Shown here piece by piece: positions 1-64,000 of a DNA stretch of 64,000 nucleotides; within the stretch, counting starts at the first letter, position 1; each line of letters opens with the position of its first letter. Origin of the DNA: Novibacillus thermophilus (GTDB taxonomy: Bacteria > Bacillota > Bacilli > Thermoactinomycetales > Novibacillaceae); contig NZ_CP019699.1 of assembly GCF_002005165.1 (NCBI RefSeq), positions 1,612,001 through 1,676,000 of the forward strand, in the 5' to 3' direction. The translations under genes were made by a program, and so were the position numbers. The notes beneath the pieces are model-generated. The model did not search any database, was not told the origin of the DNA, and was given only the letters and a program-made list of their open reading frames with translations.

Positions 1-201
1 TTGCTTGCTCAAGCAAAACAGACACACGTGACGATTATGGCGGGGCACGGTTTAACACTGGAGACGTTTGCCGCATTTATCGAGAAAACAGCGGTGCGTG
101 AGGTACATTTCGGTTCGGGTGTACGAGTGGGCAAAGCTTATCATCAACCGATCTCAAGGGACACAATCAAACAGATTAAAAAAATCATGGCGGACGTCTA
201 A
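1..201 (+). CDS. cutC: CutC-family protein, C-terminal part (cut by window edge)
   Basis: Open from the first base to TAA at 199-201, so only the last ~66 codons are present. The pattern IMAGHGLTLE followed by VREVHFGSGVR resembles the end of the CutC TIM barrel, where a glycine-rich strand is followed by an E-x-H-x-S motif; here the serine position reads G. CutC proteins were linked to copper homeostasis, but the biochemical role is unsettled. The stop lies about 70 bases before the ATG of a phosphotriesterase-like gene on the same strand, so it probably belongs to the same sugar or lactone catabolic operon. The family call rests on a short segment. Confidence 0.65.
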   Translation: MLAQAKQTHVTIMAGHGLTLETFAAFIEKTAVREVHFGSGVRVGKAYHQPISRDTIKQIKKIMADV

Positions 202-272
202 ACTAGCTTCTGATGTTCGCAGCCAATCAGTATCATGATACAGGGAACCCAGACAGGAGGCTTTCTCACACG

Positions 273-1244
273 ATGTCATTCATCCGCACCGTTCTCGGAG
301 ACATTCCTCCGGAACAGATGGGGGTCACGTACTCCCATGAACATATTGTATGCCGTCCACCATACTGGGTAGAAAAAGGCGAAGATGACTTACTCCTAGA
401 TGATCCGGAAAAAAGCAAACAAGACATCCAGCTGTTTCAACGAGTCGGCGGACAGACTATTGTCGATGCTACTGCAGTCGATTACGGCCGTGACATCGCA
501 GCCGTCCGACACATCAGTGAAGAAACAGGGGTTCATATTATCGCCACAGCTGGATTTAATAAAGGGTTTCTCTGGTCAGCGAAACGACCAGGAACCGATG
601 AAACGTTTGCAGCATGGATTGAACGTTCGAGTATTGAAGATTTGACTGAATTCGTTGTGCGCGAAGTGACAGAAGGCATGGAAGGGACCACTGTTCGCGG
701 CGGGCAAGTGAAGTTCGGAACAGGCTACAATCGCATCTCTCCGTTAGAGGAGAAAGTACTAAGAGCTGTCGCCCGGGCACACCATGAAACGAAAGCTCCC
801 GTCCATTCGCATACAGAAGTAGGCACGATGGCTCTGGAGCAGATCACGTTGCTCAAGGAAGAAGGTGTAAACCTCGAATACGTGAGTTTCGGACATATGG
901 ATCGCAATCCGGATCCGTGGCTTCATCTGAAAATCGCCGATACCGGAGCTTTTCTTTGTTTTGACGGAATGGGGAAAATCAAGTATGGCCCGGAGAGTAC
1001 GAGGATTCAATGTATATTGGAATTGGTAAAACGCGGGTATGAACAACACATTCTCATTAGCGGTGACACTGCACGAAAGTCGTATTACCGACATTACGGA
1101 TACGGGCTTGGCCTCGGATACATTTTAGAGCAGTGGGTACCTCGATTTAAAGCGGAAGCGGAAGAGGCCGGGTTCAACGGGGATCGGCTGATTGAGGCCT
1201 TTTTTGTACACAACCCCGCAAGGTGTTTCGCTTTTAAACAATAG
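273..1244 (+). CDS. Phosphotriesterase-family (PTE/PHP) metal-dependent hydrolase
   Basis: About 323 residues. An N-terminal metal-binding H-x-H (YSHEHIV) follows the short lead MSFIRTVLGDIPPEQMG; a lysine near the middle (QVKFGTGYN), HSHTEVGT, GHMDRNPD and ISGDTARK fit the alpha/beta barrel with a binuclear metal site. Family members hydrolyse phosphotriesters, lactones or sugar lactones; the substrate cannot be read here. Start chosen at ATG 273 because AGGAGG at 255-260 lies 12 bases upstream; an ATG at 213 is in frame but has no site. It sits between the CutC-like and creatininase-like genes, so a catabolic lactonase or amidohydrolase role is more likely than detoxification (inference). 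Confidence 0.85.
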   Translation: MSFIRTVLGDIPPEQMGVTYSHEHIVCRPPYWVEKGEDDLLLDDPEKSKQDIQLFQRVGGQTIVDATAVDYGRDIAAVRHISEETGVHIIATAGFNKGFLWSAKRPGTDETFAAWIERSSIEDLTEFVVREVTEGMEGTTVRGGQVKFGTGYNRISPLEEKVLRAVARAHHETKAPVHSHTEVGTMALEQITLLKEEGVNLEYVSFGHMDRNPDPWLHLKIADTGAFLCFDGMGKIKYGPESTRIQCILELVKRGYEQHILISGDTARKSYYRHYGYGLGLGYILEQWVPRFKAEAEEAGFNGDRLIEAFFVHNPARCFAFKQ

Positions 1245-1305
1245 CGGGCGTGTTCCTACCACGAAAGTTACCCGACGATTGATTTCTCGAGTGGGAGAGA
1301 TAAGT

Positions 1306-2046
1306 ATGTTATTTGATCGATTAACATCTGACGAAGCGGAGGCAGTGTTAAAGGAAAGTCCGGTGGCGTTGATCGCACTTGGTGCTGTTGAAAATCACGG
1401 CAACCATCTACCTTTAAGCACCGATAACGACCTCTCGGAAGCAATTGTCCAAAAAGTAGCCGCGCAGCTGGAGAACGTCATCGTCATGCCGCCGATTTAT
1501 TACGGTCAAGTGTGGTCGACAAGCCATTATCCGGGAACGATCAGTGTATCGAGCGAAACGTTAAAAGGGATGCTTGTCGACATCGGAAGAAGTTTGTTTC
1601 ACCAAGGCGTTAAAATTTTTGCCATGATTAACGCTCATATGGGCAACCTTGACGTGATGAAAGATGCTGCCCGACAGCTACACGATGAGCTAGGGATGAA
1701 GGTATTGTATTTAACGTACCCTGGCATTGGAGAAATTTCGGCCAAGGTATTAGAATCAGAGCGGGTTCACCCTACTTATTTTCACGCGTGTGAGTTGGAA
1801 ACTTCCTATATGTTATACCTTGCTCCGGAGAAGGTCGATATGACAAAAGCCATAAGGAATTACCCAGAACTTCCGCTCGAATTTGACGTCACTCCGATTC
1901 CTTGGCACAATGTCACGGATTCTCCCGTGCTTGGTGACGCGACTTTGGCAACAAGGGAGAAGGGCGAAGCGATTATCGAAACAGCGGTTGGCAACATGGT
2001 GCGGGTTATTGAACAGGTTCGTAAACATTTCTACACGGAGGGCTAG
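1306..2046 (+). CDS. Creatininase-family amidohydrolase
   Basis: About 246 residues. The run ALGAVENHGNHLPLSTDND is the family signature (E-x-H-G-x-H-L-P-x-x-T-D), giving the metal-binding Glu, His and Asp; INAHMGNLD and a late E (CELETSYM) complete the site. Known members cleave creatinine or cyclic/formyl amides, and MftE-type and archaeal riboflavin-pathway members exist. Start is ATG 1306 behind GGGAGAG; the longer frame from 1192 overlaps the upstream gene. Same strand, 61 bases after the phosphotriesterase-like gene and 3 bases before the SIS gene, so an operon. Substrate unknown; an amidated sugar derivative would suit the context (inference). Confidence 0.85.
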   Translation: MLFDRLTSDEAEAVLKESPVALIALGAVENHGNHLPLSTDNDLSEAIVQKVAAQLENVIVMPPIYYGQVWSTSHYPGTISVSSETLKGMLVDIGRSLFHQGVKIFAMINAHMGNLDVMKDAARQLHDELGMKVLYLTYPGIGEISAKVLESERVHPTYFHACELETSYMLYLAPEKVDMTKAIRNYPELPLEFDVTPIPWHNVTDSPVLGDATLATREKGEAIIETAVGNMVRVIEQVRKHFYTEG

Positions 2047-2049
2047 CTC

Positions 2050-2781
2050 ATGATCGAGGCATATTTTGCGAAAATGCAAGCACTACTTAAGGACATATTG
2101 AAAAATGAAAAGGACCATATGGAACAAGTGAGCGAGAAAATTGTCGATTCTTTGAAAGAGGATGGTGTTGTCCACTTATTCGGGGCAGGACACTCGCACA
2201 TGTTGACAGAGGAAGTGTTTTACCGTGCTGGCGGTCTCGTTCCGGTACACCCGATCTTGGATACCGGCCTGATGCTTCATGAAGGGGCCGTTCGCTCATC
2301 TGATCTAGAGCGCATGAACGGTTATGGCGAGATCGTCATGAAGCACCAGGACATTCGCCCTGGTGAAGTCGTATTCGTCATCTCTAACTCTGGGCGCAAT
2401 CCTGTTCCAATCGAAGTGGCTCTCGCTGCTAAAGAGCAAGGTGCCTTTGTTGTCGGTTTAACATCCCTTGATTACTCATCTAAGCAATCTTCACGGCATA
2501 AGAGCGGCAAGCGGTTGTTTGAGATCGTGGATGTTGTGATCGATAACCACGGGGTGGAAGGGGATGCCATACTCAAACTGGAGGCGTTCCCCGTTCCGTT
2601 TGCCCCGTCTTCTACCGTAGCAGGTGCTGCCATTATTAATGCCATACTAGCACGTGCGATTGAACATTTAGTTAACGAAGGGATCGAGCCGCCGGTCTTT
2701 TTAAGTGGCAATTTAGACGGCGCAGACGAGCACAATCTGAAACTGGTGAACAAATATAAAAACCGCATCCCCGAACTATAG
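2050..2781 (+). CDS. SIS-domain protein, UPF0309 type
   Basis: 243 residues with one sugar isomerase (SIS) fold: HLFGAGHSHMLTEE near residue 42 (phosphosugar loop), VFVISNSGRNPVPIE near 107 (the S-N-S-G-R-N signature) and an EGDAILKLEAFPVPFAPSS stretch typical of UPF0309. SIS domains bind phosphorylated (amino) sugars and isomerise or cleave them. GAGGGC lies 11-12 bases before the ATG and the gene starts 3 bases after the creatininase-like stop, so translation is probably coupled. It is the last gene before a strong hairpin. An amino-sugar phosphate substrate is likely but unproven. Confidence 0.85.
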   Translation: MIEAYFAKMQALLKDILKNEKDHMEQVSEKIVDSLKEDGVVHLFGAGHSHMLTEEVFYRAGGLVPVHPILDTGLMLHEGAVRSSDLERMNGYGEIVMKHQDIRPGEVVFVISNSGRNPVPIEVALAAKEQGAFVVGLTSLDYSSKQSSRHKSGKRLFEIVDVVIDNHGVEGDAILKLEAFPVPFAPSSTVAGAAIINAILARAIEHLVNEGIEPPVFLSGNLDGADEHNLKLVNKYKNRIPEL

Positions 2782-2805
2782 ATCATTAAGGCTAGAAAAC
2801 ACGGT

Positions 2806-2847
2806 ATGAGTAAAATGTTTGTGGGAGAAAGACCATGTTTTACTCAT
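2806..2847 (+). terminator. Hairpin after the SIS gene
   Basis: ATGAGTAAAA (2806-2815) is perfectly complementary to TTTTACTCAT (2838-2847), extended outward by CGG/CCG with one mismatch. It lies 25 bases after the stop of the SIS gene. There is no clean T-run, so termination or mRNA 3'-end protection are both possible. Confidence 0.55.
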
Positions 2848-2893
2848 CCGGAAGGTGAGAAAAGCTGGGGATACAGTAAAAAGGCATGAAAAA

Positions 2894-2949
2894 GAGGACC
2901 TTCTCTTGTATAGTTAAGTTTAACGAACAAAACTAAAAGAAAGGTCCTC
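2894..2949 (+). promoter_or_regulatory. Inverted repeat over the transposase RBS (ISLre2 copy 1)
   Basis: GAGGACCTT at 2894-2902 pairs perfectly with AAGGTCCTC at 2941-2949. The right arm covers the ribosome site (AAGAAAGG, 2937-2944), 3-8 bases before ATG 2953. A transcript that reads in from outside would fold and hide the site. The same arrangement precedes the other transposases of the window. Confidence 0.6.
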
Positions 2950-2952
2950 ATC

Positions 2953-4300
2953 ATGAAAGATATCATAACGACGATCACAATGAAAGAATTAGAACAAATG
3001 ACCTTCCGATTACTTCAGGCATGTTTTCCCCAAGTGATGGCGGAGATCCTCGTCGAATTCGACACCATCATTGCGGAAACAAGGGATAAAAAACGGTTTT
3101 ACCTTAAGGATAAACGGCCATTAAAATTTGATTCCATTTATGGTTCGGTTGAACTGGAAAGGAATTACTATCAAGACCGAGAAACCGGTGAATACGTGTT
3201 TTTACTGGATCAATACTTAAGCTTTGACGGTACAAAAGGCATGAGTCCCGTCGTGCAAGAACTGGCGATGGATTAGCCGTCACCGGTGTTTCCTATCGTC
3301 AGGCGGGACAAGCTTTGGAAAAACTGTTGGGCTATCCCGTCATCAGTCATGAAGGGATCCGTCAGCAATTGTTAAATACCGAAGTCATACCGGAAGAAGC
3401 CATCGTCCCTTTACAACAAGACGTTCTGTTTGTCGAAGTGGATGGTCTCTACACCAAACGACAGAGGCATAAGCGCAAAGGCAAAGAAGAAAAAATGGCC
3501 GCCGTGCATCAAGGGTGGGAAGTCGAAAACAACCGTGCCAAACTGGTGGGAAAACGGCACTACGTCCATCAAGGAACACACCCGTTTTGGGAAGGATTCG
3601 AGACATTTTTAATGGAGACATACGCGTATGATCCAACCAAGCACCATCTCGTGATTAACGGTGATGGCGCCTCGTGGATCACCGCCTGCCGCGACTATTT
3701 CAGGCACAACGCCACCTTTGTGATTGCCGTTTCCATGTAGCTGGTGACATCCGTGCCATTTTTCGCGATCATCAAAGATGCCGGAAAATTCAGAAAAAAC
3801 ATGCCGCCTATGACGCTGAAGTCCTTTTGTTGGCATTAAACAGTGCCGTTGGTACCATTGGGGACGAAAAAAAAGAAGCACACCTCGAGATGCTTATAAA
3901 CCAGCTCTCGCAGTATCCAGAAGCCCTAAGAGATTACCGGGAAAGGCTACAAGAAAAAGGGATCGAAACCGAAGGCTTTCGTCCCATGGGCAGTGCTGAA
4001 GGGACGATGAGCGTCTTTGCTAAACGCTTGAAACAGGGGCGCAGTTGGAGTGACAACGGATTGGACAAATTCATCCATGTGTTTGTCGCCATCAAAGACA
4101 AATTAGCGATTAAAATCTTGAATGGGAAATGGACATCCACCGTGGAGACTGAGGGAGAACAGCGGCAAGAGACACAACCACCGAAACATTTTGTAGAGAC
4201 ATTAAAAGATTGTGCTCAAGAGGCGACACGTGGGACTTATCTCCAGCAGGCCATTGGGAAGCCGATTGTGGCGGCGTTAAAGGGGCTTCAAGGTGTTTAG
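2953..4300 (+). pseudogene. ISLre2-family (UPF0236) transposase, two frameshifts
   Basis: Three consecutive frames together make one ~449-residue ISLre2-type transposase, the usual size. Frame 1 (2953-3276) gives the N-terminus; a missing T near 3274 (GGATTAGCC, where GGATTTAGCC restores ...MDLAVTGVSYRQAG) moves it to a second frame up to 3740; a missing A near 3727 (ATTGCCGTTTCC for ATTGACCGTTTCC) destroys the D-R-F-H-V motif carrying a catalytic Asp, after which 3728-4300 is open again. Both lesions are single-base deletions. The element is therefore dead unless the lesions are sequencing errors. A second, intact relative lies at 37191. It interrupts the region between two parts of what may be one catabolic locus. 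Confidence 0.9.
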
Positions 4301-4361
4301 AGATTTACCCAAACAGGGATTGTCGTCATCGGCGACACATCCCATTAGACCAACTTTTGAA

Positions 4362-4467
4362 GACTTGACATTGAGGGCGGGCATGATAGGCTGGTTAGCC
4401 TGGCAGACACACGTGTGTATGGCCCTGGATGCAAGAACTCATGCCCGCGGAGGCTCAATGTCAAGTC
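4362..4467. repeat. 106-bp near-palindrome downstream of ISLre2 copy 1
   Basis: GACTTGACATTGAG (4362-4375) has its exact complement at 4454-4467, GCGGGCATGA (4377-4386) has its exact complement at 4439-4448, and the centre contains the palindrome ACACACGTGTGT (4407-4418). The left edge coincides with where the transposon end is expected (an ACTTGACA motif also ends copy 2). It could be a small miniature element, a second IS end, or a structured RNA. The rest of 4301-4680 shows no gene. Confidence 0.6.
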
Positions 4468-4680
4468 GTCGGATACCCGTGCAGTAACATCGCTGGTATT
4501 TGTCATGTTTTGGTATGAGTATAATGTAATCTGAAAATTGGAATAGCAATAAACAAGAGAGGGTTTTCGCCTTCCAGAAAAACCTCCCACAAGTACTTGA
4601 CAGCAACGAAAACACGCGGATAATTCCAAATCCCTTTTCAACATGGTATCATGACCGTGGGGAGGTGATGGTCCATACCC

Positions 4681-4959
4681 GTGAAGCTATTCAATAAGGT
4701 ATTCATGAAATTGGATACCGTGAGTGAGAGCATCATTGAATTATAAGACACCCAACAAGAGCGCGACATTTTCACCATAAAAAGCAGGTTTGAGGAATTA
4801 CATACACCAAAAGGAGGCTTAATTCATCATCAACCCTTTTTTCGTCTCTTACTGTACCTGTTTAATCTAGAAGCCGCAGACGAACGTTTGCGGGTCAAAA
4901 CCGGCAAATTGCTGGTCTTTTGTAACATAGACCTCCACCTTTCCTGGGTTTATTGCTAA
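4681..4959 (+). pseudogene. Short decayed ORF with one in-frame stop, unidentified
   Basis: GTG at 4681 follows GGGGAGGTG and opens 21 codons (VKLFNKVFMKLDTVSESIIEL), then TAA at 4744, then 70 further open codons ending at TAA 4957-4959. The residues after the stop (DTQQERDIFTIKSRFEELH, then a hydrophobic FFRLLLYLFNLEAADERL) look protein-like, so a CAA-to-TAA type change in a small gene is plausible. I do not recognise the family. It could be a remnant truncated by the neighbouring transposon. 4960-5088 shows no gene but must hold the promoter of the kinase gene. Confidence 0.35.
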
Positions 4960-5088
4960 TTGAAGCGAAGGTGAGAACCCTTTTGCTAGTTTATCCTATC
5001 TCTGGCTATTCTATTTATTACCCTTACGTAAAAAGAAACACCAAACTTTTTGTCGACACTGGTTTAGATTGAAGTGGGTGATGCTCGG

Positions 5089-6831
5089 ATGTCCTTACGC
5101 ATGCGGGTTATTGTGACTTTTTTTGGTCTTGCATTAGTACCTTTAACCATATTCACGACAAACATTTACAGGCAATTTTCACATGAACTAGAGAATAAGG
5201 CTATTCATTCTGCGAAACAGATCGCAGACCAAATTAACAACAGTTTGGATTTAATGATTCAAGATGCGGTCAGAGTAAGTATGTCACCCATATATGATCA
5301 TGATGTGATTTCCATTTTACATCAGCACGTTTCAAACAAAGGCCGCTATATTACTTCCAAACAACGTGACAAGATGTCGTTTCTATTATCCAGTTTAATG
5401 TATAAGCGTGATCAATTGAAGGGAATCCATATTATTGCCAGAGATGGATACGTTTACAGTTATCTAGATTCGCAAAGGGTTAAACGCATGTTTAAACAGG
5501 AAAATGCAGAATGGTATCGTGAAGTATTAGATGCCGATGGGGGCTGGGTATTGCTCCCTTTACACCAATCGTCATATTACTATGGAAAAGAATATGCCGT
5601 CAGTGTCAGTCGGCTAATACGGGACCCCAATACATACGAAGACTTGGGCATAATAAAAATAGATATAAATCCAGACTACATTCGAGAGCTGTTGTCATCT
5701 GTAAAGGATACATTGCTCGTTGTCAGAGATGCAAAAGGTCGAATTATTTACACGAACGATCAATCTTTTGATATGACCATTCAAAAAATAGAAGATGGCA
5801 ATTGGCAAGAATATCGTAACCAAAAGTATTTAATGACTGAGCATACATCTCGCATGACAGGGATTACAACACATTTGTTTATGCCTGAGGCACATGTGTT
5901 AAATGAGTTAAGAAATTACAAAAACTTGACATTCGCCTTACTTGTATTTTGTGCGCTGATCGCTTTTATATTGGCCATTGTCAGTTCTAAAAGATTATCA
6001 AAACCTATACAAGACTTAATAAGCGAAATGAAAGCGCTGCAGAAGAAGAACTTTTATGGAAAGATCAAAATTCATCGCAGAGACGAGATCGGTGAGTTAG
6101 GGCGAGTTTTTAACGATATGATTGATGAAATAAACCGCTTAATCCAAACCGTTTATGAAAAAGCACTGTATCAAAAAGAGGCTGAGTACAAAGCATTTCA
6201 AAGTCAAATCAATCCTCACTTTATGTACAATACGTTAGAGACCATTAATATGATGGCCATCTCAAAAGGAAATCTTGCCATTTCGGATATGATTACAACT
6301 CTCGGAAAAATACTGCGTTATACAATTGACCATAACAAACCTTTAGTCACGGTAAAAGAAGAGTTAGATGCAGTCAAAGCTTATATGGAAATTATGCAAG
6401 TGCGTGTAGGATCTCAGTTACATGTCGTATGGGAAGTGGACGATTCGCTTACAGCGTCTTTAATTCCTAAATTCATTTTGCAACCTCTTATAGAAAACGC
6501 GATCCAACATGGCTTAAGACCGAATGATTACAATGGGGAGATACAAGTCCACATTTGTCGATATCAAAATAATATAGAGATAAAAGTTAGGGATACGGGC
6601 GTTGGCATTCCGAAAGAGCGTCTAGTAAAATTAATCCATAACTTGCAAATAGAAGAAACAGCAGAAACAACTTCTGAAACAAAGATTGACGGCGTAGCCC
6701 TGCTCAATATTCATCAACGTTTAATGATTCGGTACGGCCCGCAATACGGTCTTACGATTGACAGTATTGAAGGAAAGGGGACGGAAGTGATCATAAAGAT
6801 TCCGACGGCTGGGGAGGGAATGAAAAATTGA
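5089..6831 (+). CDS. Sensor histidine kinase, YesM/LytS class
   Basis: About 580 residues. Membrane segment 1 near the N-terminus (VTFFGLALVPLTIF), an extracytoplasmic region of ~250 residues, membrane segment 2 (LTFALLVFCALIAFILAI), a HAMP linker, then the His_kinase motif FQSQINPHFMYNTLETIN with the phospho-accepting His, and an ATPase domain with N-box LIENAIQHG and G-box DTGVGIP. This class senses extracellular sugars or peptides and usually controls an adjacent ABC importer. Start ATG 5089; GTG 5074 is in frame. Its stop overlaps the regulator's start by four bases. The likely target operon begins at 9479, beyond an inserted IS110-type element. Confidence 0.93.
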   Translation: MSLRMRVIVTFFGLALVPLTIFTTNIYRQFSHELENKAIHSAKQIADQINNSLDLMIQDAVRVSMSPIYDHDVISILHQHVSNKGRYITSKQRDKMSFLLSSLMYKRDQLKGIHIIARDGYVYSYLDSQRVKRMFKQENAEWYREVLDADGGWVLLPLHQSSYYYGKEYAVSVSRLIRDPNTYEDLGIIKIDINPDYIRELLSSVKDTLLVVRDAKGRIIYTNDQSFDMTIQKIEDGNWQEYRNQKYLMTEHTSRMTGITTHLFMPEAHVLNELRNYKNLTFALLVFCALIAFILAIVSSKRLSKPIQDLISEMKALQKKNFYGKIKIHRRDEIGELGRVFNDMIDEINRLIQTVYEKALYQKEAEYKAFQSQINPHFMYNTLETINMMAISKGNLAISDMITTLGKILRYTIDHNKPLVTVKEELDAVKAYMEIMQVRVGSQLHVVWEVDDSLTASLIPKFILQPLIENAIQHGLRPNDYNGEIQVHICRYQNNIEIKVRDTGVGIPKERLVKLIHNLQIEETAETTSETKIDGVALLNIHQRLMIRYGPQYGLTIDSIEGKGTEVIIKIPTAGEGMKN

Positions 6832-7565
6832 ATGTTCTGTTAGTAGAAGACGAAAGAACAATTCGGCAAGGACTAAGAGATTTATTAGAAAATGTAATCG
6901 GTGGGGTCTCTGTGTCCTGGGAGGCACAAAACGGAAAAGAAGCGCTGCAAATATTGAAGAAGGAGGTTCCGGATCTTTTAATTACGGACGTTCGGATGCC
7001 TGAGATGAACGGGTTGGATCTGATTGCTCAAGCTAAGTACCTCCATTCTTTCCTTTCGGTCGTAGTTATTTCCGGATACGATGAATTTGATTACGCTAAA
7101 AAGGCAATGCGTTACGGTGTTAAACACTACTTACTCAAACCTGTTAACCGGTCGGAACTAGCGATGGTTTTAGAGGAAATTAAACAAGAATTATTTGGAC
7201 AAAAAGAGAGTAAGGATCACCTTCTTCAGGACGAGCAATCTAAAATGATTAATAACATCAAAAGCATCATTTCTGACAATTTATGTGAAGATATCACATT
7301 GGAGTTCATTGGGAGAGCCGTTAATCTAAGCCCTAGTTATGTTAGTCAGCTGTTTAAAAAGGAAACAGGAGTAAACTTTAGTGAATTTGTAGCAGAGACG
7401 CGCATCAATACGGCCAAGAAGTTACTGATCGAAACGCAGTTAAAAGTATATGATATAGCACGGATTGTTGGCTATCACAGTGCTAAACATTTTATGACGG
7501 TGTTTAAGAGACATACAGCCCTCACACCAACAAAGTATAGAGAAAGATATACAAAAGTAGATTGA
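6828..7565 (+). CDS. AraC-type response regulator, YesN class
   Basis: 245 residues. Receiver domain with the acidic pair near residue 8 (VEDE), phospho-acceptor Asp in LLITDVRMPEM, and K in LLKPVNR; then a C-terminal pair of AraC helix-turn-helix units (FIGRAVNLSPSYVSQLFKKETG and VYDIARIVGYHSAKHFMTVFKRH). TTG start at 6828 in the TTGA overlap with the kinase stop, with GGGAGGGA about 9 bases upstream. It should bind direct repeats near the promoter of the ABC importer gene at 9479. A good terminator follows at 7609. Confidence 0.93.
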   Translation: MNVLLVEDERTIRQGLRDLLENVIGGVSVSWEAQNGKEALQILKKEVPDLLITDVRMPEMNGLDLIAQAKYLHSFLSVVVISGYDEFDYAKKAMRYGVKHYLLKPVNRSELAMVLEEIKQELFGQKESKDHLLQDEQSKMINNIKSIISDNLCEDITLEFIGRAVNLSPSYVSQLFKKETGVNFSEFVAETRINTAKKLLIETQLKVYDIARIVGYHSAKHFMTVFKRHTALTPTKYRERYTKVD

Positions 7566-7608
7566 TAAATATTATGAGTAAAAATTCTATAAAAAACGAA
7601 CCAAATCT

Positions 7609-7637
7609 AAAAAACGTGTCATATACACGTTTTTTTA
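7609..7637 (+). terminator. Rho-independent terminator after the two-component operon
   Basis: ACGTGT-CATAT-ACACGT hairpin flanked by an A-run on the left and a run of seven T on the right; works in both directions in principle. Confidence 0.85.
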
Positions 7638-7707
7638 ATTTTGTTAACCTTTTTGTTAAAAAGGAGCATTCCTGTAATGAAGAAAATTGAGGTTTAACAA
7701 AAAAGAG

Positions 7708-7768
7708 CCTCCTTGGTATAGTACGGGATGTCGATGACATCGACTCCTAAATTCAAAACCCAAGGAGG
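7708..7768 (+). promoter_or_regulatory. RBS-sequestering leader of the IS110-type transposase
   Basis: CCTCCTTGG at 7708-7716 is exactly complementary to CCAAGGAGG at 7760-7768, which contains the ribosome site for GTG 7776. A small hairpin GATGTC-GAT-GACATC (7727-7741) sits inside the loop. The fold would block translation of read-through transcripts. The same segment could be part of the element's guide RNA if that lies on the 5' side. Confidence 0.6.
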
Positions 7769-7775
7769 ATTCGAA

Positions 7776-9059
7776 GTGAATTATAACCGGAATAAGAAAT
7801 TGAAGCAAATCACACCGGAGACATTAGTTGTAGGGATTGACATTGCGAAAGAAAAGCACGTCGCCCGAGCAGTCGATGACCGAGGGTATGAGTTTGGTAA
7901 GCGATTGGTTTTTGAAAACAACATAACGGGCTTTGAGCGATTATTAGCTTGGGTGTCCGAGAAGCAACAGGCATATGAAAAAACACATGTGATCCTCGGT
8001 TGTGAACCGACCGGACACTATTGGTTCAATCTCGCCTATTTCGCCAAGGCGAAAGAAATCCCGTTTGTCGTCGTCAATCCGATGCATGTGAAAAAAGCGA
8101 AGGAGCTCGATGACAATTCGCCATCTAAAACAGATACAAAAGACGCCCACGTCATCGCCCAATTGATCACAGACGGCCGATACGCCGTACCGAACCTGCA
8201 AGAGGGTGTATATGCCGAACTGCGGGAAGGCCTTAAAATTCGCGATCAGCTGTCGAAAGATTTGCAGATCATCACCGGTCGGATTGACAACTGGCTCGAT
8301 CGTTATTTTCCGGAATTCCGGAGAGTGTTTAAAGATTGGGATGGCAAAGCCGCTTGGTACACCCTGAGCCATTTCCCATTGCCGGCAGAGGTCACTGCCA
8401 TATCGGCAGAAGACCTGGTGAGGGAGTGGAAACAGGTCGCCCAGCGAGGCATCGGAATCAAACGGGCCCATACACTGCGGCAAGCAGCTGAGCGTTCCAT
8501 CGGATTAACCGTCGGAACGCGGATGGCCAAACGTGCCCTGCAAAGTTTGCTCAAACAATACGAGCATCTTCAAGAAAGCATCGCAAGCATCGATGAAGAG
8601 ATGGAGCAGCTGGTCAAAGTGATTCCAGGAACTGAAGAGATGATCGCCATGAAGGGCGTTAACGTTTTGACCGTGGCCACCTTTTTCGGCGAGGTTGGAG
8701 ACATCGCCCACTATGAACATCCACGCCAGATTCAACGCCTTGCCGGGCTGAGCTTAACCGTACACCAATCGGGGAAATGCAAAGGTCAGACCCACATCAC
8801 CAAGCGTGGACGCAGGCGACTGCGCAAAGCCTTATATCTCGTGGTTCGTCCGCTCGTTGTGCATAATGCGGCCTTTAAAGCCTTGCACGAATACTATACA
8901 ACGCGGCAAGAACACCCGCTTAAGAAACAAGAATCGCTCATTGCCCTGAGTTGTAAACTCATCCGCGTGTTTTTTGCAATGGCCAAGAAACGATACCGGT
9001 TTGACGGCGAGAAAATGCTGCGAGACATGCCTCAGTTTTCCATACAGGAAGCAGCTTAA
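7776..9059 (+). CDS. IS110-family transposase (DEDD RuvC-like)
   Basis: 427 residues from GTG 7776, eight bases after AAGGAGG; the frame is open from 7728 but that part has no ribosome site. N-terminal DEDD domain: GIDIAKEKH (first Asp), GCEPTGHYW (Glu), and KTDTKDAHVIA (Asp pair). C-terminal Transposase_20 part: IPGTEEMIAMKGVNVLTVATFFGEVGDI and a LAGLSL...SG motif with the conserved serine. IS110 enzymes use a guide RNA made from non-coding element DNA to choose the target. The element lies between the YesMN pair and the importer operon that pair probably controls. Element ends could not be fixed. Confidence 0.93.
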   Translation: MNYNRNKKLKQITPETLVVGIDIAKEKHVARAVDDRGYEFGKRLVFENNITGFERLLAWVSEKQQAYEKTHVILGCEPTGHYWFNLAYFAKAKEIPFVVVNPMHVKKAKELDDNSPSKTDTKDAHVIAQLITDGRYAVPNLQEGVYAELREGLKIRDQLSKDLQIITGRIDNWLDRYFPEFRRVFKDWDGKAAWYTLSHFPLPAEVTAISAEDLVREWKQVAQRGIGIKRAHTLRQAAERSIGLTVGTRMAKRALQSLLKQYEHLQESIASIDEEMEQLVKVIPGTEEMIAMKGVNVLTVATFFGEVGDIAHYEHPRQIQRLAGLSLTVHQSGKCKGQTHITKRGRRRLRKALYLVVRPLVVHNAAFKALHEYYTTRQEHPLKKQESLIALSCKLIRVFFAMAKKRYRFDGEKMLRDMPQFSIQEAA

Positions 9060-9300
9060 AAGAAAAAGTTAGGGAGTAGGCAACCTTTCGTTTGACACTC
9101 AAGGACGGTGGGAACACAATCGAAGCGCAGAGCCGAACCATATTTTCACCATCAGGGCCCAGACCCCGTAAAGGAGCAAAGTCGGCCTCCACCTCATGGA
9201 TATGCCGGACGAAGGAATGTGAGGAGAAAATCCCGTGAGCCATGGGAGGGTAAGCGACCATGAGCTGAGTGGAGAAGAGATGCGCGATCATAAATAATTT
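9060..9300 (+). ncRNA. Candidate IS110/IS1111 guide (seek/bridge) RNA region
   Basis: About 240 bases after the transposase stop with no open frame of its own, higher G+C than the surrounding DNA, and several short complementary segments, for example CTCATGGATATG.. and GTGAGCCATGGGAGG.. stretches. Because the 5' non-coding part is short (under ~130 bases after the terminator), the 3' side is the better place for the guide RNA, as in IS1111-type elements. No loop could be matched to flanks because the target core is unknown. Confidence 0.35.
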
Positions 9301-9375
9301 TGAAAATTCCATTACAGGAGTTTTAGGGCATTACTCTTCACTCTATCGGAATATTCCGAAAAGAGGACTTTCTGG

Positions 9376-9468
9376 TAAAAGCCATGAAAAAGCTTCGAAA
9401 TAAGTTCCTATGAAAATTTGAGAATGAACGAGCATGTTAAAGAAAATTATTTATTTCAAGAGGGAGGG
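9376..9468 (+). promoter_or_regulatory. Leader shared with the operon at 28347 (copy 1)
   Basis: ATGAAAAAGCTTCGAA near 9384 and AACGAGCATGTTAAA near 9427, followed by ATTTCAAGAGGGAGGG, closely match 28276-28341 (ATGAAGAAGCTTCGAA, AACGAGCATGCTAAA, ATTTCGAGAGGGAGG). Copy 1 has about 19 extra bases between the two blocks. The shared block ends at the ribosome site in both places. 9301-9375 shows no gene. Confidence 0.6.
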
Positions 9469-9478
9469 TGAACTTTCA

Positions 9479-10792
9479 GTGAAAAAGGCGTTTATATTAT
9501 CTATTGTTCTGTTAATCCTTTTTGTTACCGCGTGCAGTAACAGCGCAGACTCATTAAATGGTGAAGCAGATGGTAGTGAAACGGGTGCAGATACTGAAGA
9601 AATTGAACTCACTTTCACGACTTGGGGAAATGAAAAACATATCGAAATGTATGAAAAGGTTTTAGAAGAGTTTCATGATGAGCATCCGAACATTACAGTA
9701 AAGATTCAAAGTATTCCCCACGCTGATTATCAACAAAAAATATCGGTGCTGGCTGCCGGTCAAGAACTTCCGGATGTTGGTTGGGTCGCGGAACGGATGG
9801 TCCCACAGTTTGTACAGAATGGGATTTTGCGAGATGTTTCAGTACTAAAGGACGATCAGGACTTTGAATTCGATGACTTCATTCCTTCTACTCTGGAATT
9901 GTGGGAACATGACGGGGCATTGCTCGGGCTGCCCTTTTCGACACCGCCGATGATTTTTTACTACAATAAAACGTTATTTGAGGAAGCTGGAATCGAAACC
10001 CCAAATGAATTTGTTCAAAAGGGAGAGTGGACGTGGGAAAAGTTTGAAGAGGTGTCACGTGAACTTTCCAAAGGAGAAGGTTCTGATCGCGTATACGGAG
10101 CGAGATTATTTTATGAGTGGACCAATTTTGCTTTAATGTTATCTCATACGTGGGCGCATGGTGGAGACTTGTTCAATGATGATATGACAGAGTTTACATG
10201 GGATTCTCCACAAGGAAGAAACACCTTAGAGATGCTCGACAGGATGATGTTCGAAGATCGGTCACATGTCCCTCCCCAGGAAGAAATTAATTTCGAAAGC
10301 GGCAAAGTCGGCATGTTCCCCTTTATGTACAGTTATATCGCAAATTTAAGAGATATTACCGATTTCGAATGGGATATTGCGCCACTCCCAAAGGGACCGG
10401 AAGGGCGGATGCCGTTGCTTGGACAGGCAGGAATCGTCGCTTTCGAAGACAGCCAACATCCTGAAGAGGCATTGGAATTGTTGAAGTTTTTAACAAGTAA
10501 GAAAGGCATTCAAGCATCTTCGACATATTTCGTTCCTCCTCGAAGATCAGTATTGGAGTCTGATGAATTTATAAACGTCCCTAACAACCCGCCGCGTGAA
10601 TCGATCGAAATGGCTCTCATCAATGAAATGGATAAGGCCAGAGTGTATCCACAGCATAAAGATTGGACAAAAATTGAAAGCGAAATTATCAGTGGTTTTG
10701 ACCAGCTATTCTCACAGATAGCAGAACCTGCGGACATATTAAAAGAAATGAAGCAAAATATAGACCCAATTTTAGAACAGGCTACGAATTAA
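9479..10792 (+). CDS. ABC sugar-binding lipoprotein
   Basis: 437 residues from GTG 9479 (AGGGAGGG about 11 bases upstream; an ATG at 9434 lies inside the leader). Lipoprotein signal ending LFVTAC-S, so Cys19 would be lipidated. The mature part has the extracellular solute-binding type 1 pattern: ELTFTTWGNEKHIEMYEKVLEEF, LPDVGWVAERMV, and a WTWEKFEEVSRELS segment typical of carbohydrate binders. It delivers an unknown sugar to the permeases at 11599 and 12494. No ATPase gene is in the operon; a shared MsmX-like ATPase is the usual solution (established for B. subtilis sugar importers, inferred here). Probable target of the YesMN pair. Confidence 0.92.
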   Translation: MKKAFILSIVLLILFVTACSNSADSLNGEADGSETGADTEEIELTFTTWGNEKHIEMYEKVLEEFHDEHPNITVKIQSIPHADYQQKISVLAAGQELPDVGWVAERMVPQFVQNGILRDVSVLKDDQDFEFDDFIPSTLELWEHDGALLGLPFSTPPMIFYYNKTLFEEAGIETPNEFVQKGEWTWEKFEEVSRELSKGEGSDRVYGARLFYEWTNFALMLSHTWAHGGDLFNDDMTEFTWDSPQGRNTLEMLDRMMFEDRSHVPPQEEINFESGKVGMFPFMYSYIANLRDITDFEWDIAPLPKGPEGRMPLLGQAGIVAFEDSQHPEEALELLKFLTSKKGIQASSTYFVPPRRSVLESDEFINVPNNPPRESIEMALINEMDKARVYPQHKDWTKIESEIISGFDQLFSQIAEPADILKEMKQNIDPILEQATN

Positions 10793-10809
10793 GTTTACAT
10801 CGAATCAAA

Positions 10810-10853
10810 AGGGGTACAAGGGTCTGGCATAAAACGTTGGGCCCTTCTCCCCT
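10810..10853 (+). terminator. Strong intra-operon hairpin after the binding-protein gene
   Basis: AGGGG/CCCCT outer arm and AAGGGTC/GGCCCTT inner arm (one G-T pair), no T-run. Such hairpins after binding-protein genes commonly stabilise the upstream message so that more binding protein than permease is made. Confidence 0.5.
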
Positions 10854-10872
10854 GTTACAGGAGGGCGTACGT

Positions 10873-11577
10873 GTGGTTAAAAAGAGATTGGAACAATTGC
10901 TAAATCAGTCTCGAATGGCATTACTAGTCAGTTTACCCCAAAATAAACTTCATTTGGCAAAAGCTGCAGTTGAGGAAGGGGCCGACGGTATCAAATTTCA
11001 CATTAATGTGGCTCATTACGCAAGCGGAAATAATTTTAATCATTTTGAGGATTACGTGGAAATCTTTACGGAAGTTCGAAACACATTCGATGGTCCGATG
11101 GGAATCGTGATCGGCGACGATGCGGACAAAATTTCCCAAAGTGAAGTGAAAAAAATCATTGAATGTGGATTTGACTATTTTTCCCTTTATCTTCACCATG
11201 TCCCTAGTTTTCTTGTACGAGACGACCGATTAACCAAAACAGTGGCGCTTTCTAGTCAGTTTCATTTTGCACTACGAAGTCAACTCAAACATTTTAAATT
11301 ATTTGATGTGAAAGGATTGGAATTATCCGTCATTTCACCGCAGCATTACGGAAAAATTTTAACATTAGAAGATTTATTTGTTTATCAATCCCTTATTGAA
11401 GCAACTGATATACCGACGATTGTCCCTTCGCAAAAGTCTTTATCACCAATGGACATCTCCTTGCTTGATCAGATCGGAGTAAAAGCTGTCATGTTGGGAG
11501 CAGTGGTGACTGGGACGGATGAGGCAAGTATACGGCGAACGATATATAAATTTAAAAATGCGATAGATCAGTTATGA
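10873..11577 (+). CDS. TIM-barrel-like protein of unknown function
   Basis: About 234 residues from GTG 10873, seven bases after AGGAGGG. Alternating short strands and helices with phosphate-binding style ends: HLAKAAVEEGADGIKFHIN, DGPMGIVIGDD, CGFDYFSLYLHH, and GVKAVMLGAVVTGTDEASIRR at the C-terminus, which looks like the final glycine-rich loop of a ThiE/NanE/HisA-like barrel. No specific family recognised. It lies inside an ABC-importer operon, so an aldolase, epimerase or phosphosugar-binding role is possible. No membrane segment. Confidence 0.7.
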   Translation: MVKKRLEQLLNQSRMALLVSLPQNKLHLAKAAVEEGADGIKFHINVAHYASGNNFNHFEDYVEIFTEVRNTFDGPMGIVIGDDADKISQSEVKKIIECGFDYFSLYLHHVPSFLVRDDRLTKTVALSSQFHFALRSQLKHFKLFDVKGLELSVISPQHYGKILTLEDLFVYQSLIEATDIPTIVPSQKSLSPMDISLLDQIGVKAVMLGAVVTGTDEASIRRTIYKFKNAIDQL

Positions 11578-11598
11578 CTCCCCTTTAAGAAAGTGTGA

Positions 11599-12504
11599 GT
11601 GATCTTGGCACTAAAGCGTAGTTTGATGAAAAGAGGACTAAAAATCAATGTTTCAGGTTGGCTCTTTACCGCTCCGATGTTAATCGGTCTCACCATTTTT
11701 ATGTTTGGTCCTTTATTGTACGCCTTTTATATGAGTTTTTTAGAATGGCCTTTGTTAGGCGAGAAGACTTTTACCGGTTTTGGAAACTATGAAAGGTTAA
11801 TGAGTGATGACAAATTTCTGACGTCATTGAAGAACACATTCATTTTCAGTGCAGGTCTTGTGCCGTTAAACTTGGCGCTTGCTTTAGGATTAGCCTTGCT
11901 ATTAAAAGATCATCTTTTTGGGATTGGTTTATTTCGCACTGTGATTTTCATCCCTGTCATGACATCGCTGATCGTTTGGTCCATCGTTTGGAAATATATG
12001 CTAGCACCGGAATTGGGATTTATTAACCAACTGCTGGCAGCCTTTAATATAAAGGGGCCTGCGTGGTTGTTAAATCAATCAACGGCGATGCCCGCTATAA
12101 TTGTCACCAGTGCAATTAAAAACGTTGGATTAAATATGATTTTATTTTTAACGGCACTTCAACAAGTGCCAAAGAGCTTGTACGAAGCGGCGGAACTGGA
12201 CGGGGCTAAATCTATTCGACGATTTTTTAAAATTACGTTACCACTCATCTCCCCAACTATATTTTTAACGATGATCATTACGACTATTGGTGCCATGAAA
12301 GTTTTTGGCCAAGTTTACGTGATGACGCGGGGAGGACCTGGTGATAGCACAAAAGTGTTGGTTTACTATATTTGGGAAACGGCATTTAACCATTTCGAAA
12401 TGGGCTACGCAGCAGCTGTTGCATTCGTGCTCTTTTCTATATTAATCGCGTTTACGTTGCTTTCCTGGCACTTTAGGAAAAGGTGGGTCTTCTATGAAAA
12501 TTAG
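11599..12504 (+). CDS. ABC sugar permease, MalF/UgpA type
   Basis: 301 residues, six predicted membrane segments (first FTAPMLIGLTIFMFGPLLYAF), with the cytoplasmic EAA loop YEAAELDGAKSIRRFFKITLPL that contacts the ATPase. GTG start at 11599; a weak AAGAAAG site precedes it. Ends 11 bases inside the next gene, so the two permeases are translationally coupled. Partner of the binding protein at 9479. Confidence 0.92.
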   Translation: MILALKRSLMKRGLKINVSGWLFTAPMLIGLTIFMFGPLLYAFYMSFLEWPLLGEKTFTGFGNYERLMSDDKFLTSLKNTFIFSAGLVPLNLALALGLALLLKDHLFGIGLFRTVIFIPVMTSLIVWSIVWKYMLAPELGFINQLLAAFNIKGPAWLLNQSTAMPAIIVTSAIKNVGLNMILFLTALQQVPKSLYEAAELDGAKSIRRFFKITLPLISPTIFLTMIITTIGAMKVFGQVYVMTRGGPGDSTKVLVYYIWETAFNHFEMGYAAAVAFVLFSILIAFTLLSWHFRKRWVFYEN

Positions 12505-13306
12505 AAAAGGGCTGCGATATGTCGTATTATCGCTCATTTCTTTCATCATGATTTTGCCATTGCTATGGATGCTCGGGACGTCATTAAAAGAACCGACACG
12601 GATTTTTACCCAGTTTATTCCGAACCCAGTCCGCTGGGAAAATTACTTAGAAGTCTTAAGGAATCACGTGTTCCTCATGCAGTATTGGAACAGTATCTAT
12701 ATCGCGGCTCTAGTGACACTTTTGACAATACTGCTTTCCTCAATGGCTGGATATGCGTTTGCGCGCATACCTTTTAAAGGCAGAAATGTATTGTTCTTGT
12801 TGTTACTCAGTGTGATCATGATTCCTCCGGAAGTGACCATTATTCCGTTGTTTCTCTTGATGCGGGAGTTTGGTTGGATTGACACGCATTTACCATTAAT
12901 TATATTACCTGTTTTTGGTCCGGCCGGGGCATTCGGTATTTTTTTAATGCGTCAATTCTTTTTAACCATTCCTCATGAATTAGAAGAAGCGGCTGAGATG
13001 GATGGATGTTCACGATGGGGGATTTACTGGAGAATCATGTTGCCGCTAGCAGTACCGAGTATCTCAACGTTAACGATCTTTACGTTTATCACGAATTGGG
13101 ATGAATTTTTAACGCCACTTATTTTAGTAAATGAACGCGAACTGATGACTCTTCCCGTTGGATTGTCACTGTTTACCGACGAGACGGGTACCGCTTGGCA
13201 TCATATGATGAGTGCGACTTCTTTAGCGACAATTCCTTTATTAATTGTTTTCTTTTTAGCACAGAAGAAGTTTATTGAAGGGATGACAGCAGGAAGCCTG
13301 AAATAA
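12494..13306 (+). CDS. ABC sugar permease, MalG/UgpE type
   Basis: 270 residues, six predicted membrane segments beginning YVVLSLISFIMILPLLWML, and the EAA loop LEEAAEMDGCSRWGIYWRIMLPLAVPS. ATG 12494 lies within the end of the first permease gene (GGTGGG upstream). It forms the heterodimeric membrane pore with that protein. Followed 23 bases later by the FAD oxidoreductase gene. Confidence 0.92.
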   Translation: MKIRKGLRYVVLSLISFIMILPLLWMLGTSLKEPTRIFTQFIPNPVRWENYLEVLRNHVFLMQYWNSIYIAALVTLLTILLSSMAGYAFARIPFKGRNVLFLLLLSVIMIPPEVTIIPLFLLMREFGWIDTHLPLIILPVFGPAGAFGIFLMRQFFLTIPHELEEAAEMDGCSRWGIYWRIMLPLAVPSISTLTIFTFITNWDEFLTPLILVNERELMTLPVGLSLFTDETGTAWHHMMSATSLATIPLLIVFFLAQKKFIEGMTAGSLK

Positions 13307-13329
13307 ACCAGTTGGGTGAGGTGTATTAA

Positions 13330-14679
13330 ATGGAAATCAACGAGCACTATGATGTGGTTGTCGTAGGTGGAGGGCCGGCCGGAATTAATGCCGCGATTGC
13401 GGCAGGTAGAAAAAACATGAAAACTTTACTTATTGAAAGATACGGATTTTTGGGCGGCATGTCCACGGCAGCCCTTGTTTATCCGTGGATGACATTTCAT
13501 ACGAACAATGGAAAGCAAGTGATCAAAGGGATTGCCCAAGAGATTGTCAGTCGATTGCAAGAGAGAGGAGGGTCTCCGGGCCATATTAGGGATACGATAG
13601 GTTTTGTTTATTCTGTAACGCCTTATCATCCGGAGAAATATATCGTACTTGCGATAGAAATGTTGAAAGAAGCCGGTGTCGAGCTATTACTGCATAGTTT
13701 CGTTGATAACGTGTGCGTCGAAGACGATCAGATCACATCTGTCACTGTAACGGGAAAATCGGGAAGAATACACATTGCTGGAGAAATATTTATTGATGCG
13801 ACAGGAGACGGGGACGTGAGCCATTTGGCTGGTGTTCCAATGTTTAAAGGAAGAGAAAAAGACCACAAAATGCAACCGATGACGATGAAATTTCGCATGC
13901 GAGGCGTCAACACCACTAAAATTACGCAATACATGATTGACCATCCTTCGCATTTTTATAAAAAGTCCCTTATTGATGAATTGAAGGCAGGAAAAGTGTC
14001 CTTATCAGGTGTACAAGGTTTTTATCCGCAATGGGAGAAAGCCAAATTGCCGATTAATCGTGATCAAGTCCTGTTCTTTATAGGTCCGGCCGAGGATGAA
14101 GTACTCGTGAACTGCACACGTGTGCAGGGCTACGATGGAACAAACGTTCACGATTTGTCGAATGCCGAGTACGAAGGGAGAAAACAAGTGTTAATGGTGG
14201 CTGATTTTCTTACACAACATGTTCCCGGATTTGAGCATGCCGCTGTCACAACTGTGGGGACTCAGATTGGGATCAGGGAAACGCGCCGCATTATAGGTCA
14301 CTATGTTTTAGATAAGGAAGATGTCGTACAAGGCAGGAAGTTTGACGATGTTATTGCTAGAAGTGGTTACCCTATCGATATTCATGACCCGACAAAACGT
14401 GGGGTTGAATTCGCATTTGTCAAAGGGGACGGTGCATTCGATATTCCGTATCGTTGCCTGATCCCCAAGAATGTGAATAATTTATTAGCTGCGGGAAGGT
14501 GTATTTCAACGACGCACGAAGCTTTTGCAACGACACGGCTGACTCCGAGTGCAATGGCGACAGGACAGGCGGCTGGAACGGCAGCTAGTTTGGCTGTTGA
14601 GAAAAACGTGTCACCTGCGTCTGTGGAGGTCCAGGACTTACAAGATGAGCTTAAGGCTAACGGTGCTGTTCTTGAATAA
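13330..14679 (+). CDS. FAD-dependent oxidoreductase (FAD_oxidored family)
   Basis: 449 residues. N-terminal dinucleotide fold VVVVGGGPAGINAAIAAGR with E-R after the second strand (LLIERYGFLGG), a second FAD contact IDATGDGDVSHLAG, and the C-terminal NLLAAGRCISTTHEAF...ATGQAAGTAASLA typical of this family, which is often found beside sugar importers in Bacillales and Planctomycetes. Cytoplasmic, no signal. SD GGTGAGGTG is close to ATG 13330. It probably oxidises an imported sugar or an inositol-like compound; the substrate is not readable. Confidence 0.88.
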   Translation: MEINEHYDVVVVGGGPAGINAAIAAGRKNMKTLLIERYGFLGGMSTAALVYPWMTFHTNNGKQVIKGIAQEIVSRLQERGGSPGHIRDTIGFVYSVTPYHPEKYIVLAIEMLKEAGVELLLHSFVDNVCVEDDQITSVTVTGKSGRIHIAGEIFIDATGDGDVSHLAGVPMFKGREKDHKMQPMTMKFRMRGVNTTKITQYMIDHPSHFYKKSLIDELKAGKVSLSGVQGFYPQWEKAKLPINRDQVLFFIGPAEDEVLVNCTRVQGYDGTNVHDLSNAEYEGRKQVLMVADFLTQHVPGFEHAAVTTVGTQIGIRETRRIIGHYVLDKEDVVQGRKFDDVIARSGYPIDIHDPTKRGVEFAFVKGDGAFDIPYRCLIPKNVNNLLAAGRCISTTHEAFATTRLTPSAMATGQAAGTAASLAVEKNVSPASVEVQDLQDELKANGAVLE

Positions 14680-14713
14680 TTAATCAATAAACGTAAGTGA
14701 GGGTGATGGAAGC

Positions 14714-16360
14714 GTGAAAAGAAGGGTGATGGTCATATGTTTCTGTTTATTGATGGCTGTTACGAGTATTTATGTGGCTCATGCTCATCCGTCGGAAAAA
14801 GATTTAGCGACCATTGTCATGGTTCCGTTAGACGACCGTCCGGCCAATGTATATTTCCCAGAACAAGTAGGAAAAACAGCGGGAATGAAAATAGTGACCC
14901 CTCCCAAATCGATCATTGGATCGTATACCCAACCGGGTGACGTTAAGAAGGTGAGGAAATGGCTGTTGGATCAAGCGACGCAAGCTGATGGATTCATCAT
15001 TTCGGTCAGTATGACAGCTTATGGTGGGTTGATCGCTTCAAGAACCGGAGTTTTACCTTTAGAAGAAGCATTAGAAGGCGTACAAGTTATTAGAAAATTA
15101 AAGGAACTTTACCCCGATAAACCTGTATATGTTTATGATACAATCCAACGTTTAGCTGTAACTGCGATCAGTGATGAGTATGAACAGTATTATGAACAGG
15201 TAAGGGAGTGGGCTATTCTATATGATCAGGTTGTCAATTTAGGAATGGAGGAGTATCGGGAAGAATTGGAAGCTTTAGAAGAGGCCATCCCCGGACATGT
15301 ATTAGACGACTACCTGCAAGCAAGGGCGAGGAACCATGAAGTCAATAAATATTTAATAGACTTGGTGAGTCAACAATACATTGATTTTTTAATCTTAGCA
15401 CAAGACGATGCAGCACAGTACGGGCTTCATCGGGCAGAACGGGAGAAATTAGTTAAGAAAATTGATGAGTTAGGTGTTGAGCAGCGAGCTACTATTTTTC
15501 CTGGTGCAGATGAAGTGGATGTGGTATTAGTGTCCCGGTTTGTGAATACGTTTTTCGAGACAAAACCTAAAATTTATACAGCGTATAGTGGCGTACACGG
15601 AAAAGAATGGATCGCACCTTTTGAAGATACAACGTTTGATGAAAATGTGTTTAAACATATTGTTGCAGCTGGAGGGGAGATGAAAGACAGCCGAGAAAAA
15701 GCAGATATTTTGTTAATGTTAAATACGCCTTCTCAATCGACGGATGAACGTGAACAAGATATCGATTGCATGGTGGATACAATTAAGGAGTGGTTAGACG
15801 ATGGAAAGAAGGTGGCCATAGCTGATGTAGCCTATGTAAATAAAGCAGATGAAGCACTCATAGCAGCTTTAACTGAAGAAGTGGATATCTCACAAATATT
15901 TGCGTACAGTGGGTGGAACACTGCTGGGAATGCCTTGGGAATCACTGTTGGGCATGCAGGTGCGAGGCATAGTTTTATATCCCAGACCTCTGGGTTTGGT
16001 GTTCCCATGTATAAACAAACAGCAAAAGCGCATTATGAATTTTTATTGCATCGGTTTACGAAAGATCATAGTTATAAAAATATTGTCCATCCGGCTGCCA
16101 ATCGTTATATCGAACAGTTGGGAGCAAGTCAATGGGAACTTGGCGAGCACTACGATGCGGTTAACGACTTTGTACAAGAAAAAATGGAGCAGGAAACGGT
16201 TAAGTGGTTTTCACATTTTAAAAATAAATCTATTTTCTTAGGTTCTAGGGGAAATAAGCGGTTTTATGGAACGATTGACAATCTGGATAGCGTCCATGTG
16301 AAACTTCCCTGGCCTCGTATATTTGAAGCAGAGTTAGAACCACGATTGGAAATAAACTAA
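14714..16360 (+). CDS. Secreted DUF4127 protein
   Basis: 548 residues from GTG 14714 (GAGGGTGATGG upstream). Signal peptide at the N-terminus (VMVICFCLLMAVTSIYVAHAH). The body has the DUF4127 pattern: IVMVPLDDRPANVYFPEQ, SVSMTAYGGLIASR, ILAQDDAAQYGLHRAE and a late YSGWNTAGNALGITVGHAGAR. The family is uncharacterised; members commonly stand beside sugar utilisation genes. Because it is exported while the rest of the operon is membrane-bound or cytoplasmic, it may act first on the extracellular substrate. The Asp-rich motifs suggest a metal or phosphate site (inference). Last gene of the operon. Confidence 0.88.
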   Translation: MKRRVMVICFCLLMAVTSIYVAHAHPSEKDLATIVMVPLDDRPANVYFPEQVGKTAGMKIVTPPKSIIGSYTQPGDVKKVRKWLLDQATQADGFIISVSMTAYGGLIASRTGVLPLEEALEGVQVIRKLKELYPDKPVYVYDTIQRLAVTAISDEYEQYYEQVREWAILYDQVVNLGMEEYREELEALEEAIPGHVLDDYLQARARNHEVNKYLIDLVSQQYIDFLILAQDDAAQYGLHRAEREKLVKKIDELGVEQRATIFPGADEVDVVLVSRFVNTFFETKPKIYTAYSGVHGKEWIAPFEDTTFDENVFKHIVAAGGEMKDSREKADILLMLNTPSQSTDEREQDIDCMVDTIKEWLDDGKKVAIADVAYVNKADEALIAALTEEVDISQIFAYSGWNTAGNALGITVGHAGARHSFISQTSGFGVPMYKQTAKAHYEFLLHRFTKDHSYKNIVHPAANRYIEQLGASQWELGEHYDAVNDFVQEKMEQETVKWFSHFKNKSIFLGSRGNKRFYGTIDNLDSVHVKLPWPRIFEAELEPRLEIN

Positions 16361-16675
16361 AACAGGACTTTACACAACGCTCCGAAAACAATATCATGAG
16401 AACCTACCGAAATAATGAAGTTAGCATAGCTGTCCAACATTGTGAAGGTAGACGACCCAAACAAAAAATGACAATCATTTGGTTCAGACGATCAACGCAC
16501 AAAGGATCCCAGCATCCCTTCATGAAGTAAGAATTAATTTTGATGAACAAGTGGGTTAAAAAATAAGTATTCGGAAAACTATTATCGAATTGTGTTAATA
16601 GCAATGGTTTTAGCTGTTTGTGCTCGAGATGCGATCCTTAAGTTAAGGGTTACAATAATTTTAATTCTTACTCTC

Positions 16676-16873
16676 TTAAAAGCGCTCATCACACAATCCG
16701 AGAATGAGTCAGTGGGCTGCAGCCAGCGCCATCGGTGTCTATAACCCAGTGGCAAGAGAGTCGACTGCACTTAAGATCATGCCCTGGGCGACGACCAACA
16801 GCAATAGTCCGGTGACGATAAACTGCATCGGACGCGAATATCTAGAAGACATTGTGTTTGAAGATGAGCTCAT
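16676..16873 (-). pseudogene. Remnant of a multi-helix membrane protein (NnrS-like N-terminus)
   Basis: Reading the minus strand from 16873, one frame gives RYSRPMQFIVTGLLLLVV, then LATGL-stop-TPMALAAAH-stop-LILGLCDERF-stop, so the frame is preserved but interrupted by two stops before the final one. The layout R-x-x-x-x-x-x-x-T-G-L then ...ALAAxHLxxLG resembles residues 23-70 of the intact protein encoded at 17982 (RVYMLTGLVFL...FLAAIHLFVVGF). The rest of the gene is absent. 16361-16675 shows no gene. Confidence 0.45.
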
Positions 16874-16913
16874 GCTTTCTCTCCTACAACGATTGTTCAA
16901 AAGGTCCGTCATT

Positions 16914-17453
16914 TTAATTTTTTCTGATGGTAATGCGGTATCCGCCTTCTGGAGCTTCTTCTGTTTCATGACTGTAACCAAGTTCATCGAGTTCCGGATA
17001 GAGAAATAGCGGGCGGCGGTCATTGTGGATGACGAGCGTTTCGCCATCGCCTATCTTCTCTAATTTGCGTAAAGTCCGAATCATTGGCTGCGGCGGCTCC
17101 AGACCGCGATTATCTAAAAAGTGGGTTCTCGGTGTAGAACGGCCGTAGCGAGTCACATCCGTTGCTGCCGCGGGAGAATGGGATGCCACTCCGGGTCTCT
17201 CTCTCCAAAACGTCACTTTCCAATGCCATTTCCCTACACGTTCTGCCTCGTGTTTAAATCCTTTCCGACTCAAGACGTTAAACAGCTGTGTCGGTTTGAA
17301 CGGAGCGTGCAACACGAATAAATCGTTAGGATGGAGTGAATACACTTTTTTCATGATCGCACTGAACGGTTCAATTTTGGCAGTTAACATAGGTCGAACG
17401 TCCAATTCAATGACATTTCTATCTTCCGGTTTCAACGGCGTTTCCCCCATCAA
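16914..17453 (-). CDS. Tandem DUF2249 protein
   Basis: 179 residues with two DUF2249 units: VIELDVRPMLTAKIEPFSAIM...KVTFWRE (about residues 14-85) and THFLDNRGLEPPQPMIRTLRKL...YRITIRK (about 110-178). DUF2249 has a TusA-like fold and occurs beside nitrate, nitrite and NO metabolism genes; its biochemical role is not established. The N-terminal ATG follows a purine-rich segment on the minus strand; an ATG one codon later is equally possible. A perfect TGTGA-N6-TCACA box lies about 50-65 bases upstream, so expression is probably under the Crp/Fnr regulator at 20050. Confidence 0.85.
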   Translation of the reverse strand: MMGETPLKPEDRNVIELDVRPMLTAKIEPFSAIMKKVYSLHPNDLFVLHAPFKPTQLFNVLSRKGFKHEAERVGKWHWKVTFWRERPGVASHSPAAATDVTRYGRSTPRTHFLDNRGLEPPQPMIRTLRKLEKIGDGETLVIHNDRRPLFLYPELDELGYSHETEEAPEGGYRITIRKN

Positions 17454-17502
17454 ATACGAATGGTTGCTATTTTTATTGTAATAAGAAAAAGTCCGCCATA
17501 TA

Positions 17503-17518
17503 TGTGATTTAACTCACA
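17503..17518. promoter_or_regulatory. Crp/Fnr-type box 1 (perfect)
   Basis: TGTGA-TTTAAC-TCACA, a perfect palindromic half-site pair, about 50 bases upstream of the start codon of the DUF2249 gene on the minus strand. Confidence 0.75.
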
Positions 17519-17600
17519 TTGGATGCCGCTCTTCAACACCCCGACTTTTCCGGGCTTCCGTCCGGAGAAGCCGGATTTTTTAATGTAGCCAAACGCAAAC

Positions 17601-17762
17601 AATGCATCTGTCCTAAAACTGTGGATGGATATCGAACCGAACGGACACTGGCAAGGAGAAAGCCAGTCGTATTCGCAGAACTCACAATCAGTTGCAATCC
17701 ATAATGAGGCTGGCGACATTAAACATTGTGCAGGCGTGTTTAGAGATATTTCAACGCAAACG
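17601..17762 (+). pseudogene. PAS/PAC domain fragment
   Basis: In the frame opening near 17625, GHWQGE followed by VAIHNEAGDIKHCAGVFRDIS matches the end of a PAS domain and its PAC motif (typically GxWxGE...I.NE.G.I.hyvGvf.DIs). The part before is unrecognisable and the protein stops without an output domain at 17951. It is best read as the remnant of a sensory or GGDEF-type protein. The rest of 17454-17981 holds only regulatory sites. Confidence 0.55.
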
Positions 17763-17824
17763 CATAAAATATGCAACGGCCATCAGCAAAACATGCAAAT
17801 TTGTGAGATGGACACAATCGGAAT

Positions 17825-17867
17825 CGTGATGCACATCACATATGCTCATCTAGACTTGGGTTATCTT
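17825..17867 (+). promoter_or_regulatory. Crp/Fnr-type box 2 with correctly spaced -10
   Basis: CGTGA-TGCACA-TCACA at 17825-17840 (one mismatch to the palindrome). With a class-II centre at -41.5 the start would be near 17874, and TATCTT stands at 17862-17867, exactly the -10 position. Drives the NnrS-like gene at 17982. Confidence 0.65.
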
Positions 17868-17981
17868 ATAGGTGAATCCCCTTTTCAAAAATTGCATAAT
17901 CCGAATAATATCGTGGCACGTGTGTCGTATGTGAATTTCTCACCAAAATAAAAGACCGTCCGTACGGAAGGAAGAACGAGA

Positions 17982-19274
17982 TTGTCTGAAAAAAAGCCAT
18001 CGATTGCAACGGCTGTGCAACAGCATCTAGCACAGCGTTTCCGCATCACCCGGGTTTATATGTTGACAGGATTGGTCTTTCTCGGCCCAGCATGGATCAG
18101 TCTGATCCACGCATCCGTGGCCATTAGTCAAAACGAGTGGCATCATCCTTCGTTTTTGGCAGCCATTCATCTGTTCGTGGTCGGCTTTGCCTTGACCGTG
18201 GTGTACGGGGCCATTGTCCAAATCGTCCCAGTCGTCTTCCAAGGCCGCCTGTATTCAATCCGGCTCGGCTACGTACAGTACATGTTTACAGTCCTCGGCG
18301 CTTGTTCCTTTCCGGTGGGATTTCTAGCAGAAAAGTGGAACGTCGTTGCAGCTGGAGGCTGTTTGGTACTTGTGTCATTCGTTCTTCTTTGCTGGAATCT
18401 AGGCCAGAGCATCCGCACATTGAAAAAACGGACAGAAGCGTTGGGAATCACGGCGACGTTTCTATTTTTACTTATCACCGTGATCTTAGGGATTGGCATG
18501 TCTTTAGGAGCATCTCTCGGAAACCGGTCCGCGTGGTCTATACACATCATCGTTGGCGTGACCGGTTGGTTCACCACTTTAATCTTGGCACTTACTCCCC
18601 GACTGATGAGCTTCTTTGTTTCGTCCCACTATAAGAAGTTGCGACACAGCAAACCGGAGTTCTTATTTTTAGGCGGCATGTTGGCTGTAGTCGCCGGGAC
18701 GGCATTGAAAGACGAGGGGATGGGAGTGTCTGTCGCGGTGGGTCTCTCAGTCGGAGGTTGGATTGTATATGGTTGGGGTTACTTCCAACTATTGATGAAC
18801 TTGTATATCCATTTCCGGAGGAGACGGCGTCAAGATGTGGAGTGGATTTTAAACTGGATCGTCGCCGGACTGTACGGAGGATTTCCAGTGTTGGGGATCT
18901 GGGCCATCGCTTCCAGCCGGCTCGGAGACAGATGGACGCTCGCTGTGATGATGGTGTTGATCTTCGGCTTCCTGCAGTGGTGCATTGCGGCATATATGGC
19001 CAAGATCATGCCGTTCTTACGGAGAGCAGGGCGTTACCCCCACGGAACGGCTCCTGAAACCGATCGCGGATCCCGGAAGCGACCGCCTGCCATACGTGAC
19101 ATGATCCCTAAGACACCTACTGTCACAGCCTTGTTAGGATATGCCACTGGCGCTATTTTCTTGCTGACAGGTGTTCTGATCGGCCAGGCTGCGTTCACCC
19201 TTGCAGGCGCCATCGTGGGGACTGTGGCATGGATTCTTTATGTTGCAGCGATGGTGATCATGTACCAGCGGTGA
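17982..19274 (+). CDS. NnrS / heme-copper-oxidase-I-like membrane protein
   Basis: 430 residues with about 11-12 hydrophobic segments and no ATPase or transporter motif. Conserved His in membrane segments (FLAAIHLFVVGFALTVVYGAIVQIVPVV; IHIIVGVTGWFTTLILALTPRLMSFFV) recall heme- or copper-binding NnrS and cytochrome-oxidase-subunit-I-like proteins. NnrS proteins ease nitrosative stress. TTG start at 17982 behind GGAAGGAAG. Neighbours with DUF2249 proteins, a ferredoxin and a Crp/Fnr regulator support a role in anaerobic nitrogen-oxide metabolism. Exact family membership is uncertain. Confidence 0.65.
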   Translation: MSEKKPSIATAVQQHLAQRFRITRVYMLTGLVFLGPAWISLIHASVAISQNEWHHPSFLAAIHLFVVGFALTVVYGAIVQIVPVVFQGRLYSIRLGYVQYMFTVLGACSFPVGFLAEKWNVVAAGGCLVLVSFVLLCWNLGQSIRTLKKRTEALGITATFLFLLITVILGIGMSLGASLGNRSAWSIHIIVGVTGWFTTLILALTPRLMSFFVSSHYKKLRHSKPEFLFLGGMLAVVAGTALKDEGMGVSVAVGLSVGGWIVYGWGYFQLLMNLYIHFRRRRRQDVEWILNWIVAGLYGGFPVLGIWAIASSRLGDRWTLAVMMVLIFGFLQWCIAAYMAKIMPFLRRAGRYPHGTAPETDRGSRKRPPAIRDMIPKTPTVTALLGYATGAIFLLTGVLIGQAAFTLAGAIVGTVAWILYVAAMVIMYQR

Positions 19275-19301
19275 GCATCAGCCTCTCATGATCATACAAA
19301 C

Positions 19302-19344
19302 TGTGCGATGTCTCACATTACGGGTCTGCCCATCATGTTAAGAT
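19302..19344 (+). promoter_or_regulatory. Crp/Fnr-type box 3 with correctly spaced -10
   Basis: TGTGC-GATGTC-TCACA at 19302-19317 (one mismatch). Centre 19309.5 predicts a start near 19351; TAAGAT at 19339-19344 is in the -10 position. Drives the DUF2249/ferredoxin pair. Confidence 0.6.
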
Positions 19345-19377
19345 CAACACAAGTAAGTAGAAAGGGATGATACACTC

Positions 19378-19617
19378 ATGACCATTCAACCATTTGCCGT
19401 GCGTCTCGATGTAACACAATTTCCGCCACAAGACAAGCACCGGGTCATCTTTGAAACATTCGATAACTTGGCACTCGGTCGCAAGATGGAAGTGATGAAT
19501 GACCATGATCCTAAGCCGTTGTATTACCAGTTTCAGACGGAACGCCCCGACCAATTTAAATGGGAATACTTAGAGGAAGGACCTGACGTCTGGCGCGTGT
19601 CCATCGAGAAAGCGTGA
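19378..19617 (+). CDS. DUF2249 protein, single domain
   Basis: 79 residues: VRLDVTQFPPQDKHRVIFETFDNL then FQTERPDQFKWEYLEEGPDVWRVSIEK. This is one DUF2249/TusA-like unit, where the strand after the phosphate-loop-like region carries D-P-x-P-L-Y. AAAGGGATG precedes the ATG. The stop is 30 bases before the ferredoxin ribosome site, so the two form a short operon behind Crp/Fnr box 3. No cysteine is present, so a TusA-style persulfide carrier role is excluded. Confidence 0.85.
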   Translation: MTIQPFAVRLDVTQFPPQDKHRVIFETFDNLALGRKMEVMNDHDPKPLYYQFQTERPDQFKWEYLEEGPDVWRVSIEKA

Positions 19618-19647
19618 GCTGACAGATAATGGGAAGGAGGGATCTAC

Positions 19648-19881
19648 ATGGCGTATGTCATCACGTCACCGTGTATCGGCGTGAAAGACGCCTCATGCGT
19701 GGAGGAATGCCCAGTGGACTGCATCCACGAAGGTGAAGACCAGTACTACATCGATCCGGACACGTGCATCGATTGCGGTGCTTGCGAACCGGTATGTCCG
19801 GTGGAGGCGATTTTTGCAGAAGAGTTCGTACCGGAAGAAGAGCAAGAATTTATACAGAAAAACGCCGACTTTTTCAAATGA
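19648..19881 (+). CDS. Bacterial-type ferredoxin (two Fe-S clusters)
   Basis: 77 residues. First motif C-x7-C-x3-C-P ([20 protein letters not shown], Cys 9, 17, 21) plus Cys 25; second motif C-x2-C-x2-C-x3-C-P ([16 protein letters not shown]). The wide spacing of the first motif is the 7Fe pattern ([3Fe-4S] plus [4Fe-4S]), common in Bacillus and thermophiles. Acidic C-terminus (EEEQEF). Cytoplasmic electron carrier; here perhaps the electron donor in an anaerobic reductase system. GGAAGGAGG lies ~9 bases before ATG. Confidence 0.93.
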
Positions 19882-19903
19882 TAGGTTACCGTTATTTTCA
19901 CTG

Positions 19904-19934
19904 TGAGGGTACGCGAATCGTGCCCTCATTTTTT
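19904..19934 (+). terminator. Rho-independent terminator after ferredoxin
   Basis: TGAGGGTACG-CGAAT-CGTGCCCTCA (one G-T pair) followed by a run of T. Confidence 0.85.
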
Positions 19935-20049
19935 ACGTTCTGCGTCCCTATACCGTGTGAATGTGCATCCGTGTTTTATTGGAAATTATGACAATCATGG
20001 CGTTAGAATAAAAGTAGCACGAGAAGCATTATGGTAAGGGGAGACGTGC

Positions 20050-20733
20050 ATGGATCATCACATGGTGGAGCTGCTGCAAAATATCCCTCTATTTAATGAA
20101 TTGACATACACGGAATTAAAACACCTGACATCAATTACGTCCATCCGCACATATGAAAAACATACATTGGTCTTTGTCGAAGGAGAAACACGGGAAGCCG
20201 TTTTTTTCATTCGAGCGGGAATGATCAAGACGTACAAAGTGGATGAAGAGGGTAATGAACAAGTGATTTCTTTATTGCAGAAAGGCGATATGTTTCCACA
20301 CGTCGGTTTTTTTGACGATTCGCCTTATCCGGCGACCGCTGAAGTGATCGAAAGAGCCGAGTTACTCGTGATCCGTATCGACGATTTTGACCAGCTTCTC
20401 ATGGAAAAACCAAAAATTGCGATCAAAGTGATGAAAATGATGGGACAAAAGATTTTCCAGTTGCAAGAGCGGTTGCAAGAGTTGATTTCAAGTGATGTGT
20501 TTCGCAGGGTTGTTCACACGTTGTTGCGCCTTGCGGATGAATATGGGGAACAAAAGGGTGACGGCATCTTTATTGGACTACCGATGACCAACCGGGACTT
20601 CGCAAATATGGTCGGTACGTCGCGTGAATCGGTGAACAGGGTTTTGAACCAATTGAAAAAGAGACAGCTCTTAGATATTGATCGCAAAGGCATCCTCATC
20701 TACGACCTAGAGGCGTTACGACTGGCGGAATGA
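20050..20733 (+). CDS. Crp/Fnr-family transcription regulator without cysteines
   Basis: 227 residues: cyclic-nucleotide-binding-type beta roll (about 15-120), dimer helix (KIAIKVMKMMGQKIFQLQERLQEL) and a winged helix. The recognition helix TSRESVNRVL keeps Arg192, Glu193 and Arg197 in the positions that in E. coli CRP read TGTGA (R-E-x-x-x-R). There is no cysteine in the whole protein, so an Fnr-type iron-sulfur sensor is excluded; a heme/NO-sensing DNR-type or ligand-free mode is possible. Three TGTGA-N6-TCACA boxes lie in the 3 kb upstream, so it is the natural regulator of that group. GGGGAGACG precedes ATG 20050. Confidence 0.9.
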   Translation: MDHHMVELLQNIPLFNELTYTELKHLTSITSIRTYEKHTLVFVEGETREAVFFIRAGMIKTYKVDEEGNEQVISLLQKGDMFPHVGFFDDSPYPATAEVIERAELLVIRIDDFDQLLMEKPKIAIKVMKMMGQKIFQLQERLQELISSDVFRRVVHTLLRLADEYGEQKGDGIFIGLPMTNRDFANMVGTSRESVNRVLNQLKKRQLLDIDRKGILIYDLEALRLAE

Positions 20734-20868
20734 ATACGTTTGTGTCAAAAAGCTGACATGAGAGTCGCTGATTCGATTCATCATCCCACTTTCCCATCTC
20801 CTTTATGTGCTGCTACATAAATACACCGGTAACGAGTCATCCTAATCGAGAAAGGGGAAGGTGGCTCT

Positions 20869-22353
20869 ATGAAGCAAGTTTCGTTAGTGTACTGGATCGG
20901 TATGGCGATTGCTACTGTCTTTGTCATTTGGGGTGTCATCGCTCCAAACAACCTTATCGGTGTAATGGAAAGTGCGCAAAATGTATTATTGCGCGTGTTT
21001 GGGTGGTTTTATCAATTTTCAGCCACTTTTTTTATGTTGCTCGCGCTGTTTTTGGTTTTTTCGAAATACGGCAGAATCAAATTGGGCGACGACGAGGATC
21101 GGCCGGAATACAGCCGTCCGACGTGGATTGCCATGCTGTTTAGTGCCGGTATGGGGATCGGCCTCTTGTTTTATGGTGTATCTGAACCGGTTTCACATTT
21201 TGTCAATCCTCCTTATGGACCCGGAGGAACGCCTGAGGCAGCAAAACTTGCGCTCCGGTACACGCATCTCAACTGGGGACTGCATGCTTGGGCAATTTAT
21301 GCCATTATCGGACTGTCTTTGGCTTACTACAAGTTTAGAAAAAAGGTGCCCGGTTTGATCAGTGCCACGTTGTATCCACTTCTCGGGAAAAAAACTCAAG
21401 GACCGATTGGAATTGCCGTTGACTTAGTTGCTGTCTTCGCGACCGTGTTTGGTGTAGCGGCGTCACTCGGTCTCGGTGCGGCGCAAATTAACAGTGGTCT
21501 TTCTTACTTAACCGGCATTCCCACTGCTTTTTGGATACAATTGATCATCATTGCCGTGACCACGGTTCTGTTTATTTTGTCAGCCGCTACCGGTCTCAAA
21601 CGCGGTATCAAATATTTAAGTAATGCCAATATGATGTTGGCAGTCATCCTGTTCTGTTTGTTTTTCGTGTTGGGACCGGTGGGATTTATCCTCGACTTAT
21701 TCACGACTGCGGTCGGTGAATACATTCAGTATTTGCCGAGCATGTCACTGCGGATGGCGCCATTTAATGCGGAAAATGCGGAATGGCTGCGCAATTGGAC
21801 AATTTTTTTCATGGCCTGGTGGATTGCCTGGTCTCCGTTTGTCGGCACGTTTATTGCCCGCGTGTCGAAAGGGCGGACTGTCCGAGAATTTATGGTTGCC
21901 GTATTGCTTGTGCCAACCACAGTGTGTGTCATTTGGTTCTCTGTGTTCGGTGGGACAGGTATTTACTTTGATTTGTACCAAGGAACTGAAATTGCGGCAC
22001 AATCATTGGAAACGGCCTTATTTTATACGTTTCAACAACTGCCTTTGAGCGGCACGATGTCTGTCATTTCTCTGTTTTTGATCACGACGTTTTTCATCAC
22101 GTCGGCCGATTCAGCGACATTTGTGCTCGGGATGCAAACGACAAATGGCAGTCTCAACCCGCCTAATTTTGTGAAGATCAGTTGGGGACTGTTTTTAGCG
22201 GCAACGGCGATCATTCTGATGGGGACAGGCGGTTTGAGTGGATTGCAGACAGCGATCATCGTCAGCGCGTTCCCACTGACCATCGTGTTGCTCTTTATGA
22301 GTTATGCAGTGTTAAAAGCGTTCAGGCAGGAAGTACGGAAAGAAAGGAACTGA
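20869..22353 (+). CDS. BCCT-family osmolyte (betaine/choline/carnitine) transporter
   Basis: 494 residues, about 12 membrane segments. Family signature WWIAWSPFVGTFIARVSKGRTVREF (the segment 8 region with the tryptophan-rich substrate box) and the early AMLFSAGMGIGLLFYGVSEPVSHF. The C-terminus is short (RQEVRKERN) without a long osmosensing tail, which resembles OpuD more than BetP. GAAAGGGGAAGG precedes ATG 20869. Imports a trimethylammonium compound with Na+ or H+. Single-gene transcript, not clearly linked to its neighbours. Confidence 0.92.
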   Translation: MKQVSLVYWIGMAIATVFVIWGVIAPNNLIGVMESAQNVLLRVFGWFYQFSATFFMLLALFLVFSKYGRIKLGDDEDRPEYSRPTWIAMLFSAGMGIGLLFYGVSEPVSHFVNPPYGPGGTPEAAKLALRYTHLNWGLHAWAIYAIIGLSLAYYKFRKKVPGLISATLYPLLGKKTQGPIGIAVDLVAVFATVFGVAASLGLGAAQINSGLSYLTGIPTAFWIQLIIIAVTTVLFILSAATGLKRGIKYLSNANMMLAVILFCLFFVLGPVGFILDLFTTAVGEYIQYLPSMSLRMAPFNAENAEWLRNWTIFFMAWWIAWSPFVGTFIARVSKGRTVREFMVAVLLVPTTVCVIWFSVFGGTGIYFDLYQGTEIAAQSLETALFYTFQQLPLSGTMSVISLFLITTFFITSADSATFVLGMQTTNGSLNPPNFVKISWGLFLAATAIILMGTGGLSGLQTAIIVSAFPLTIVLLFMSYAVLKAFRQEVRKERN

Positions 22354-22428
22354 TACGGAGACTGCCAAAAAAAAGCGGACTGAGTTTGGATTCTCTTGCG
22401 GTTCTAAACTGTTTTACGTTTTTGCTTG

Positions 22429-22560
22429 TCAAAGTTAAAAGTTGAGCATAACTCCCGAAACTTATCTCAATTAATATTGTTTGTGTAATGGACAAACTTT
22501 ATTTTTTTGATATATAATACAATTAAAGAAACCGTTATCAGGGAGGGAAATGGTGAGGCT
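22429..22560 (+). repeat. Duplicated promoter segment, copy A
   Basis: Shares with 22715-22835 the ordered blocks CAAAGTTAAA, CAATATAGTTTGT-like, ACAAACTTTAT, AAACCGTTATCAGG and GGTGAG. Copies are diverged, about 287 bases apart, and each contains a GTTTGT-N7-ACAAAC palindrome. The 22354-22988 stretch carries no gene apart from these control elements. Confidence 0.7.
22479..22518 (+). promoter_or_regulatory. Promoter with XylR/ROK-like operator A
   Basis: Palindrome GTTTGT-GTAATGG-ACAAAC at 22479-22497 overlaps a -35-like TGGACA (22489-22494); TATAAT stands at 22513-22518, 18 bases on. The palindrome resembles the B. subtilis xyl operator core (GTTTGT...ACAAAC), so repression released by xylose or a related sugar is expected. 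Confidence 0.65.
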
Positions 22561-22714
22561 TTGCTTTACGTGCTAGCTCTGCGAGGTTTGATTTACGCGG
22601 AAGAGCAGGCATGGTAGGATGGCGAGGTTTTTCGCTCTTCCGTTAGAAAATGTGCTGCAGAGGCTCCGTGTCAAGTCGAGGTTACAGTGTACTGTTTGTG
22701 CTACATTTTACTTA

Positions 22715-22835
22715 CCAAAGTTAAAGGTGAGAAGAACTTCCGTAAGACTTGATCACTCACTCAATATAGTTTGTATAATAAACAAACTTTATAAACCGTT
22801 ATCAGGAAGGGATGGTGAGAATTTACTTATCGATT
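22715..22835 (+). repeat. Duplicated promoter segment, copy B
   Basis: Second copy of the segment at 22429; slightly shorter because the AT-rich spacer between the operator and AAACCGTTATCAGG is reduced. Confidence 0.7.
22769..22787. promoter_or_regulatory. XylR/ROK-like operator B
   Basis: GTTTGT-ATAATAA-ACAAAC, perfect 6-bp arms. A TATAAT (22774-22779) lies inside it, with TTGATC 19 bases upstream, so bound repressor would cover the -10 element. Confidence 0.65.
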
Positions 22836-22885
22836 CTATTGAACCTGAGTAAATGACGAATATGGTAATTCCAAAAATTTTTTCC

Positions 22886-22898
22886 GGAAGCGTTTTCC
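22886..22898. promoter_or_regulatory. Candidate CcpA (cre) site
   Basis: GGAAGCGTTTTCC is near-palindromic around CG and fits the core A-A-N-C-G-N-W-N-N-C of cre, with mismatches at the outer positions. It lies about 90 bases before the importer gene, where catabolite repression would act as a roadblock. Confidence 0.4.
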
Positions 22899-22922
22899 CT
22901 TTTGTGTAAAGATGGACGGTTA

Positions 22923-22940
22923 CCATAGGAAGTCCTATGG
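22923..22940. promoter_or_regulatory. 18-bp perfect palindrome before the importer operon
   Basis: CCATAGGA-AG-TCCTATGG, perfect arms of eight bases, 49 bases before ATG 22989. Either an operator for a second regulator or a small RNA hairpin in the leader. Confidence 0.4.
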
Positions 22941-22988
22941 AGACGGTATCCTACATCCATGGTATCTGTTTGGATAAAGGAGTGAGAG

Positions 22989-24305
22989 ATGATGAAAAAA
23001 ATATTAGGATTCCTTTTAGTTGTTTCGTTGTTTTTCCTTATGACAGCTTGTTCAAGTGATAGTCATGAAGTCAATGAACAGGATAATGAAAAGCAAAGCA
23101 ATGGGGAAGAAATTTCTGGGGAAATTACAGTCATGGGATGGGGAGGTGGAGAAGAACTACAAGCCCGAAAAGATGCCACTAAAATTTTCCAAAAAATGTA
23201 TCCTGACGTTAAAGTTGATGAAATATGGCTTCCCGCTGATAGCATTGATGAAAAGCTTGATGCTGCGCTTGCTGCAGGAGATGCAGCTGATGTTATTATG
23301 TTATCACCTGACTGGAAAGCTCTTCGTGCAAAATGGTTTGAAGATTTAACTCCATACTTTGAAAAGAATAAAATAGATGAATCATTATTTACTCCAGGAG
23401 CGGATGATGGTTATGTACTTCAGGACGGTAAACGGGAAGGAATGCCTACAACACAATCATGTTTTCTGATTGCTTATAATAAGGAAATTTTTGATGAAGC
23501 CGGAGTTCCCTATCCTACAAATGATTGGACCTGGGATGACTTTGCAGAAATTGCAAAGCTAGTTTCTTCAGGTTCTGGAGCTGATCGAACATACGCTATT
23601 GTTTCACATTGGATACTTAATAGTTTTGCACCTTATCTGTATGGTGGAACACCTTATAATGAAGATTGGACTACACAAACTATTGATTCTCCAGAAACAA
23701 TTAAGGCATTAAAATTGATTGAAGAGTTAATTAAAGCTGAGGCAATACCTGATGATGCTGCATCAAAAAGTATTCCAATGGATGCAATGTTTGTGACTGG
23801 AAGGGCAGCCATGTATCCATTAGGATTGTTTGAGGCTGGTGAAATAGCTAAAAAAGTTGGAGATAGTTTTGAGTGGGGTGTTGTACTACCACCGAAAGAT
23901 CCAAATGGCAAACACACAAATATTAAATTTCAAACAGGATGGGCAATGAATAAAGATTCGAAGAACAAAGAAGCTGCTTGGGCTTATATAGAGACAGTTT
24001 CATTGAATAAAGAAGTTAATGATATCTATGCTAAGGTTGGGATTCCTGCATTAAAGGAATCAGCTGAAACTACGTTTGCTGAAATGACGATCCCAAATAC
24101 TGATATTAAACAAACTGAGTATTTGAATGGGCTTGAGGATGCCGTCACTTTCCCATGGGGAGGCTCTATACAAAAAGCGGCTGACATATTTTTTCAATTA
24201 ATGGATGAGATTAAAACTCATAAAAGCACTGCTAAAGACGCTGTTGAAAAATATGCACCAAAAATGCAAGATGCACTGGATGACATTCATGAGAGAAGCC
24301 ACTAA
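22989..24305 (+). CDS. ABC (xylo-)oligosaccharide-binding lipoprotein
   Basis: 438 residues. Lipoprotein signal LVVSLFFLMTAC-S; then an acidic linker and an extracellular solute-binding type 1 fold (ITVMGWGGGEELQARKDATKIFQKMYP, DVIMLSPDWKALRAKW, WTWDDFAEIAKLV). GGAGTGAGAG before ATG 22989. First gene of the importer-GH43 operon controlled by the ROK-like operators. The following glycosidase and pentose genes suggest xylo- or arabino-oligosaccharides as substrate (inference). The coding sequence is visibly more A+T-rich than the aldehyde dehydrogenase downstream. Confidence 0.92.
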   Translation: MMKKILGFLLVVSLFFLMTACSSDSHEVNEQDNEKQSNGEEISGEITVMGWGGGEELQARKDATKIFQKMYPDVKVDEIWLPADSIDEKLDAALAAGDAADVIMLSPDWKALRAKWFEDLTPYFEKNKIDESLFTPGADDGYVLQDGKREGMPTTQSCFLIAYNKEIFDEAGVPYPTNDWTWDDFAEIAKLVSSGSGADRTYAIVSHWILNSFAPYLYGGTPYNEDWTTQTIDSPETIKALKLIEELIKAEAIPDDAASKSIPMDAMFVTGRAAMYPLGLFEAGEIAKKVGDSFEWGVVLPPKDPNGKHTNIKFQTGWAMNKDSKNKEAAWAYIETVSLNKEVNDIYAKVGIPALKESAETTFAEMTIPNTDIKQTEYLNGLEDAVTFPWGGSIQKAADIFFQLMDEIKTHKSTAKDAVEKYAPKMQDALDDIHERSH

Positions 24306-24387
24306 CTTAGAACCATTAATAAATAGGAGGAAAGAATTATTTTTCCTCCCCCTTACTTTTAGTAATGAATTAGCGAGGGGTGAAATA

Positions 24388-25284
24388 ATGATAAAAAAAT
24401 ATAGTACAAAAGAAAAAAGTGAAGCGAGACTATTTTATATATACATATCACCTTGGATTTTAGGATTTATAATATTTACATTATATCCAATAGTATATTC
24501 AATGATATTGGTTTTTACCAATGCTGATAATACTGGGATCGGTACATTTATTGGATTAGATAATTTCATTAAGGCGTTTACTGAAGATGCCCTTTTCGTT
24601 AAATCCTTGTTAAACACAATTTTTTATGTAGCAATTCAGGTTCCATTAAGTATAATCCTATCAATTTTAATAGCAATCGCATTAAATAAAAAAAATATTA
24701 AAGGAATTCAGCTTTTTAGAGCAGCGGTTTATGTACCGTTTGTTACAGCAGGTGTTGCGGTAACGTTGTTATGGGGATGGATTTTTAATTCGCAGTTTGG
24801 ACTTATAAATTATGCGCTTTCACTATCTGGAATAGAAGGCCCTAATTGGCTAAGTGATGAAAAATGGGCGATGCCAGCCATAATCATCATGATGCTTTGG
24901 TCAATTGGTAATTCAATTATTATAACACTTGCGGGTTTACAGGATATACCAAAACAATTGTATGAGAGTACTGAAATAGATGGTGCAAACGGTATTCAGA
25001 AGATTATTTATATCACGATCCCTCTATTGACACCTACCATATTTTTTAATTTAGTAATGGGAATAATAAACGGATTTCAAATTTTCACGCAACCATACGT
25101 TTTAACAGAAGGTGGGCCTAATCATGCTACTTATACAATCATGATGCATATATACAATCATGCATTTAAATATGGTGAGATGGGATATGCTTCAACATTA
25201 GCATGGATTTTATTCAGTATTATTATGATCCTTACTCTGATTATAAACCAGACATCTAAACGTTGGGTACACTATGACAATTAA
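24388..25284 (+). CDS. ABC sugar permease, MalF/UgpA type
   Basis: 298 residues from ATG 24388, seven bases after GAGGGG; the frame is open from 24205 but that part overlaps the binding-protein gene. Six membrane segments (first YISPWILGFIIFTLYPIVYSMI) and EAA loop YESTEIDGANGIQKIIYITIPLL. Forms the pore with the next permease. No ATPase gene follows, so a shared ATPase encoded elsewhere is needed. Confidence 0.92.
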   Translation: MIKKYSTKEKSEARLFYIYISPWILGFIIFTLYPIVYSMILVFTNADNTGIGTFIGLDNFIKAFTEDALFVKSLLNTIFYVAIQVPLSIILSILIAIALNKKNIKGIQLFRAAVYVPFVTAGVAVTLLWGWIFNSQFGLINYALSLSGIEGPNWLSDEKWAMPAIIIMMLWSIGNSIIITLAGLQDIPKQLYESTEIDGANGIQKIIYITIPLLTPTIFFNLVMGIINGFQIFTQPYVLTEGGPNHATYTIMMHIYNHAFKYGEMGYASTLAWILFSIIMILTLIINQTSKRWVHYDN

Positions 25285-25302
25285 CACTTGGGTGGTGTAA
25301 AC

Positions 25303-26184
25303 ATGCTAGGTCGAGTGGAAGCTCAAAAACAGATAAATTCATCTAACAATAGAAGCATTGATCTTGTTAAAAGTATTTTCGGTTATATTGTTTTAACAAT
25401 AATTGCATTGATCTTTATTTTCCCGTTTTTATGGATGGTTGCTACTTCCCTTAAATTACCAACAGAAGTCTATACAATCCCTCCAAAATTGTTGCCAGAA
25501 ACAATAACATTTGAAAATTTTATTGAGGGTTGGCAATATGCAGATTTCACCAGGTATACATGGAATACGATTGTTGTAACAACTTTAGCGGTTTTAGGAA
25601 CCGTAATCTCTTCATCCTTTGTTGCTTATGGATTTGCAAGATTTAAATCGCGTTACAGCACTTTGCTTTTTACGATCGTTCTTGGTACCATGATGCTTCC
25701 TGATCAAGTTCTTCTGATACCGACTTATATTTTATTTTCTAAAATCGGTTGGTTAGATACGCTTAAACCCCTTATCATCCCTTCATATTTTGGAGGTGGG
25801 GCGTTCAATATTTTCTTACTAAGACAATTTTTTAAGACAATCCCCAAAGAGTTAGATGAAGCTGCTTATATTGATGGAGCAAATTCATTTCAAATATACT
25901 ATAAAATACTATTACCACAAATAAAACCTGCTTTGACAACAATTGCAGTTTTATCAATTGCATACCATTGGAATGACTTTCTGAACCCCTTAATTTACTT
26001 AAATAGTGAGGAAAATTTTACACTTGCAATTGGTTTAAAATTTTTCGAGAATTCTTATGGATCTACACAAATCCAAATGCTTATGGCAGTTTCCTTAATA
26101 GCCGTAATTCCATTAATTATACTGTTTATAATCGCACAAAAATATTTTGTTGAAGGTATCACAATGTCAGGATTAAAGGGGTGA
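25303..26184 (+). CDS. ABC sugar permease, MalG/UgpE type
   Basis: 293 residues from ATG 25303 (GGGTGGTG upstream; an in-frame TTG at 25288 is less likely). Six membrane segments beginning IVLTIIALIFIFPFLWMVATSLK and EAA loop LDEAAYIDGANSFQIYYKILLPQ. Partner of the preceding permease; 18 bases separate the genes. Confidence 0.92.
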   Translation: MLGRVEAQKQINSSNNRSIDLVKSIFGYIVLTIIALIFIFPFLWMVATSLKLPTEVYTIPPKLLPETITFENFIEGWQYADFTRYTWNTIVVTTLAVLGTVISSSFVAYGFARFKSRYSTLLFTIVLGTMMLPDQVLLIPTYILFSKIGWLDTLKPLIIPSYFGGGAFNIFLLRQFFKTIPKELDEAAYIDGANSFQIYYKILLPQIKPALTTIAVLSIAYHWNDFLNPLIYLNSEENFTLAIGLKFFENSYGSTQIQMLMAVSLIAVIPLIILFIIAQKYFVEGITMSGLKG

Positions 26185-26353
26185 TCGAAACATTTCCTAA
26201 AGAGACATTTATACAACATATTATAAGGAGACAATAAATTAGTCGTACTAGATACACAAGATTAGGAAAGGATTAAATCTCTCTTTCCGATCTTGGCTCA
26301 CAATATATAAGTGATGTATGTGCAAAAAACACATGACCCAGAAGGTGATAATA

Positions 26354-28165
26354 ATGACATTACAAGCGAATAAAGAATCGAATTATATACTTTGCTATAC
26401 CAGATTACCAAAAAAAGACATCATCTATTCCACAAAATTAGCTTATAGTATGCATCTTGCTTATAGTAATGATGGAATAAATTTTGAACCGTTAAATCAT
26501 AATTCTGGGGTTTTGTTTGCGAAAGCAACTGAAAATGAGAACGGTTCCCTCAACGCGAAGAGTTTAAAAAATCCCTATATATTCTATTTGAAAGATGGAA
26601 ATTTTGGAGTCATAGCTGTTCGTACTGAATCGGATGGCCGAAACGATGAGGAGAGTAAAGGAAAAGTCCTTATTTTTTCATCTCCAGATTTGTTACAATA
26701 TGAAGAAATTGGATTACTAGATTTGAAGGGAAACACTTTTGTTAATGACGTAGTTTGTAATTACGATGATGAAAAACAGGCTTATATAATTAGATGGAGC
26801 GATGATTTTGGAAATTATTATGTGAATTTTATAGAGGATATTTTTTTAGATAATATTTCTGATCCTGCACATAGTGAACCTTTTCAGTTGGATCCTGTTA
26901 AAACAAAGATAGAAGAAATAGTTCCTAGAAACGTTATACGCGTTTCAGAAGAAATTGCCCATAGACTAATCTGTAAACTGACAGTGCCAACGAATGTTAA
27001 AATAGAGACTCCAAAAAGTGTCAAAATAAAAAGTGAAGAAGATTTAAAAGATGTGAAAGCAAGGGCAATATACAGTGATGGGACAACAGATATAAAGTAC
27101 GTTGATTGGGATAAAAGGGGTATCGACTGGAAGAAGCCTGGAACCTATAGGATAACCGGTACAGTACACCAAGATCACTACTCATTTCCAGTTGCAATTG
27201 ACCGAGCTGATCCGTGTATTACTAAATGGAATGGAAAGTACTACTTTATAGCTACAAATGATGCCGATGGAAATCATTCTTTATACATCAGGGAAGCAGA
27301 CACAATTCCAGGATTAGTGGATGCTGAGGAAAGATTGATACTTGATTCCAACACATACGAAGATATTAAAGGTTTATTATGGGCGCCAGAGTTTCACATA
27401 ATAGAAGGTGATCTTTATATCTTTCATGGTGCCACATCGGGTGGGTTTTACTATGAACAATCACACGTTATGAAATTACGAAGAGGCGGGACCCCTGTTT
27501 GTGCAAAAGATTGGTCAAGACCACATCGTGTTGTAAAAAAAGATGGCACTTATTTGTGTGAAGCAGGGAAGACTATATCTTTGGATATGACTGTCATTCA
27601 ATGGAATGGAGAATATTATGTCGTTTGGTCACAGAGAGAATTTATACCTGAAGATCTTGGGGCGTGGCTTTACATTGCAAAGGTTGATCCAAAGGAACCT
27701 TGGAGATTAATTTGTGACCCGGTTGTCCTTACCAAACCAGAATATGGTTGGGAAAATAACAACGTTTTTGTAGTCGAAGGGCCGTTCGCTTTGATGAGAG
27801 ATAACAAACTGTTCTTGACATATTCTGGTTCCTTGATTGATGAAACTTATGTTATTGGATTGTTAACAGCCGAAAAAGGCGCAGATTTGTTAGATCCTAC
27901 TTGTTGGACAAAGTATAACTTCCCACTACTTACCTCGAGGAGTGTTCCAGGAGAATATGGTCCAGGACACAATTCTTATGTGGTAGATGATTTCGGAACG
28001 ATATGGAACGTCTATCATGCAAGACCGGGAATAAAAGGTCCTAGGTCTTCCGGGATTCGGCGTGTACATTTTGATATAGATGGTTATCCAAGACTAGATT
28101 TAACAGAAGAAAAGGACCTAAACCAGGATTTGGCTAAGGTCGCGATTGATGTGATTTTGACTTAA
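26354..28165 (+). CDS. Intracellular GH43-type glycosidase with inserted Ig-like domain
   Basis: 603 residues from ATG 26354 (GAAGGTGAT six bases before). No signal peptide. The N-terminal ~200 residues look like part of a five-bladed propeller (LAYSNDGINFEPLN, FIFSSPDLLQYEEIG-like), followed by a Big_4/Ig-like unit (VKARAIYSDGTTDIKYVDW, GTYRITGTV), then a GH43 propeller with candidate catalytic residues Asp in DRADPCITKWNGKYYF, Asp in SLDMTVIQWNG and Glu in VVEGPFALMRDNKLFLTYSG. GH43 enzymes are beta-xylosidases or alpha-arabinofuranosidases. It would trim oligosaccharides brought in by the adjacent importer. The Ig-like unit before the catalytic propeller is unusual for a cytoplasmic enzyme. 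Confidence 0.85.
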   Translation: MTLQANKESNYILCYTRLPKKDIIYSTKLAYSMHLAYSNDGINFEPLNHNSGVLFAKATENENGSLNAKSLKNPYIFYLKDGNFGVIAVRTESDGRNDEESKGKVLIFSSPDLLQYEEIGLLDLKGNTFVNDVVCNYDDEKQAYIIRWSDDFGNYYVNFIEDIFLDNISDPAHSEPFQLDPVKTKIEEIVPRNVIRVSEEIAHRLICKLTVPTNVKIETPKSVKIKSEEDLKDVKARAIYSDGTTDIKYVDWDKRGIDWKKPGTYRITGTVHQDHYSFPVAIDRADPCITKWNGKYYFIATNDADGNHSLYIREADTIPGLVDAEERLILDSNTYEDIKGLLWAPEFHIIEGDLYIFHGATSGGFYYEQSHVMKLRRGGTPVCAKDWSRPHRVVKKDGTYLCEAGKTISLDMTVIQWNGEYYVVWSQREFIPEDLGAWLYIAKVDPKEPWRLICDPVVLTKPEYGWENNNVFVVEGPFALMRDNKLFLTYSGSLIDETYVIGLLTAEKGADLLDPTCWTKYNFPLLTSRSVPGEYGPGHNSYVVDDFGTIWNVYHARPGIKGPRSSGIRRVHFDIDGYPRLDLTEEKDLNQDLAKVAIDVILT

Positions 28166-28197
28166 ATATGTCCTTTACATGAATATCATCGTGACAA

Positions 28198-28231
28198 TTG
28201 TTTAATAGAATAGTTTGTAGTATAAATAAAC
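28198..28231 (+). promoter_or_regulatory. Promoter with XylR/ROK-like operator C
   Basis: TTGTTT (28198-28203), 17 bases, TATAAA (28221-28226). The palindrome GTTTGT-AGTATAA-ATAAAC (28213-28231, one mismatch, same 19-base length as operators A and B) covers the -10. Controls the dehydratase-dehydrogenase genes that follow. Confidence 0.65.
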
Positions 28232-28269
28232 TTATTTGATTAATAGTTGAGTAACTGCGGAAATTCCAG

Positions 28270-28341
28270 AAAAGCAATGAAGAAGCTTCGAACATAAGAT
28301 TAACGAGCATGCTAAAATAATTTTTTATTTCGAGAGGGAGG
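28270..28341 (+). promoter_or_regulatory. Leader shared with the operon at 9479 (copy 2)
   Basis: ATGAAGAAGCTTCGAA and AACGAGCATGCTAAA blocks up to the ribosome site GAGAGGGAGG; see copy 1 at 9376-9468. Confidence 0.6.
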
Positions 28342-28346
28342 TTCCT

Positions 28347-29216
28347 ATGAGAATCATTCGTTACCAGAAGACCAACGGATCCAAACAATTAGCGGCCGTG
28401 ACCGAAGATTCAGCAATCTACCCCTTGCCGTATAAAGATTTTTTAGCGTTAATCGAACAGGCAGAGACGCATAAGGTATCATGTTTATCCTTGGTAATGC
28501 AAACCGTGAATCGTTCACAGCCGATCGAGAAACATTTAGAAGATTTGACTTTACTTGTACCTATCGATGCCTATGAAGTGTGGGCATCCGGGGTGACCTA
28601 TCGACGGAGTAAGGATGCAAGAAATTTTGAAGCAAAAACGACAAGTGAATCCTTTTACGATAAGGTTTATACAGCCGAGAGGCCGGAACTATTCCTAAAG
28701 TCCACCAGTCGACGAACGGTTGGGCCACACACTCCCATTTATTTGAGAACTGATTCTCACTGGCAAGTTCCGGAGCCGGAGCTTGGTCTTGTCTTGAACA
28801 GAAAAGGGGAAATATTAGGTTACACAATTGGTAATGATCTGAGCAGTCGCGATATTGAGGGAGAGAATCCACTGTACTTGTCCCAGGCCAAAATTTGGCG
28901 GAACTCTTGTGCGATTGGTCCAGCCATACGACTTGCCGAAACGGTGGATGATCCGTATCGACTTTCCATTTTCTGCCGAATTTACAGAGAAGGTAGGAAG
29001 GTGTTTGAAGATTGGGGCAGTACTTCTCAGTTAGAAAGACAGTATGACGAACTTGTTTCCTACTTAATGAAAGATAATGTCATTTTCAACGGAACTGTGC
29101 TGTTAACAGGGACTTGCATTGTCCCGGGCAATGACTTTACGCTGAGGGAGGGCGATCAAGTTGAAATCGAGATTCCGGAGATTGGCATTCTGGTCAACCC
29201 AGTAAAGGAACAGTAA
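28347..29216 (+). CDS. 2-keto-3-deoxypentonate dehydratase (FAH family)
   Basis: 289 residues. C-terminal fumarylacetoacetase-like domain with the metal-binding acids in WQVPEPELGLVLN (E-x-E) and an Asp in IGNDLSSRDIEGENPLYLSQAK; N-terminal part VWASGVTYRRSKDARN... is typical of 2-keto-3-deoxy-D-arabinonate/xylonate dehydratases rather than of hydrolases. The reaction converts 2-keto-3-deoxypentonate to 2-oxoglutarate semialdehyde (Weimberg pathway). GAGAGGGAGG precedes ATG 28347. The next gene encodes the enzyme for the following step, 30 bases downstream. Functional call rests on sequence pattern plus context. Confidence 0.88.
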   Translation: MRIIRYQKTNGSKQLAAVTEDSAIYPLPYKDFLALIEQAETHKVSCLSLVMQTVNRSQPIEKHLEDLTLLVPIDAYEVWASGVTYRRSKDARNFEAKTTSESFYDKVYTAERPELFLKSTSRRTVGPHTPIYLRTDSHWQVPEPELGLVLNRKGEILGYTIGNDLSSRDIEGENPLYLSQAKIWRNSCAIGPAIRLAETVDDPYRLSIFCRIYREGRKVFEDWGSTSQLERQYDELVSYLMKDNVIFNGTVLLTGTCIVPGNDFTLREGDQVEIEIPEIGILVNPVKEQ

Positions 29217-29246
29217 TATCGACAACGACGAATTAGGAGGGTACAT

Positions 29247-30716
29247 ATGTCTATAGTTACTACTGAGGAAAGCGTGTATTTAAATTATGTTAACGGTGCA
29301 TGGAGAAAATCATCAACGGGGGAAGTGATCCCCTCTTATAACCCTGCGGATATTAACGAAATCGTCGGGAAGGTGCAGAGTTCCAGTATAGCAGATCTCG
29401 ATTATGCCATACAGGCGGCAAAATCAGTGCAAAAAAGTTGGGGAAAGTTGTCCGGTTCAGAACGTGGGGAGTATCTCTATAAAGTTGCGCAAATACTCGA
29501 AAACCGTCTTGATGAGATTGCGGAAACAATGACCCGAGAGATGGGTAAGACCTTACCCGAAGCGAAAGGGGAAACGGCACGTGGTATTGCCATTCTAAAG
29601 TATTATGCGGGCGAAGGAACACGAAAAATTGGCGATGTCATTCCGTCGACGGATCGCTCTGCTTTAATGTTTAGCAAACGAGTACCGGTCGGGGTGGTTG
29701 GGGTCATTACTCCGTGGAATTTTCCCGTCGCGATTCCGGTGTGGAAAATAGCGCCGGCTCTTGTCTACGGCAATACTGTTGTGTTAAAACCAGCAACCGA
29801 AGCGGCAGTGACAGTTGCAAAATTGGTCGAGTGTTTTGATCAAGCTGGAATCCCCGAAGGTGTGCTCAATTTGGTTACTGGTAGGGGTTCAATCATCGGC
29901 CGGGGATTGGCAGAAAGTCCAGATGTGGATGCTGTCACTTTTACTGGTTCGAACAACGTTGGAGTTCAGATTGGTCAAACGGTTGCCGCCCGTGGAGGGA
30001 AATATCAATTAGAGATGGGAGGAAAGAACCCGATTATTATCGCGGATGACTGTGATCTTGATAAAGCGGTAGAGGCGGTACTGAATGGAGGATTAAAAAC
30101 GACGGGACAAAAGTGTACATGCAGTAGCCGGGTCATCGTACAAAGTGGGATTTATGAGGCGTTTAAGAAAAAATTACTCGACAAAGTAAAAGAAATTAAG
30201 GTTGGTGATGGTTTAAAAGAGGAAACTTGGATGGGGCCTTGTGCGAACAAATCTCAGTTTGAAATCGTTAAACAATACATTCAAAAAGGGATCGACGAAG
30301 GAGCTGATTTACTCTATGGTGGAGATGAGCCGCAGGACGATGATTTAAAAAACGGTCTCTATATTCGTCCGACGATATTTGATAAAGTCACCTCATCCAT
30401 GGCGATTGCCCAGGAAGAGATTTTTGGTCCCGTATTAGTTTTAATGAAGGTGGACACTGTCGAAGAAGCTATTGAATTGGCTAATGATGTGGCATACGGG
30501 TTAAGTGCTTCTATCTTTACGAAAAACATCGGTCACATTCTATCATTTGTAGACGATATTGAAGCTGGACTAGTGCGTGTAAATTCGGAAACGACGGGTG
30601 TAGAATATCAAGCGCCATTCGGGGGTATGAAGTCTTCCAGTTCACATTCTCGGGAACAGGGGGAAGCCGCGAAGGAATTCTTTACATCGATAAAGACCGT
30701 GTTTGTTAAATCGTAG
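29247..30716 (+). CDS. 2-oxoglutarate semialdehyde dehydrogenase
   Basis: 489 residues, aldehyde dehydrogenase superfamily: [13 protein letters not shown] start, [19 protein letters not shown], cofactor loop [12 protein letters not shown], general base Glu in [11 protein letters not shown], nucleophile Cys in [11 protein letters not shown], and late EEIFGPVL. It closely follows the KGSADH/2,5-dioxovalerate dehydrogenase type ([28 protein letters not shown] at the end). Oxidises 2-oxoglutarate semialdehyde to 2-oxoglutarate with NAD(P)+, feeding the TCA cycle. AGGAGGG lies ~8 bases before ATG 29247. Cotranscribed with the dehydratase. Confidence 0.92.
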
Positions 30717-30852
30717 AGTACCTTTTATGAAGGGAAAATGATTTCCAAACTACCAAAAACGATGCGAGCGGCGGTATAAAGAGGAGGGTATCATTTTTTT
30801 TAACGTTAGATGTATCGTTACCTCTAGCTGTATAACTAAAAGGGGGAGAAAC

Positions 30853-32829
30853 ATGAATAATGAATATCATGTAGCCAAAAATGGATCAGACCTTGGACAA
30901 GGGACGAAACAAGATCCTTTTTTTACAATTAATAAGGCTGCTTCTATGGCTGAAGCAGGGGATACTGTTATTGTCCATGAAGGTGAGTATCGTGAATGGG
31001 TAAAACCAAAAAATTCCGGATTGAGCGATAAAAGAAGGATTACTTATAGAGCTGCTGAAGGAGAAAAAGTAGTCATTAAAGGATCTGAACGTATACAAGA
31101 TTGGGAGAAAGTTGAAGGCAGTGTATGGAAAGTTGTATTACCAAATGAATTTTTTGGTGGTTATAACCCTTATAAAGAGAAAATTTTTGGTGATTGGGTT
31201 GTATATAATCCTGGGAAACACTTAGGGGATGTTTATTTAAATGGCATGTCCTTTTACGAAGCTAATAGATATGAGGAATTGCTAAATCCAAGCATAAGAA
31301 CAGAAGTATTAGATCACTGGACAGGAGAAATTGTCCCTGTCCATCATCCAGAGCAAACAAAATATCTCTGGTTTGCGGAAGTAGATGAAAACAAGACTAC
31401 CATATATGCGAATTTTCACGACTATAATCCCAACGAAGAATTAGTAGAAATAAATGTCCGAAAATGTTGTTTTTATCCAGAAGAAACAGGGATTAATTAT
31501 ATTACTGTTAAAGGTTTTGAAATGTGTCACGCAGCAACTCCGTGGGCCCCACCGACAGCGGATCAGCCAGGGTTAATAGGCCCTCATTGGAGTAAAGGTT
31601 GGATTATTGAAGATAACATCATTCATGATTCGAAATGTAGTGCAATTAGTATTGGCAAAGAAGCATCGACAGGGAATAACTTTCGTTCCAAGCGGAAAGA
31701 TAAGCCAGGTTATCAATATCAGTTAGAATCTGTATTTCTTGCTCGGCAAGCTGGATGGAGTAAAGAGAAAATTGGTTCACACATTATCCGAAACAATACG
31801 ATATATGATTGTGGACAAAACGGTATTGTAGGTCATTTGGGATGTGTATTTAGTGAAATATATAGTAACCATATTTATAATATTGGTTTAAAAAGAGAGT
31901 TTTATGGACACGAGATTGCTGGTATCAAGTTACACGCAGCCATTGATGTGCAAATTTATCATAATCGTATTCATGATTGTACTTTAGGAACTTGGCTAGA
32001 TTGGCAAACACAAGGTACAAGAGTAAGTAAAAATTTGTTTTATCGAAATAATCGTGATTTGTTTGTAGAAGTTAGTCATGGTCCCTATTTAGTGGATCAC
32101 AATATTTTGGCATCTGACTATGCAATCGACAATTTTGCTCAAGGTGGAGCCTACATAAACAACTTAATTTGTGGGAAAATGGTTCTTTCGAAAGTTCTCA
32201 ATCGTGCAACTCCATATCATGTGCCTCATAGTACAGAGGTAGCAGGGTTTGCAGTTGTGTATGGTGGAGACGACCGAATGTTTAACAATATCTTTATTGG
32301 CGGTGATTATATAAAAACTAAAACTGCCCGTAACATCGGTGCTAACGCTTTAGAGAATTCTAAAGAGGGGATGGGGACTTCTCACTATAACGGTTATACT
32401 CAATCATTAGAGGAGTATATTGAAGCAGTTGAAAGTAAAGAGCCTGGCGATCTAGATATATTCATGACTGTAGAACAGCCTGTTTATATTAACCACAACA
32501 TATACTTAAATGGAGCAGTACCTTTTGAAGAAGAAGAAGAGAATATTGTGGTGGATCATTTTGATCCGGAAATAAACATTATAGAAGAAGGAGATGAAGT
32601 ATATCTTACTTGTAAGCTTCCAGAAGACTTTGAGAAATTATCTGGAAAAATTCATTCTACAAACACATTAGAAAGAGTGCGGATAGTCGATGCTGAATTT
32701 GTTAATCCAGATGGAAGTGAATTAATTTTAGATACAGATTACTTCGGAAAACAAAAAGATGGAAAAAGCGTTTTGGGACCATTTAATATTCTGCAAAAAG
32801 GAAAAAACCGTGTGAAGATTTGGGGTTAA
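30853..32829 (+). CDS. GH120 beta-xylosidase (right-handed beta-helix)
   Basis: 658 residues, no signal peptide. Strong family resemblance along the whole length to the Thermoanaerobacterium XylC type: YHVAKNGSDLGQGTKQDPF start, GDVYLNGMSFYEANRYEEL, ATPWAPPTADQPGLIGPHW, HEIAGIKLHAAIDVQI. The catalytic Asp and Glu of the GH120 structure correspond to Asp383 (LGTWLDWQTQG) and Glu406 (RDLFVEVSHGPYL). Length and residue offset match the reference within one position. Releases xylose from short xylo-oligosaccharides in the cytoplasm. AAAGGGGGAG precedes ATG 30853. The gene is A+T-rich compared with 28347-30716, so it may have a separate origin. Confidence 0.92.
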   Translation: MNNEYHVAKNGSDLGQGTKQDPFFTINKAASMAEAGDTVIVHEGEYREWVKPKNSGLSDKRRITYRAAEGEKVVIKGSERIQDWEKVEGSVWKVVLPNEFFGGYNPYKEKIFGDWVVYNPGKHLGDVYLNGMSFYEANRYEELLNPSIRTEVLDHWTGEIVPVHHPEQTKYLWFAEVDENKTTIYANFHDYNPNEELVEINVRKCCFYPEETGINYITVKGFEMCHAATPWAPPTADQPGLIGPHWSKGWIIEDNIIHDSKCSAISIGKEASTGNNFRSKRKDKPGYQYQLESVFLARQAGWSKEKIGSHIIRNNTIYDCGQNGIVGHLGCVFSEIYSNHIYNIGLKREFYGHEIAGIKLHAAIDVQIYHNRIHDCTLGTWLDWQTQGTRVSKNLFYRNNRDLFVEVSHGPYLVDHNILASDYAIDNFAQGGAYINNLICGKMVLSKVLNRATPYHVPHSTEVAGFAVVYGGDDRMFNNIFIGGDYIKTKTARNIGANALENSKEGMGTSHYNGYTQSLEEYIEAVESKEPGDLDIFMTVEQPVYINHNIYLNGAVPFEEEEENIVVDHFDPEINIIEEGDEVYLTCKLPEDFEKLSGKIHSTNTLERVRIVDAEFVNPDGSELILDTDYFGKQKDGKSVLGPFNILQKGKNRVKIWG

Positions 32830-32990
32830 AATTAGAGTTTGCTGACCGGTTTCAGGCGTCAGATCCAATTTTCGCTGTGTAACGGTGTCGCTGTTCACAT
32901 CTGCAATTCCTCACGAAGGGCCCGAATTCAACCACGGCATATGGCGTAAGATGTGAAAAGGTACATTCCTTTGTGGTTATCATGGGATTG

Positions 32991-33040
32991 AGCCATCGGT
33001 AATTCCTCCTGTTCATCATAACGGAATTACCGTGGCTTTT
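32991..33040. terminator. Convergent terminator between GH120 and xylonate dehydratase genes
   Basis: AGCCA-t-CGGTAATTCC pairs with GGAATTACCG-TGGCT, 15 base pairs with one bulge, followed by TTTTG on the plus strand. Placed between two converging genes; probably serves both. Confidence 0.75.
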
Positions 33041-33103
33041 GTTTATTTCTTGTGTTGCATCTCAAGCAAGGAAGGTGTGCAACTTTACCAAAAAAGGATA
33101 TTT

Positions 33104-35101
33104 TTAATTTTTATGGTTTCTCTTTTTTGCTAGTATTTCCTTTCCAGCTTCTAACACTTCAATAATCCTATCAACATCATAGACACTACCTTTCCAGGAG
33201 CCGCCGCTTACAGACTGTAAAGCAGCCCATAATCTTGTGTCATCCGGTAATCTAGGATTAGGTTTTAAATCAGGATGGGTAGAGCGTTCGGCTAAGAGTC
33301 TCGCTCCTTCTTCTGGTGTTAACCGTCGCTCCCTGGTTCCAATAAAATTTACCGACCCAACTAAATTTTCCCGATCTATGACAATTTCTATAACATCACC
33401 ATTTCGCAATTTTCCAATCGGGCCACCAGCCAATGCCTCGGGACCAACATGGCCAATACAAGCACCTGTGGAAACTCCTGAAAAGCGTGCATCAGTAATC
33501 AAAGAAACGTATTTCCCGTAGGATAAATGCCTTAATGCTGAAGTTAATTGATACGTCTCTTCCATACCCGTTCCAAGTGGACCGCCTCCTATGACTACCA
33601 TTATGTCTCCTGCTTCAATGTCTCCGTTTTTAATGGCGCGGATAGCCCCTTGTTCTGAAGTAAAAACTTTTGCTTTACCCGTATGGCGGTATACACCGTC
33701 TTCATCCACGACATCCGGACTGATGGATGTAGATTTAATGACAGATCCTTCTGGAGCAATGTTGCCAGTTGGAAAAGTTACGGTTGAGGTTAGGCCTCTT
33801 TCCTTGGCTATCTCCGGACTCATAATTACACTTTCTGGATCAACTTTATCAACTTCCAGTAATCTCTCTTTTAATTTCATGCGACGTTCGGATTTTTCCC
33901 ACCAATCTAGATTCTCGCCGAGAGTTCTTCCAGTGACAGTAAGGACATCTTCATGCAAAACTCCTAATTTTCGGAGATAAAGCATTACTTCTGGTACTCC
34001 ACCTGCTAAAAACACACGAACCGTTGGATGGTCCACTGGGCCATTTGGTAATACGCTTACTATGCGAGGAATTTTTTTATTTACACGCACCCAATCTTTC
34101 ACCGTCGGTACTTTTAAACCGGCAGCATGGGCAATAGCAGGAATGTGGAGTAACAGGTTTGTTGAACCTCCAAAAGCAGCATGAACGACCATGGCATTTT
34201 CTATGGCTTTGTCTGTTAATATATCAGATATTTTGATATTTTCTTTTTTTAATGCCATGACCGCTTTAGCAGATTGCCTTGCCATTTCTAACCAAATTGA
34301 TTGACCTGAAGGAGCTAAAGCTGAATGAGTAATGGCCATTCCCATCGCTTCGGCAACGACTTGAGATGAGGCAGCGGTTCCAAAAAATTGACAACCACCT
34401 CCAGGGGTTGCACAAGCACGACACCCAAGCTCAGCAGCTTCCTTTAACGTTATTTCGTCATTGGCAAATCGTGCCCCTATTGTTTGAACTTTTCCTGCAT
34501 CTTCTCCATTAGTGGGTGGAAGAGACACGCCTCCAGGGATGATAATTCCAGGTAAATCCTTGCTACCTGCAAGAGCCAACATCATAGCAGGAAGTCCTTT
34601 ATCACAGGTTGCTACTCCGATAACTGCTTCTCGAGTTGGTAAAGATCGAATGAGTCGTCGATATACAATTGCCGCATCATTGCGGTAGGGAAGGGAATCG
34701 TACATCCCGCTTGTTCCCTGAGAGCGCCCATCACAGGGATCACTGACGTATCCGGTGAATGGAATTCCGTTGTTTTCACGAATAACTTCAGCCGCAGCGT
34801 GCACCAGAAGTCCGACTTCCCAATGACCTGTATGATAGCCTAATGCAATTGGATTTCCATAATGGTCTCGAATTCCTCCTTGTGTGCTCAAAATTAGAAC
34901 TTGAGGTCCCAACAAATCTTTAATATTCCAACCCATCCCGACATTTTGGGATAAGCCAAACAAATGTCCACTTGGAGAATCCAACAGCATTTCTTTTGTT
35001 ATAGGCAGAGTCCCTTCATTCCCTCTTGTATTCGTTTGAATGTTATATATAGATGAGTCACTTATTTCTAACAAAGTATCTAATGACATGTTACTCACCA
35101 T
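33104..35101 (-). CDS. D-xylonate dehydratase, YjhG/YagF type (IlvD/EDD family)
   Basis: 665 residues. IlvD/EDD pattern with Fe-S cluster cysteines in [21 protein letters not shown] and [35 protein letters not shown]; a C-terminal beta-barrel [54 protein letters not shown]. The N-terminal [17 protein letters not shown] and the end [19 protein letters not shown] are diagnostic for the YjhG/YagF xylonate dehydratases rather than amino-acid-pathway IlvD. Makes 2-keto-3-deoxy-D-xylonate, the substrate of the protein at 28347. ATG 35101 or the in-frame ATG at 35089. Its promoter region is interrupted by an insertion sequence 40 bases upstream. Confidence 0.92.
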
Positions 35102-35125
35102 CCGTTTGCAAAAAATATATAATTA

Positions 35126-35141
35126 TTGACAAGTTAATATT
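35126..35141. promoter_or_regulatory. Operator-like repeat, left half (separated by the IS)
   Basis: TTGACA-A-GTTAATAT-T. A near-identical copy TTGACA-T-GTTAATAT-G lies at 36931-36946 on the other side of the IS. Removing the IS and one target duplication puts the two copies 25 bases apart in direct orientation, upstream of the xylonate dehydratase gene. Confidence 0.5.
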
Positions 35142-35239
35142 CTGAAAAGATAACATAGCTAATCAATTGTCGAATCACCATTAGTTTTGTCGAAATGGGT
35201 CAGTCTACAAGGAAAATAGTGGTTCCGGAGCGAATGTCT

Positions 35240-35264
35240 TCATTCCAGATAAAAATCGGAATGA
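35240..35264 (+). promoter_or_regulatory. Hairpin at the transposase RBS (IS at 35142)
   Basis: TCATTCC-a-GAT (35240-35250) pairs with ATC-GGAATGA (35255-35264) across an AAAA loop; the right arm runs into GAGGGA (35263-35268), the ribosome site of ATG 35275. Confidence 0.5.
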
Positions 35265-35274
35265 GGGATGATTG

Positions 35275-36900
35275 ATGAGTAACTTCGCCCACATCTTAAA
35301 CGACCGTTTTTCCATTGTGGCCGCTACAAGGGATGATGAATACGTCGCCCAGGTGATCAGCACCACGAAAACGATGGACAGCGTACACAACCTGGAAGAT
35401 GAAGCTATCTTGGATGATTTTATGGGCTACTTGTCAGAAACCGGTGTCCTCCATTCTTTTTCCACCTTTCAAGCTAGCCAGTATCAACGGGTGATGATTC
35501 CGTTTTATTACTGCTTGATCACGTATTTGGCCAAAACATTGCTGGGCATTAAGGCGATGAAAAGTTTGCCTGCTCTGTTGTTTAGTGATCAGGGTGTGAT
35601 GCGAACCTTGGGCTTTTCGGCTATGGTGTTGGAAGAAGGGTACTGTAATCGGGGTGCCGGTAAACGGCATAACGACACCCCACCCGCCAGCCCGTTTACC
35701 CCTCAGACACTGGCAGAATTCATGAATAAGGCGACACCACAGGAGATTGAACAACTGTTTAACACCAATATCGCCAACTTAGCGGCATCTGGTGCTTTCT
35801 ACCAACAAGTGACGGGCATCATCGATGGCACCGATATCGAAACGACGCCGAACTACGAAGGTGCCGGAAAAGTGATGCGCAAAAAGAAAATCCACAACAA
35901 AAAGGGCGTCCGGGAGATCGAGTGTGTCGTTTACGGATGGAAAGCGATTGTGTTGTTTGACCAGCACACGGAAATTCCCCTTGCTCTAAAAGTCGTCCCC
36001 ATTCATGAACACGAGTCCAAATATACGCGTGTGCTCATCGAGCAGGCTCAGCGCAATCTGGGCAAGCACAGCCGGATCACCCAAGTGTTGATGGATCGGG
36101 GCTTTCTGGACGGCACCACCTTATATTGGCTCGACCAACAAAAGATCACATTTGTGATTCCCGCACGCTCCAACATGGACGTCGCCCAGGATGCACGGGA
36201 CTTGGCTCAAGCGTCCATGGGGGTGACGGATACACGCCAAGAAAAACAGACGTCCGGTCGTGGCAAAAGCAAAACCGAGCACATCCTCGAGACCCAAGTT
36301 ACTGGTGTCAAGGCGTTAACCAGTTATGTCGATTATCGGGACCCGGCAAAGCCCGCAAAGCAATACAGTAAGACGGGCGGCGGCGGTTGCCCAATCAACG
36401 CCGTGGTCATTCAACGCTACCGAAACGAGGAGATCCCGGCAGACAAATGCCCTGTTTTTTTGACCAACAGTCCCGTTGACCGCCCTTTTGTTCCGTATGA
36501 TGCTTATGATGGGCGCAGCCTTATTGAGAATTTACTTTTTCGTGAAGGCAAACAGGGCTGGAATCTGGAACATGCGCCAACCAAAACGGCCAATGGCATG
36601 GTATCGCACGTCTATTTCACGTTTTTGACCATTGCCCTGACAACGGCTTATCGAACTTGGTGTGCCGAGCAAACGGAAGAAGGCGAAGAGAGTGAATCCT
36701 CTAATCAGCCGTCGAAAGGGATTCGCAATTGGCGTCGTCGCCTTATGCAAGAAAATCAAGATCAGATCATTGTGTTCAGTGGCCCTTATTATGGTATCTT
36801 CCATCTCATGACCTTTGTTCAGCTTATGGGAGGTCAAGTTAAAGACCAGTCTCCCCGTGAGACTGCCGTTTTTCGACAAAATCATCATTTTTCGCCTTAA
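35275..36900 (+). CDS. IS4-type DDE transposase
   Basis: 541 residues from ATG 35275 (GAGGGA upstream; TTG 35272 directly precedes it). DDE_Tnp_1 pattern: first Asp in TGIIDGTDIETTPNYEG, second Asp in QVLMDRGFLDGTTLYWLD, Glu in the YREK-like YDGRSLIENLLFREGKQGW (Y-x2-R-x3-E). A glycine/lysine-rich insert (QEKQTSGRGKSKTEH) lies between the second Asp and Glu, as usual for the long IS4-group enzymes. Intact, so possibly active. Confidence 0.9.
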   Translation: MSNFAHILNDRFSIVAATRDDEYVAQVISTTKTMDSVHNLEDEAILDDFMGYLSETGVLHSFSTFQASQYQRVMIPFYYCLITYLAKTLLGIKAMKSLPALLFSDQGVMRTLGFSAMVLEEGYCNRGAGKRHNDTPPASPFTPQTLAEFMNKATPQEIEQLFNTNIANLAASGAFYQQVTGIIDGTDIETTPNYEGAGKVMRKKKIHNKKGVREIECVVYGWKAIVLFDQHTEIPLALKVVPIHEHESKYTRVLIEQAQRNLGKHSRITQVLMDRGFLDGTTLYWLDQQKITFVIPARSNMDVAQDARDLAQASMGVTDTRQEKQTSGRGKSKTEHILETQVTGVKALTSYVDYRDPAKPAKQYSKTGGGGCPINAVVIQRYRNEEIPADKCPVFLTNSPVDRPFVPYDAYDGRSLIENLLFREGKQGWNLEHAPTKTANGMVSHVYFTFLTIALTTAYRTWCAEQTEEGEESESSNQPSKGIRNWRRRLMQENQDQIIVFSGPYYGIFHLMTFVQLMGGQVKDQSPRETAVFRQNHHFSP

Positions 36901-36930
36901 GTTATCTTTTCAGGTTAATATTATTTTTAC

Positions 36931-36946
36931 TTGACATGTTAATATG
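36931..36946. promoter_or_regulatory. Operator-like repeat, right half
   Basis: TTGACA-T-GTTAATAT-G, second copy of the repeat at 35126-35141. TTGACA with TACCAT 17 bases on could also be an outward plus-strand promoter reading toward the next transposon. Confidence 0.45.
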
Positions 36947-37140
36947 AGCATTATACCATAGTCAACACTTAGTTCGTTCCTAAAACATACAAAGTATTAC
37001 TTTTCCACTTGTGGATCTTATGCATGAGGCATGGGTCAATTTCGCTTGGCATAAGTTTTCCGACAAAAGGAGAAATTGAAGGGTATGTATAAAATTTCAC
37101 TCGAAGGGGCTTAGCAGGATTTCTGAGGAAAAATGCAGAA

Positions 37141-37192
37141 AAGGAAGACCTAAACATGACTCCTAACCGCGACGAAAGGAGAGGTCTTCCTT
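37141..37192 (+). promoter_or_regulatory. RBS/start-sequestering inverted repeat (ISLre2 copy 2)
   Basis: AAGGAAGACCT (37141-37151) is exactly complementary to AGGTCTTCCTT (37182-37192). The right arm lies between the AAGGAG site and the TTG start, and includes the first two bases of the start codon. Confidence 0.6.
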
Positions 37193-38603
37193 GAAACCAA
37201 TTATACCAGAAATCGCATCTATTTTAGAACAGTCTTCAGACATGTTGTCCTTTTGGGAAACCCTACGTGTGAAAATGATGGGCATCATTGCGGATCAGTT
37301 GGGGGAGTTTTTGGAGCAACTGGATCAGGCCCTAGTGGCGTATTACAAGACCTATTACGGTTGGAAAAGTGAGCGGCGTGATCAGCGCCAGTTCACCTGT
37401 TTCTTTGGTCCAGTGACCTACCGACGCCACTTAATGTATGACAAAAACGGCAACGCGCATTATCCGGTTGATGAGGCGATAGGATTAAAACCTCGTAAAA
37501 GATACAGTCCTGACGTCATGATACTGGGGGCGGAGTTAGCGACCGCTCCGGGGATGACTTACCGATTGGCGTCAGAGGCGACAAAGCGCCTCGCCGGTAT
37601 CCCCATCAGCCATACGACCTTTCAACGTCTCGTCAGAGAAGCGGGTGAGGCTCAGGCAGCGATGGATACGCGGAAACGGGATCAGCTATTTGAAGACATC
37701 ACCATCCCTGAAGCGCCATCTACCCAGCATTTGTACTGTGAAGCCGATGGCTTGTACGTCAAGGGGAAAGGCAAAAGCATTGAAATTAAGCATATGATCG
37801 CCTATACCGGATGGGACCATAACGGGTCGCGTGTGTCCTTAACCGATCGACAAACCTTTTCCACCGTGGCGTCGGGAGAAGACTTTTGGGAGAAGGGCTT
37901 TGCTGTCATCCGACATCGCTGGGATCTAACCGGATCCCATATCGCCACCAACGCGGATGCAGCGTCGTGGATCTCGACAGAACGCGTGGCGGAAATATTC
38001 TCGGAGGCGGCGTCCATCACCCATCAACTGGATCGCTTTCATGTAAAGCGGAGTATTCGCCATGGATTAAGCCGTCAGCCTAAGCTGATCCCTTTACTGG
38101 AAGAGGCGATCACACAACAGAATCAAGATCGCTTTAAAGCGGTCATCGATACCGCCATAGGGAATGCGGAAACCGAGGGCGAAGAAAAGCGAATCGAAGA
38201 CATGAGAAAGTATCTGGAAGGGCATTGGGACTTACTGCGTGATTGGCGCGAGGTGAGCCCGAATAAGCCGGAAAACGCCCGAGGGATGGGCTGTATGGAA
38301 TCGAATCAGAGGCGTTTGGTGTACCGGATGAAACGGAGAGGGATGTACTGGAGTGAAGCAGGAGCCGAAGCGGTGGCGAAAGTGCAACAGGGAATCGCCA
38401 ATGGGACGTTGAGAGAGGCGGTGCTCACGGTGTGGCCCAATCGTCCGGTGACTCAAAAGCTACGGCGTCAGGCAAAAAAAGCAAGCAAACGAGATGCGAT
38501 GGGCATCCACCACGGGAGGATTGAGGTTGGAGCCGCCTCGTCATCAAGTGCGATTGGACAGTTGAACAAGGTGATCAATCGTCTGTCTTCCGTCATCGCA
38601 TAA
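37191..38603 (+). CDS. ISLre2-family (UPF0236) transposase, intact
   Basis: 470 residues from TTG 37191, behind AAGGAGAGG. Conserved segments VTYRRHLMYDKNGNAHYPVDEAIGL, LYCEADGLYVKGKGK (first catalytic Asp), TNADAASWIS, THQLDRFHVKRSI (the D-R-F-H motif lost in copy 1), and GMGCMESNQRRLVYRMKRRG with the Glu. All acidic residues present and no frameshift, so it could be active. Only moderately similar to copy 1, so it is a different ISLre2 element, not a duplicate. Confidence 0.92.
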   Translation: MKPIIPEIASILEQSSDMLSFWETLRVKMMGIIADQLGEFLEQLDQALVAYYKTYYGWKSERRDQRQFTCFFGPVTYRRHLMYDKNGNAHYPVDEAIGLKPRKRYSPDVMILGAELATAPGMTYRLASEATKRLAGIPISHTTFQRLVREAGEAQAAMDTRKRDQLFEDITIPEAPSTQHLYCEADGLYVKGKGKSIEIKHMIAYTGWDHNGSRVSLTDRQTFSTVASGEDFWEKGFAVIRHRWDLTGSHIATNADAASWISTERVAEIFSEAASITHQLDRFHVKRSIRHGLSRQPKLIPLLEEAITQQNQDRFKAVIDTAIGNAETEGEEKRIEDMRKYLEGHWDLLRDWREVSPNKPENARGMGCMESNQRRLVYRMKRRGMYWSEAGAEAVAKVQQGIANGTLREAVLTVWPNRPVTQKLRRQAKKASKRDAMGIHHGRIEVGAASSSSAIGQLNKVINRLSSVIA

Positions 38604-38613
38604 AAGATATGAC

Positions 38614-38654
38614 ATCCCTAGAGGTCAAAATGCATTTTGCCCTCCACTAGGGAT
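38614..38654 (+). terminator. Hairpin after the ISLre2 transposase
   Basis: ATCCCTAGAGG..CAAAAT pairs with ATTTTG.CCTC..CTAGGGAT (arms 38614-38654, small bulge, palindromic centre CAAAATGCATTTTG). No T-run. 38655-38811 otherwise contains the transposon end. Confidence 0.55.
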
Positions 38655-38811
38655 AAAACAAGCGAAGCGCGTTAGGGGTCTGGCGACAAAATTAAGGTCT
38701 TCTGATCCTTTTTCCTGTAAGGTCGTCGAGTAAAACTTGACACATACAATTGAAGGACGTTAGTTGACAGGCGTTTGCATTTTTAGTTTAGCTATTCCTG
38801 AGGTGATGAAG

Positions 38812-39234
38812 TTGTTCGTAAAAGGGCTTAATCACTTTTTGTTTTCCGTTTCTGATTTGGAGAGATCGATTAAGTTTTACCAAGATGTTTTTGGAGCTAA
38901 ATTGCTAGTCAAAGGGAGGAGCACGGCCTACTTTGATTTGAATGGCATGTGGCTGGCGCTTAACTTAGAGAAAGACATTCCCCGTAATGAAATAAGCCGG
39001 TCATACACTCATATCGCTTTTTCAATTGAAGAGGCTGATTTTGATAGAATCTACAACAAATTAAAGGAATTGGGCGTCAACATTTTACCTGGTCGTCCTA
39101 GAGATGAAAGGGACAAAAAATCTATTTACTTTACTGATCCAGATGGTCATAAGTTTGAATTTCATACTGGCACATTGCAGGATAGGTTGGATTACTATAA
39201 ACAGGAAAAACATCATATGGAGTTTTACGTTTAA
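38812..39234 (+). CDS. fosB: FosB-type fosfomycin thiol transferase
   Basis: About 140 residues, the usual FosB length. VOC fold with metal ligands His near the start (GLNHFLFSV), His in [12 protein letters not shown] and Glu in HKFEFHTG; the fosfomycin and phosphate contacts appear in [29 protein letters not shown]. FosB adds bacillithiol or cysteine to the epoxide of fosfomycin. TTG 38812 is preferred because the strong site TGAGGTGAT (38799-38807) overlaps the in-frame ATG at 38806 and sits six bases before TTG. A good terminator follows. It stands alone between a transposon and an unrelated gene. Confidence 0.92.
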
Positions 39235-39251
39235 AAGCATCTGGGAGATGG

Positions 39252-39280
39252 ACACCTTTTTGAGGAAAGGTGTTTTTTTA
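39252..39280 (+). terminator. Rho-independent terminator after fosB
   Basis: ACACCTTT-TTGAGG-AAAGGTGT followed by seven T. Confidence 0.9.
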
Positions 39281-39374
39281 TAGCGTGTGGAATGGTAACA
39301 AAAGGGGGGTGTGAGGCAGTGGCAGTGTCATGACAGCTGCTTGAAAACATCGGAATCTAAAGGAGGAAGTTAAC

Positions 39375-39956
39375 GTGACGAAGAGAAACAATGCCAGTCC
39401 TGACAAGGAGTTGTCACCAGAACAGCGTGAGGAATTGCTGAGAGTATTAAAAGCCCGTTTTGAGGAGAACATGCACCGCCATAAAGGTCTTGAATGGGCT
39501 AAAGTCCGAGCAAAGCTGGAAGCTCAGCCTGAAAAGCTGTGGTCGCTCAATGAAATGGAAAGAACGGGCGGGGAACCGGATGTTGTGTGCCGGGATGAAA
39601 GGACTGGCGAATACATTTTCTGTGATTGTTCGGCGGAGAGTCCAAGAGGCCGCAGAAGTGTTTGTTACGACCGCGAAGCGCAGGAGGCGAGGAAAAAACA
39701 TAAACCAGAAAATAACGCTATGGATATGGCAACTGCCATGGGGATTGAACTGTTAACGGAAGAACAGTATCGAGCGCTGCAGAAACTTGAAAGTTTCGAT
39801 ACGAAAACGTCGAGCTGGGTGCAAACACCACCTGATATTAGAAAACTTGGCGGTGCCCTTTTTTGCGATCGCCGCTACGGGCACGTCTTCGTGTATCACA
39901 ACGGTGCGTCCTCTTACTACAGTTCCAGAGGGTTTCGTGGCTCGCTGAGGGTTTAA
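39375..39956 (+). CDS. DUF4256 protein
   Basis: 193 residues from GTG 39375, eight bases after AGGAGG. Pattern RFEENMHRHKGLEWAKVRAKLE, LWSLNEMERTGGEPDVV, YIFCDCSAESPRGRRSVCYDREAQEAR, WVQTPPDIRKLGGALFCDRRYGHVFVYHNGASSYYSSRGFRG is the DUF4256 family, small cytosolic proteins of unknown function found in many Firmicutes and Bacteroidetes. Two conserved Cys (FCDCS) and a late Tyr-Ser-rich tail. No operon partner; 104 bases separate it from the amidase gene. Confidence 0.85.
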   Translation: MTKRNNASPDKELSPEQREELLRVLKARFEENMHRHKGLEWAKVRAKLEAQPEKLWSLNEMERTGGEPDVVCRDERTGEYIFCDCSAESPRGRRSVCYDREAQEARKKHKPENNAMDMATAMGIELLTEEQYRALQKLESFDTKTSSWVQTPPDIRKLGGALFCDRRYGHVFVYHNGASSYYSSRGFRGSLRV

Positions 39957-40090
39957 AGGGTGCACACTAGGATAAGGTTCAAGCATGTTTGTACAGGAAC
40001 AGGCCATTAAAAACGCCCCCTTCCATTAGGGATGAGCCGTCCCTCTCTTGATATATATGTATGGGTCAAAAAGATTGGAGGAGAAGAGAA

Positions 40091-42184
40091 GTGAAATGTC
40101 GAATCAGGCACCATTTAACGATGTTGTTGTTGGTAGCTGTTTTGCTCGTTGCCCCGATGTCTTCTTATGCAGATCGTCCTTTGGAAACGCCGACTTCTGA
40201 AGCATTTGAACTGACAGAGGCGACAATTTCGGAAATTCAAGCAGCAATGGAGCGAGGAATCCTGACAGCAGAAGAACTGGTGCTTCAGTACTTGAAACGC
40301 ATTGAGGCCTATGATCAACAAGGGCCGAGCATCAATTCCATCATCACGATCAATGAAAATGCAGTAGAAATTGCGCGAGAGTTGGATAAAGAAAGGGCGC
40401 AACACGGGCCTAGAAGTCCGCTTCACGGCATTCCCATCGTACTTAAAGATAACTTTGATACAGCGGACATGCCGACATCGGCCGGTTGTGTATGTTTAAA
40501 GGATTCGATACCGCCGGATGACGCCCACCAGGTTCAAAAGTTAAAAGAAGCAGGAGCTATTATTTTGGCAAAAACCAATTTACATGAATTTGCTTTCGGT
40601 ATTACGACAGAAAGTTCACTTGGCGGACAAACCTTAAACCCCTATAATCTGGCTCATAACCCTGGAGGGTCAAGTGGCGGGACGGGTGCTGCCGTGGCTG
40701 CCAATTTTGCCACGGCGGGTTTTGGTACAGATACGGGTGGCTCGATCCGAATTCCGTCAGCTTTTAATAGTCTAGTAGGATTACGGCCGACAATCGGGCT
40801 TTCTAGTCGCGATGGAATTATTCCCCTGGCTCTCACTCAAGATACCGGCGGACCGATGGCGCGCACCGTTGAAGACATTGCCTATTTGTTGGATGCTACA
40901 GTGGGGTACGATGAGAAAGACATCGAAACAGCCAGAAGCGTCACCAACATCCCGGAAACGTACACGGAATTTCTCACTGAGGACGGGTTAGAGGGAGCAA
41001 AGATAGGAGTGGTCAGGTCCTTATTCAACGAAAGCAGTCACGAAGTGAATGACATTATTGAGAGAGCGATTGAAGATGTAGAACAACTGGGTGCTGAAGT
41101 AGTAGAGGTGGAGATTCCTTTTCTTGATGAGATTTTCTCTTACCCGAGTTTGAGTAACTGGGAATTTAAATTCCAACTGAATGACTATTTAGAGGCCCTT
41201 GGCGAGGGGGCTCCTTATGCTTCGCTAGATGAAATCATTCAGTCAGGGGAGTACAGCAAATCGATCGAGAGGTCGTTGATTGAGAGAAATGAACGGGAAA
41301 CTTTAGATACTGAGGAATACAAGGATATTGTCCTTTTCCGTACAAAAGTGGCACAACATGGGGTGTTAAAGGCGATGGCAGACAACGAACTGGATGCTTT
41401 GATGTACCCGACTTCGACAAATGCCGCTGCAGAAATAGGGAGAGGTCAGCGTGTTGGAAATAATAATCGGTTGAGCGCGTTCAGTGGATTTCCTGCGATC
41501 ACGGTACCTGCCGGTTACACCACAGACGGTCTTCCAGTTGGAGTCGAATTTCTGGCGAGAGCATTTGATGAACCGACCCTAATGAAGATTGCTTATGCTT
41601 ACGAACAAAAAACACAACACCGCAAACCACCGGAGTTCCTTCAGGACTCCGAGGTGGATAAATACGAATTGCAAATTCGCGTGAACGAAATCAAGGCAGA
41701 GCAATTGAATGAATACCTCTACACGGTAGAGAGTTGGAAAAATTTGCAATACGCTTTAACAGAAGCCGAAAACGTTCTGAACGACCCAAATGCGACCCAG
41801 ACGGAAGTCGACGGTGCTTTGTCGAGATTGAATGAGGCTCGTGACGGTTTGGAAGAGATAGACATAAGGGCAGAGAGCATGAAAACGTGGGTTGACCGCC
41901 TCGCTGAAGAAGAGGAGTTGTCAAACGATGAAGGTGTTCGTTCATTAATGGCACACTTGACAGCCATTAGTTATTACGAAAATTTAGGAATAGCCGAAAA
42001 AGTCATCAAACACTTGGAGAGCTTTAAGGGATTGCTTAAGCATCAAAAAGACGTGGGGATGATGTCTGACAAAGCGTTTGACATTCTCCATACTCAAGTG
42101 AACCGTATGATTGAAAAATGGGAAGCGAATCGGAACAGTAACGTGTTGTTTCCAGGTAAAGGCATTCTCGAGGCGGCATCCTAG
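40091..42184 (+). CDS. Secreted amidase with FIVAR-like and C-terminal FIMAH-like modules
   Basis: 697 residues from GTG 40091, after TTGGAGGAG; ATG 40061 lacks a site. Signal peptide MLLLVAVLLVAPMSSYA. Amidase-signature domain (about 30-490): catalytic Lys in IVLKDNFDTADMP, the cis-Ser/Ser pair in NPGGSSGGTGAAVAANFATAG and GTDTGGSIRIPSAFN. Then a helical repeat LQYALTEAENVLNDPNATQTEVDGALSRLNEA (FIVAR-like, binding surfaces or sugars) and, from 41888, the module WVDRLAEEEELSNDEGVRSLMAHLTA...HQKD, also present in the proteins at 49293 and 51924. Hydrolyses an extracellular amide; a peptidoglycan or peptide-amide substrate is possible. Confidence 0.9.
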   Translation: MKCRIRHHLTMLLLVAVLLVAPMSSYADRPLETPTSEAFELTEATISEIQAAMERGILTAEELVLQYLKRIEAYDQQGPSINSIITINENAVEIARELDKERAQHGPRSPLHGIPIVLKDNFDTADMPTSAGCVCLKDSIPPDDAHQVQKLKEAGAIILAKTNLHEFAFGITTESSLGGQTLNPYNLAHNPGGSSGGTGAAVAANFATAGFGTDTGGSIRIPSAFNSLVGLRPTIGLSSRDGIIPLALTQDTGGPMARTVEDIAYLLDATVGYDEKDIETARSVTNIPETYTEFLTEDGLEGAKIGVVRSLFNESSHEVNDIIERAIEDVEQLGAEVVEVEIPFLDEIFSYPSLSNWEFKFQLNDYLEALGEGAPYASLDEIIQSGEYSKSIERSLIERNERETLDTEEYKDIVLFRTKVAQHGVLKAMADNELDALMYPTSTNAAAEIGRGQRVGNNNRLSAFSGFPAITVPAGYTTDGLPVGVEFLARAFDEPTLMKIAYAYEQKTQHRKPPEFLQDSEVDKYELQIRVNEIKAEQLNEYLYTVESWKNLQYALTEAENVLNDPNATQTEVDGALSRLNEARDGLEEIDIRAESMKTWVDRLAEEEELSNDEGVRSLMAHLTAISYYENLGIAEKVIKHLESFKGLLKHQKDVGMMSDKAFDILHTQVNRMIEKWEANRNSNVLFPGKGILEAAS

Positions 42185-42575
42185 CGTAACAGTGTGTCCG
42201 GGGGCAAGAGCATTTCATCAAAGGTAAAGCCCTTCACCCGAGTCCCTCTCTCCCTTGCTAACATAGCTCTACACCTGCTGGGTTTAACAGCGGAAGGTTC
42301 ATGGTGGTTTCCTAGAGGTGCACACATTGGCGCCAAGGATGGTTGCGTGCGGGCTTGTGAGGTTTTTTCCGAGCTCGCCTTTTTGTGCTTCTTCTTTCGT
42401 GTTACGTATGTTTCACATCACTACTGTTGCATAAAACTTGGCAATTACTTGATTGAATATTCAGTTATCCATATTTCATCTAATAGGGCTAAAAAGACAA
42501 ATACCGCATAAAAGGTGGTGCTGCCCATTTGGTAATATTATACAGTTAGTCCTAGAGTGACAACGACAAACACGC
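42185..42575. other. Intergenic stretch with no recognisable gene
   Basis: Between the amidase stop and the IS4-type transposase. An open frame of 105 codons from 42194 has no ribosome site and a composition unlike protein (many Cys, Phe, His), and no known motif. No clear hairpin with T-run seen. The IS4 element's end must lie in the last part, but its terminal repeat could not be identified. Confidence 0.4.
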
Positions 42576-43715
42576 TTATGTCGAGAGTTTTCTCTTTCGC
42601 CTCATCGAACGAAATTGGATGCGGTGAAACCATTTTTCATAGGATTTCCAAAGAAAAGATTTTAACCATCGTTTTAATTGCAAGATGGACTGCTTCGCTT
42701 TGGTCTCCATTTGCACGAGAACAAGCAGACAGTAGGCGATGAGTGCCATGAAAATCTGGTTTTGGATGGCTTCCTCACTCGTTCCGAAAAAGGTTTTGAT
42801 TCGCACGTGTTGCTTAAGCCACTTGAAAAACAGCTCGATCGCCCAACGCGAACGATAGATGTCACCGATTTCTTCGGCGCTCAGGTCAAAACGATTGGTC
42901 ACAAGGCGAATGACATTGCCTTTCGAATCAACGGTTTCAATGAGCCGGAATACATTTTCCGTTCGTTTCTGAGGGGTACCGATGACGACCATCGAATCTG
43001 ACATAATGGGGCTTTCTTCCGCGACGGAAAACGTTTCAAGGGTGCGGATCACCGCGTTTTTCTTCAGACGCGAAGCGAAGAAAATCCCTTTATCACAATA
43101 GCGGTCAAATCTCTCGTAGTCGACATAACCGCGATCAAAAACGTACATCGCTTCTTTTTCGTCTATGAGAACCTCCAATTGGGTACGGTCGTGGATGTTA
43201 GCCGGTGTAACGATGGCCTTTTCCGGATAGACCGTTCCTTTGTCCATAAAGACAAGGCGTAAGTGTAATTTGACACCGGCCTTCGTCTTGCGAAAAGTGG
43301 CCCATTTATAGCGGCTTAAACTTAAAGGAATGGTGCTGGAGTCAATGATTTTGACCGGTAGATCCACCCGTTTCTTGCCTTGTTTGTGCCGATGGATTTG
43401 CTGAACGAGATGAAGAAACACATTGGCCATCAGCGATGGATCCACTTCCCTATTCTTTCGAGACAATTGGGAAGCGCTAATCCCATCGAGTCCGAGTGCC
43501 TGCCCCAAATCTTCATCGAGTACGGCATCCGAAATTGCGCGTAAACTCTCTTCTTCCTGAAGATGTGCATACAGGAAAAGCATCAGATAAGCCTTTGTCG
43601 TGAGCTTCTTGGTGTATTTGTCCTGATTGGTGGCGGCAACTTGTTTTTCAAAATGGGAAAAATTAATGGGTGCCACCCATTTACCAAATGATGAAATCAG
43701 TGTATTCTTGTCCAT
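42576..43715 (-). CDS. IS4-family transposase (IS5377-like)
   Basis: 379 residues. Start MDKNTLISSFGKWVAPINF and KLTTKAYLMLFLYAHLQ match the thermophilic Bacillus/Geobacillus IS4 type. Catalytic Asp in VKIIDSSTIPLSLSRYKWA, second Asp in YVFDRGYVDYERFD, and the YREK motif YRSRWAIELFFKWLKQHVRIK (Y-x2-R-x3-E-x6-K). No frameshift. Reads opposite to the flanking genes. Confidence 0.92.
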   Translation of the reverse strand: MDKNTLISSFGKWVAPINFSHFEKQVAATNQDKYTKKLTTKAYLMLFLYAHLQEEESLRAISDAVLDEDLGQALGLDGISASQLSRKNREVDPSLMANVFLHLVQQIHRHKQGKKRVDLPVKIIDSSTIPLSLSRYKWATFRKTKAGVKLHLRLVFMDKGTVYPEKAIVTPANIHDRTQLEVLIDEKEAMYVFDRGYVDYERFDRYCDKGIFFASRLKKNAVIRTLETFSVAEESPIMSDSMVVIGTPQKRTENVFRLIETVDSKGNVIRLVTNRFDLSAEEIGDIYRSRWAIELFFKWLKQHVRIKTFFGTSEEAIQNQIFMALIAYCLLVLVQMETKAKQSILQLKRWLKSFLWKSYEKWFHRIQFRSMRRKRKLST

Positions 43716-43721
43716 AACGGT

Positions 43722-43775
43722 ATCCTTTACGTTGGATTTGGACAGGAACCACCCTGTACATCCATTGTAAAGGAT
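43722..43775 (-). promoter_or_regulatory. RBS-sequestering inverted repeat (IS4-type transposase)
   Basis: On the plus strand ATCCTTTAC (43722-43730) and GTAAAGGAT (43767-43775) are exact complements. On the minus strand the arm next to the ATG contains the site AAAGGAT, seven to eight bases before the start. Confidence 0.6.
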
Positions 43776-43916
43776 TTTTTTGTCAGTTGGACAACCGAAA
43801 TGTGAACATTGAGGGTATTATGAATCATCGGATTTAATTAATGCAACACCAGTGGTTTCACATGCAAAAAACATAAAAATTAATGAATCTTTATCTAAAT
43901 AAAGGAAGTGTGAAAC

Positions 43917-44741
43917 GTGAAGAAGAGCAGAATGTTGTCGCTGGCGGTACCGCTTATGGTTGTCGTATTTCTGTTTGGGAGTGTTACAAGTGCCGCGCCG
44001 AATGATAACTGGTTACGCAGTAATAAAACGGAGTTAAGTGCCCACCGTGGTGCGCAAGTGGCCGCCCCGGAAAACACATTAGAGGCTATTACGCAGGCAG
44101 GATTACTAGGTTATGGCTTTGTAGAAATTGATGTCCAAAGAACGAAAGACGGTCATTACGTCTTAATGCATGATCAAACAGTCGACCGTACAACGACAGG
44201 ATCAGGAAAGGTAGAAGAGTTGACGTTAAAGGAGATTCAAAGTTTTGCGATTAAGGATAAAGACGGCAATGTAACAAAACATAAGGTGCCGACACTTGAT
44301 GAAGTGCTAGAGGAAGCGCATAAATACAATCTTGGGGTCAATTTTGACGGTTCAAAAGGGAACTGGGAAGACAAAGAGTTCGTAGATGGCATTATGACAC
44401 AAGCAGATGAAGCGAATGTATTAAACCATTCGTTTTTTGTACTGAGCGATAAAAAGGTTCGAGATCAGTTTCACGCATGGTACCCGGAAGCAACTGTGAC
44501 ATTTCTTGGCAATGCCTTGAAGAATGTAGATGCCGATATTAAAGAGTTAAAAAAGTATAAAAGCGCACTTTATACCACATCCATTGACAATGTAGATAAA
44601 AAAGCGGCCCAAAAAATCAGAAGAGCAAAGTTAAAACTGCATGTGTACAACGTCAATTCAACTGAAGCCTATAAAAAAGCGAAAAAGCTCCATCCTCGTT
44701 TGATTGAAACAGATGTGATTGTACCTAAACGGAATAAATGA
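43917..44741 (+). CDS. Secreted glycerophosphodiester phosphodiesterase
   Basis: 274 residues from GTG 43917 (AAAGGAAGTG upstream). Signal peptide LAVPLMVVVFLFGSVTSAA. GDPD barrel: LSAHRGAQVAAPENTLEAITQA (catalytic His and Glu), FVEIDVQRTKDGHYVLMHDQTVDRTTTGSG (metal E-x-D and second His), VPTLDEVLEEAH, VNFDGSKG at a metal site where other members have E-x-K, and a final ETDVIVP. Cleaves glycerophosphodiesters outside the membrane, giving glycerol-3-phosphate; teichoic acid or lipid turnover are the usual sources. Single gene. Confidence 0.9.
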   Translation: MKKSRMLSLAVPLMVVVFLFGSVTSAAPNDNWLRSNKTELSAHRGAQVAAPENTLEAITQAGLLGYGFVEIDVQRTKDGHYVLMHDQTVDRTTTGSGKVEELTLKEIQSFAIKDKDGNVTKHKVPTLDEVLEEAHKYNLGVNFDGSKGNWEDKEFVDGIMTQADEANVLNHSFFVLSDKKVRDQFHAWYPEATVTFLGNALKNVDADIKELKKYKSALYTTSIDNVDKKAAQKIRRAKLKLHVYNVNSTEAYKKAKKLHPRLIETDVIVPKRNK

Positions 44742-44768
44742 TCAAAATCACGTAGAAAAAAATAAAAT

Positions 44769-44797
44769 TTCCGCCAGTCAATTGCGGACTGGCGGAA
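44769..44797. terminator. Strong hairpin after the phosphodiesterase gene
   Basis: TTCCGCCAGTC and GACTGGCGGAA, 11 perfect base pairs. An A-rich run precedes it, so as a terminator with a T-run it would serve the minus strand; on the plus strand it may only mark the mRNA end. Confidence 0.6.
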
Positions 44798-44941
44798 TAT
44801 GTGTGTCAATGGGACAGTTTAATTCTGGCACCACCGCATATCCTTCGTCTGAGCATTCTGAAAGGAAAATCGGAGGAATACTTACAGGAAAGGCTAAAAA
44901 CGCACAAGAATGAAAGGTAAAGGTCCAGCTACTGGGTTCCA

Positions 44942-45112
44942 TTGCGCTTTATTTTTTTCAAAAGCGGCGAACTTATTGACGGAGAACTGCATACGATGCA
45001 CCATGTTGAAAAGTTGACTAACCCACTAAAGAACCTCAAGTTTACTGTATCTTTCCGTTCCAAAGACTGTGACATGATCGTGAAGCGGCCAAAAGGTGAA
45101 AGTGGAAACTGA
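44942..45112 (+). other. Possible decayed coding fragment, 57 codons
   Basis: From TTG 44942 the frame reads FFKSGELIDGELHTMHHVEKLTNPLKNLKF, then FRSKDCDMIVKRPKGESGN and stop. It looks protein-like but is not recognised, and no site precedes it. The rest of 44798-45123 shows no gene apart from an unconvincing 64-codon frame ending at 44913. Confidence 0.25.
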
Positions 45113-45123
45113 GGAGGACAGGG

Positions 45124-45545
45124 ATGAAAGTAACAACGAGGGGGAATATGCGCTGCGGGCCCTGATCGTACTTGGCGACAGACCGTGTGCGGTGCATTCC
45201 ATCGCAGAAGTAGCAGAGAAAACATTGGTACCGATCCACTACTTAGAGCAAATTTTATTGCAGTTGAAAAATCTAGGGTATGTTAAAAGTAAGCGCGGTG
45301 TACAAGGAGGGTATTCTTTGCGCAGGCCTGCAGCCGACATTGTCGTTGGGGACGTTGTCCGTCAACTGGAAGGCCCTTTAGCCCCCATGGGATGCGTCAG
45401 TTTGACAGCGTACGACCCGTGCCCACTGGAAGCCGGTTGTTTGTTAAAGCCGTTGTGGGCCCTTGTGCGTGATACGGTGGCGCAAGTACTGGATAACACG
45501 ACTTTGGAAGATTTGCTAAACGAAAATATTCGTGAGCCGTCATGA
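45124..45545 (+). pseudogene. Rrf2-family regulator, frameshift in a G-tract
   Basis: ATG 45124 sits behind GAGGAGG and opens MKVTTRG, the universal Rrf2 start, but then runs out of frame: the tract A-GGGGG-AA has five G where six would give MKVTTRGEYALRALIVLG. From there the frame open at 45096 carries the rest: winged helix with VHSIAEVAEKTLVPIHYLEQILLQLKNLGYVKSKRGVQGGYSLRR, and three Cys (C-x8-C-x5-C in MGCVSLTAYDPCPLEAGC) like Fe-S sensing Rrf2 members. A five/six G switch could be phase variation, a decay event or a read error. An alternative product from ATG 45096 lacks a site. Next to yezD and ssu remnants, so probably a sulfur or Fe-S regulator. Confidence 0.75.
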
Positions 45546-45713
45546 TCCCCGCCGACGTTCGATTTTTTCCATGTCGTGCCGGCACGAACTAAACTCGACT
45601 AAATACCTCGACATGATCAATTTTACTAAAGTTGATAACTCTGCGTCTCAGTTTCACTTGTGAACTGTTGTCCCGCTGACATCATCAGTCAAAGGAGGGT
45701 GTTAAGGTCCCGA

Positions 45714-45896
45714 ATGAAGACATCAGATGTGCTCGTAGAACACATTGTAAACACGTTGAAAGACTTGCGGTACGGTTACGTTGTAATTACCGTCCACGAT
45801 TCGCGAGTTGTACAAATCGACCGTACAGAAAAACATCGATTGACGGTCCCGCCTTCCCATTCTGAAAGACAATCAGGGAGAGACAATGGCAAATGA
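45714..45896 (+). CDS. yezD: YezD-type DUF2292 small protein
   Basis: 60 residues from ATG 45714: LVEHIVNTLKDLRYGYVVITVHDSRVVQIDRTEKHRL matches DUF2292/YezD, tiny proteins that in Firmicutes stand beside sulfate or sulfonate uptake genes and Rrf2 regulators. AGGAGGG is 16 bases upstream and AAGG five bases upstream; GTG 45699 is an alternative start. The tail after HRL (VPPSHSERQSGRDNGK) is longer than usual. Confidence 0.75.
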   Translation: MKTSDVLVEHIVNTLKDLRYGYVVITVHDSRVVQIDRTEKHRLTVPPSHSERQSGRDNGK

Positions 45897-45934
45897 AAGA
45901 AGTCCTTTTTACTGTTTGCCGACCGGACCACCGG

Positions 45935-45976
45935 AGGCCCCTTCCCTTTGAGCAGTCGCTTGAAGGAAAGGGGCCT
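45935..45976 (+). terminator. Strong hairpin between yezD and the ssuE remnant
   Basis: AGGCCCCTT-C-CCTT pairs with AAGG-A-AAGGGGCCT around a 14-base loop; no T-run follows, and AAGGAGG of the next start comes 10 bases later. May be a terminator or a leader structure. Confidence 0.5.
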
Positions 45977-46002
45977 TACGTATGGAAGGAGGTTTTTCCC
46001 TC

Positions 46003-46340
46003 ATGCCACGGATTGTTGTCATATCCGGTAGTCCATCTCAATCGGCGAAGACATCTATCGTCGCAGAGTACATGTGCGATCTCATGTACGGGAACAGATG
46101 GAGAACGAACGTGATCAAGGTACGGGATTTACCGCCAGAAAGCCTTAATGTATACGTAATTTGACAACCCGGCGATTGTTTCAAGCGTCGAGAATCTAGA
46201 GCAAGCGGACGGTGGACTCTCGCCATTTGCTTATGCTGGATTACGCACTAAAATCCGTTCTGTTTGCACTGGGTGCTCAAAACGTCCTCAGCGGTCTTTT
46301 TCTCCAGGATACGTGGATTGGAAGCTTTTTAGAAAGGTGA
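46003..46340 (+). pseudogene. ssuE: FMN reductase (SsuE type) remnant
   Basis: ATG 46003 behind GGAAGGAGG opens PRIVVISGSPSQSAKTSIVAEYMCDLM..VIKVRDLPPESL, the flavodoxin-like N-terminus of NADPH-dependent FMN reductases. A stop at 46162-46164 follows. About 50 bases later another frame reads LMLDYALKSVLFALGAQNVLSGLFLQDTW, the C-terminal third of the same family. The middle (active-site G-x-Y-K type part) is deleted. SsuE supplies FMNH2 to alkanesulfonate monooxygenase. Confidence 0.7.
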
Positions 46341-46362
46341 TCCTCCTGGAGCCCTTCCGTCT

Positions 46363-46734
46363 ATGGTCGTTGGGTTGCGATATTCTTTAGGCATTTTGTG
46401 GTTGACGTTGATCGTGGCGGAGACCATCTCTTCTGACACGGGGATTGGTTACATGGCGATGAATGCAAGGGAATTCATGCAAAGGTTCACATCCCTTTTA
46501 CTCACACACGATGTGGAGGAAACCGTTGCTTTAGCAGACCGCCTCGTTTTACTTCAGGAGGGAAAAGTAGCTTTTCACATAGACATTCGGCTGGCGCGCC
46601 CCCCGGAGGCGAAACCCAATTTGCTAAGTTCGCGGTGCAAATTCTTGAACGTGTCATGGAAGCCTGATGCCCTTTTTTTTGCATTTTTAATATCTTGTTT
46701 GGTAAAGGAGAGAATTCGATCTTATGACAGCTAA
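46363..46734 (+). pseudogene. Fused remnant of sulfonate ABC permease and ATPase (SsuC-SsuB)
   Basis: The 123-codon frame joins two proteins: VGLRYSLGILWLTLIVAETISSDTGIGYMAMNAREFMQ is the late part of an SsuC-type permease, and directly after it RFTSLLLTHDVEETVALADRLVLLQEGKV is the H-loop end of an SsuB-type ATPase. An in-frame deletion of the permease end and most of the ATPase (Walker A and B are gone) explains the junction near 46480. The C-terminal ~40 codons are unrelated and run into the next gene. Non-functional as a transporter. Confidence 0.75.
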
Positions 46735-47791
46735 TGGCGACAATATCAAAGTGAAACCTCACTTGTTGACAGTCAGTTTAGAACCGGAAAACCAGGAAAC
46801 ACCGGTTCATTTCATAAACGAAGCGATCACGCCAGAAGATCTTTTCTTCAAACGGAACCACTTCTCATATCCGACTGCATCTCAAATTCCGCAGTCGATT
46901 CGCATCGACGGCTTCGTTCGCCGTAACGTGGACCTGTCCCTTCAGACGTTAAGGTCATTGCCCGCCAAATCACTCGTCGTGCCCCTGGAGTGTGCCGGAA
47001 ACCGACGGGCTCTTTTTGATCCGGGGGTTTACGGGGTCAGATGGCAAAGAGGAGCCATGAGTCAAGCTGAGTGGAAGGGGGTTTCCCTAATTCATTTGCT
47101 TCGCTTGGCTGGCGTCAAAGAGGGCGCGAAAGAAGTGGTGTTCGAAGGGGCAGACAGCGGAGAGTATAAAGGAAAAAGACGCGCCTACAGAAGAAGTCTT
47201 CCCCTGGATAAAGCTCTCCATCCCGATACAATCGTCGCATATGACATGAATCGTCGCCCTATTCCGTTGAAACACGGTTACCCGTTTCGCCTTATAGTCC
47301 CTGGTTGGTATGCAATGGCATCGGTCAAGTGGTTGCAAAAAATAACGGTGATTCCCGACACGTTTGAAGGGCCATTTCAAACTGATGACTATGTGTACTA
47401 TCCGCATCCAGAATCGGATGACGGGAAATTGCCCGTCACGTTCATGAAAGTCAACTCCCTCATCCAGTATCCCATCGACTATTCGGTTTTGGAAAAAGGC
47501 GTACACGTCATAAAAGGATGGGCTTGGACCGGGGAAGGAACCGTTAACAGAGTGGAAGTGAGTTTAGACGGGGCGCGCACATGGAAGTCGGCGCGCATCC
47601 GTCAAGATGCCTCGCAGCCTTATAGTGTCGCCATGTGGACTTATCAGTGGCATGCCGTTCAGGAAGGCGAGTACACCATTCACTGCCGGGCGACAAATTC
47701 TATCGGTCAAAGTCAGCCTGTGCAACCAAAGTGGAACCGGTTAGGCTACGGATATAACGGCATCGCATGTGTACGCGTAAAGGTGGGTTAA
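46724..47791 (+). CDS. Sulfite-oxidase-like molybdopterin enzyme
   Basis: 355 residues. Oxidoreductase molybdopterin domain with the Mo-binding Cys in VPLECAGNRRALF and the cofactor contacts in YDMNRRPIPLKHGYPFRLIVPGWYAMASVKWL; then a Mo-co dimerisation Ig-like domain (VIKGWAWTGEGTVNRVEVSLDGARTW). No heme domain and no Tat signal, so a cytoplasmic SUOX-like enzyme with unknown electron acceptor. Context of ruined sulfonate genes fits oxidation of sulfite released from sulfonates. ATG 46724 behind AAAGGAGAG; it overlaps the tail of the ssuCB remnant by 11 bases. Confidence 0.9.
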   Translation: MTANGDNIKVKPHLLTVSLEPENQETPVHFINEAITPEDLFFKRNHFSYPTASQIPQSIRIDGFVRRNVDLSLQTLRSLPAKSLVVPLECAGNRRALFDPGVYGVRWQRGAMSQAEWKGVSLIHLLRLAGVKEGAKEVVFEGADSGEYKGKRRAYRRSLPLDKALHPDTIVAYDMNRRPIPLKHGYPFRLIVPGWYAMASVKWLQKITVIPDTFEGPFQTDDYVYYPHPESDDGKLPVTFMKVNSLIQYPIDYSVLEKGVHVIKGWAWTGEGTVNRVEVSLDGARTWKSARIRQDASQPYSVAMWTYQWHAVQEGEYTIHCRATNSIGQSQPVQPKWNRLGYGYNGIACVRVKVG

Positions 47792-47862
47792 AAAAGAGGT
47801 TCCCACTTATCTTGAGGAGGGAAGAGAGAAACGCAATGAAGGGGGGTGACGGAAATTTCTGA

Positions 47863-47889
47863 TTGATCCCGCGATATTTAGTGTATAAT
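47863..47889 (+). promoter_or_regulatory. SigA-type promoter of the BASS transporter gene
   Basis: TTGATC at 47863-47868 and a perfect TATAAT at 47884-47889 (15-base spacer, short). The -10 overlaps ATG 47888, so transcripts from here would begin after that codon; this supports GTG 47927 as the start. Confidence 0.5.
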
Positions 47890-47926
47890 GGATGCATATT
47901 CAGTTATTGCGCGGGGTGATGTGAGG

Positions 47927-48889
47927 GTGAAGGTGCTTGCGGCGATCAGCACGATTGCAGGAAAGTATTTTGCCATATGGGTGGTCATTATTTCGGTCAT
48001 CGCCTTTTTGTCGCCTGATACGTTTGCGTGGGCGAGTCATTACGTTACCACTTTACTCGGCATCGTGATGTTTGGAATGGGGCTCACCTTAAAAGTCACC
48101 GACTTTAAAATCGTATTGACGAAGCCGTTGCCTGTCCTGATTGGGGTTGCGGCTCAGTATGTGCTCATGCCGCTCATCGGTTTTACACTTGCTAAATGGA
48201 TGAACTTACCGCCAGAAATGGCAGCGGGACTAGTTCTCGTGGGGGCGTGCCCCGGCGGAACGGCCTCGAATGTCATGGTTTATTTAGCAAAGGGAGATGT
48301 TCCCCTGTCAGTGGCGATGACTTCCATTTCCACATTGTTGGCACCTGTTGCAACACCGTTTATACTCCTTTTACTTGCCGGTCAATGGCTGCCGGTCGAT
48401 CCGCAAGCCATGTTGCTATCCATTGTGCAAGTCGTGATTGTACCGATTGTTTTAGGCCTCCTGATGCGAAGCATATTCCCGTCCCAAGTTGAAAAGAGCA
48501 CGACAGTCGTGCCGCTCGTATCCGTATTGGCGATTATGATTATCGTGGCAGCCGTTGTAGGAGCGAATGCCGAAAATATTGCGACCTCTGGCTTTTTGTT
48601 ATTTTCCGCTGTCGTGCTTCACAACGTCCTAGGTTTGCTGCTCGGATATGTGACAGCTCTGTTGCTCGGACTAGATGAAGTGAAGAGAAGGGCCATCTCC
48701 ATCGAGGTCGGGATGCAGAACTCTGGATTAGGCGCGTCGTTGGCAACGGCCCATTTTACTCCTTTAGCTGCACTGCCCAGTGCCATTTTTTCCGTTTGGC
48801 ACAATATTTCCGGACCTGTTATAGCCACCTTTTGGTCGCGAAAACTGGTCGGTGACGAACAAGATCACACTGCGGCACCTCTCAGATAG
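47927..48889 (+). CDS. BASS-family (bile acid:Na+ symporter-like) transporter
   Basis: About 320 residues with 9-10 membrane segments. LLGIVMFGMGLTLKVTDFKIVL, VLVGACPGGTASNVMVYLAKGDVPLSVAMTSISTLLAPVATP and EVGMQNSGLGASLATAHF are the family motifs (the two crossover regions that bind Na+). Bacterial members such as B. subtilis YocS move organic anions, for example keto acids. GTG 47927 lies seven bases after GGGGTGA; the frame is open from 47888. It follows the sulfite-oxidase-like gene by 135 bases but has its own promoter. Confidence 0.9.
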   Translation: MKVLAAISTIAGKYFAIWVVIISVIAFLSPDTFAWASHYVTTLLGIVMFGMGLTLKVTDFKIVLTKPLPVLIGVAAQYVLMPLIGFTLAKWMNLPPEMAAGLVLVGACPGGTASNVMVYLAKGDVPLSVAMTSISTLLAPVATPFILLLLAGQWLPVDPQAMLLSIVQVVIVPIVLGLLMRSIFPSQVEKSTTVVPLVSVLAIMIIVAAVVGANAENIATSGFLLFSAVVLHNVLGLLLGYVTALLLGLDEVKRRAISIEVGMQNSGLGASLATAHFTPLAALPSAIFSVWHNISGPVIATFWSRKLVGDEQDHTAAPLR

Positions 48890-49188
48890 TTGCACTGACA
48901 CTCGAACACTCGAACAATAGGGAAATGTGCCCTTTGGCGCCTTTACCCCGCGCCCTCCTGACCACTCCGTGTATAACCCCGCTTTCATACAAAAAATGTT
49001 CTCGCTCTAAACAGATTCCTTGAAATGCAGGAAAACTCCCCTTCCCTTTTTGAATTCCCACATTTTTGTATTGTAGGAAAATTCGACCTAACTTGAAGCG
49101 GTCGCAACCGGGATTTTCTTTGGCCTGAACATCTGTGGGTCAAAGGGCATGGCGGGCGGACAAAGAATGGGAGGAAAGGGTTATTTAC

Positions 49189-49285
49189 TATTCTATTAAA
49201 ACTTTTTACTATTAAATATAGTTATACTATAACTAGTCTTTCAAACAATATTTAGCCAAAATTTTTAATAGAATATTTGGCTAAA
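49189..49285 (+). promoter_or_regulatory. AT-rich structured leader/operator before the M14 peptidase gene
   Basis: Three interlocking symmetries: TTTAGCCAAA (49251-49260) with TTTGGCTAAA (49276-49285), 10 perfect pairs; TATTCTATTAAAA (49189-49201) with TTTTAATAGAATA (49263-49275), 13 perfect pairs, the second arm lying wholly inside the loop of the first hairpin; and the palindrome TAGTTATA-C-TATAACTA (49219-49235). The first hairpin ends directly before GAAAGG of the gene. 48890-49188 shows no gene. Confidence 0.6.
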
Positions 49286-49292
49286 CGAAAGG

Positions 49293-51851
49293 ATGTTGCC
49301 TTTGCAGAGAATTTGGGCAAGTCAGTCGGTTTTGTTAAAGATGTGGATCGTTTTTTTGGCAGCTGTATTTGCTGCCATGCCGCTGTCTCATGCCGTTCAG
49401 GCAAATGAAACGTCTTATACTCCTGTTCCGTACGAAGAAATCGGGTCTATCTTGTCCCATCACGTCCAACAGAGTGACCGTGTTTCGATGGAAGTCATCG
49501 GCCAGTCTGCTTTAGGACACGACCTTTATGAAGTGGTCATCTCAGAGCCCGGTGTTGACCTTGAGGAAGTGAAGGCGATGCGGAAAGAAATGCTTCAAAA
49601 CCCGGGCAAAATTCGCGAATGGATAGACCAAAACCCTGATTTTAAAGTGCCGCTCATGATTAACGGATCGATCCACGGAAACGAGTATCCGGGTGTCGAT
49701 GCGATTTTAAAGCTCATAGAGCGGTTCGCTTATCAACATGACGAGACTACCAAACGCATCCTGCAACATAACGTTCTCGTCTTTAATGTCGTCGTGAACC
49801 CAGATGGACGTATTTTAGGGACGAGACAGAACGGAAACGGATTTGATATCAATCGCGATCACGTGACGTTATCACAACCGGAAGCTGTCGCAAACGTTGA
49901 CTTGATTACGGAGTGGAATCCGATGGTGCATCTGGACTTACACGGATTTGTCAAGCGATCGGACGACTACCCGGGCCTCATCGAGCCGTGTACCATTCCT
50001 CACAATCCGAATTATGAATACGATTTATTCATTGCATTTGCTTTGGACCAAGCTGAGGCGATGGAAGCGGAACTCGTTGCAAACAAAGAAAACTTTGAAA
50101 CGGATCTGTACCGAAATATGAAGGGGACGCACATTCCTTACCGAGATGCCGAAGACGGTTGGGATGACTACCCGCCCATTTTTACACCGATGTATGCGAT
50201 GCATCACGGAGTATACGGCTATACACTTGAAACGCCGACGAACAGTGTGGACGGTGTCGAATGGCACTACAACGCCGTGATGGGAGCGCTTAAATTTGCG
50301 ACCGACCACAAGGTGGAAATGACTCGAAATCAACTGGAAATATTTAGGAGAGGCGTCGAGTTTGACCATGTTTATCACGAAGAGGGCTTTTTTCCGAAGG
50401 CTTATGTGCTGCCAGTTGATCCCGTTGACCCGACGGCGACAGTGAAAGCTGTGAAGGCCCTCCTCCGACACGACGTCGACGTGATGGAAGCTGAGGAAGC
50501 GTTTACGGTTGATGGAAAAACATACGGCAGAGGGACGTACGTCGTCAAACTGGACCAGGCGAAGAGGAGTTTGGCGAACACGTTGCTTTGGGATGGGGAA
50601 GACATCAGTGATCAAGCGGGTGCCATGTACGATATTTCTGCGTGGAATTTGCCCGATTTATGGGGATTTGAAGCTATTCCGACTCACGATACGATCGATG
50701 TTCCGCTTAAAGAAGTTGAAAATGTTGAGACAGAAGGGGCATTAGTCGGTGAAGGTCCGTACGAAATACCTAACAGTTCCGTTGGGGCTGTCGCTTTGGT
50801 CAACCAGATCATGAGCGCCAACTTCTCCGTTTACAGAGGAGGCAACGGACACTACTACGTGGAAGGCGACGGTAGAGACGCATTGCGAAGGATCGTCCAA
50901 CAATCTGGAATTACGTTACACACTAAAGCCATACCAGACGATGCCGAAGCGCTTGACGCGGTAAACGTCGCCATATTAGATGACGGAGGCCAGCACGGTA
51001 CGCGGACCGCACTGAAGCAACTCGGTTTTAATGTAACCGAAATAGAGCCGAGCGAAATCACTGAACGCGGGTTGGACGACGTTGATGTCTTAGTGGTGAA
51101 CGGTTCAGGGCAACACAGGAGCGCGGCGTATCGAGAGCGCATTCATGCGTTCCTTTCAAACGGCGGGAAGTATGTGGCCATCGGAGCAGGGGCTTCCGGG
51201 GTGGCTGTGGACCTCGGGTTGACCGATACGACCGTTCATACGGCTGGCCGCAGTGGCCGAGACAGCAACGGCGTCGTCCACGTGCACTACAGGGACACAT
51301 CTTTAACCGCTGGATACGGTGAGCGCGATGTCGGGTTTGTCTACAACCCCGTCTGGTATACAGACATTGAGGACGACCGAGTTGTAGCATCTTATGCAGA
51401 TCAGGACTTTTTTAAGGCCGGCTTTTGGAAGAACTCCGAAGTGGCGGCAGGACAGCCCGTCATCATCAAAGGGCATCATCCTGGTGTCACGCTCATCGGG
51501 TTAGAGGTCGGATTCAGAGCCCATCCGGAGTACTTGTACCGGTTGCTTTCAAACGTTATCTATCCCGGAAGGGAAACGGTTTTGACAACGGCTGACGGAA
51601 CGAAAGAGCGCGTGGCGCGTTTCAAACGAGACGGAGAATTGAAAAACGATGAAGTAGCCCGTTCGTTAATGACGCATTTAACCGCCGTAGCCCGTTACGA
51701 AGAAGAAGGGGTGGCGGACAAGGTTGTGAAGCATATGCACGGTTTTAAGCGATTGCTTGAGCATCAGAGGGAAAACGGGTGGATCACTGAGAAGGCGTAC
51801 ACTGTCCTCAAGGGTGATGCCGACTCTCTGATTGCGAAGTGGGACCGTTAA
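49293..51851 (+). CDS. Secreted M14 zinc carboxypeptidase-like protein with GATase-like and FIMAH-like modules
   Basis: 852 residues. Signal peptide LLKMWIVFLAAVFAAMPLSHAV. M14 domain (about 45-350): zinc ligands in LMINGSIHGNEYPGVDA (H-x-x-E) and VHLDLHGFVK, substrate Arg/Asn in NRDHVTLSQPEA, catalytic Glu in YGYTLETPTN. A middle region ends with a class-I glutamine-amidotransferase-like Rossmann part (NVAILDDGGQHGTRTALKQLG, VLVVNGSGQH, GGKYVAIGAGASGVA). The last ~75 residues (RFKRDGELKNDEVARSLMTHLTAVARYEEEG..KWDR) are the module shared with the proteins at 40091 and 51924. Acts outside the cell on peptides. The in-frame TTG at 49302 has better spacing to GAAAGG than ATG 49293. Confidence 0.9.
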   Translation: MLPLQRIWASQSVLLKMWIVFLAAVFAAMPLSHAVQANETSYTPVPYEEIGSILSHHVQQSDRVSMEVIGQSALGHDLYEVVISEPGVDLEEVKAMRKEMLQNPGKIREWIDQNPDFKVPLMINGSIHGNEYPGVDAILKLIERFAYQHDETTKRILQHNVLVFNVVVNPDGRILGTRQNGNGFDINRDHVTLSQPEAVANVDLITEWNPMVHLDLHGFVKRSDDYPGLIEPCTIPHNPNYEYDLFIAFALDQAEAMEAELVANKENFETDLYRNMKGTHIPYRDAEDGWDDYPPIFTPMYAMHHGVYGYTLETPTNSVDGVEWHYNAVMGALKFATDHKVEMTRNQLEIFRRGVEFDHVYHEEGFFPKAYVLPVDPVDPTATVKAVKALLRHDVDVMEAEEAFTVDGKTYGRGTYVVKLDQAKRSLANTLLWDGEDISDQAGAMYDISAWNLPDLWGFEAIPTHDTIDVPLKEVENVETEGALVGEGPYEIPNSSVGAVALVNQIMSANFSVYRGGNGHYYVEGDGRDALRRIVQQSGITLHTKAIPDDAEALDAVNVAILDDGGQHGTRTALKQLGFNVTEIEPSEITERGLDDVDVLVVNGSGQHRSAAYRERIHAFLSNGGKYVAIGAGASGVAVDLGLTDTTVHTAGRSGRDSNGVVHVHYRDTSLTAGYGERDVGFVYNPVWYTDIEDDRVVASYADQDFFKAGFWKNSEVAAGQPVIIKGHHPGVTLIGLEVGFRAHPEYLYRLLSNVIYPGRETVLTTADGTKERVARFKRDGELKNDEVARSLMTHLTAVARYEEEGVADKVVKHMHGFKRLLEHQRENGWITEKAYTVLKGDADSLIAKWDR

Positions 51852-51923
51852 GTTCAGTCTCCACCCTCGGGGCAGTCGCCTTGTCACAAGAGGGAGATCA
51901 CAATCTATTGAGGAGGGCGTGTC

Positions 51924-53579
51924 GTGAAGAGAAAGATAATGGTGCTGATGGTGACGTTGGCGCTCGTCTTTTCCAGCTCCTTCGTCGCACTGGGTGAGAA
52001 CGTAAACGTAGATAATATTCATTACGATGCGACGGTGGTGGACAGTCATGTGGACACGATGATGGAAGCGGTCGATCCAGCTACATGGTTGCCTGGGACG
52101 AACATTGGAGAAGAGACATCGTTCCATTTCGACATCCCGAAAGGTCAGGCAGGTGGGCTGGACGTCCCCTTTTTAGCCGCCTACACATCAGGCTATTACG
52201 GAAATAACCCTCGCAGCATCAGCCGCACGTTGGCGTTAATAAACGCACTTTACTGGACAGAAGAAAAGAATTCCGACCAACTTCGCGTTGCGACGACAGT
52301 CGATGAGATCGAAGAAACCGTTAGCGAGGGCCAAATAGCGGCGGTCCCCACAATTGAAGGGGGCTACTCGCTGGAAGAGCACAACGCCCTTGAGCTGTTG
52401 CACCAATACAAAGATCTTGGCATTAAGGTTCTCGGTTTCACCTGGAATTATTCCAACGCCTTGGGAGAAGGAGCTGACCGGGTTTACGGTGACCCGGAAC
52501 GAACACCTTCGGAAGGCGGTTTGACGGAACTGGGTGAGACGGTGGCGAAAGAGATGAATAGACTGGGGATGGCTATCGACGTATCCCACATGTCTCGGAA
52601 CACGTTTTTCGATGTGATCAATGTGTCTGAGGCACCGGTCATTGCGACGCATTCGGGAGTCAATGCCCTGCGGGATCACCAGCGCAACCTGACAGATGAG
52701 CAGCTGGTGGCGTTGGCCGAAAACGGCGGTGTCATCGGCATCGTGTTTTACCCCCATTTTATTAAAGACGATTCGCAAGCCTACATTGAAGACGTGGTCG
52801 ATCACATAGATTATGCCGTCAATTTGGTGGGGATCGACCACGTCGGCATCGGGTCGGATTTTGACGGAGCGTCTATGCCGGAGGACTTAAAAAATTCTTC
52901 CGAACTGTATAAATTGACGGAAGAACTCGTGGAGCGAGGTTACTCCAAAGACGACATTGAGAAAATTCTCGGTAAGAATACTCTCCGCGTACTCAAAGAG
53001 GTCGAAGATGCTGCCACTTATGATTTTGATGAAGAGACAGGTATCGTCATCACACCGTCTTACGACATGGGGGAAATCATCGAGGGCAATACTCCCCTCT
53101 TAACCGCTAACGTTGAAGCAGAGAGCGCCGAAATCGATGAAACGCGTTTCCGCGTGATCGTGGACGGCATTGTGTACGAGCCTGATTTTGATGCGCGCAC
53201 GTCTACGTTGTCGCTGCAAATGGAACAGCCGTTAAAGGAGCGGTTCCACGTCGTAACGTTTGAAGCGGCGAACGAAGACGGTGAGATTGAGAGGGAGACC
53301 CGGATCTTCTACGTGGAATCCAATGCCGAAAATGTAAAGAAACATGTGGAATACTTTGCCGATGAAGGTGAATTGAACGAAGATGTCGCCCGTTCCCTCT
53401 CGGTTCACCTGACAGCTGTCGGCCGTTACGAAGACCTGGGAGCAGCTGAAAAGGTGGTCAAACATATGGAAAGCTTCCGTCAGCTGTTGGACCATCAGAA
53501 AGAAAATGACCTACTGCCCGAAGAGGCGCATCACACGTTACAGGCTGAAGCCGAGAACGTCATTCAGACCTGGCAATAG
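51924..53579 (+). CDS. Secreted membrane-dipeptidase (M19) with FIMAH-like module
   Basis: 551 residues from GTG 51924 behind GAGGAGG. Signal peptide MVLMVTLALVFSSSFVALG. Renal-dipeptidase barrel: TVVDSHVDTMME (metal H-x-D), AVPTIEGGYSLEE (bridging Glu), IDVSHMSRNTFFDVI, APVIATHSGVNALRDHQRNL, HVGIGSDFDG. A beta-rich domain (about 375-470) and then HVEYFADEGELNEDVARSLSVHLTAVGRYEDLGAAEKVVKHME, the module found in its neighbour and in the amidase. Cleaves dipeptides, possibly the products of the M14 enzyme just upstream (72 bases away, same strand). Confidence 0.92.
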   Translation: MKRKIMVLMVTLALVFSSSFVALGENVNVDNIHYDATVVDSHVDTMMEAVDPATWLPGTNIGEETSFHFDIPKGQAGGLDVPFLAAYTSGYYGNNPRSISRTLALINALYWTEEKNSDQLRVATTVDEIEETVSEGQIAAVPTIEGGYSLEEHNALELLHQYKDLGIKVLGFTWNYSNALGEGADRVYGDPERTPSEGGLTELGETVAKEMNRLGMAIDVSHMSRNTFFDVINVSEAPVIATHSGVNALRDHQRNLTDEQLVALAENGGVIGIVFYPHFIKDDSQAYIEDVVDHIDYAVNLVGIDHVGIGSDFDGASMPEDLKNSSELYKLTEELVERGYSKDDIEKILGKNTLRVLKEVEDAATYDFDEETGIVITPSYDMGEIIEGNTPLLTANVEAESAEIDETRFRVIVDGIVYEPDFDARTSTLSLQMEQPLKERFHVVTFEAANEDGEIERETRIFYVESNAENVKKHVEYFADEGELNEDVARSLSVHLTAVGRYEDLGAAEKVVKHMESFRQLLDHQKENDLLPEEAHHTLQAEAENVIQTWQ

Positions 53580-53602
53580 GCGGAAGAAAACGGCAAGTCA
53601 AG

Positions 53603-53626
53603 AGCCCTCCAGTATACTGGAGGGCT
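53603..53626 (+). terminator. Palindromic hairpin after the dipeptidase gene
   Basis: AGCCCTCCAGTA and TACTGGAGGGCT, a perfect 24-base palindrome, followed by TCGCCTTG, with few T. It also lies after the convergent yugP gene. Confidence 0.65.
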
Positions 53627-53688
53627 TCGCCTTGTTAAGTTCCCAATCTTGGATGGTTGACTTTGGCATCGAGGGAAATTGTGGCTTT

Positions 53689-54360
53689 TCACCTTCTCCC
53701 GCCGAAAATGGCGAAGAAAAAGTAAAAGAACTGCAGCAGAGCGACCAACACGGCGGCCACGTAAGTCAGGGCGGCGGCGTTTAAAATTTGTCTTGCTCCG
53801 CCGGTCTCTTCAGACGTAATCACGTTTGCCGAAAGGAGTTGGTTCATCGCCCGGTGACTGGCGTTCAACTCCACTGGCAGGGTGGCCAGTTGGAACAAGA
53901 CAATCGTAGACATGAACACCAGTCCGTATACAGCTAATTGATTGAAACCGAACAGCACTCCGAAGATGAGGAGATAAAAAGCCAAGTTGGACCCGATCGC
54001 AGCAACGGGATACAGCGCCTGGCGGAATTTGAACAGCACGTATCCCTGGTGGTCCTGCAGGGCGTGTCCCACTTCATGGGCAGCCACCACCGCACTCGTG
54101 AGGGAAGGGGTGCTGAAATGTTTTGGAGAAAGGCGTATGACAGATTTAATGGGATCGTAGTGATCTCCCATGATGCCTTTCGACTGCGTGACACTGACAG
54201 TGTTGAGCCCGTTTAAGGCTAGGAGGTACCTGGCTGTCTCTTCTCCTGTCAGCCCGGCTGAATTGGCCGTGTTCATGTATCGCTTAAACGTTTGCTTCAC
54301 CTTGTTTTGAGCCCAGAGCGGGATCGTGATAATGAGCAGAAAAATGAGTAGAAAACGCAT
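53689..54360 (-). CDS. yugP: YugP-type membrane zinc metallopeptidase
   Basis: About 223 residues from the ATG at 54360 (AGGTGTCACG upstream); the frame runs to 54507 but that part is not conserved. Membrane segment at the start (LLIFLLIITIPLWAQ), H-E-x-x-H zinc motif in AVVAAHEVGHALQDHQGY, three further membrane segments and the C-terminal conserved YVAAVLVALLQFFYFFFAIFG. Family Zn_peptidase_2 (DUF232/YugP), function unknown, suspected membrane protein quality control. Converges with the dipeptidase gene. Confidence 0.9.
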   Translation of the reverse strand: MRFLLIFLLIITIPLWAQNKVKQTFKRYMNTANSAGLTGEETARYLLALNGLNTVSVTQSKGIMGDHYDPIKSVIRLSPKHFSTPSLTSAVVAAHEVGHALQDHQGYVLFKFRQALYPVAAIGSNLAFYLLIFGVLFGFNQLAVYGLVFMSTIVLFQLATLPVELNASHRAMNQLLSANVITSEETGGARQILNAAALTYVAAVLVALLQFFYFFFAIFGGRR

Positions 54361-54607
54361 CGTGACACCTGGTTTCTGTAACGTTACCGTTATTTTCTCT
54401 ACCCTTGAACAGGACATGTAAACAACTTTTTGGAAATGAGTAGCTCCGGGCGTAAGGGGTGGGATCCGCTTACGACCGAGATACGCTTGACTATGGCTTT
54501 TAGGCAATGGGAGATGTATAAAATTAAAAACGATCGAATAAAGGAAGGACTGGATGAGTGGTTGTAGAAGTGAGTAACAATGCTAAAAAATGGGGTGGGA
54601 TTACGGT

Positions 54608-54895
54608 ATGAAAGTCAAACGGATTGTCTCCAACATCTTTACACGGGATATCACGGTGGCAAAAAGCTTTTACCAAGATGTACTTGGTCTCGAACGATTG
54701 ATGGATCATGGTTGGATTGCAAATGTAGATTCAGCATTTGAACGTGTCAAGTCGGCTGGATTTATGACAGAATACGGACCTGTTGATGAACCTTGGGGAG
54801 TTAGATTTATACCACTGTTCGCTTTTTGGCATTTTGACTACATTGAAAAAGAAAAAGCATCAAATTCCTTTCATATCAAGGAGTTTGACACTTAA
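54608..54895 (+). pseudogene. VOC (glyoxalase-like) protein, internally deleted and frameshifted
   Basis: KVKRIVSNIFTRDITVAKSFYQDVLGLERLMDHGWIA is a normal VOC start. It then jumps to NVDSAFERVKSAGFMTEYGPVDEPWGVR, which normally comes ~25 residues later, and after WGVR the expected RFYVxDPFGxLxNI appears only in a shifted frame (LYHCSLFGIL near 54810). So a deletion plus a frameshift. Confidence 0.7.
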
Positions 54896-54915
54896 TAAAA
54901 ATCATTGAAACTGTA

Positions 54916-54991
54916 TGGTGGAGCATAGCGGACTCGAACCGCTGACCTCTACACTGCCAGTGTAGCGCTCTCCCAGCTGAGCTAATGCCCC
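54916..54991 (-). tRNA. tRNA-Ala (anticodon GGC)
   Basis: The minus strand reads GGGGCAT-TAGCTCAGCTGGGAGAGC..., with anticodon arm CTACA-CTGGCAG-TGTAG (anticodon GGC), T arm AGCGG-TTCGAAC-CGCT and ATGCTCC-A-CCA at the 3' end. Acceptor stem pairs throughout with one G-U; CCA is encoded. 76 bases. Confidence 0.97.
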
Positions 54992-55043
54992 ACGTATATC
55001 GGAGGGAGGATTCTGGTCTTTGACCTCTGTGCATGCACGATTT

Positions 55044-55072
55044 ATCATACAGGCTTTGTGCTCATAAGTCAA
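55044..55072 (-). promoter_or_regulatory. Promoter of tRNA-Ala
   Basis: On the minus strand TTGACT, a 17-base spacer and TATGAT, ending about 50 bases before the tRNA 5' end. Confidence 0.7.
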
Positions 55073-55189
55073 GGGTCAAACGAAAAGGTGCGTTTTTATT
55101 ATGTGTTTTCGTCAGTCCCAAAATGACTGTCTCGTTTAGCTGCAGTCGACCGACTTGGCCGGCAACTTGTTCGGAGCATGTCCGTTCCG

Positions 55190-55377
55190 TACGTAGATAA
55201 CTATTTTTTGGACAGCTTTTTGTAATTTGTTAGCGATGTGGAGAGGATCGCCCGAAGAGCTGTCGACGCCCTGTCACGTCAGTAAAATGGTCGACGCTGT
55301 AGGTTTGCCGAGATCTGTAAACGTTTCGAGAATGTCCGTAATGGCTAAAGACCCGCCGAGGTAGTGCGGCATGTGTC
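55190..55377 (-). pseudogene. Fragment of a second Y-family DNA polymerase
   Basis: The plus-strand text here (for example GAGATCTGTAAACGTTTCGA and GAATGTCCGTAATGGC) runs parallel to 58211-58400 inside the intact polymerase gene, with scattered substitutions and short deletions that break all frames. It corresponds to the segment around the S-V-D-E palm motif. The rest of 54992-55415 shows no gene. Confidence 0.75.
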
Positions 55378-55415
55378 ATTGAGTAAGGAACTCGGCCGTC
55401 TTGTGGTGCGTTTAA

Positions 55416-56279
55416 TTACACTTCTTTATGGTTATGCAGTACATTTAAAAACGCCTCTAAGTTGACTGAAACCCATTTGTCCTTATGAAATGCCGTGTAA
55501 ATAGCGATAGGTGTTTCTTCTAAGTCGGTTTTAATTGCTTTAAGTTCTCCTTTGTCAATTTCATCTTTTACTGAAAAATGGGGGAGCATTGATCTCCCTA
55601 ATCCGCATAACACACATTTTTTGATGGCTTCGACGCTTGGCAATTCTATTCTAGGAACAGATGTTCTTCCCTCCTTTTTCAAATAGTATTCCATGATGGG
55701 GCGCCAGCTGCAAGAGTATTCCGTGACAAGCATTGTGTCTGAAGCAAAATGGTTTGTTTTGTGGGGAGATTGGATCATGGAAAGTTTTTCATCTCTTATC
55801 TTTTGGATTGTGAGCTCTTTTGATTTCCAGCTGGATGTTTCCACTAAAACCGCAGCATCTATATCGCCCTTCTTCAATTGGTTTGACAAGTTGTCGTAAT
55901 CAATCGTTTTAATCCTTAATTCAACCTTAGGGTAATGTTTCATGAAATCCATAATTACACTGGGGAGCCAGTATACCATCAGCGATTCACTGGCGCCGAT
56001 TTTTAACTCCCCCGACGGTTCATTTGCTTCTTTCATCACCTCTTTTGATTTAGAGTAAAGGTTAATCATGTCCAAAGCATAGGGAAGAAAGCGCCTTCCG
56101 GCTTGTGTCAGCGCAATGCTCTTCCCTAAGCGATCAAAGAGTGGATACCCCAATTCCTGTTCCAGTTCTTTTATATGAGCGGTGATAGAAGATTGGGCAT
56201 ATCCTAATTCATCAGCCGCCTTCTTAAATCCGCCTGCATCGATAATCGTTTTAAACGTCATCAGGTGGCGAAGTTCCAT
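55416..56279 (-). CDS. LysR-family transcription regulator
   Basis: 287 residues. N-terminal winged helix LMTFKTIIDAGGFKKAADELGYAQSSITAHIKELEQELGYPLFDRLG and a periplasmic-binding-like effector domain (GELKIGASESLMVYWLPSVIMDFMKHYPKVEL). AGGAGGGG before the ATG at 56279. Divergent from the oxidoreductase gene at 56383 with a 103-base shared control region, so it most likely regulates that gene in response to a quinone or other electrophile (inference). Confidence 0.92.
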   Translation of the reverse strand: MELRHLMTFKTIIDAGGFKKAADELGYAQSSITAHIKELEQELGYPLFDRLGKSIALTQAGRRFLPYALDMINLYSKSKEVMKEANEPSGELKIGASESLMVYWLPSVIMDFMKHYPKVELRIKTIDYDNLSNQLKKGDIDAAVLVETSSWKSKELTIQKIRDEKLSMIQSPHKTNHFASDTMLVTEYSCSWRPIMEYYLKKEGRTSVPRIELPSVEAIKKCVLCGLGRSMLPHFSVKDEIDKGELKAIKTDLEETPIAIYTAFHKDKWVSVNLEAFLNVLHNHKEV

Positions 56280-56382
56280 CTTATCCCCTCCTATCAGTAT
56301 AAATGAACATCATGATCAAAAATATCTATTTTACTGAATGGCATTATTATTATACACTCATTGTTGAAAGAGGGGGAGCGCA

Positions 56383-56958
56383 ATGAAAGTATTGACTGTG
56401 GTCACACATCCGAGAACGGATTCATTAACCTGTGAAGTTTCAAAGCGATTTGTAGAAGGGCTTCAAAGTGCGGGGCATGAGACGGAAGTATTGGATCTGT
56501 ACCGCAGTGGATTTGATCCTGTATTAAGAGAAGCAGATGAGCCCGATTGGAAAGCGGAGCACCAACGCTATTCTCCCGAGGTAGAGAAAGAGATGGAGCG
56601 AATGAGAAGGCACGATGGATTGGCTTTTATTTTTCCGCTTTGGTGGTGGAGTATGCCCGCCATATTAAAGGGATATTTCGACCGCGTGTGGAACTATGGA
56701 TTTGCCTACGGTCCAAACAAACTTAAACACCAGCACGTTGTGTGGCTGAGTTTGGCGGGTGCTCCTATTGAGCGTTTTGAAAAGAGAAAGTACGATCAGA
56801 TGATGACTCATTACTTTAATGTTGGCTTAGCGGACTATTGTGGGATACCCCATTCAAAATTTGAACTTTTTTATGACACGATTCACGTTAAGCCTGGATA
56901 TATGGATGAATGGCTTAATAAAGCTTACAATCTGGGACTTAACTACGGTCGTGCTTAA
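56383..56958 (+). CDS. NAD(P)H:quinone-type flavin oxidoreductase (Flavodoxin_2)
   Basis: 191 residues: KVLTVVTHPRTDSLTCEVSKRFVEGL (FMN/FAD phosphate loop), DLYRSGFDPVL, GLAFIFPLWWWSMPAILKGYFDRVWNYGFAYG (the isoalloxazine-binding W-W-x-x-P motif) and VWLSLAGAP. NQO1/MdaB/KefF-like. Cytosolic two-electron reductase of quinones or azo/nitro compounds. GAGGGGGAG precedes ATG 56383. Divergent LysR gene is its likely regulator. Confidence 0.9.
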   Translation: MKVLTVVTHPRTDSLTCEVSKRFVEGLQSAGHETEVLDLYRSGFDPVLREADEPDWKAEHQRYSPEVEKEMERMRRHDGLAFIFPLWWWSMPAILKGYFDRVWNYGFAYGPNKLKHQHVVWLSLAGAPIERFEKRKYDQMMTHYFNVGLADYCGIPHSKFELFYDTIHVKPGYMDEWLNKAYNLGLNYGRA

Positions 56959-57064
56959 AGGCGGTCCCTTAAGCTGAACGAGCAAGGGATCTGCGACGCC
57001 GCTACCATCTCATGCATGGCCAAAACAAGGGCAGCCGGAGTCATGGGGCGGATGCGAGCTGTGT

Positions 57065-57406
57065 TTAACTCATCTCCACGTTTACCACATGGTCAAACGG
57101 AATGGCGTGCATCTCCCCGTCCTCGTCCCGGACGTGGAGCACTTGCGCGTACATGTCCCAGCTGTGAATGTCCCCTGTCAAGGCGTAAATGTGCCCTTCG
57201 TCGTAATACGTAATCGTCACTTGACATCCTTCCACTAACGCTTCTGAGATCACACGGTTCACTTCCTCTTGTTGCTGTTCGTCCAGTATCGGTTTTTCGA
57301 CCCTTTCTTTTTCTTTTCGACGTGCCAACAGCTGTTCGCGGTGTTCCGGGAGGAACATCCGGCTGCTCTCCCACAACACGTTCCCCCTTTTCAAATGGTC
57401 GCTCAT
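57065..57406 (-). CDS. YolD-like protein
   Basis: 113 residues: LKRGNVLWESSRMFLPEHREQLLARRKEKERVEKPILDEQQQEEVNRVI and TITYYDEGHIYALTGDIHSWDMYAQVLHV. YolD-like proteins are encoded with UvrX/YqjW-type polymerases and have been proposed as functional counterparts of UmuD. Its ATG overlaps the polymerase stop by four bases (57403-57406), so the two are translationally coupled. SOS control through the LexA boxes at 58659. Confidence 0.9.
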   Translation of the reverse strand: MSDHLKRGNVLWESSRMFLPEHREQLLARRKEKERVEKPILDEQQQEEVNRVISEALVEGCQVTITYYDEGHIYALTGDIHSWDMYAQVLHVRDEDGEMHAIPFDHVVNVEMS

Positions 57407-58635
57407 TTGGAATGCCCTCCTAGTTTTTTCGCCCGTTCAAACGCCTGGCCCGCGTCGGTCAGAGAGGAGGCGCGCACGATGGCCGTCGGACCGAAGCGGT
57501 TCTTGATCTCGTCCATGACGTACCCGATCCGCAATTTCTGTTCCACGTCTTCAAACAAGTTTAATTGGAACGTCCGGTCCGAACACAGTTGTGACAACGT
57601 GACGCCGAGGGAGCGAACCGGTTCGCGGTCCCAAAAGGTTAAAAACAGTTTCCACGCCGTTTTAAAGATGTCCGCCGTGTTGTTAGTGGGATACGCCATT
57701 GTGGCTTGGCGGTGGAAGCCGGTGGGAAAATCGAAGTCGGCGCCGCGGGCCCCGACCGACACCGTGTGCCCCATGACGTGGTGTTGCCGGGCCCGGCGGC
57801 ACACTTCTTCACACAGTTCCAGCAGGACGACTTTGATACTCTCCTGTCTTCGGTAATCGCGAGGCAAGGTCATATGGTGGCCGATCGCTTTTTGCGTCTG
57901 GAAGGTGTCCGGCCTGACGGGAGAGTAGTCAATGCCGTTGGCCGACATCCACAGGACGTGGCCGTTGATCCCCCAGCGTTTCTTCAGCTTGTCGAGGGGG
58001 TAGTTGGCCAGTCCGCCGATGGTGTGAATGCCCATGAGGAGCAAGTGGCGGTTCATCCGGGAGCCGACGCCGAACAGTTTTCCGACGGGAAGGGGCCACA
58101 TGTGCGTCTTCATATTTTCTTTCGTCAGCCAAAAAATGCCTGTCTCGTTTTTTTTGGCAAAATTGTCGCAGGCGACTTTGGCTAAAAGTTTGTTCGGGCC
58201 GATGCCGACGCGTGCGTAGACACCTGTTTCTTTTTCGATGCACTTTTGCACCTTTTTAGCGATGGTGAGGGGATCGCCGAAGAGCCGTTGGCTGCCCGTC
58301 ACGTCCATAAACTGTTCGTCGACGCTGTAAGGTTCGACGAGATCTGTAAACCTTTCGAGAATGTCCGTAATGGCCAAAGACACGTCGAGGTAGTACTGCA
58401 TGCGTGGTTTGATGACGACGGCCTGGGGACATTTTTGCAAAGCCTGCCACAGCGCTTCCGCCGTTTTAACGCCGTATTTCTTGGCAACGGGACACGCGGC
58501 CAAAATGATGCCGTTGCGCCGCTCCGGATCACCGGAGACGACGACGGGTTTGTCTTTCAATTCCGGCCGGTCTGCTTTTTCGATGCTGGCGTAAAACGAC
58601 TGCATGTCGACGAGGAAAATGACCTTTCCTTTCAT
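57403..58635 (-). CDS. Y-family DNA polymerase (UvrX/YqjW type)
   Basis: 410 residues. Palm motifs FLVDMQSFYASIEKADRPEL (metal Asp, steric-gate region), PYSVDEQFMDVTGSQRLFG (S-V-D-E catalytic pair), helix-hairpin-helix YARVGIGPNKLLAKVACDNFAKK, then the little-finger region with KAIGHHMTLPRDY. Ends RSLGVTLSQLCSD and a short tail without a clear beta-clamp motif apart from FQLNLFED (Q-x-N-L-F), which does look like a clamp-binding peptide. Translesion polymerase, operon with the YolD-like gene. GGGAGGTCATC precedes the ATG. Confidence 0.93.
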   Translation of the reverse strand: MKGKVIFLVDMQSFYASIEKADRPELKDKPVVVSGDPERRNGIILAACPVAKKYGVKTAEALWQALQKCPQAVVIKPRMQYYLDVSLAITDILERFTDLVEPYSVDEQFMDVTGSQRLFGDPLTIAKKVQKCIEKETGVYARVGIGPNKLLAKVACDNFAKKNETGIFWLTKENMKTHMWPLPVGKLFGVGSRMNRHLLLMGIHTIGGLANYPLDKLKKRWGINGHVLWMSANGIDYSPVRPDTFQTQKAIGHHMTLPRDYRRQESIKVVLLELCEEVCRRARQHHVMGHTVSVGARGADFDFPTGFHRQATMAYPTNNTADIFKTAWKLFLTFWDREPVRSLGVTLSQLCSDRTFQLNLFEDVEQKLRIGYVMDEIKNRFGPTAIVRASSLTDAGQAFERAKKLGGHSK

Positions 58636-58658
58636 TAAAGATGACCTCCCACATAAGG

Positions 58659-58706
58659 GAACGTGTGTTCTGTTTTTATTTTATTATATAGCCGAATATA
58701 TGTTCC
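58659..58706 (-). promoter_or_regulatory. Two LexA/DinR boxes and promoter of the polymerase operon
   Basis: Perfect GAAC-GTGT-GTTC at 58659-58670 and a near-perfect CGAAT-ATAT-GTTCC at 58693-58706. On the minus strand TTGTAT, 17 bases and TATATA frame the second box, so bound LexA would cover the promoter; the first box lies downstream, close to the ribosome site. Confidence 0.8.
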
Positions 58707-58828
58707 TATACAATAGAAAAATATGGTTTTGTTCCTCGGAAAGAGATTCACTGGAAGCCTGTGTTGTGGTTTAATAGTGCCATAAGGCGTTTGGCAAAAT
58801 GTATCGCGTCCTTTGTGGGGTGAAACAC

Positions 58829-59410
58829 ATGTGGAAAGAATACGAGGCTGCCGTTCAAGCGGTGCTGGTGGCCCGGCGTCGGGACACGTTTGTCACAAGC
58901 CGAGTGGCTGAAGCGGAACTGGATTACGGAGGGATCCCCGGCGATTTGCATTTCGGCTTGACCAAAAGAGCTGGTGCCCGGGAGCGGATGTATCCGCGTG
59001 GAACGGAGATTTTTAACCGGCGGCAAATCACAGTGGTGTCCGTAGAAGAATGCGCCGCCATTGCGGAGAAGCTCGGCGTGGAGACAGTGTTGCCGGAGTG
59101 GCTGGGTGCCAATGTGGCCGTCAAAGGCTTTCCGAATCTGACCCAATTGCGCGAAGGAAGCCGCATTGTCTTTCCGAGCGGTGCTGGACTGTTGTGTGAG
59201 GGAGAAAATCAGCCCTGTATCCATCCGGGAAAGGTCATTCAGGAACACTATCCGGACACACCGGGTCTTGCCAACCGCTTCGTTCGGTTGGCAATGGGCT
59301 TAAGGGGGATCGTGTGCATAGTGGAGAGGCCTGGTAAAATCGCGCCCGGTGAAACAGTCAAAATCGTAGCTTATCACCCGCCGAAACCGAAGGAGCCCGT
59401 TTTTTCATGA
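58829..59410 (+). CDS. MOSC-domain protein
   Basis: 193 residues from ATG 58829 (GGGGTGA five bases before; ATG 58799 is weaker). MOSC fold: LDYGGIPGDLHFG, YPRGTEIFNRRQITVVSVEECAAIAEKLG, LGANVAVKGFPNLTQLREGSRIVFPSGAGLLCEGENQPCIHPGKVI with the conserved Cys (NQPC), RGIVCIVERPGKI. MOSC proteins carry a molybdenum cofactor or act in its sulfuration; stand-alone bacterial members such as YiiM reduce N-hydroxylated compounds. Own transcription unit between the polymerase and CoA-transferase genes. Confidence 0.9.
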   Translation: MWKEYEAAVQAVLVARRRDTFVTSRVAEAELDYGGIPGDLHFGLTKRAGARERMYPRGTEIFNRRQITVVSVEECAAIAEKLGVETVLPEWLGANVAVKGFPNLTQLREGSRIVFPSGAGLLCEGENQPCIHPGKVIQEHYPDTPGLANRFVRLAMGLRGIVCIVERPGKIAPGETVKIVAYHPPKPKEPVFS

Positions 59411-59500
59411 AATGTCCACAAGTTGTGAGTCAGTCCCGTGTAGATGTCGAATATAACAGATATAGAGGACAATGTCATACAGTAAAGGGGTATTCCTCAC

Positions 59501-60994
59501 ATGGTGACAGAACGCATTCGTTACGCTCCTTTGCGGAGCTGTATCATCACACCGGAACAGGCGGCTGAACGCATCCGAGACGGCATGGTAGTCGGGTTGA
59601 GCGGTTTTACGCGCTCAGGTGATGCGAAAATCGTGCCGATGGCCCTCGTCGAAAAGGTGAAAAGAGAACAGCAAAAGCTGAAAATTGACGTCTACACCGG
59701 CGCATCTCTCGGAGAGGTGGACGGGCTGATGGCGGAAGCGGGCATTATCCGCAAAAGGTTGCCGTTTCAGGCGGATAGGACCATGCGCGACAAGATTAAC
59801 TGCGGAAAGATGCTGTTTATCGACCAACACTTGTCGAGCGTCGGTGATTTGCTCCGCTCGGGGGCAATGCCCGATGTCGATGTGGCCATTGTGGAAGCAG
59901 TGGCTATCACGGAAGAAGGGTACATCGTTCCCTCCACGTCGGTGGGGAACAACCCGATTTTCACCGCGCGGGCCAAAGAAGTGATCGTGGAACTCAATAC
60001 GGCTCAACCCCTCGAACTCGAAGGGATTCACGATATTTTCATCTTGGACGAGCAGATTGCCCGGGGACCGGTCCCGTTGGTGGATCCGAGACAGCGGATC
60101 GGCATTCCGGCCATACCAGTCGATCCGGATAAAATCACGGGCATCGTCGTGAGTGACATCGTGGACACACCGTCGAGTGTAGAGGAGCCGGACGAGGACA
60201 CCCGCCTCATGGCAGAACAGTTGATTCATTTTTTGCGCGGGGAAGTTCGGTCAGGACGCTTGCCGGAACAGTTAATGCCCATTCAAGCCGGGGTCGGTTC
60301 GACGGCGAACGCCGTTTTGTACGGATTTCTCGATTCCGAGTTCACGGATCTCGTCATGTATTCAGAGGTTCTACAGGATGCCGTGTTCGATTTGATCGAC
60401 GCCGGGAAAGTCCGTTTCGCATCGGCTAGCTCGGTGACTTTGTCGAAAAAGTACATGGACAAGCTGCACCGCAATATCGAGGCGTACAAGAAAAAGATCA
60501 TCTTGCGACCGCAGGAGATTTCCAACCATCCCGAACTCATTCGCCGCCTCGGCTTGATTGCCATCAATGCGGCGGTTGAAGTGGATATTTACGGAAATGT
60601 CAACTCTACTCACGTGTTAGGCACTCACATGATTAACGGCATTGGCGGTTCAGCTGACTTCGCCCGCAACGCTCGGCTGACTGTTTTTGTGACCAAGTCG
60701 GTGGCAAAAGGAGGGCGTATCTCGACCGTTGTCCCGTTTGTCACTCATGTGGACCACAGCGAACACGCCGTCGACGTCATTGTGACGGAACAAGGGATTG
60801 CCGACGTACGCGGTCTCGCACCTGTGGAACGGGCGCAGTTAATTATCGACCACTGCAGTCACCCCGACTACCGGGAGGAGCTTCGCGCTTATTTTGAAGA
60901 AGCTCTCAAGCGCGGTGGACACACGCCCCACGTTTTGGAAAAAGCGTTCTCCTTCCACGAGCGCTACGCCAGCAACGGGACGATGAAACCGTAA
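59501..60994 (+). CDS. Succinate/acetate CoA-transferase (acetyl-CoA hydrolase family)
   Basis: 497 residues. [28 protein letters not shown] start, [25 protein letters not shown], oxyanion loop [16 protein letters not shown], catalytic Glu in [19 protein letters not shown], and the subgroup signature [18 protein letters not shown]. This is the AarC/Cat1-like succinyl-CoA:acetate CoA-transferase type. Exchanges CoA between succinate and acetate or a related acid. Single gene after GGGGTATTCCTCAC; a promoter must lie in 59411-59500. Confidence 0.92.
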
Positions 60995-61071
60995 AACACA
61001 GTTGCAGTTTTTGGCGATTACGGGTATGGTGTTATACAAGAAAAAGACAGGGACAGTCGGAGGAGAGAACA

Positions 61072-61979
61072 GTGCCGATCAACATACCGAAACAATTGCC
61101 AGCACGGGAAATTCTCGAAAAAGAGAACATATTTGTCATGGACGATGAACGGGCGATGACCCAAGACATCCGTCCGTTAAATATTGTCATACTGAATCTG
61201 ATGCCGCAAAAGAAAAGACGGAGACCCATCTGTTGCGGCTTTTGGGAAACACACCTCTCCAGGTGAACATTACGTTTCTGCACACGGTGAGCCACGAGTC
61301 GAAAAATACGAGTCCGCTCCACTTGGAACAGTTTTACAAGACGTTCGCGGACATTCAAAACCGGCGCTTTGACGGCATGATTATAACAGGCGCACCGGTG
61401 GAACAACTCCCGTTTGAAGAAGTGGACTACTGGGAAGAACTGACGGGGATTATGGAGTGGACGAAAACTCACGTGACGTCTGTCATGCACATATGTTGGG
61501 GGGCTCAGGCAGCCCTTTACTACCACTACGGTATCGGAAAGTACGCCCTCCCGAAGAAGTGTTCCGGCGTGTTCAGACACCGTGTGACAGATCCGACCGT
61601 CAAACTGGTGAGAGGGTTCGATGAGGAGTTTTTGGCGCCTCACTCCCGTTACACTGACGTGTCAAAGGATGAAATTTCGGCACACCGGGATCTCATCTTG
61701 CTGTCTTACTCGGAAGAGGCAGGGCCGTTTATCATTTTATCCAAAGACGAAAAAAACGTGATGGTGACGGGCCACTTAGAATACGACGGGAATACACTGG
61801 CGGAAGAATACGAACGGGATCTGAAAAAGGGCTTAGACATCGACATGCCCGAAGGGTATTTCCCCGACGACAATCCAAACAACAGGCCGTTAAACCGCTG
61901 GCGTTCCCACGCCCATCTCCTCTTTTCCAACTGGTTAAACTACTATGTGTACCAGGAAACGCCTTACGTGTGGGAGTAG
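61072..61979 (+). pseudogene. metA: Homoserine O-acyltransferase (MetA) with one frameshift
   Basis: GTG 61072 behind CGGAGGAGAG. Codons to about 61212 read [23 protein letters not shown]...[14 protein letters not shown], a normal MetA start; one missing G (AAGAAAAGACGG instead of AAGAAAGAGACGG) then shifts the frame. From there the frame open from 61233 continues with [25 protein letters not shown], catalytic Cys in [12 protein letters not shown], His in LAPHSRYT and Glu in TGHLEYDG. Restoring one base gives about 302 residues, the expected length. Either methionine synthesis by this route is lost or the deletion is a read error. Confidence 0.88.
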
Positions 61980-62004
61980 TAGGAGAAAGTCCAGCTACGG
62001 CTGG

Positions 62005-62038
62005 CCACAGTCCCGTCCTGGCCCGGATGGGACTGTGG
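62005..62038. terminator. Hairpin between metA and the sulfotransferase gene
   Basis: CCACAGTCCC and GGGACTGTGG, 10 perfect pairs around a 14-base loop; convergent genes, no T-run. Confidence 0.6.
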
Positions 62039-62047
62039 CGAGATCCG

Positions 62048-62779
62048 TCAGCGGGACTGTTTTTGTTTAAACACGGCTAACTGGCGCTGCTCTTGAGGAG
62101 GTAGGTTTTGGATCTGATGGCGTAGCCGCTCTTTGGCAAAGGCGTACAATTCATAGTCCAGCTGGTTATGTTCCCGTACAATTTGTTTCACCTTCGGCGG
62201 GATCTCCGTCTTTTTTCTCCGCTTGCGGGTGACGTTGGCCTTTTTGTATGATCCGTCGTCCCACCCGAGGGTTGTTTGCATCAAGAACACCGATTCCGGG
62301 TACATGTCCGTCACGCCGACGACGGCGAAGTCTTTTTTTATGTGGTCGATGGCTGTTTTTAAATCGGGCTGTCTCTTGCCGCAGATCATACGCGTTTGGT
62401 GGTTGTGCAAGGGGGCTTGGATGCGCGGTTCAGTCGTCGTGACGAATTCCCTTAAACTCATCTGTTTCACGGTGTCGTGCATCTTATTTTGCGGACGGGA
62501 GCGGATGTAGTAGAACATGGATAAGATCCGGTCCAGCGGGTCGCGCAAAAACGTAATGTACGTCGTCTTTTGGCGAACGTGCTGGTGCAGCCCGTAGCGG
62601 CAATGTCCGTAAATACAGTGAATTCCGGCTTTGTGGAGTGCTTCTGTCGGTGTGTCCGGGGAAACGCGCAAGATGTGCGACTGACCGTACTCCCGGTCGA
62701 GAACGCCGCGCATCGTCGATCCCCCGGTCTTCGGAATGTGCAAAAAAATGACCAATCGTTTTGGCGTGATGACGATCAC
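62048..62779 (-). CDS. Sulfotransferase-family protein
   Basis: 243 residues. FLHIPKTGGSTMRGVLDREYG is the 5'-phosphosulfate loop of PAPS-dependent sulfotransferases (family Sulfotransfer_2), and TFLRDPLDRILSMFYYIRSRP the 3'-phosphate motif; a basic C-terminus (KANVTRKRRKKTEIP, HQIQNLPPQEQRQL). No signal or membrane segment. Substrate unknown; bacterial members often modify polysaccharides. GTG at 62779 lies inside GAGGTGATC, an unusual overlap of ribosome site and start. Confidence 0.8.
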   Translation of the reverse strand: MIVITPKRLVIFLHIPKTGGSTMRGVLDREYGQSHILRVSPDTPTEALHKAGIHCIYGHCRYGLHQHVRQKTTYITFLRDPLDRILSMFYYIRSRPQNKMHDTVKQMSLREFVTTTEPRIQAPLHNHQTRMICGKRQPDLKTAIDHIKKDFAVVGVTDMYPESVFLMQTTLGWDDGSYKKANVTRKRRKKTEIPPKVKQIVREHNQLDYELYAFAKERLRHQIQNLPPQEQRQLAVFKQKQSR

Positions 62780-62899
62780 CTCTTTCTGCGGGACACCGTC
62801 TTCTATCAGTATATGGCTGTAAGATTTACGAGTGCTAGTTGATTGACCGTGATGAAAAAAGTGTGTGTCTCTCTATAGGTAAAGTGGACCGTTTCTTTT

Positions 62900-62920
62900 C
62901 GAACGTACATTCGCTACAAT
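62900..62920 (+). promoter_or_regulatory. LexA-like box and -10 before the helicase gene
   Basis: CGAAC-GTAC-ATTCG at 62900-62913 (one mismatch to CGAAC-N4-GTTCG) and TACAAT at 62915-62920, so the box fills the promoter spacer. The -35 (TTTCTT) is poor. Confidence 0.5.
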
Positions 62921-62945
62921 AGAGGCAGGACGAGAGGTGATGTGT

Positions 62946-64000
62946 GTGAGAATCCCGAAGGCGAAGGGGCTGGAAGAGTGGCTAGAAACATTAGCGAGAG
63001 ATGGGAGTTTGCGGCAACAGATTGTTCATTGGGAGACGATAGAGGCGAAAGAAGCGGCGACGGTCCCGTTTCCCGACTCCCTTCATCCGAAGCTCGTTGA
63101 GGCGTTGCAAAAGCGAGGCATTCACGAGCTTTACACCCATCAGGAAACAGCTTTTCAAACGGCGGTGAACGGGAAGAGCTTTGTGGCAGTGACGCCAACA
63201 GCGTCCGGCAAGACCCTCTGTTACAATCTGCCGGTGCTGCAGGCGATTATTCAAAATCCGGCGAGCCGGGCCCTCTACTTGTTCCCGACGAAAGCATTAG
63301 CCCAGGATCAAAAACACGACATCAACGCCCTCATTGAAAAAGCGGGAGTGGACGTCAAAAGTTACACGTACGACGGGGATACGCCATCCAACATCCGCCA
63401 GGTTATCCGCAAAGCGGGCAATGTAGTGATGACCAACCCGGACATGCTCCACGCCGCCATACTGCCCCACCATACGAAGTGGATCGCGCTGTTTGAAAAC
63501 CTCGACTACGTCGTCATTGACGAACTGCATACATACCGCGGCGTGTTCGGGAGCCACGTGGCCAACGTCCTTCGCCGGTTGAAGCGCATTTGCCGTTATT
63601 ACGGCAGCGATCCAGCGTTTATGTGCACGTCGGCAACCATAGCCAATCCGAAACAGCTGGCTGAAGCGTTAACCGGGGTGCCCATGGAACTGATCGATAA
63701 CAACGGGGCGCCTTCCGGAAAGAAGCACTTCATCTTTTACAATCCGCCCATTGTGAACAAACCGTTAAACATCCGCCGCAGCGCAACCTTGGAAGCGAGG
63801 AATCTCGCTGCTCAGCTGCTGAAAAACAACATACAGACGATCGTGTTCGCCAGAAGCCGCATGCGCGTGGAAATTTTACTCAAATACTTGCAGGAACTCG
63901 TAAAGAAAGAGCTCGGTCCCAAGTCGATCCAGGGTTACCGCGGCGGGTATTTGCCGCGGCAGCGGCGCGAAATCGAAAAAGGCCTGAAGAGCGGCGACAT
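62946..64000 (+). CDS. mrfA: MrfA-type DEAD/DEAH helicase, 5' part (cut by window edge)
   Basis: First ~351 codons. GTG 62946 is six bases after GAGAGGTG; the in-frame ATG 62940 is too close to that site. Motifs: Q-like LYTHQETAFQTAV, Walker A TPTASGKTLCYN, Ia LFPTKALAQDQ, Ib VVMTNPDMLHAAILP, II VIDELHTYRGVFGSHVANVLRRL, III CTSATIANPKQ, and the start of the second RecA domain IQTIVFARSRMRVE with GYRGGYLPRQRREIEKGL. B. subtilis MrfA (YprA), with MrfB, repairs mitomycin C lesions. The C-terminal zinc-binding DUF1998 domain and any mrfB partner lie beyond the window. Confidence 0.93.
   Translation, partial: MRIPKAKGLEEWLETLARDGSLRQQIVHWETIEAKEAATVPFPDSLHPKLVEALQKRGIHELYTHQETAFQTAVNGKSFVAVTPTASGKTLCYNLPVLQAIIQNPASRALYLFPTKALAQDQKHDINALIEKAGVDVKSYTYDGDTPSNIRQVIRKAGNVVMTNPDMLHAAILPHHTKWIALFENLDYVVIDELHTYRGVFGSHVANVLRRLKRICRYYGSDPAFMCTSATIANPKQLAEALTGVPMELIDNNGAPSGKKHFIFYNPPIVNKPLNIRRSATLEARNLAAQLLKNNIQTIVFARSRMRVEILLKYLQELVKKELGPKSIQGYRGGYLPRQRREIEKGLKSGD

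Follow-up and report, generated by a model that had tools for sequence, protein, structure and literature searches.

XylR systems and the palindromes of the window

In the reconstructed XylR regulons of the Firmicutes, the ROK-family repressor XylR controls xylA/xylB, xylFGH, xyloside importers and xylosidases, and autoregulation of XylR is common (PMC2873477, in the available part of its text). The XylR site is printed as GTTT-N7-AAAC in the available part of PMC9104551. Here we analysed a stretch of 64,000 nucleotides from Novibacillus thermophilus (contig NZ_CP019699.1, positions 1,612,001 to 1,676,000), hereafter the window, in whose coordinates the features are given. A sequence-only reading of this DNA had reported GTTTGT-N7-ACAAAC at 22479 and 22769, in exact form, and at 28213 with one mismatch, and all three palindromes are present at these positions. 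The predicted operators and the elements surrounding them are as follows.

22479..22497, no strand assigned: XylR operator 1 (predicted), GTTTGTGTAATGGACAAAC; exact GTTTGT-N7-ACAAAC, 0 mismatches
22769..22787, no strand assigned: XylR operator 2 (predicted), GTTTGTATAATAAACAAAC; exact, 0 mismatches, with TATAAT inside at 22774-22779
28213..28231, no strand assigned: XylR operator 3 (predicted), GTTTGTAGTATAAATAAAC; 1 mismatch, in the intergenic gap between the genes for a GH43 glycosidase and an FAA-hydrolase-fold (FAA) protein, 115 bp ahead of the FAA start
22408..22575, + strand: upstream copy of an imperfect direct duplication, with operator 1, the -10 box, a cre-like box, an RBS-like GGGAGGG and ATGGTGAG
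22691..22838, + strand: downstream copy of the duplication, with operator 2 and without the 26 bp that hold the -10 box of copy 1
22489..22518, + strand: predicted sigma-70-type promoter TGGACA-N18-TATAAT, 11/12 consensus positions, overlapping operator 1
22527..22540, + strand: cre-like (CcpA) site AGAAACCGTTATCA, 1 mismatch, its core repeated in the downstream copy

At three mismatches the pattern occurs 42 times in the window compared with 41.6 in shuffled sequences, which is chance level, and hence only near-exact sites are meaningful. The pattern GTTTGT-N7-ACAAAC agrees with the printed XylR site, and operator 2 matches the A. bescii XylR probe at 18 of 19 bases, going by the probe letters in the available part of PMC12285236. 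The expectation that each palindrome overlaps a promoter held for operator 1, whose right half includes the -35 box TGGACA of the best promoter match within 22300-28400. It did not hold clearly for sites 2 and 3, where a reading by eye found no more than -10-like hexamers paired with weak -35 boxes. Promoter-like matches in the 22300-28400 region are at chance level (25 compared with 25.1 expected).

Operators 1 and 2 had been placed in an imperfect tandem duplication of about 120 bases. The duplication was borne out, its local score being 127.5 where 1000 dinucleotide shuffles reached at most 71; its described size and tandem arrangement are only approximate, the copies being 168 and 148 bp long, with a gap of 26 bp and a spacer of 115 bp, and therefore not head-to-tail. 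Since cre-like sites in the window are not above chance (4 compared with 5.8), support for the box at 22527..22540 comes from its conservation between the duplication copies.

Genes of the cassette

The genes of the cassette, including those assigned to the lower Weimberg route, are listed below.

22989..24305, + strand: sugar ABC importer substrate-binding protein (SBP_bac_1)
24205..25284, + strand: sugar ABC importer permease 1; the actual start probably lies further downstream than that of the listed ORF
25288..26184, + strand: sugar ABC importer permease 2
26318..28165, + strand: GH43 glycosidase; best solved relatives annotated as beta-xylosidases and arabinofuranosidases
28347..29216, + strand: FAA-hydrolase-fold protein, probable 2-keto-3-deoxy-D-pentonate dehydratase by homology; best solved relative 2q18
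29247..30716, + strand: alpha-ketoglutarate-semialdehyde dehydrogenase; NF042993, 859.8 bits, cut-off 770
30853..32829, + strand: GH120 beta-xylosidase; 3vst (Xylosidase), 1107 bits, with the GH120 insertion domain
33104..35101, - strand: YjhG/YagF-type D-xylonate dehydratase; TIGR03432, 1156.5 bits, cut-off 808, substrate taken from the family name

Three lower Weimberg enzymes were thus matched by homology or profiles, namely D-xylonate dehydratase, 2-keto-3-deoxypentonate dehydratase and ketoglutarate-semialdehyde dehydrogenase. What had been described simply as keto-acid enzymes can be specified as the semialdehyde dehydrogenase and a probable 2-keto-3-deoxypentonate dehydratase, the latter matching the 2-keto-3-deoxy-D-arabinonate dehydratase 2q18 with an E value of 5.1e-65. 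FAA-GucD clusters on named Bacillaceae plasmids (Metabacillus, Priestia) accompany IclR and UxaA-type genes rather than xylan genes, and the FAA family alone is therefore no proof of a xylonate substrate. The region upstream of the D-xylonate dehydratase gene contains no GTTTGT-N7-ACAAAC site at one mismatch or fewer.

The predicted content of the cassette (GH43, GH120 and D-xylonate dehydratase) fits xylo-oligosaccharides. No LPMO genes were found in the organism's own genome, so that the idea of oxidised oligosaccharides lacks direct support, although other organisms might still supply oxidised ends. Two SGL-family genes (lactonase candidates) are present in the genome, neither of them near xyl genes; the families of D-xylose dehydrogenase are too broad for assignment by profile.

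The xylR gene and a predicted regulon

The exact pattern occurs at only two places in the 3.63-Mb genome, 22479 and 22769, where about 0.27 would be expected by chance, as derived from a reversed-pattern control. In its exact form it is therefore not common, and the genome scan did not refute the proposed operators. With up to one mismatch there are 27 places, compared with 10 for the control. Eleven of these are copies of one repeated sequence, and all four copies that were fetched lie inside a repeated ORF, probably a transposase. The other 16 comprise six at xylan/xylose genes (three in the window and three in the xylR region), seven inside other ORFs and three in intergenic positions elsewhere.

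The class of the repressor, ROK, had been predicted even though its gene is absent from the window. A genome search located such a gene, xylR (about 1975274-1976488 on the contig), outside the window and about 340 kb away, adjoining xylA, xylFG and xylB (XylA, XylF, XylG and XylB models above their cut-offs). Its product, which has an N-terminal HTH, is the closest match in the genome to Bacillus XylR; it is 41% identical to a B. velezensis protein annotated as 'xylose repressor' and has LNK-TVSS in the HTH in common with it. The B. velezensis xyl locus carries two exact operator copies. In N. thermophilus, one-mismatch operators are found before xylR/xylA, xylF and a GH43 gene, that of xylR immediately preceding the gene's own start, with the same mismatch (ATAAAC) as operator 3. 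Three one-mismatch sites in the 20-kb xylR stretch correspond to a Poisson P of 2.7e-5 at the control rate. The xylulokinase gene of the locus has no operator of its own among the genome's matches at one mismatch or fewer, and may be transcribed from the xylF promoter. An extended pattern, TTAGTTTGT-N7-ACAAACTAA, served only to point to the xylR locus and was not retained.

It is highly probable, judging from these matches, that the three palindromes are operators of the ROK repressor XylR encoded outside the window, and the importer-GH43 and keto-acid units are probably under xylose-induced control alongside the xyl genes. The sequence itself shows the sites and how rare they are, the repressor gene, and the operator common to both loci. 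For the mechanism, we infer DNA binding, xylose as the inducer and promoter blocking, together with the operon limits and enzyme substrates. In the absence of xylose, operators 1 and 2 would be occupied by a XylR dimer blocking the promoter(s) from which the importer-GH43 operon is transcribed, and XylR on operator 3 would block that of the unit encoding 2-keto-3-deoxypentonate dehydratase, semialdehyde dehydrogenase and possibly GH120. Intracellular xylose would release XylR, so that the cell would switch on the uptake and cleavage of xylo-oligosaccharides as well as the lower oxidative pentose route; xylR, xylA and xylFG, where the same operator is found, would be induced with them. The earlier proposal of a single regulon for the importer/GH43 operon and the keto-acid enzymes gains support from the recurrence of the operator, with one mismatch, at xylR/xylA. 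The lower oxidative (Weimberg) route probably sits in the same predicted XylR regulon as the isomerase route.

That the palindromes are merely chance AT-rich inverted repeats without function is scarcely credible: the three-mismatch pattern is indeed at chance level in the window, but the exact sites occur nowhere else in the genome, have been kept in each copy of a duplication that has itself diverged, and are joined by a cluster of near-exact sites around xylR. It is unlikely, though less so, that operators 1 and 2 are real and the palindrome at 28213 is a chance near-match, with the keto-acid enzymes self-controlled or read through from the importer operon. The mismatch of site 3 falls in a core position, the control leads one to expect about 10 one-mismatch places per genome by chance, and no operator precedes the FAA gene in any of the relatives. 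Against this, site 3 is intergenic and lies 115 bp ahead of where the FAA gene starts, its ATAAAC mismatch recurs at the xylR operator, and one-mismatch places at unrelated genes lie mostly within ORFs (7 of 10).

The palindromes might also belong to another ROK (or LacI-like) regulator with a similar GTTTGT half-site. The genome holds five ROK-domain regulators of regulator length, XylR included, and one of the paralogues, at 560274, shares 39% identity with XylR. This reading is nevertheless very improbable, since the four other ROK genes have no site with up to three mismatches in the 400 bp upstream, whereas xylR has one directly upstream; stretches of 16-18 kb for these four regulators contain no site at one mismatch or fewer, and only XylR has the HTH core (LNK-TVSS) of B. 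velezensis XylR. Two kinase-length ROK proteins have no operator within +/-1.5 kb, and one of the eight ROK matches, a hydantoinase-type protein, was dropped. XylR is retained as the predicted repressor.

Relatives and known systems compared

Among 22 relatives with the FAA gene, none has a site at one mismatch or fewer within 1.5 kb of it, and the importer has no such site nearby in the four relatives that possess it, which indicates that the operator is not a conserved feature of these genes. Two-mismatch matches near the FAA gene in four of the 22, one of them at the gene start, were not counted as support. No one-mismatch site was found near 27 of the 29 relatives' xylR genes fetched (our own excluded), several of which have looser dyads. 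G094, the relative whose XylR is most similar to ours (62%), has one-mismatch sites ahead of xylA and of a sugar-importer gene resembling the one beside our own xylR.

In three relatives the same cassette is found with AraC-type regulators and without GTTTGT-N7-ACAAAC operators. This suggests that the cassette changed regulator (AraC-type in relatives, XylR here), possibly after horizontal transfer. Related loci in named genomes amounted to one distant match, in an unrelated organism. A tentative and still doubtful scenario is that an acquired xylan/xylonate cassette, AraC-run elsewhere, came under the control of the host XylR through promoters that carry the operator, of which one was duplicated; the isomerase and lower Weimberg routes would then be co-derepressed, perhaps for oligosaccharides with xylonate and xylose. 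The genomes in which the cassette has AraC regulators offer a clean natural comparison for the regulator change of an operon.

A motif noticed by eye has thus become a testable regulon. If it is true, one repressor governs two competing fates of pentose carbon, the pentose phosphate route and ketoglutarate; such an arrangement in a Firmicute was not found in the literature (open-licence full texts). As in the Weimberg pathway, genes of the lower part are present (D-xylonate dehydratase, 2-keto-3-deoxypentonate dehydratase and ketoglutarate-semialdehyde dehydrogenase), but here they stand alongside the isomerase route, and the pathway genes identified belong to the lower part. The D-xylonate dehydratase is also of the YjhG type, and its solved relatives, IlvD/EDD enzymes, are distant ones.

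The Paenibacillus polymyxa XylR site, ACTTWGTTTAWSSNATAVACAAAGT in the available part of PMC9104551, resembles the sites here in its GTTT/AAAC dyad, in a repressor site over -35 boxes and in a downstream cre, whereas its outer bases differ; at up to five mismatches its consensus was absent from 30/30 loci scanned (29 relatives', 1 own). In the Firmicutes regulons of PMC2873477 a ROK XylR presides over xyl and xyloside genes as is predicted here, but that text lacks the word xylonate and no oxidative-route genes were seen in its available part. The Bacillus XylR regulon (xylAB, xynPB) likewise has GTTTGT-N7-ACAAAC, a ROK repressor divergent from xylA, and operators both in the promoter region of the repressor and xylA and at genes for the uptake and cleavage of xylosides. 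It differs in having an MFS transporter where an ABC importer is found here, and the operator region here is duplicated. The XylR switch itself is of a known kind; what is unusual is only the predicted set of controlled genes, which, unlike that of Bacillus, also includes those for a probable 2-keto-3-deoxypentonate dehydratase and ketoglutarate-semialdehyde dehydrogenase.

Candidate operators and their probable repressor gene

A pattern scan of the window placed the motif GTTTGT-N7-ACAAAC at 22479, at 22769 and, with one mismatch, at 28213 (operators 1, 2 and 3), in agreement with the sequence-only reading. The pattern is not common in the genome, which was scanned as one contig of 3,629,225 bases (the window covers 1612001-1676000); the exact 19-base form is found only at 22479 and 22769. 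When up to one mismatch was allowed, 27 places were obtained, in comparison with 10 for a reversed-pattern control. Eleven of the 27 are copies of a single 19-mer, ten of them identical and one a variant; the four that were fetched all fall within a repetitive ORF that probably encodes a transposase. The other 16 comprise six places at xylan or xylose genes, seven within unrelated ORFs and three elsewhere in intergenic DNA; at two of the ORF-internal places the pattern spans, by eye, the codons of the ABC-ATPase LSGGQ motif. Since the two-mismatch count (220) is near that of the control (193), and the three-mismatch count in the window equals chance, only near-exact sites are informative. The 11-copy 19-mer (G000:C1 111626 and 10 further places; fetched as L004 and L006–L008) is a one-mismatch mimic of the operator in a probable transposase ORF, and hence a trap for motif scans of the N. 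thermophilus genome.

A ROK repressor gene is present outside the window, beside xylA, xylF and xylG:

L017:13274-14488, minus strand: xylR, divergent from the xylose isomerase gene

Searching the genome for the ROK domain (PF00480) gave eight matches. Five have the length of regulators and additional N-terminal sequence before the ROK domain, with an HTH profile match detectable in four of the five. Two are of kinase length, and one is a hydantoinase-type protein. Next to xylR, the xylose isomerase gene is followed by xylF and xylG, with xylulokinase in locus L018; the XylA, XylF, XylG and XylB models all score above their cut-offs. A one-mismatch operator is located between xylR and xylA, directly ahead of the probable xylR start; a second is ahead of xylF and a third ahead of a GH43 gene. 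At the control rate, the Poisson probability of three such sites in the 20 kb of this region is 2.7e-5. No one-mismatch operators were found in the 16-18-kb stretches around the four other ROK regulators. XylR shares 41% identity with the ‘xylose repressor’ of B. velezensis, and the HTH core LNK-TVSS is common to these two proteins and absent from the four paralogues. Overall, these comparisons support the interpretation of the sites as XylR/ROK-type operators that would tie the importer/GH43 and keto-acid genes together. The second sugar importer, in the xylR region, is adjoined by a sensor kinase and what is probably a response regulator (L017:7528-9988), which suggests that xylo-oligosaccharide uptake may have a further layer of control.

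Duplicated operator region and promoters

Operators 1 and 2 had been assigned to a tandem duplication. Local alignment of 22408-22575 with 22691-22838 gave a score of 127.5 (shuffle maximum 71, n=1000), upholding the duplication; however, 115 bp lie between the copies, so that it is a spaced direct duplication and not strictly tandem. The best-kept elements are the operator and the box AAACCGTTATCAGG, together with ATGGTGAG and an RBS-like stretch rich in purines. In copy 1 the box is one mismatch from a cre site, for which a consensus also appears in PMC9104551. Copy 2 lacks the 26 bp that contain TATAAT in copy 1, and its TATAAT is located within the operator instead. The proposed overlap of each operator with a promoter is strong for the predicted promoter at site 1 and a weak, by-eye reading at sites 2 and 3.

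Promoter 1: TGGACA-N18-TATAAT, 11/12 match, the top promoter-like match in 22300-28400

Both copies also carry a leader ORF (22550-22576 and 22812-22856; 8 and 14 codons) starting with ATGGTGAG and preceded by the RBS-like stretch; candidate readings are a translated leader or the relic of a gene start. A perfect 18-bp palindrome, CCATAGGA-AG-TCCTATGG, at 22923-22940, within the binding-protein gene's leader, is possibly a second regulator site or an RNA hairpin.

Predicted regulon genes and possible origin of the cassette

The genes downstream of operators 1 and 2 encode an ABC sugar importer and a glycosidase of family GH43. A terminator-like hairpin (24326-24349) separates the binding-protein and permease genes; such hairpins allow excess production of binding protein. 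Operator 3 is followed by genes for an FAA-fold protein, an alpha-ketoglutarate-semialdehyde dehydrogenase (model above cut-off) and a GH120 xylosidase. The closest solved relative of the FAA-fold protein is 2q18, a 2-keto-3-deoxy-D-arabinonate dehydratase (E 5.1e-65), which acts on a compound identical to 2-keto-3-deoxy-D-xylonate. Next, on the opposite strand, lies a YjhG/YagF-type D-xylonate dehydratase gene (model above cut-off) without an operator. Judged by their homologies, the cassette enzymes would together provide the lower Weimberg steps. As possible contributors to the upper Weimberg steps, the genome has two SGL-family lactonase genes, both distant from the xyl genes.

Close relatives of the importer binding protein (63-64%) occur in 4 of 298 other genomes. 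In the three with readable surroundings (L106-L108; the fourth is at a contig end), the importer comes first, then an AraC-type regulator, GH43, another AraC-type regulator and the FAA protein, followed by semialdehyde dehydrogenase, D-xylonate dehydratase and a GH43 xylosidase. One of the two AraC types (AraC_b) is present in all five fetched loci of this family with the FAA-dehydrogenase-dehydratase order, and the other (AraC_a) in four of the five as well as in the fourth importer genome. Neither the one-mismatch operator nor the Paenibacillus-type XylR consensus was found in the relatives' cassette loci. In the window, neither AraC gene adjoins the cassette, the sole AraC-like match (30-36%) being 15 kb off. 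In another relative, G026, FAA and dehydrogenase genes are accompanied by UxuA, a short-chain dehydrogenase, a GH43 gene and a 731-aa divergent member of the IlvD/EDD family (L092:5295-13839).

The cassette region (22400-35200) has a GC content of 38.7%, compared with 46.9% for the remainder of the window, and to the right of this AT-rich DNA are transposase genes at 35272-38603 and 42576-43715 (DDE, ISLre2, DDE). From the AraC-linked relatives, the low GC and the adjoining transposase genes, we infer that the cassette was horizontally acquired and its regulator changed, the direction being putative. Two large proteins of the window, an amidase (40061-42184) and an M14 carboxypeptidase (49293-51851), both have a C-terminal FIMAH domain.

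Comparison with known XylR systems

At a threshold of E 1e-70, 54 of 151 genomes (N. thermophilus included) have XylR-like matches. The one-mismatch operator is present at 2 of the 29 XylR loci fetched from other genomes; at several others, looser GTTTGT/AAAC dyads precede xylR. G094, the genome with the closest XylR (62%), has one-mismatch sites ahead of xylA and ahead of a sugar-importer operon resembling, by N-terminal sequence, the one beside xylR in N. thermophilus; genome-wide the pattern is in no excess there (24 vs 25 in the control). Hence the exact 19-base form is typical of N. thermophilus and of Bacillus-type XylR, and not universal.

The unusual features are the set of genes that the regulon would include and the fact that, in other genomes, the same cassette comes with a different regulator. 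In PMC2873477, reconstructed XylR regulons comprise xylose and xyloside genes and the word xylonate is absent; in a limited search of open-licence papers, none of the listed titles and abstract starts described oxidative-route genes as controlled by a ROK XylR. The candidate operators themselves belong to an already known kind. PMC9104551 gives the XylR core as GTTT-N7-AAAC, and the A. bescii XylR probe of PMC12285236 is identical to operator 2 at 18/19 positions. Two exact operators are present in the B. velezensis xyl locus (L128) and a single one-mismatch copy in a P. megaterium xyl locus; in a P. cellulosilyticus record, an exact copy lies close to the XylR-like gene.
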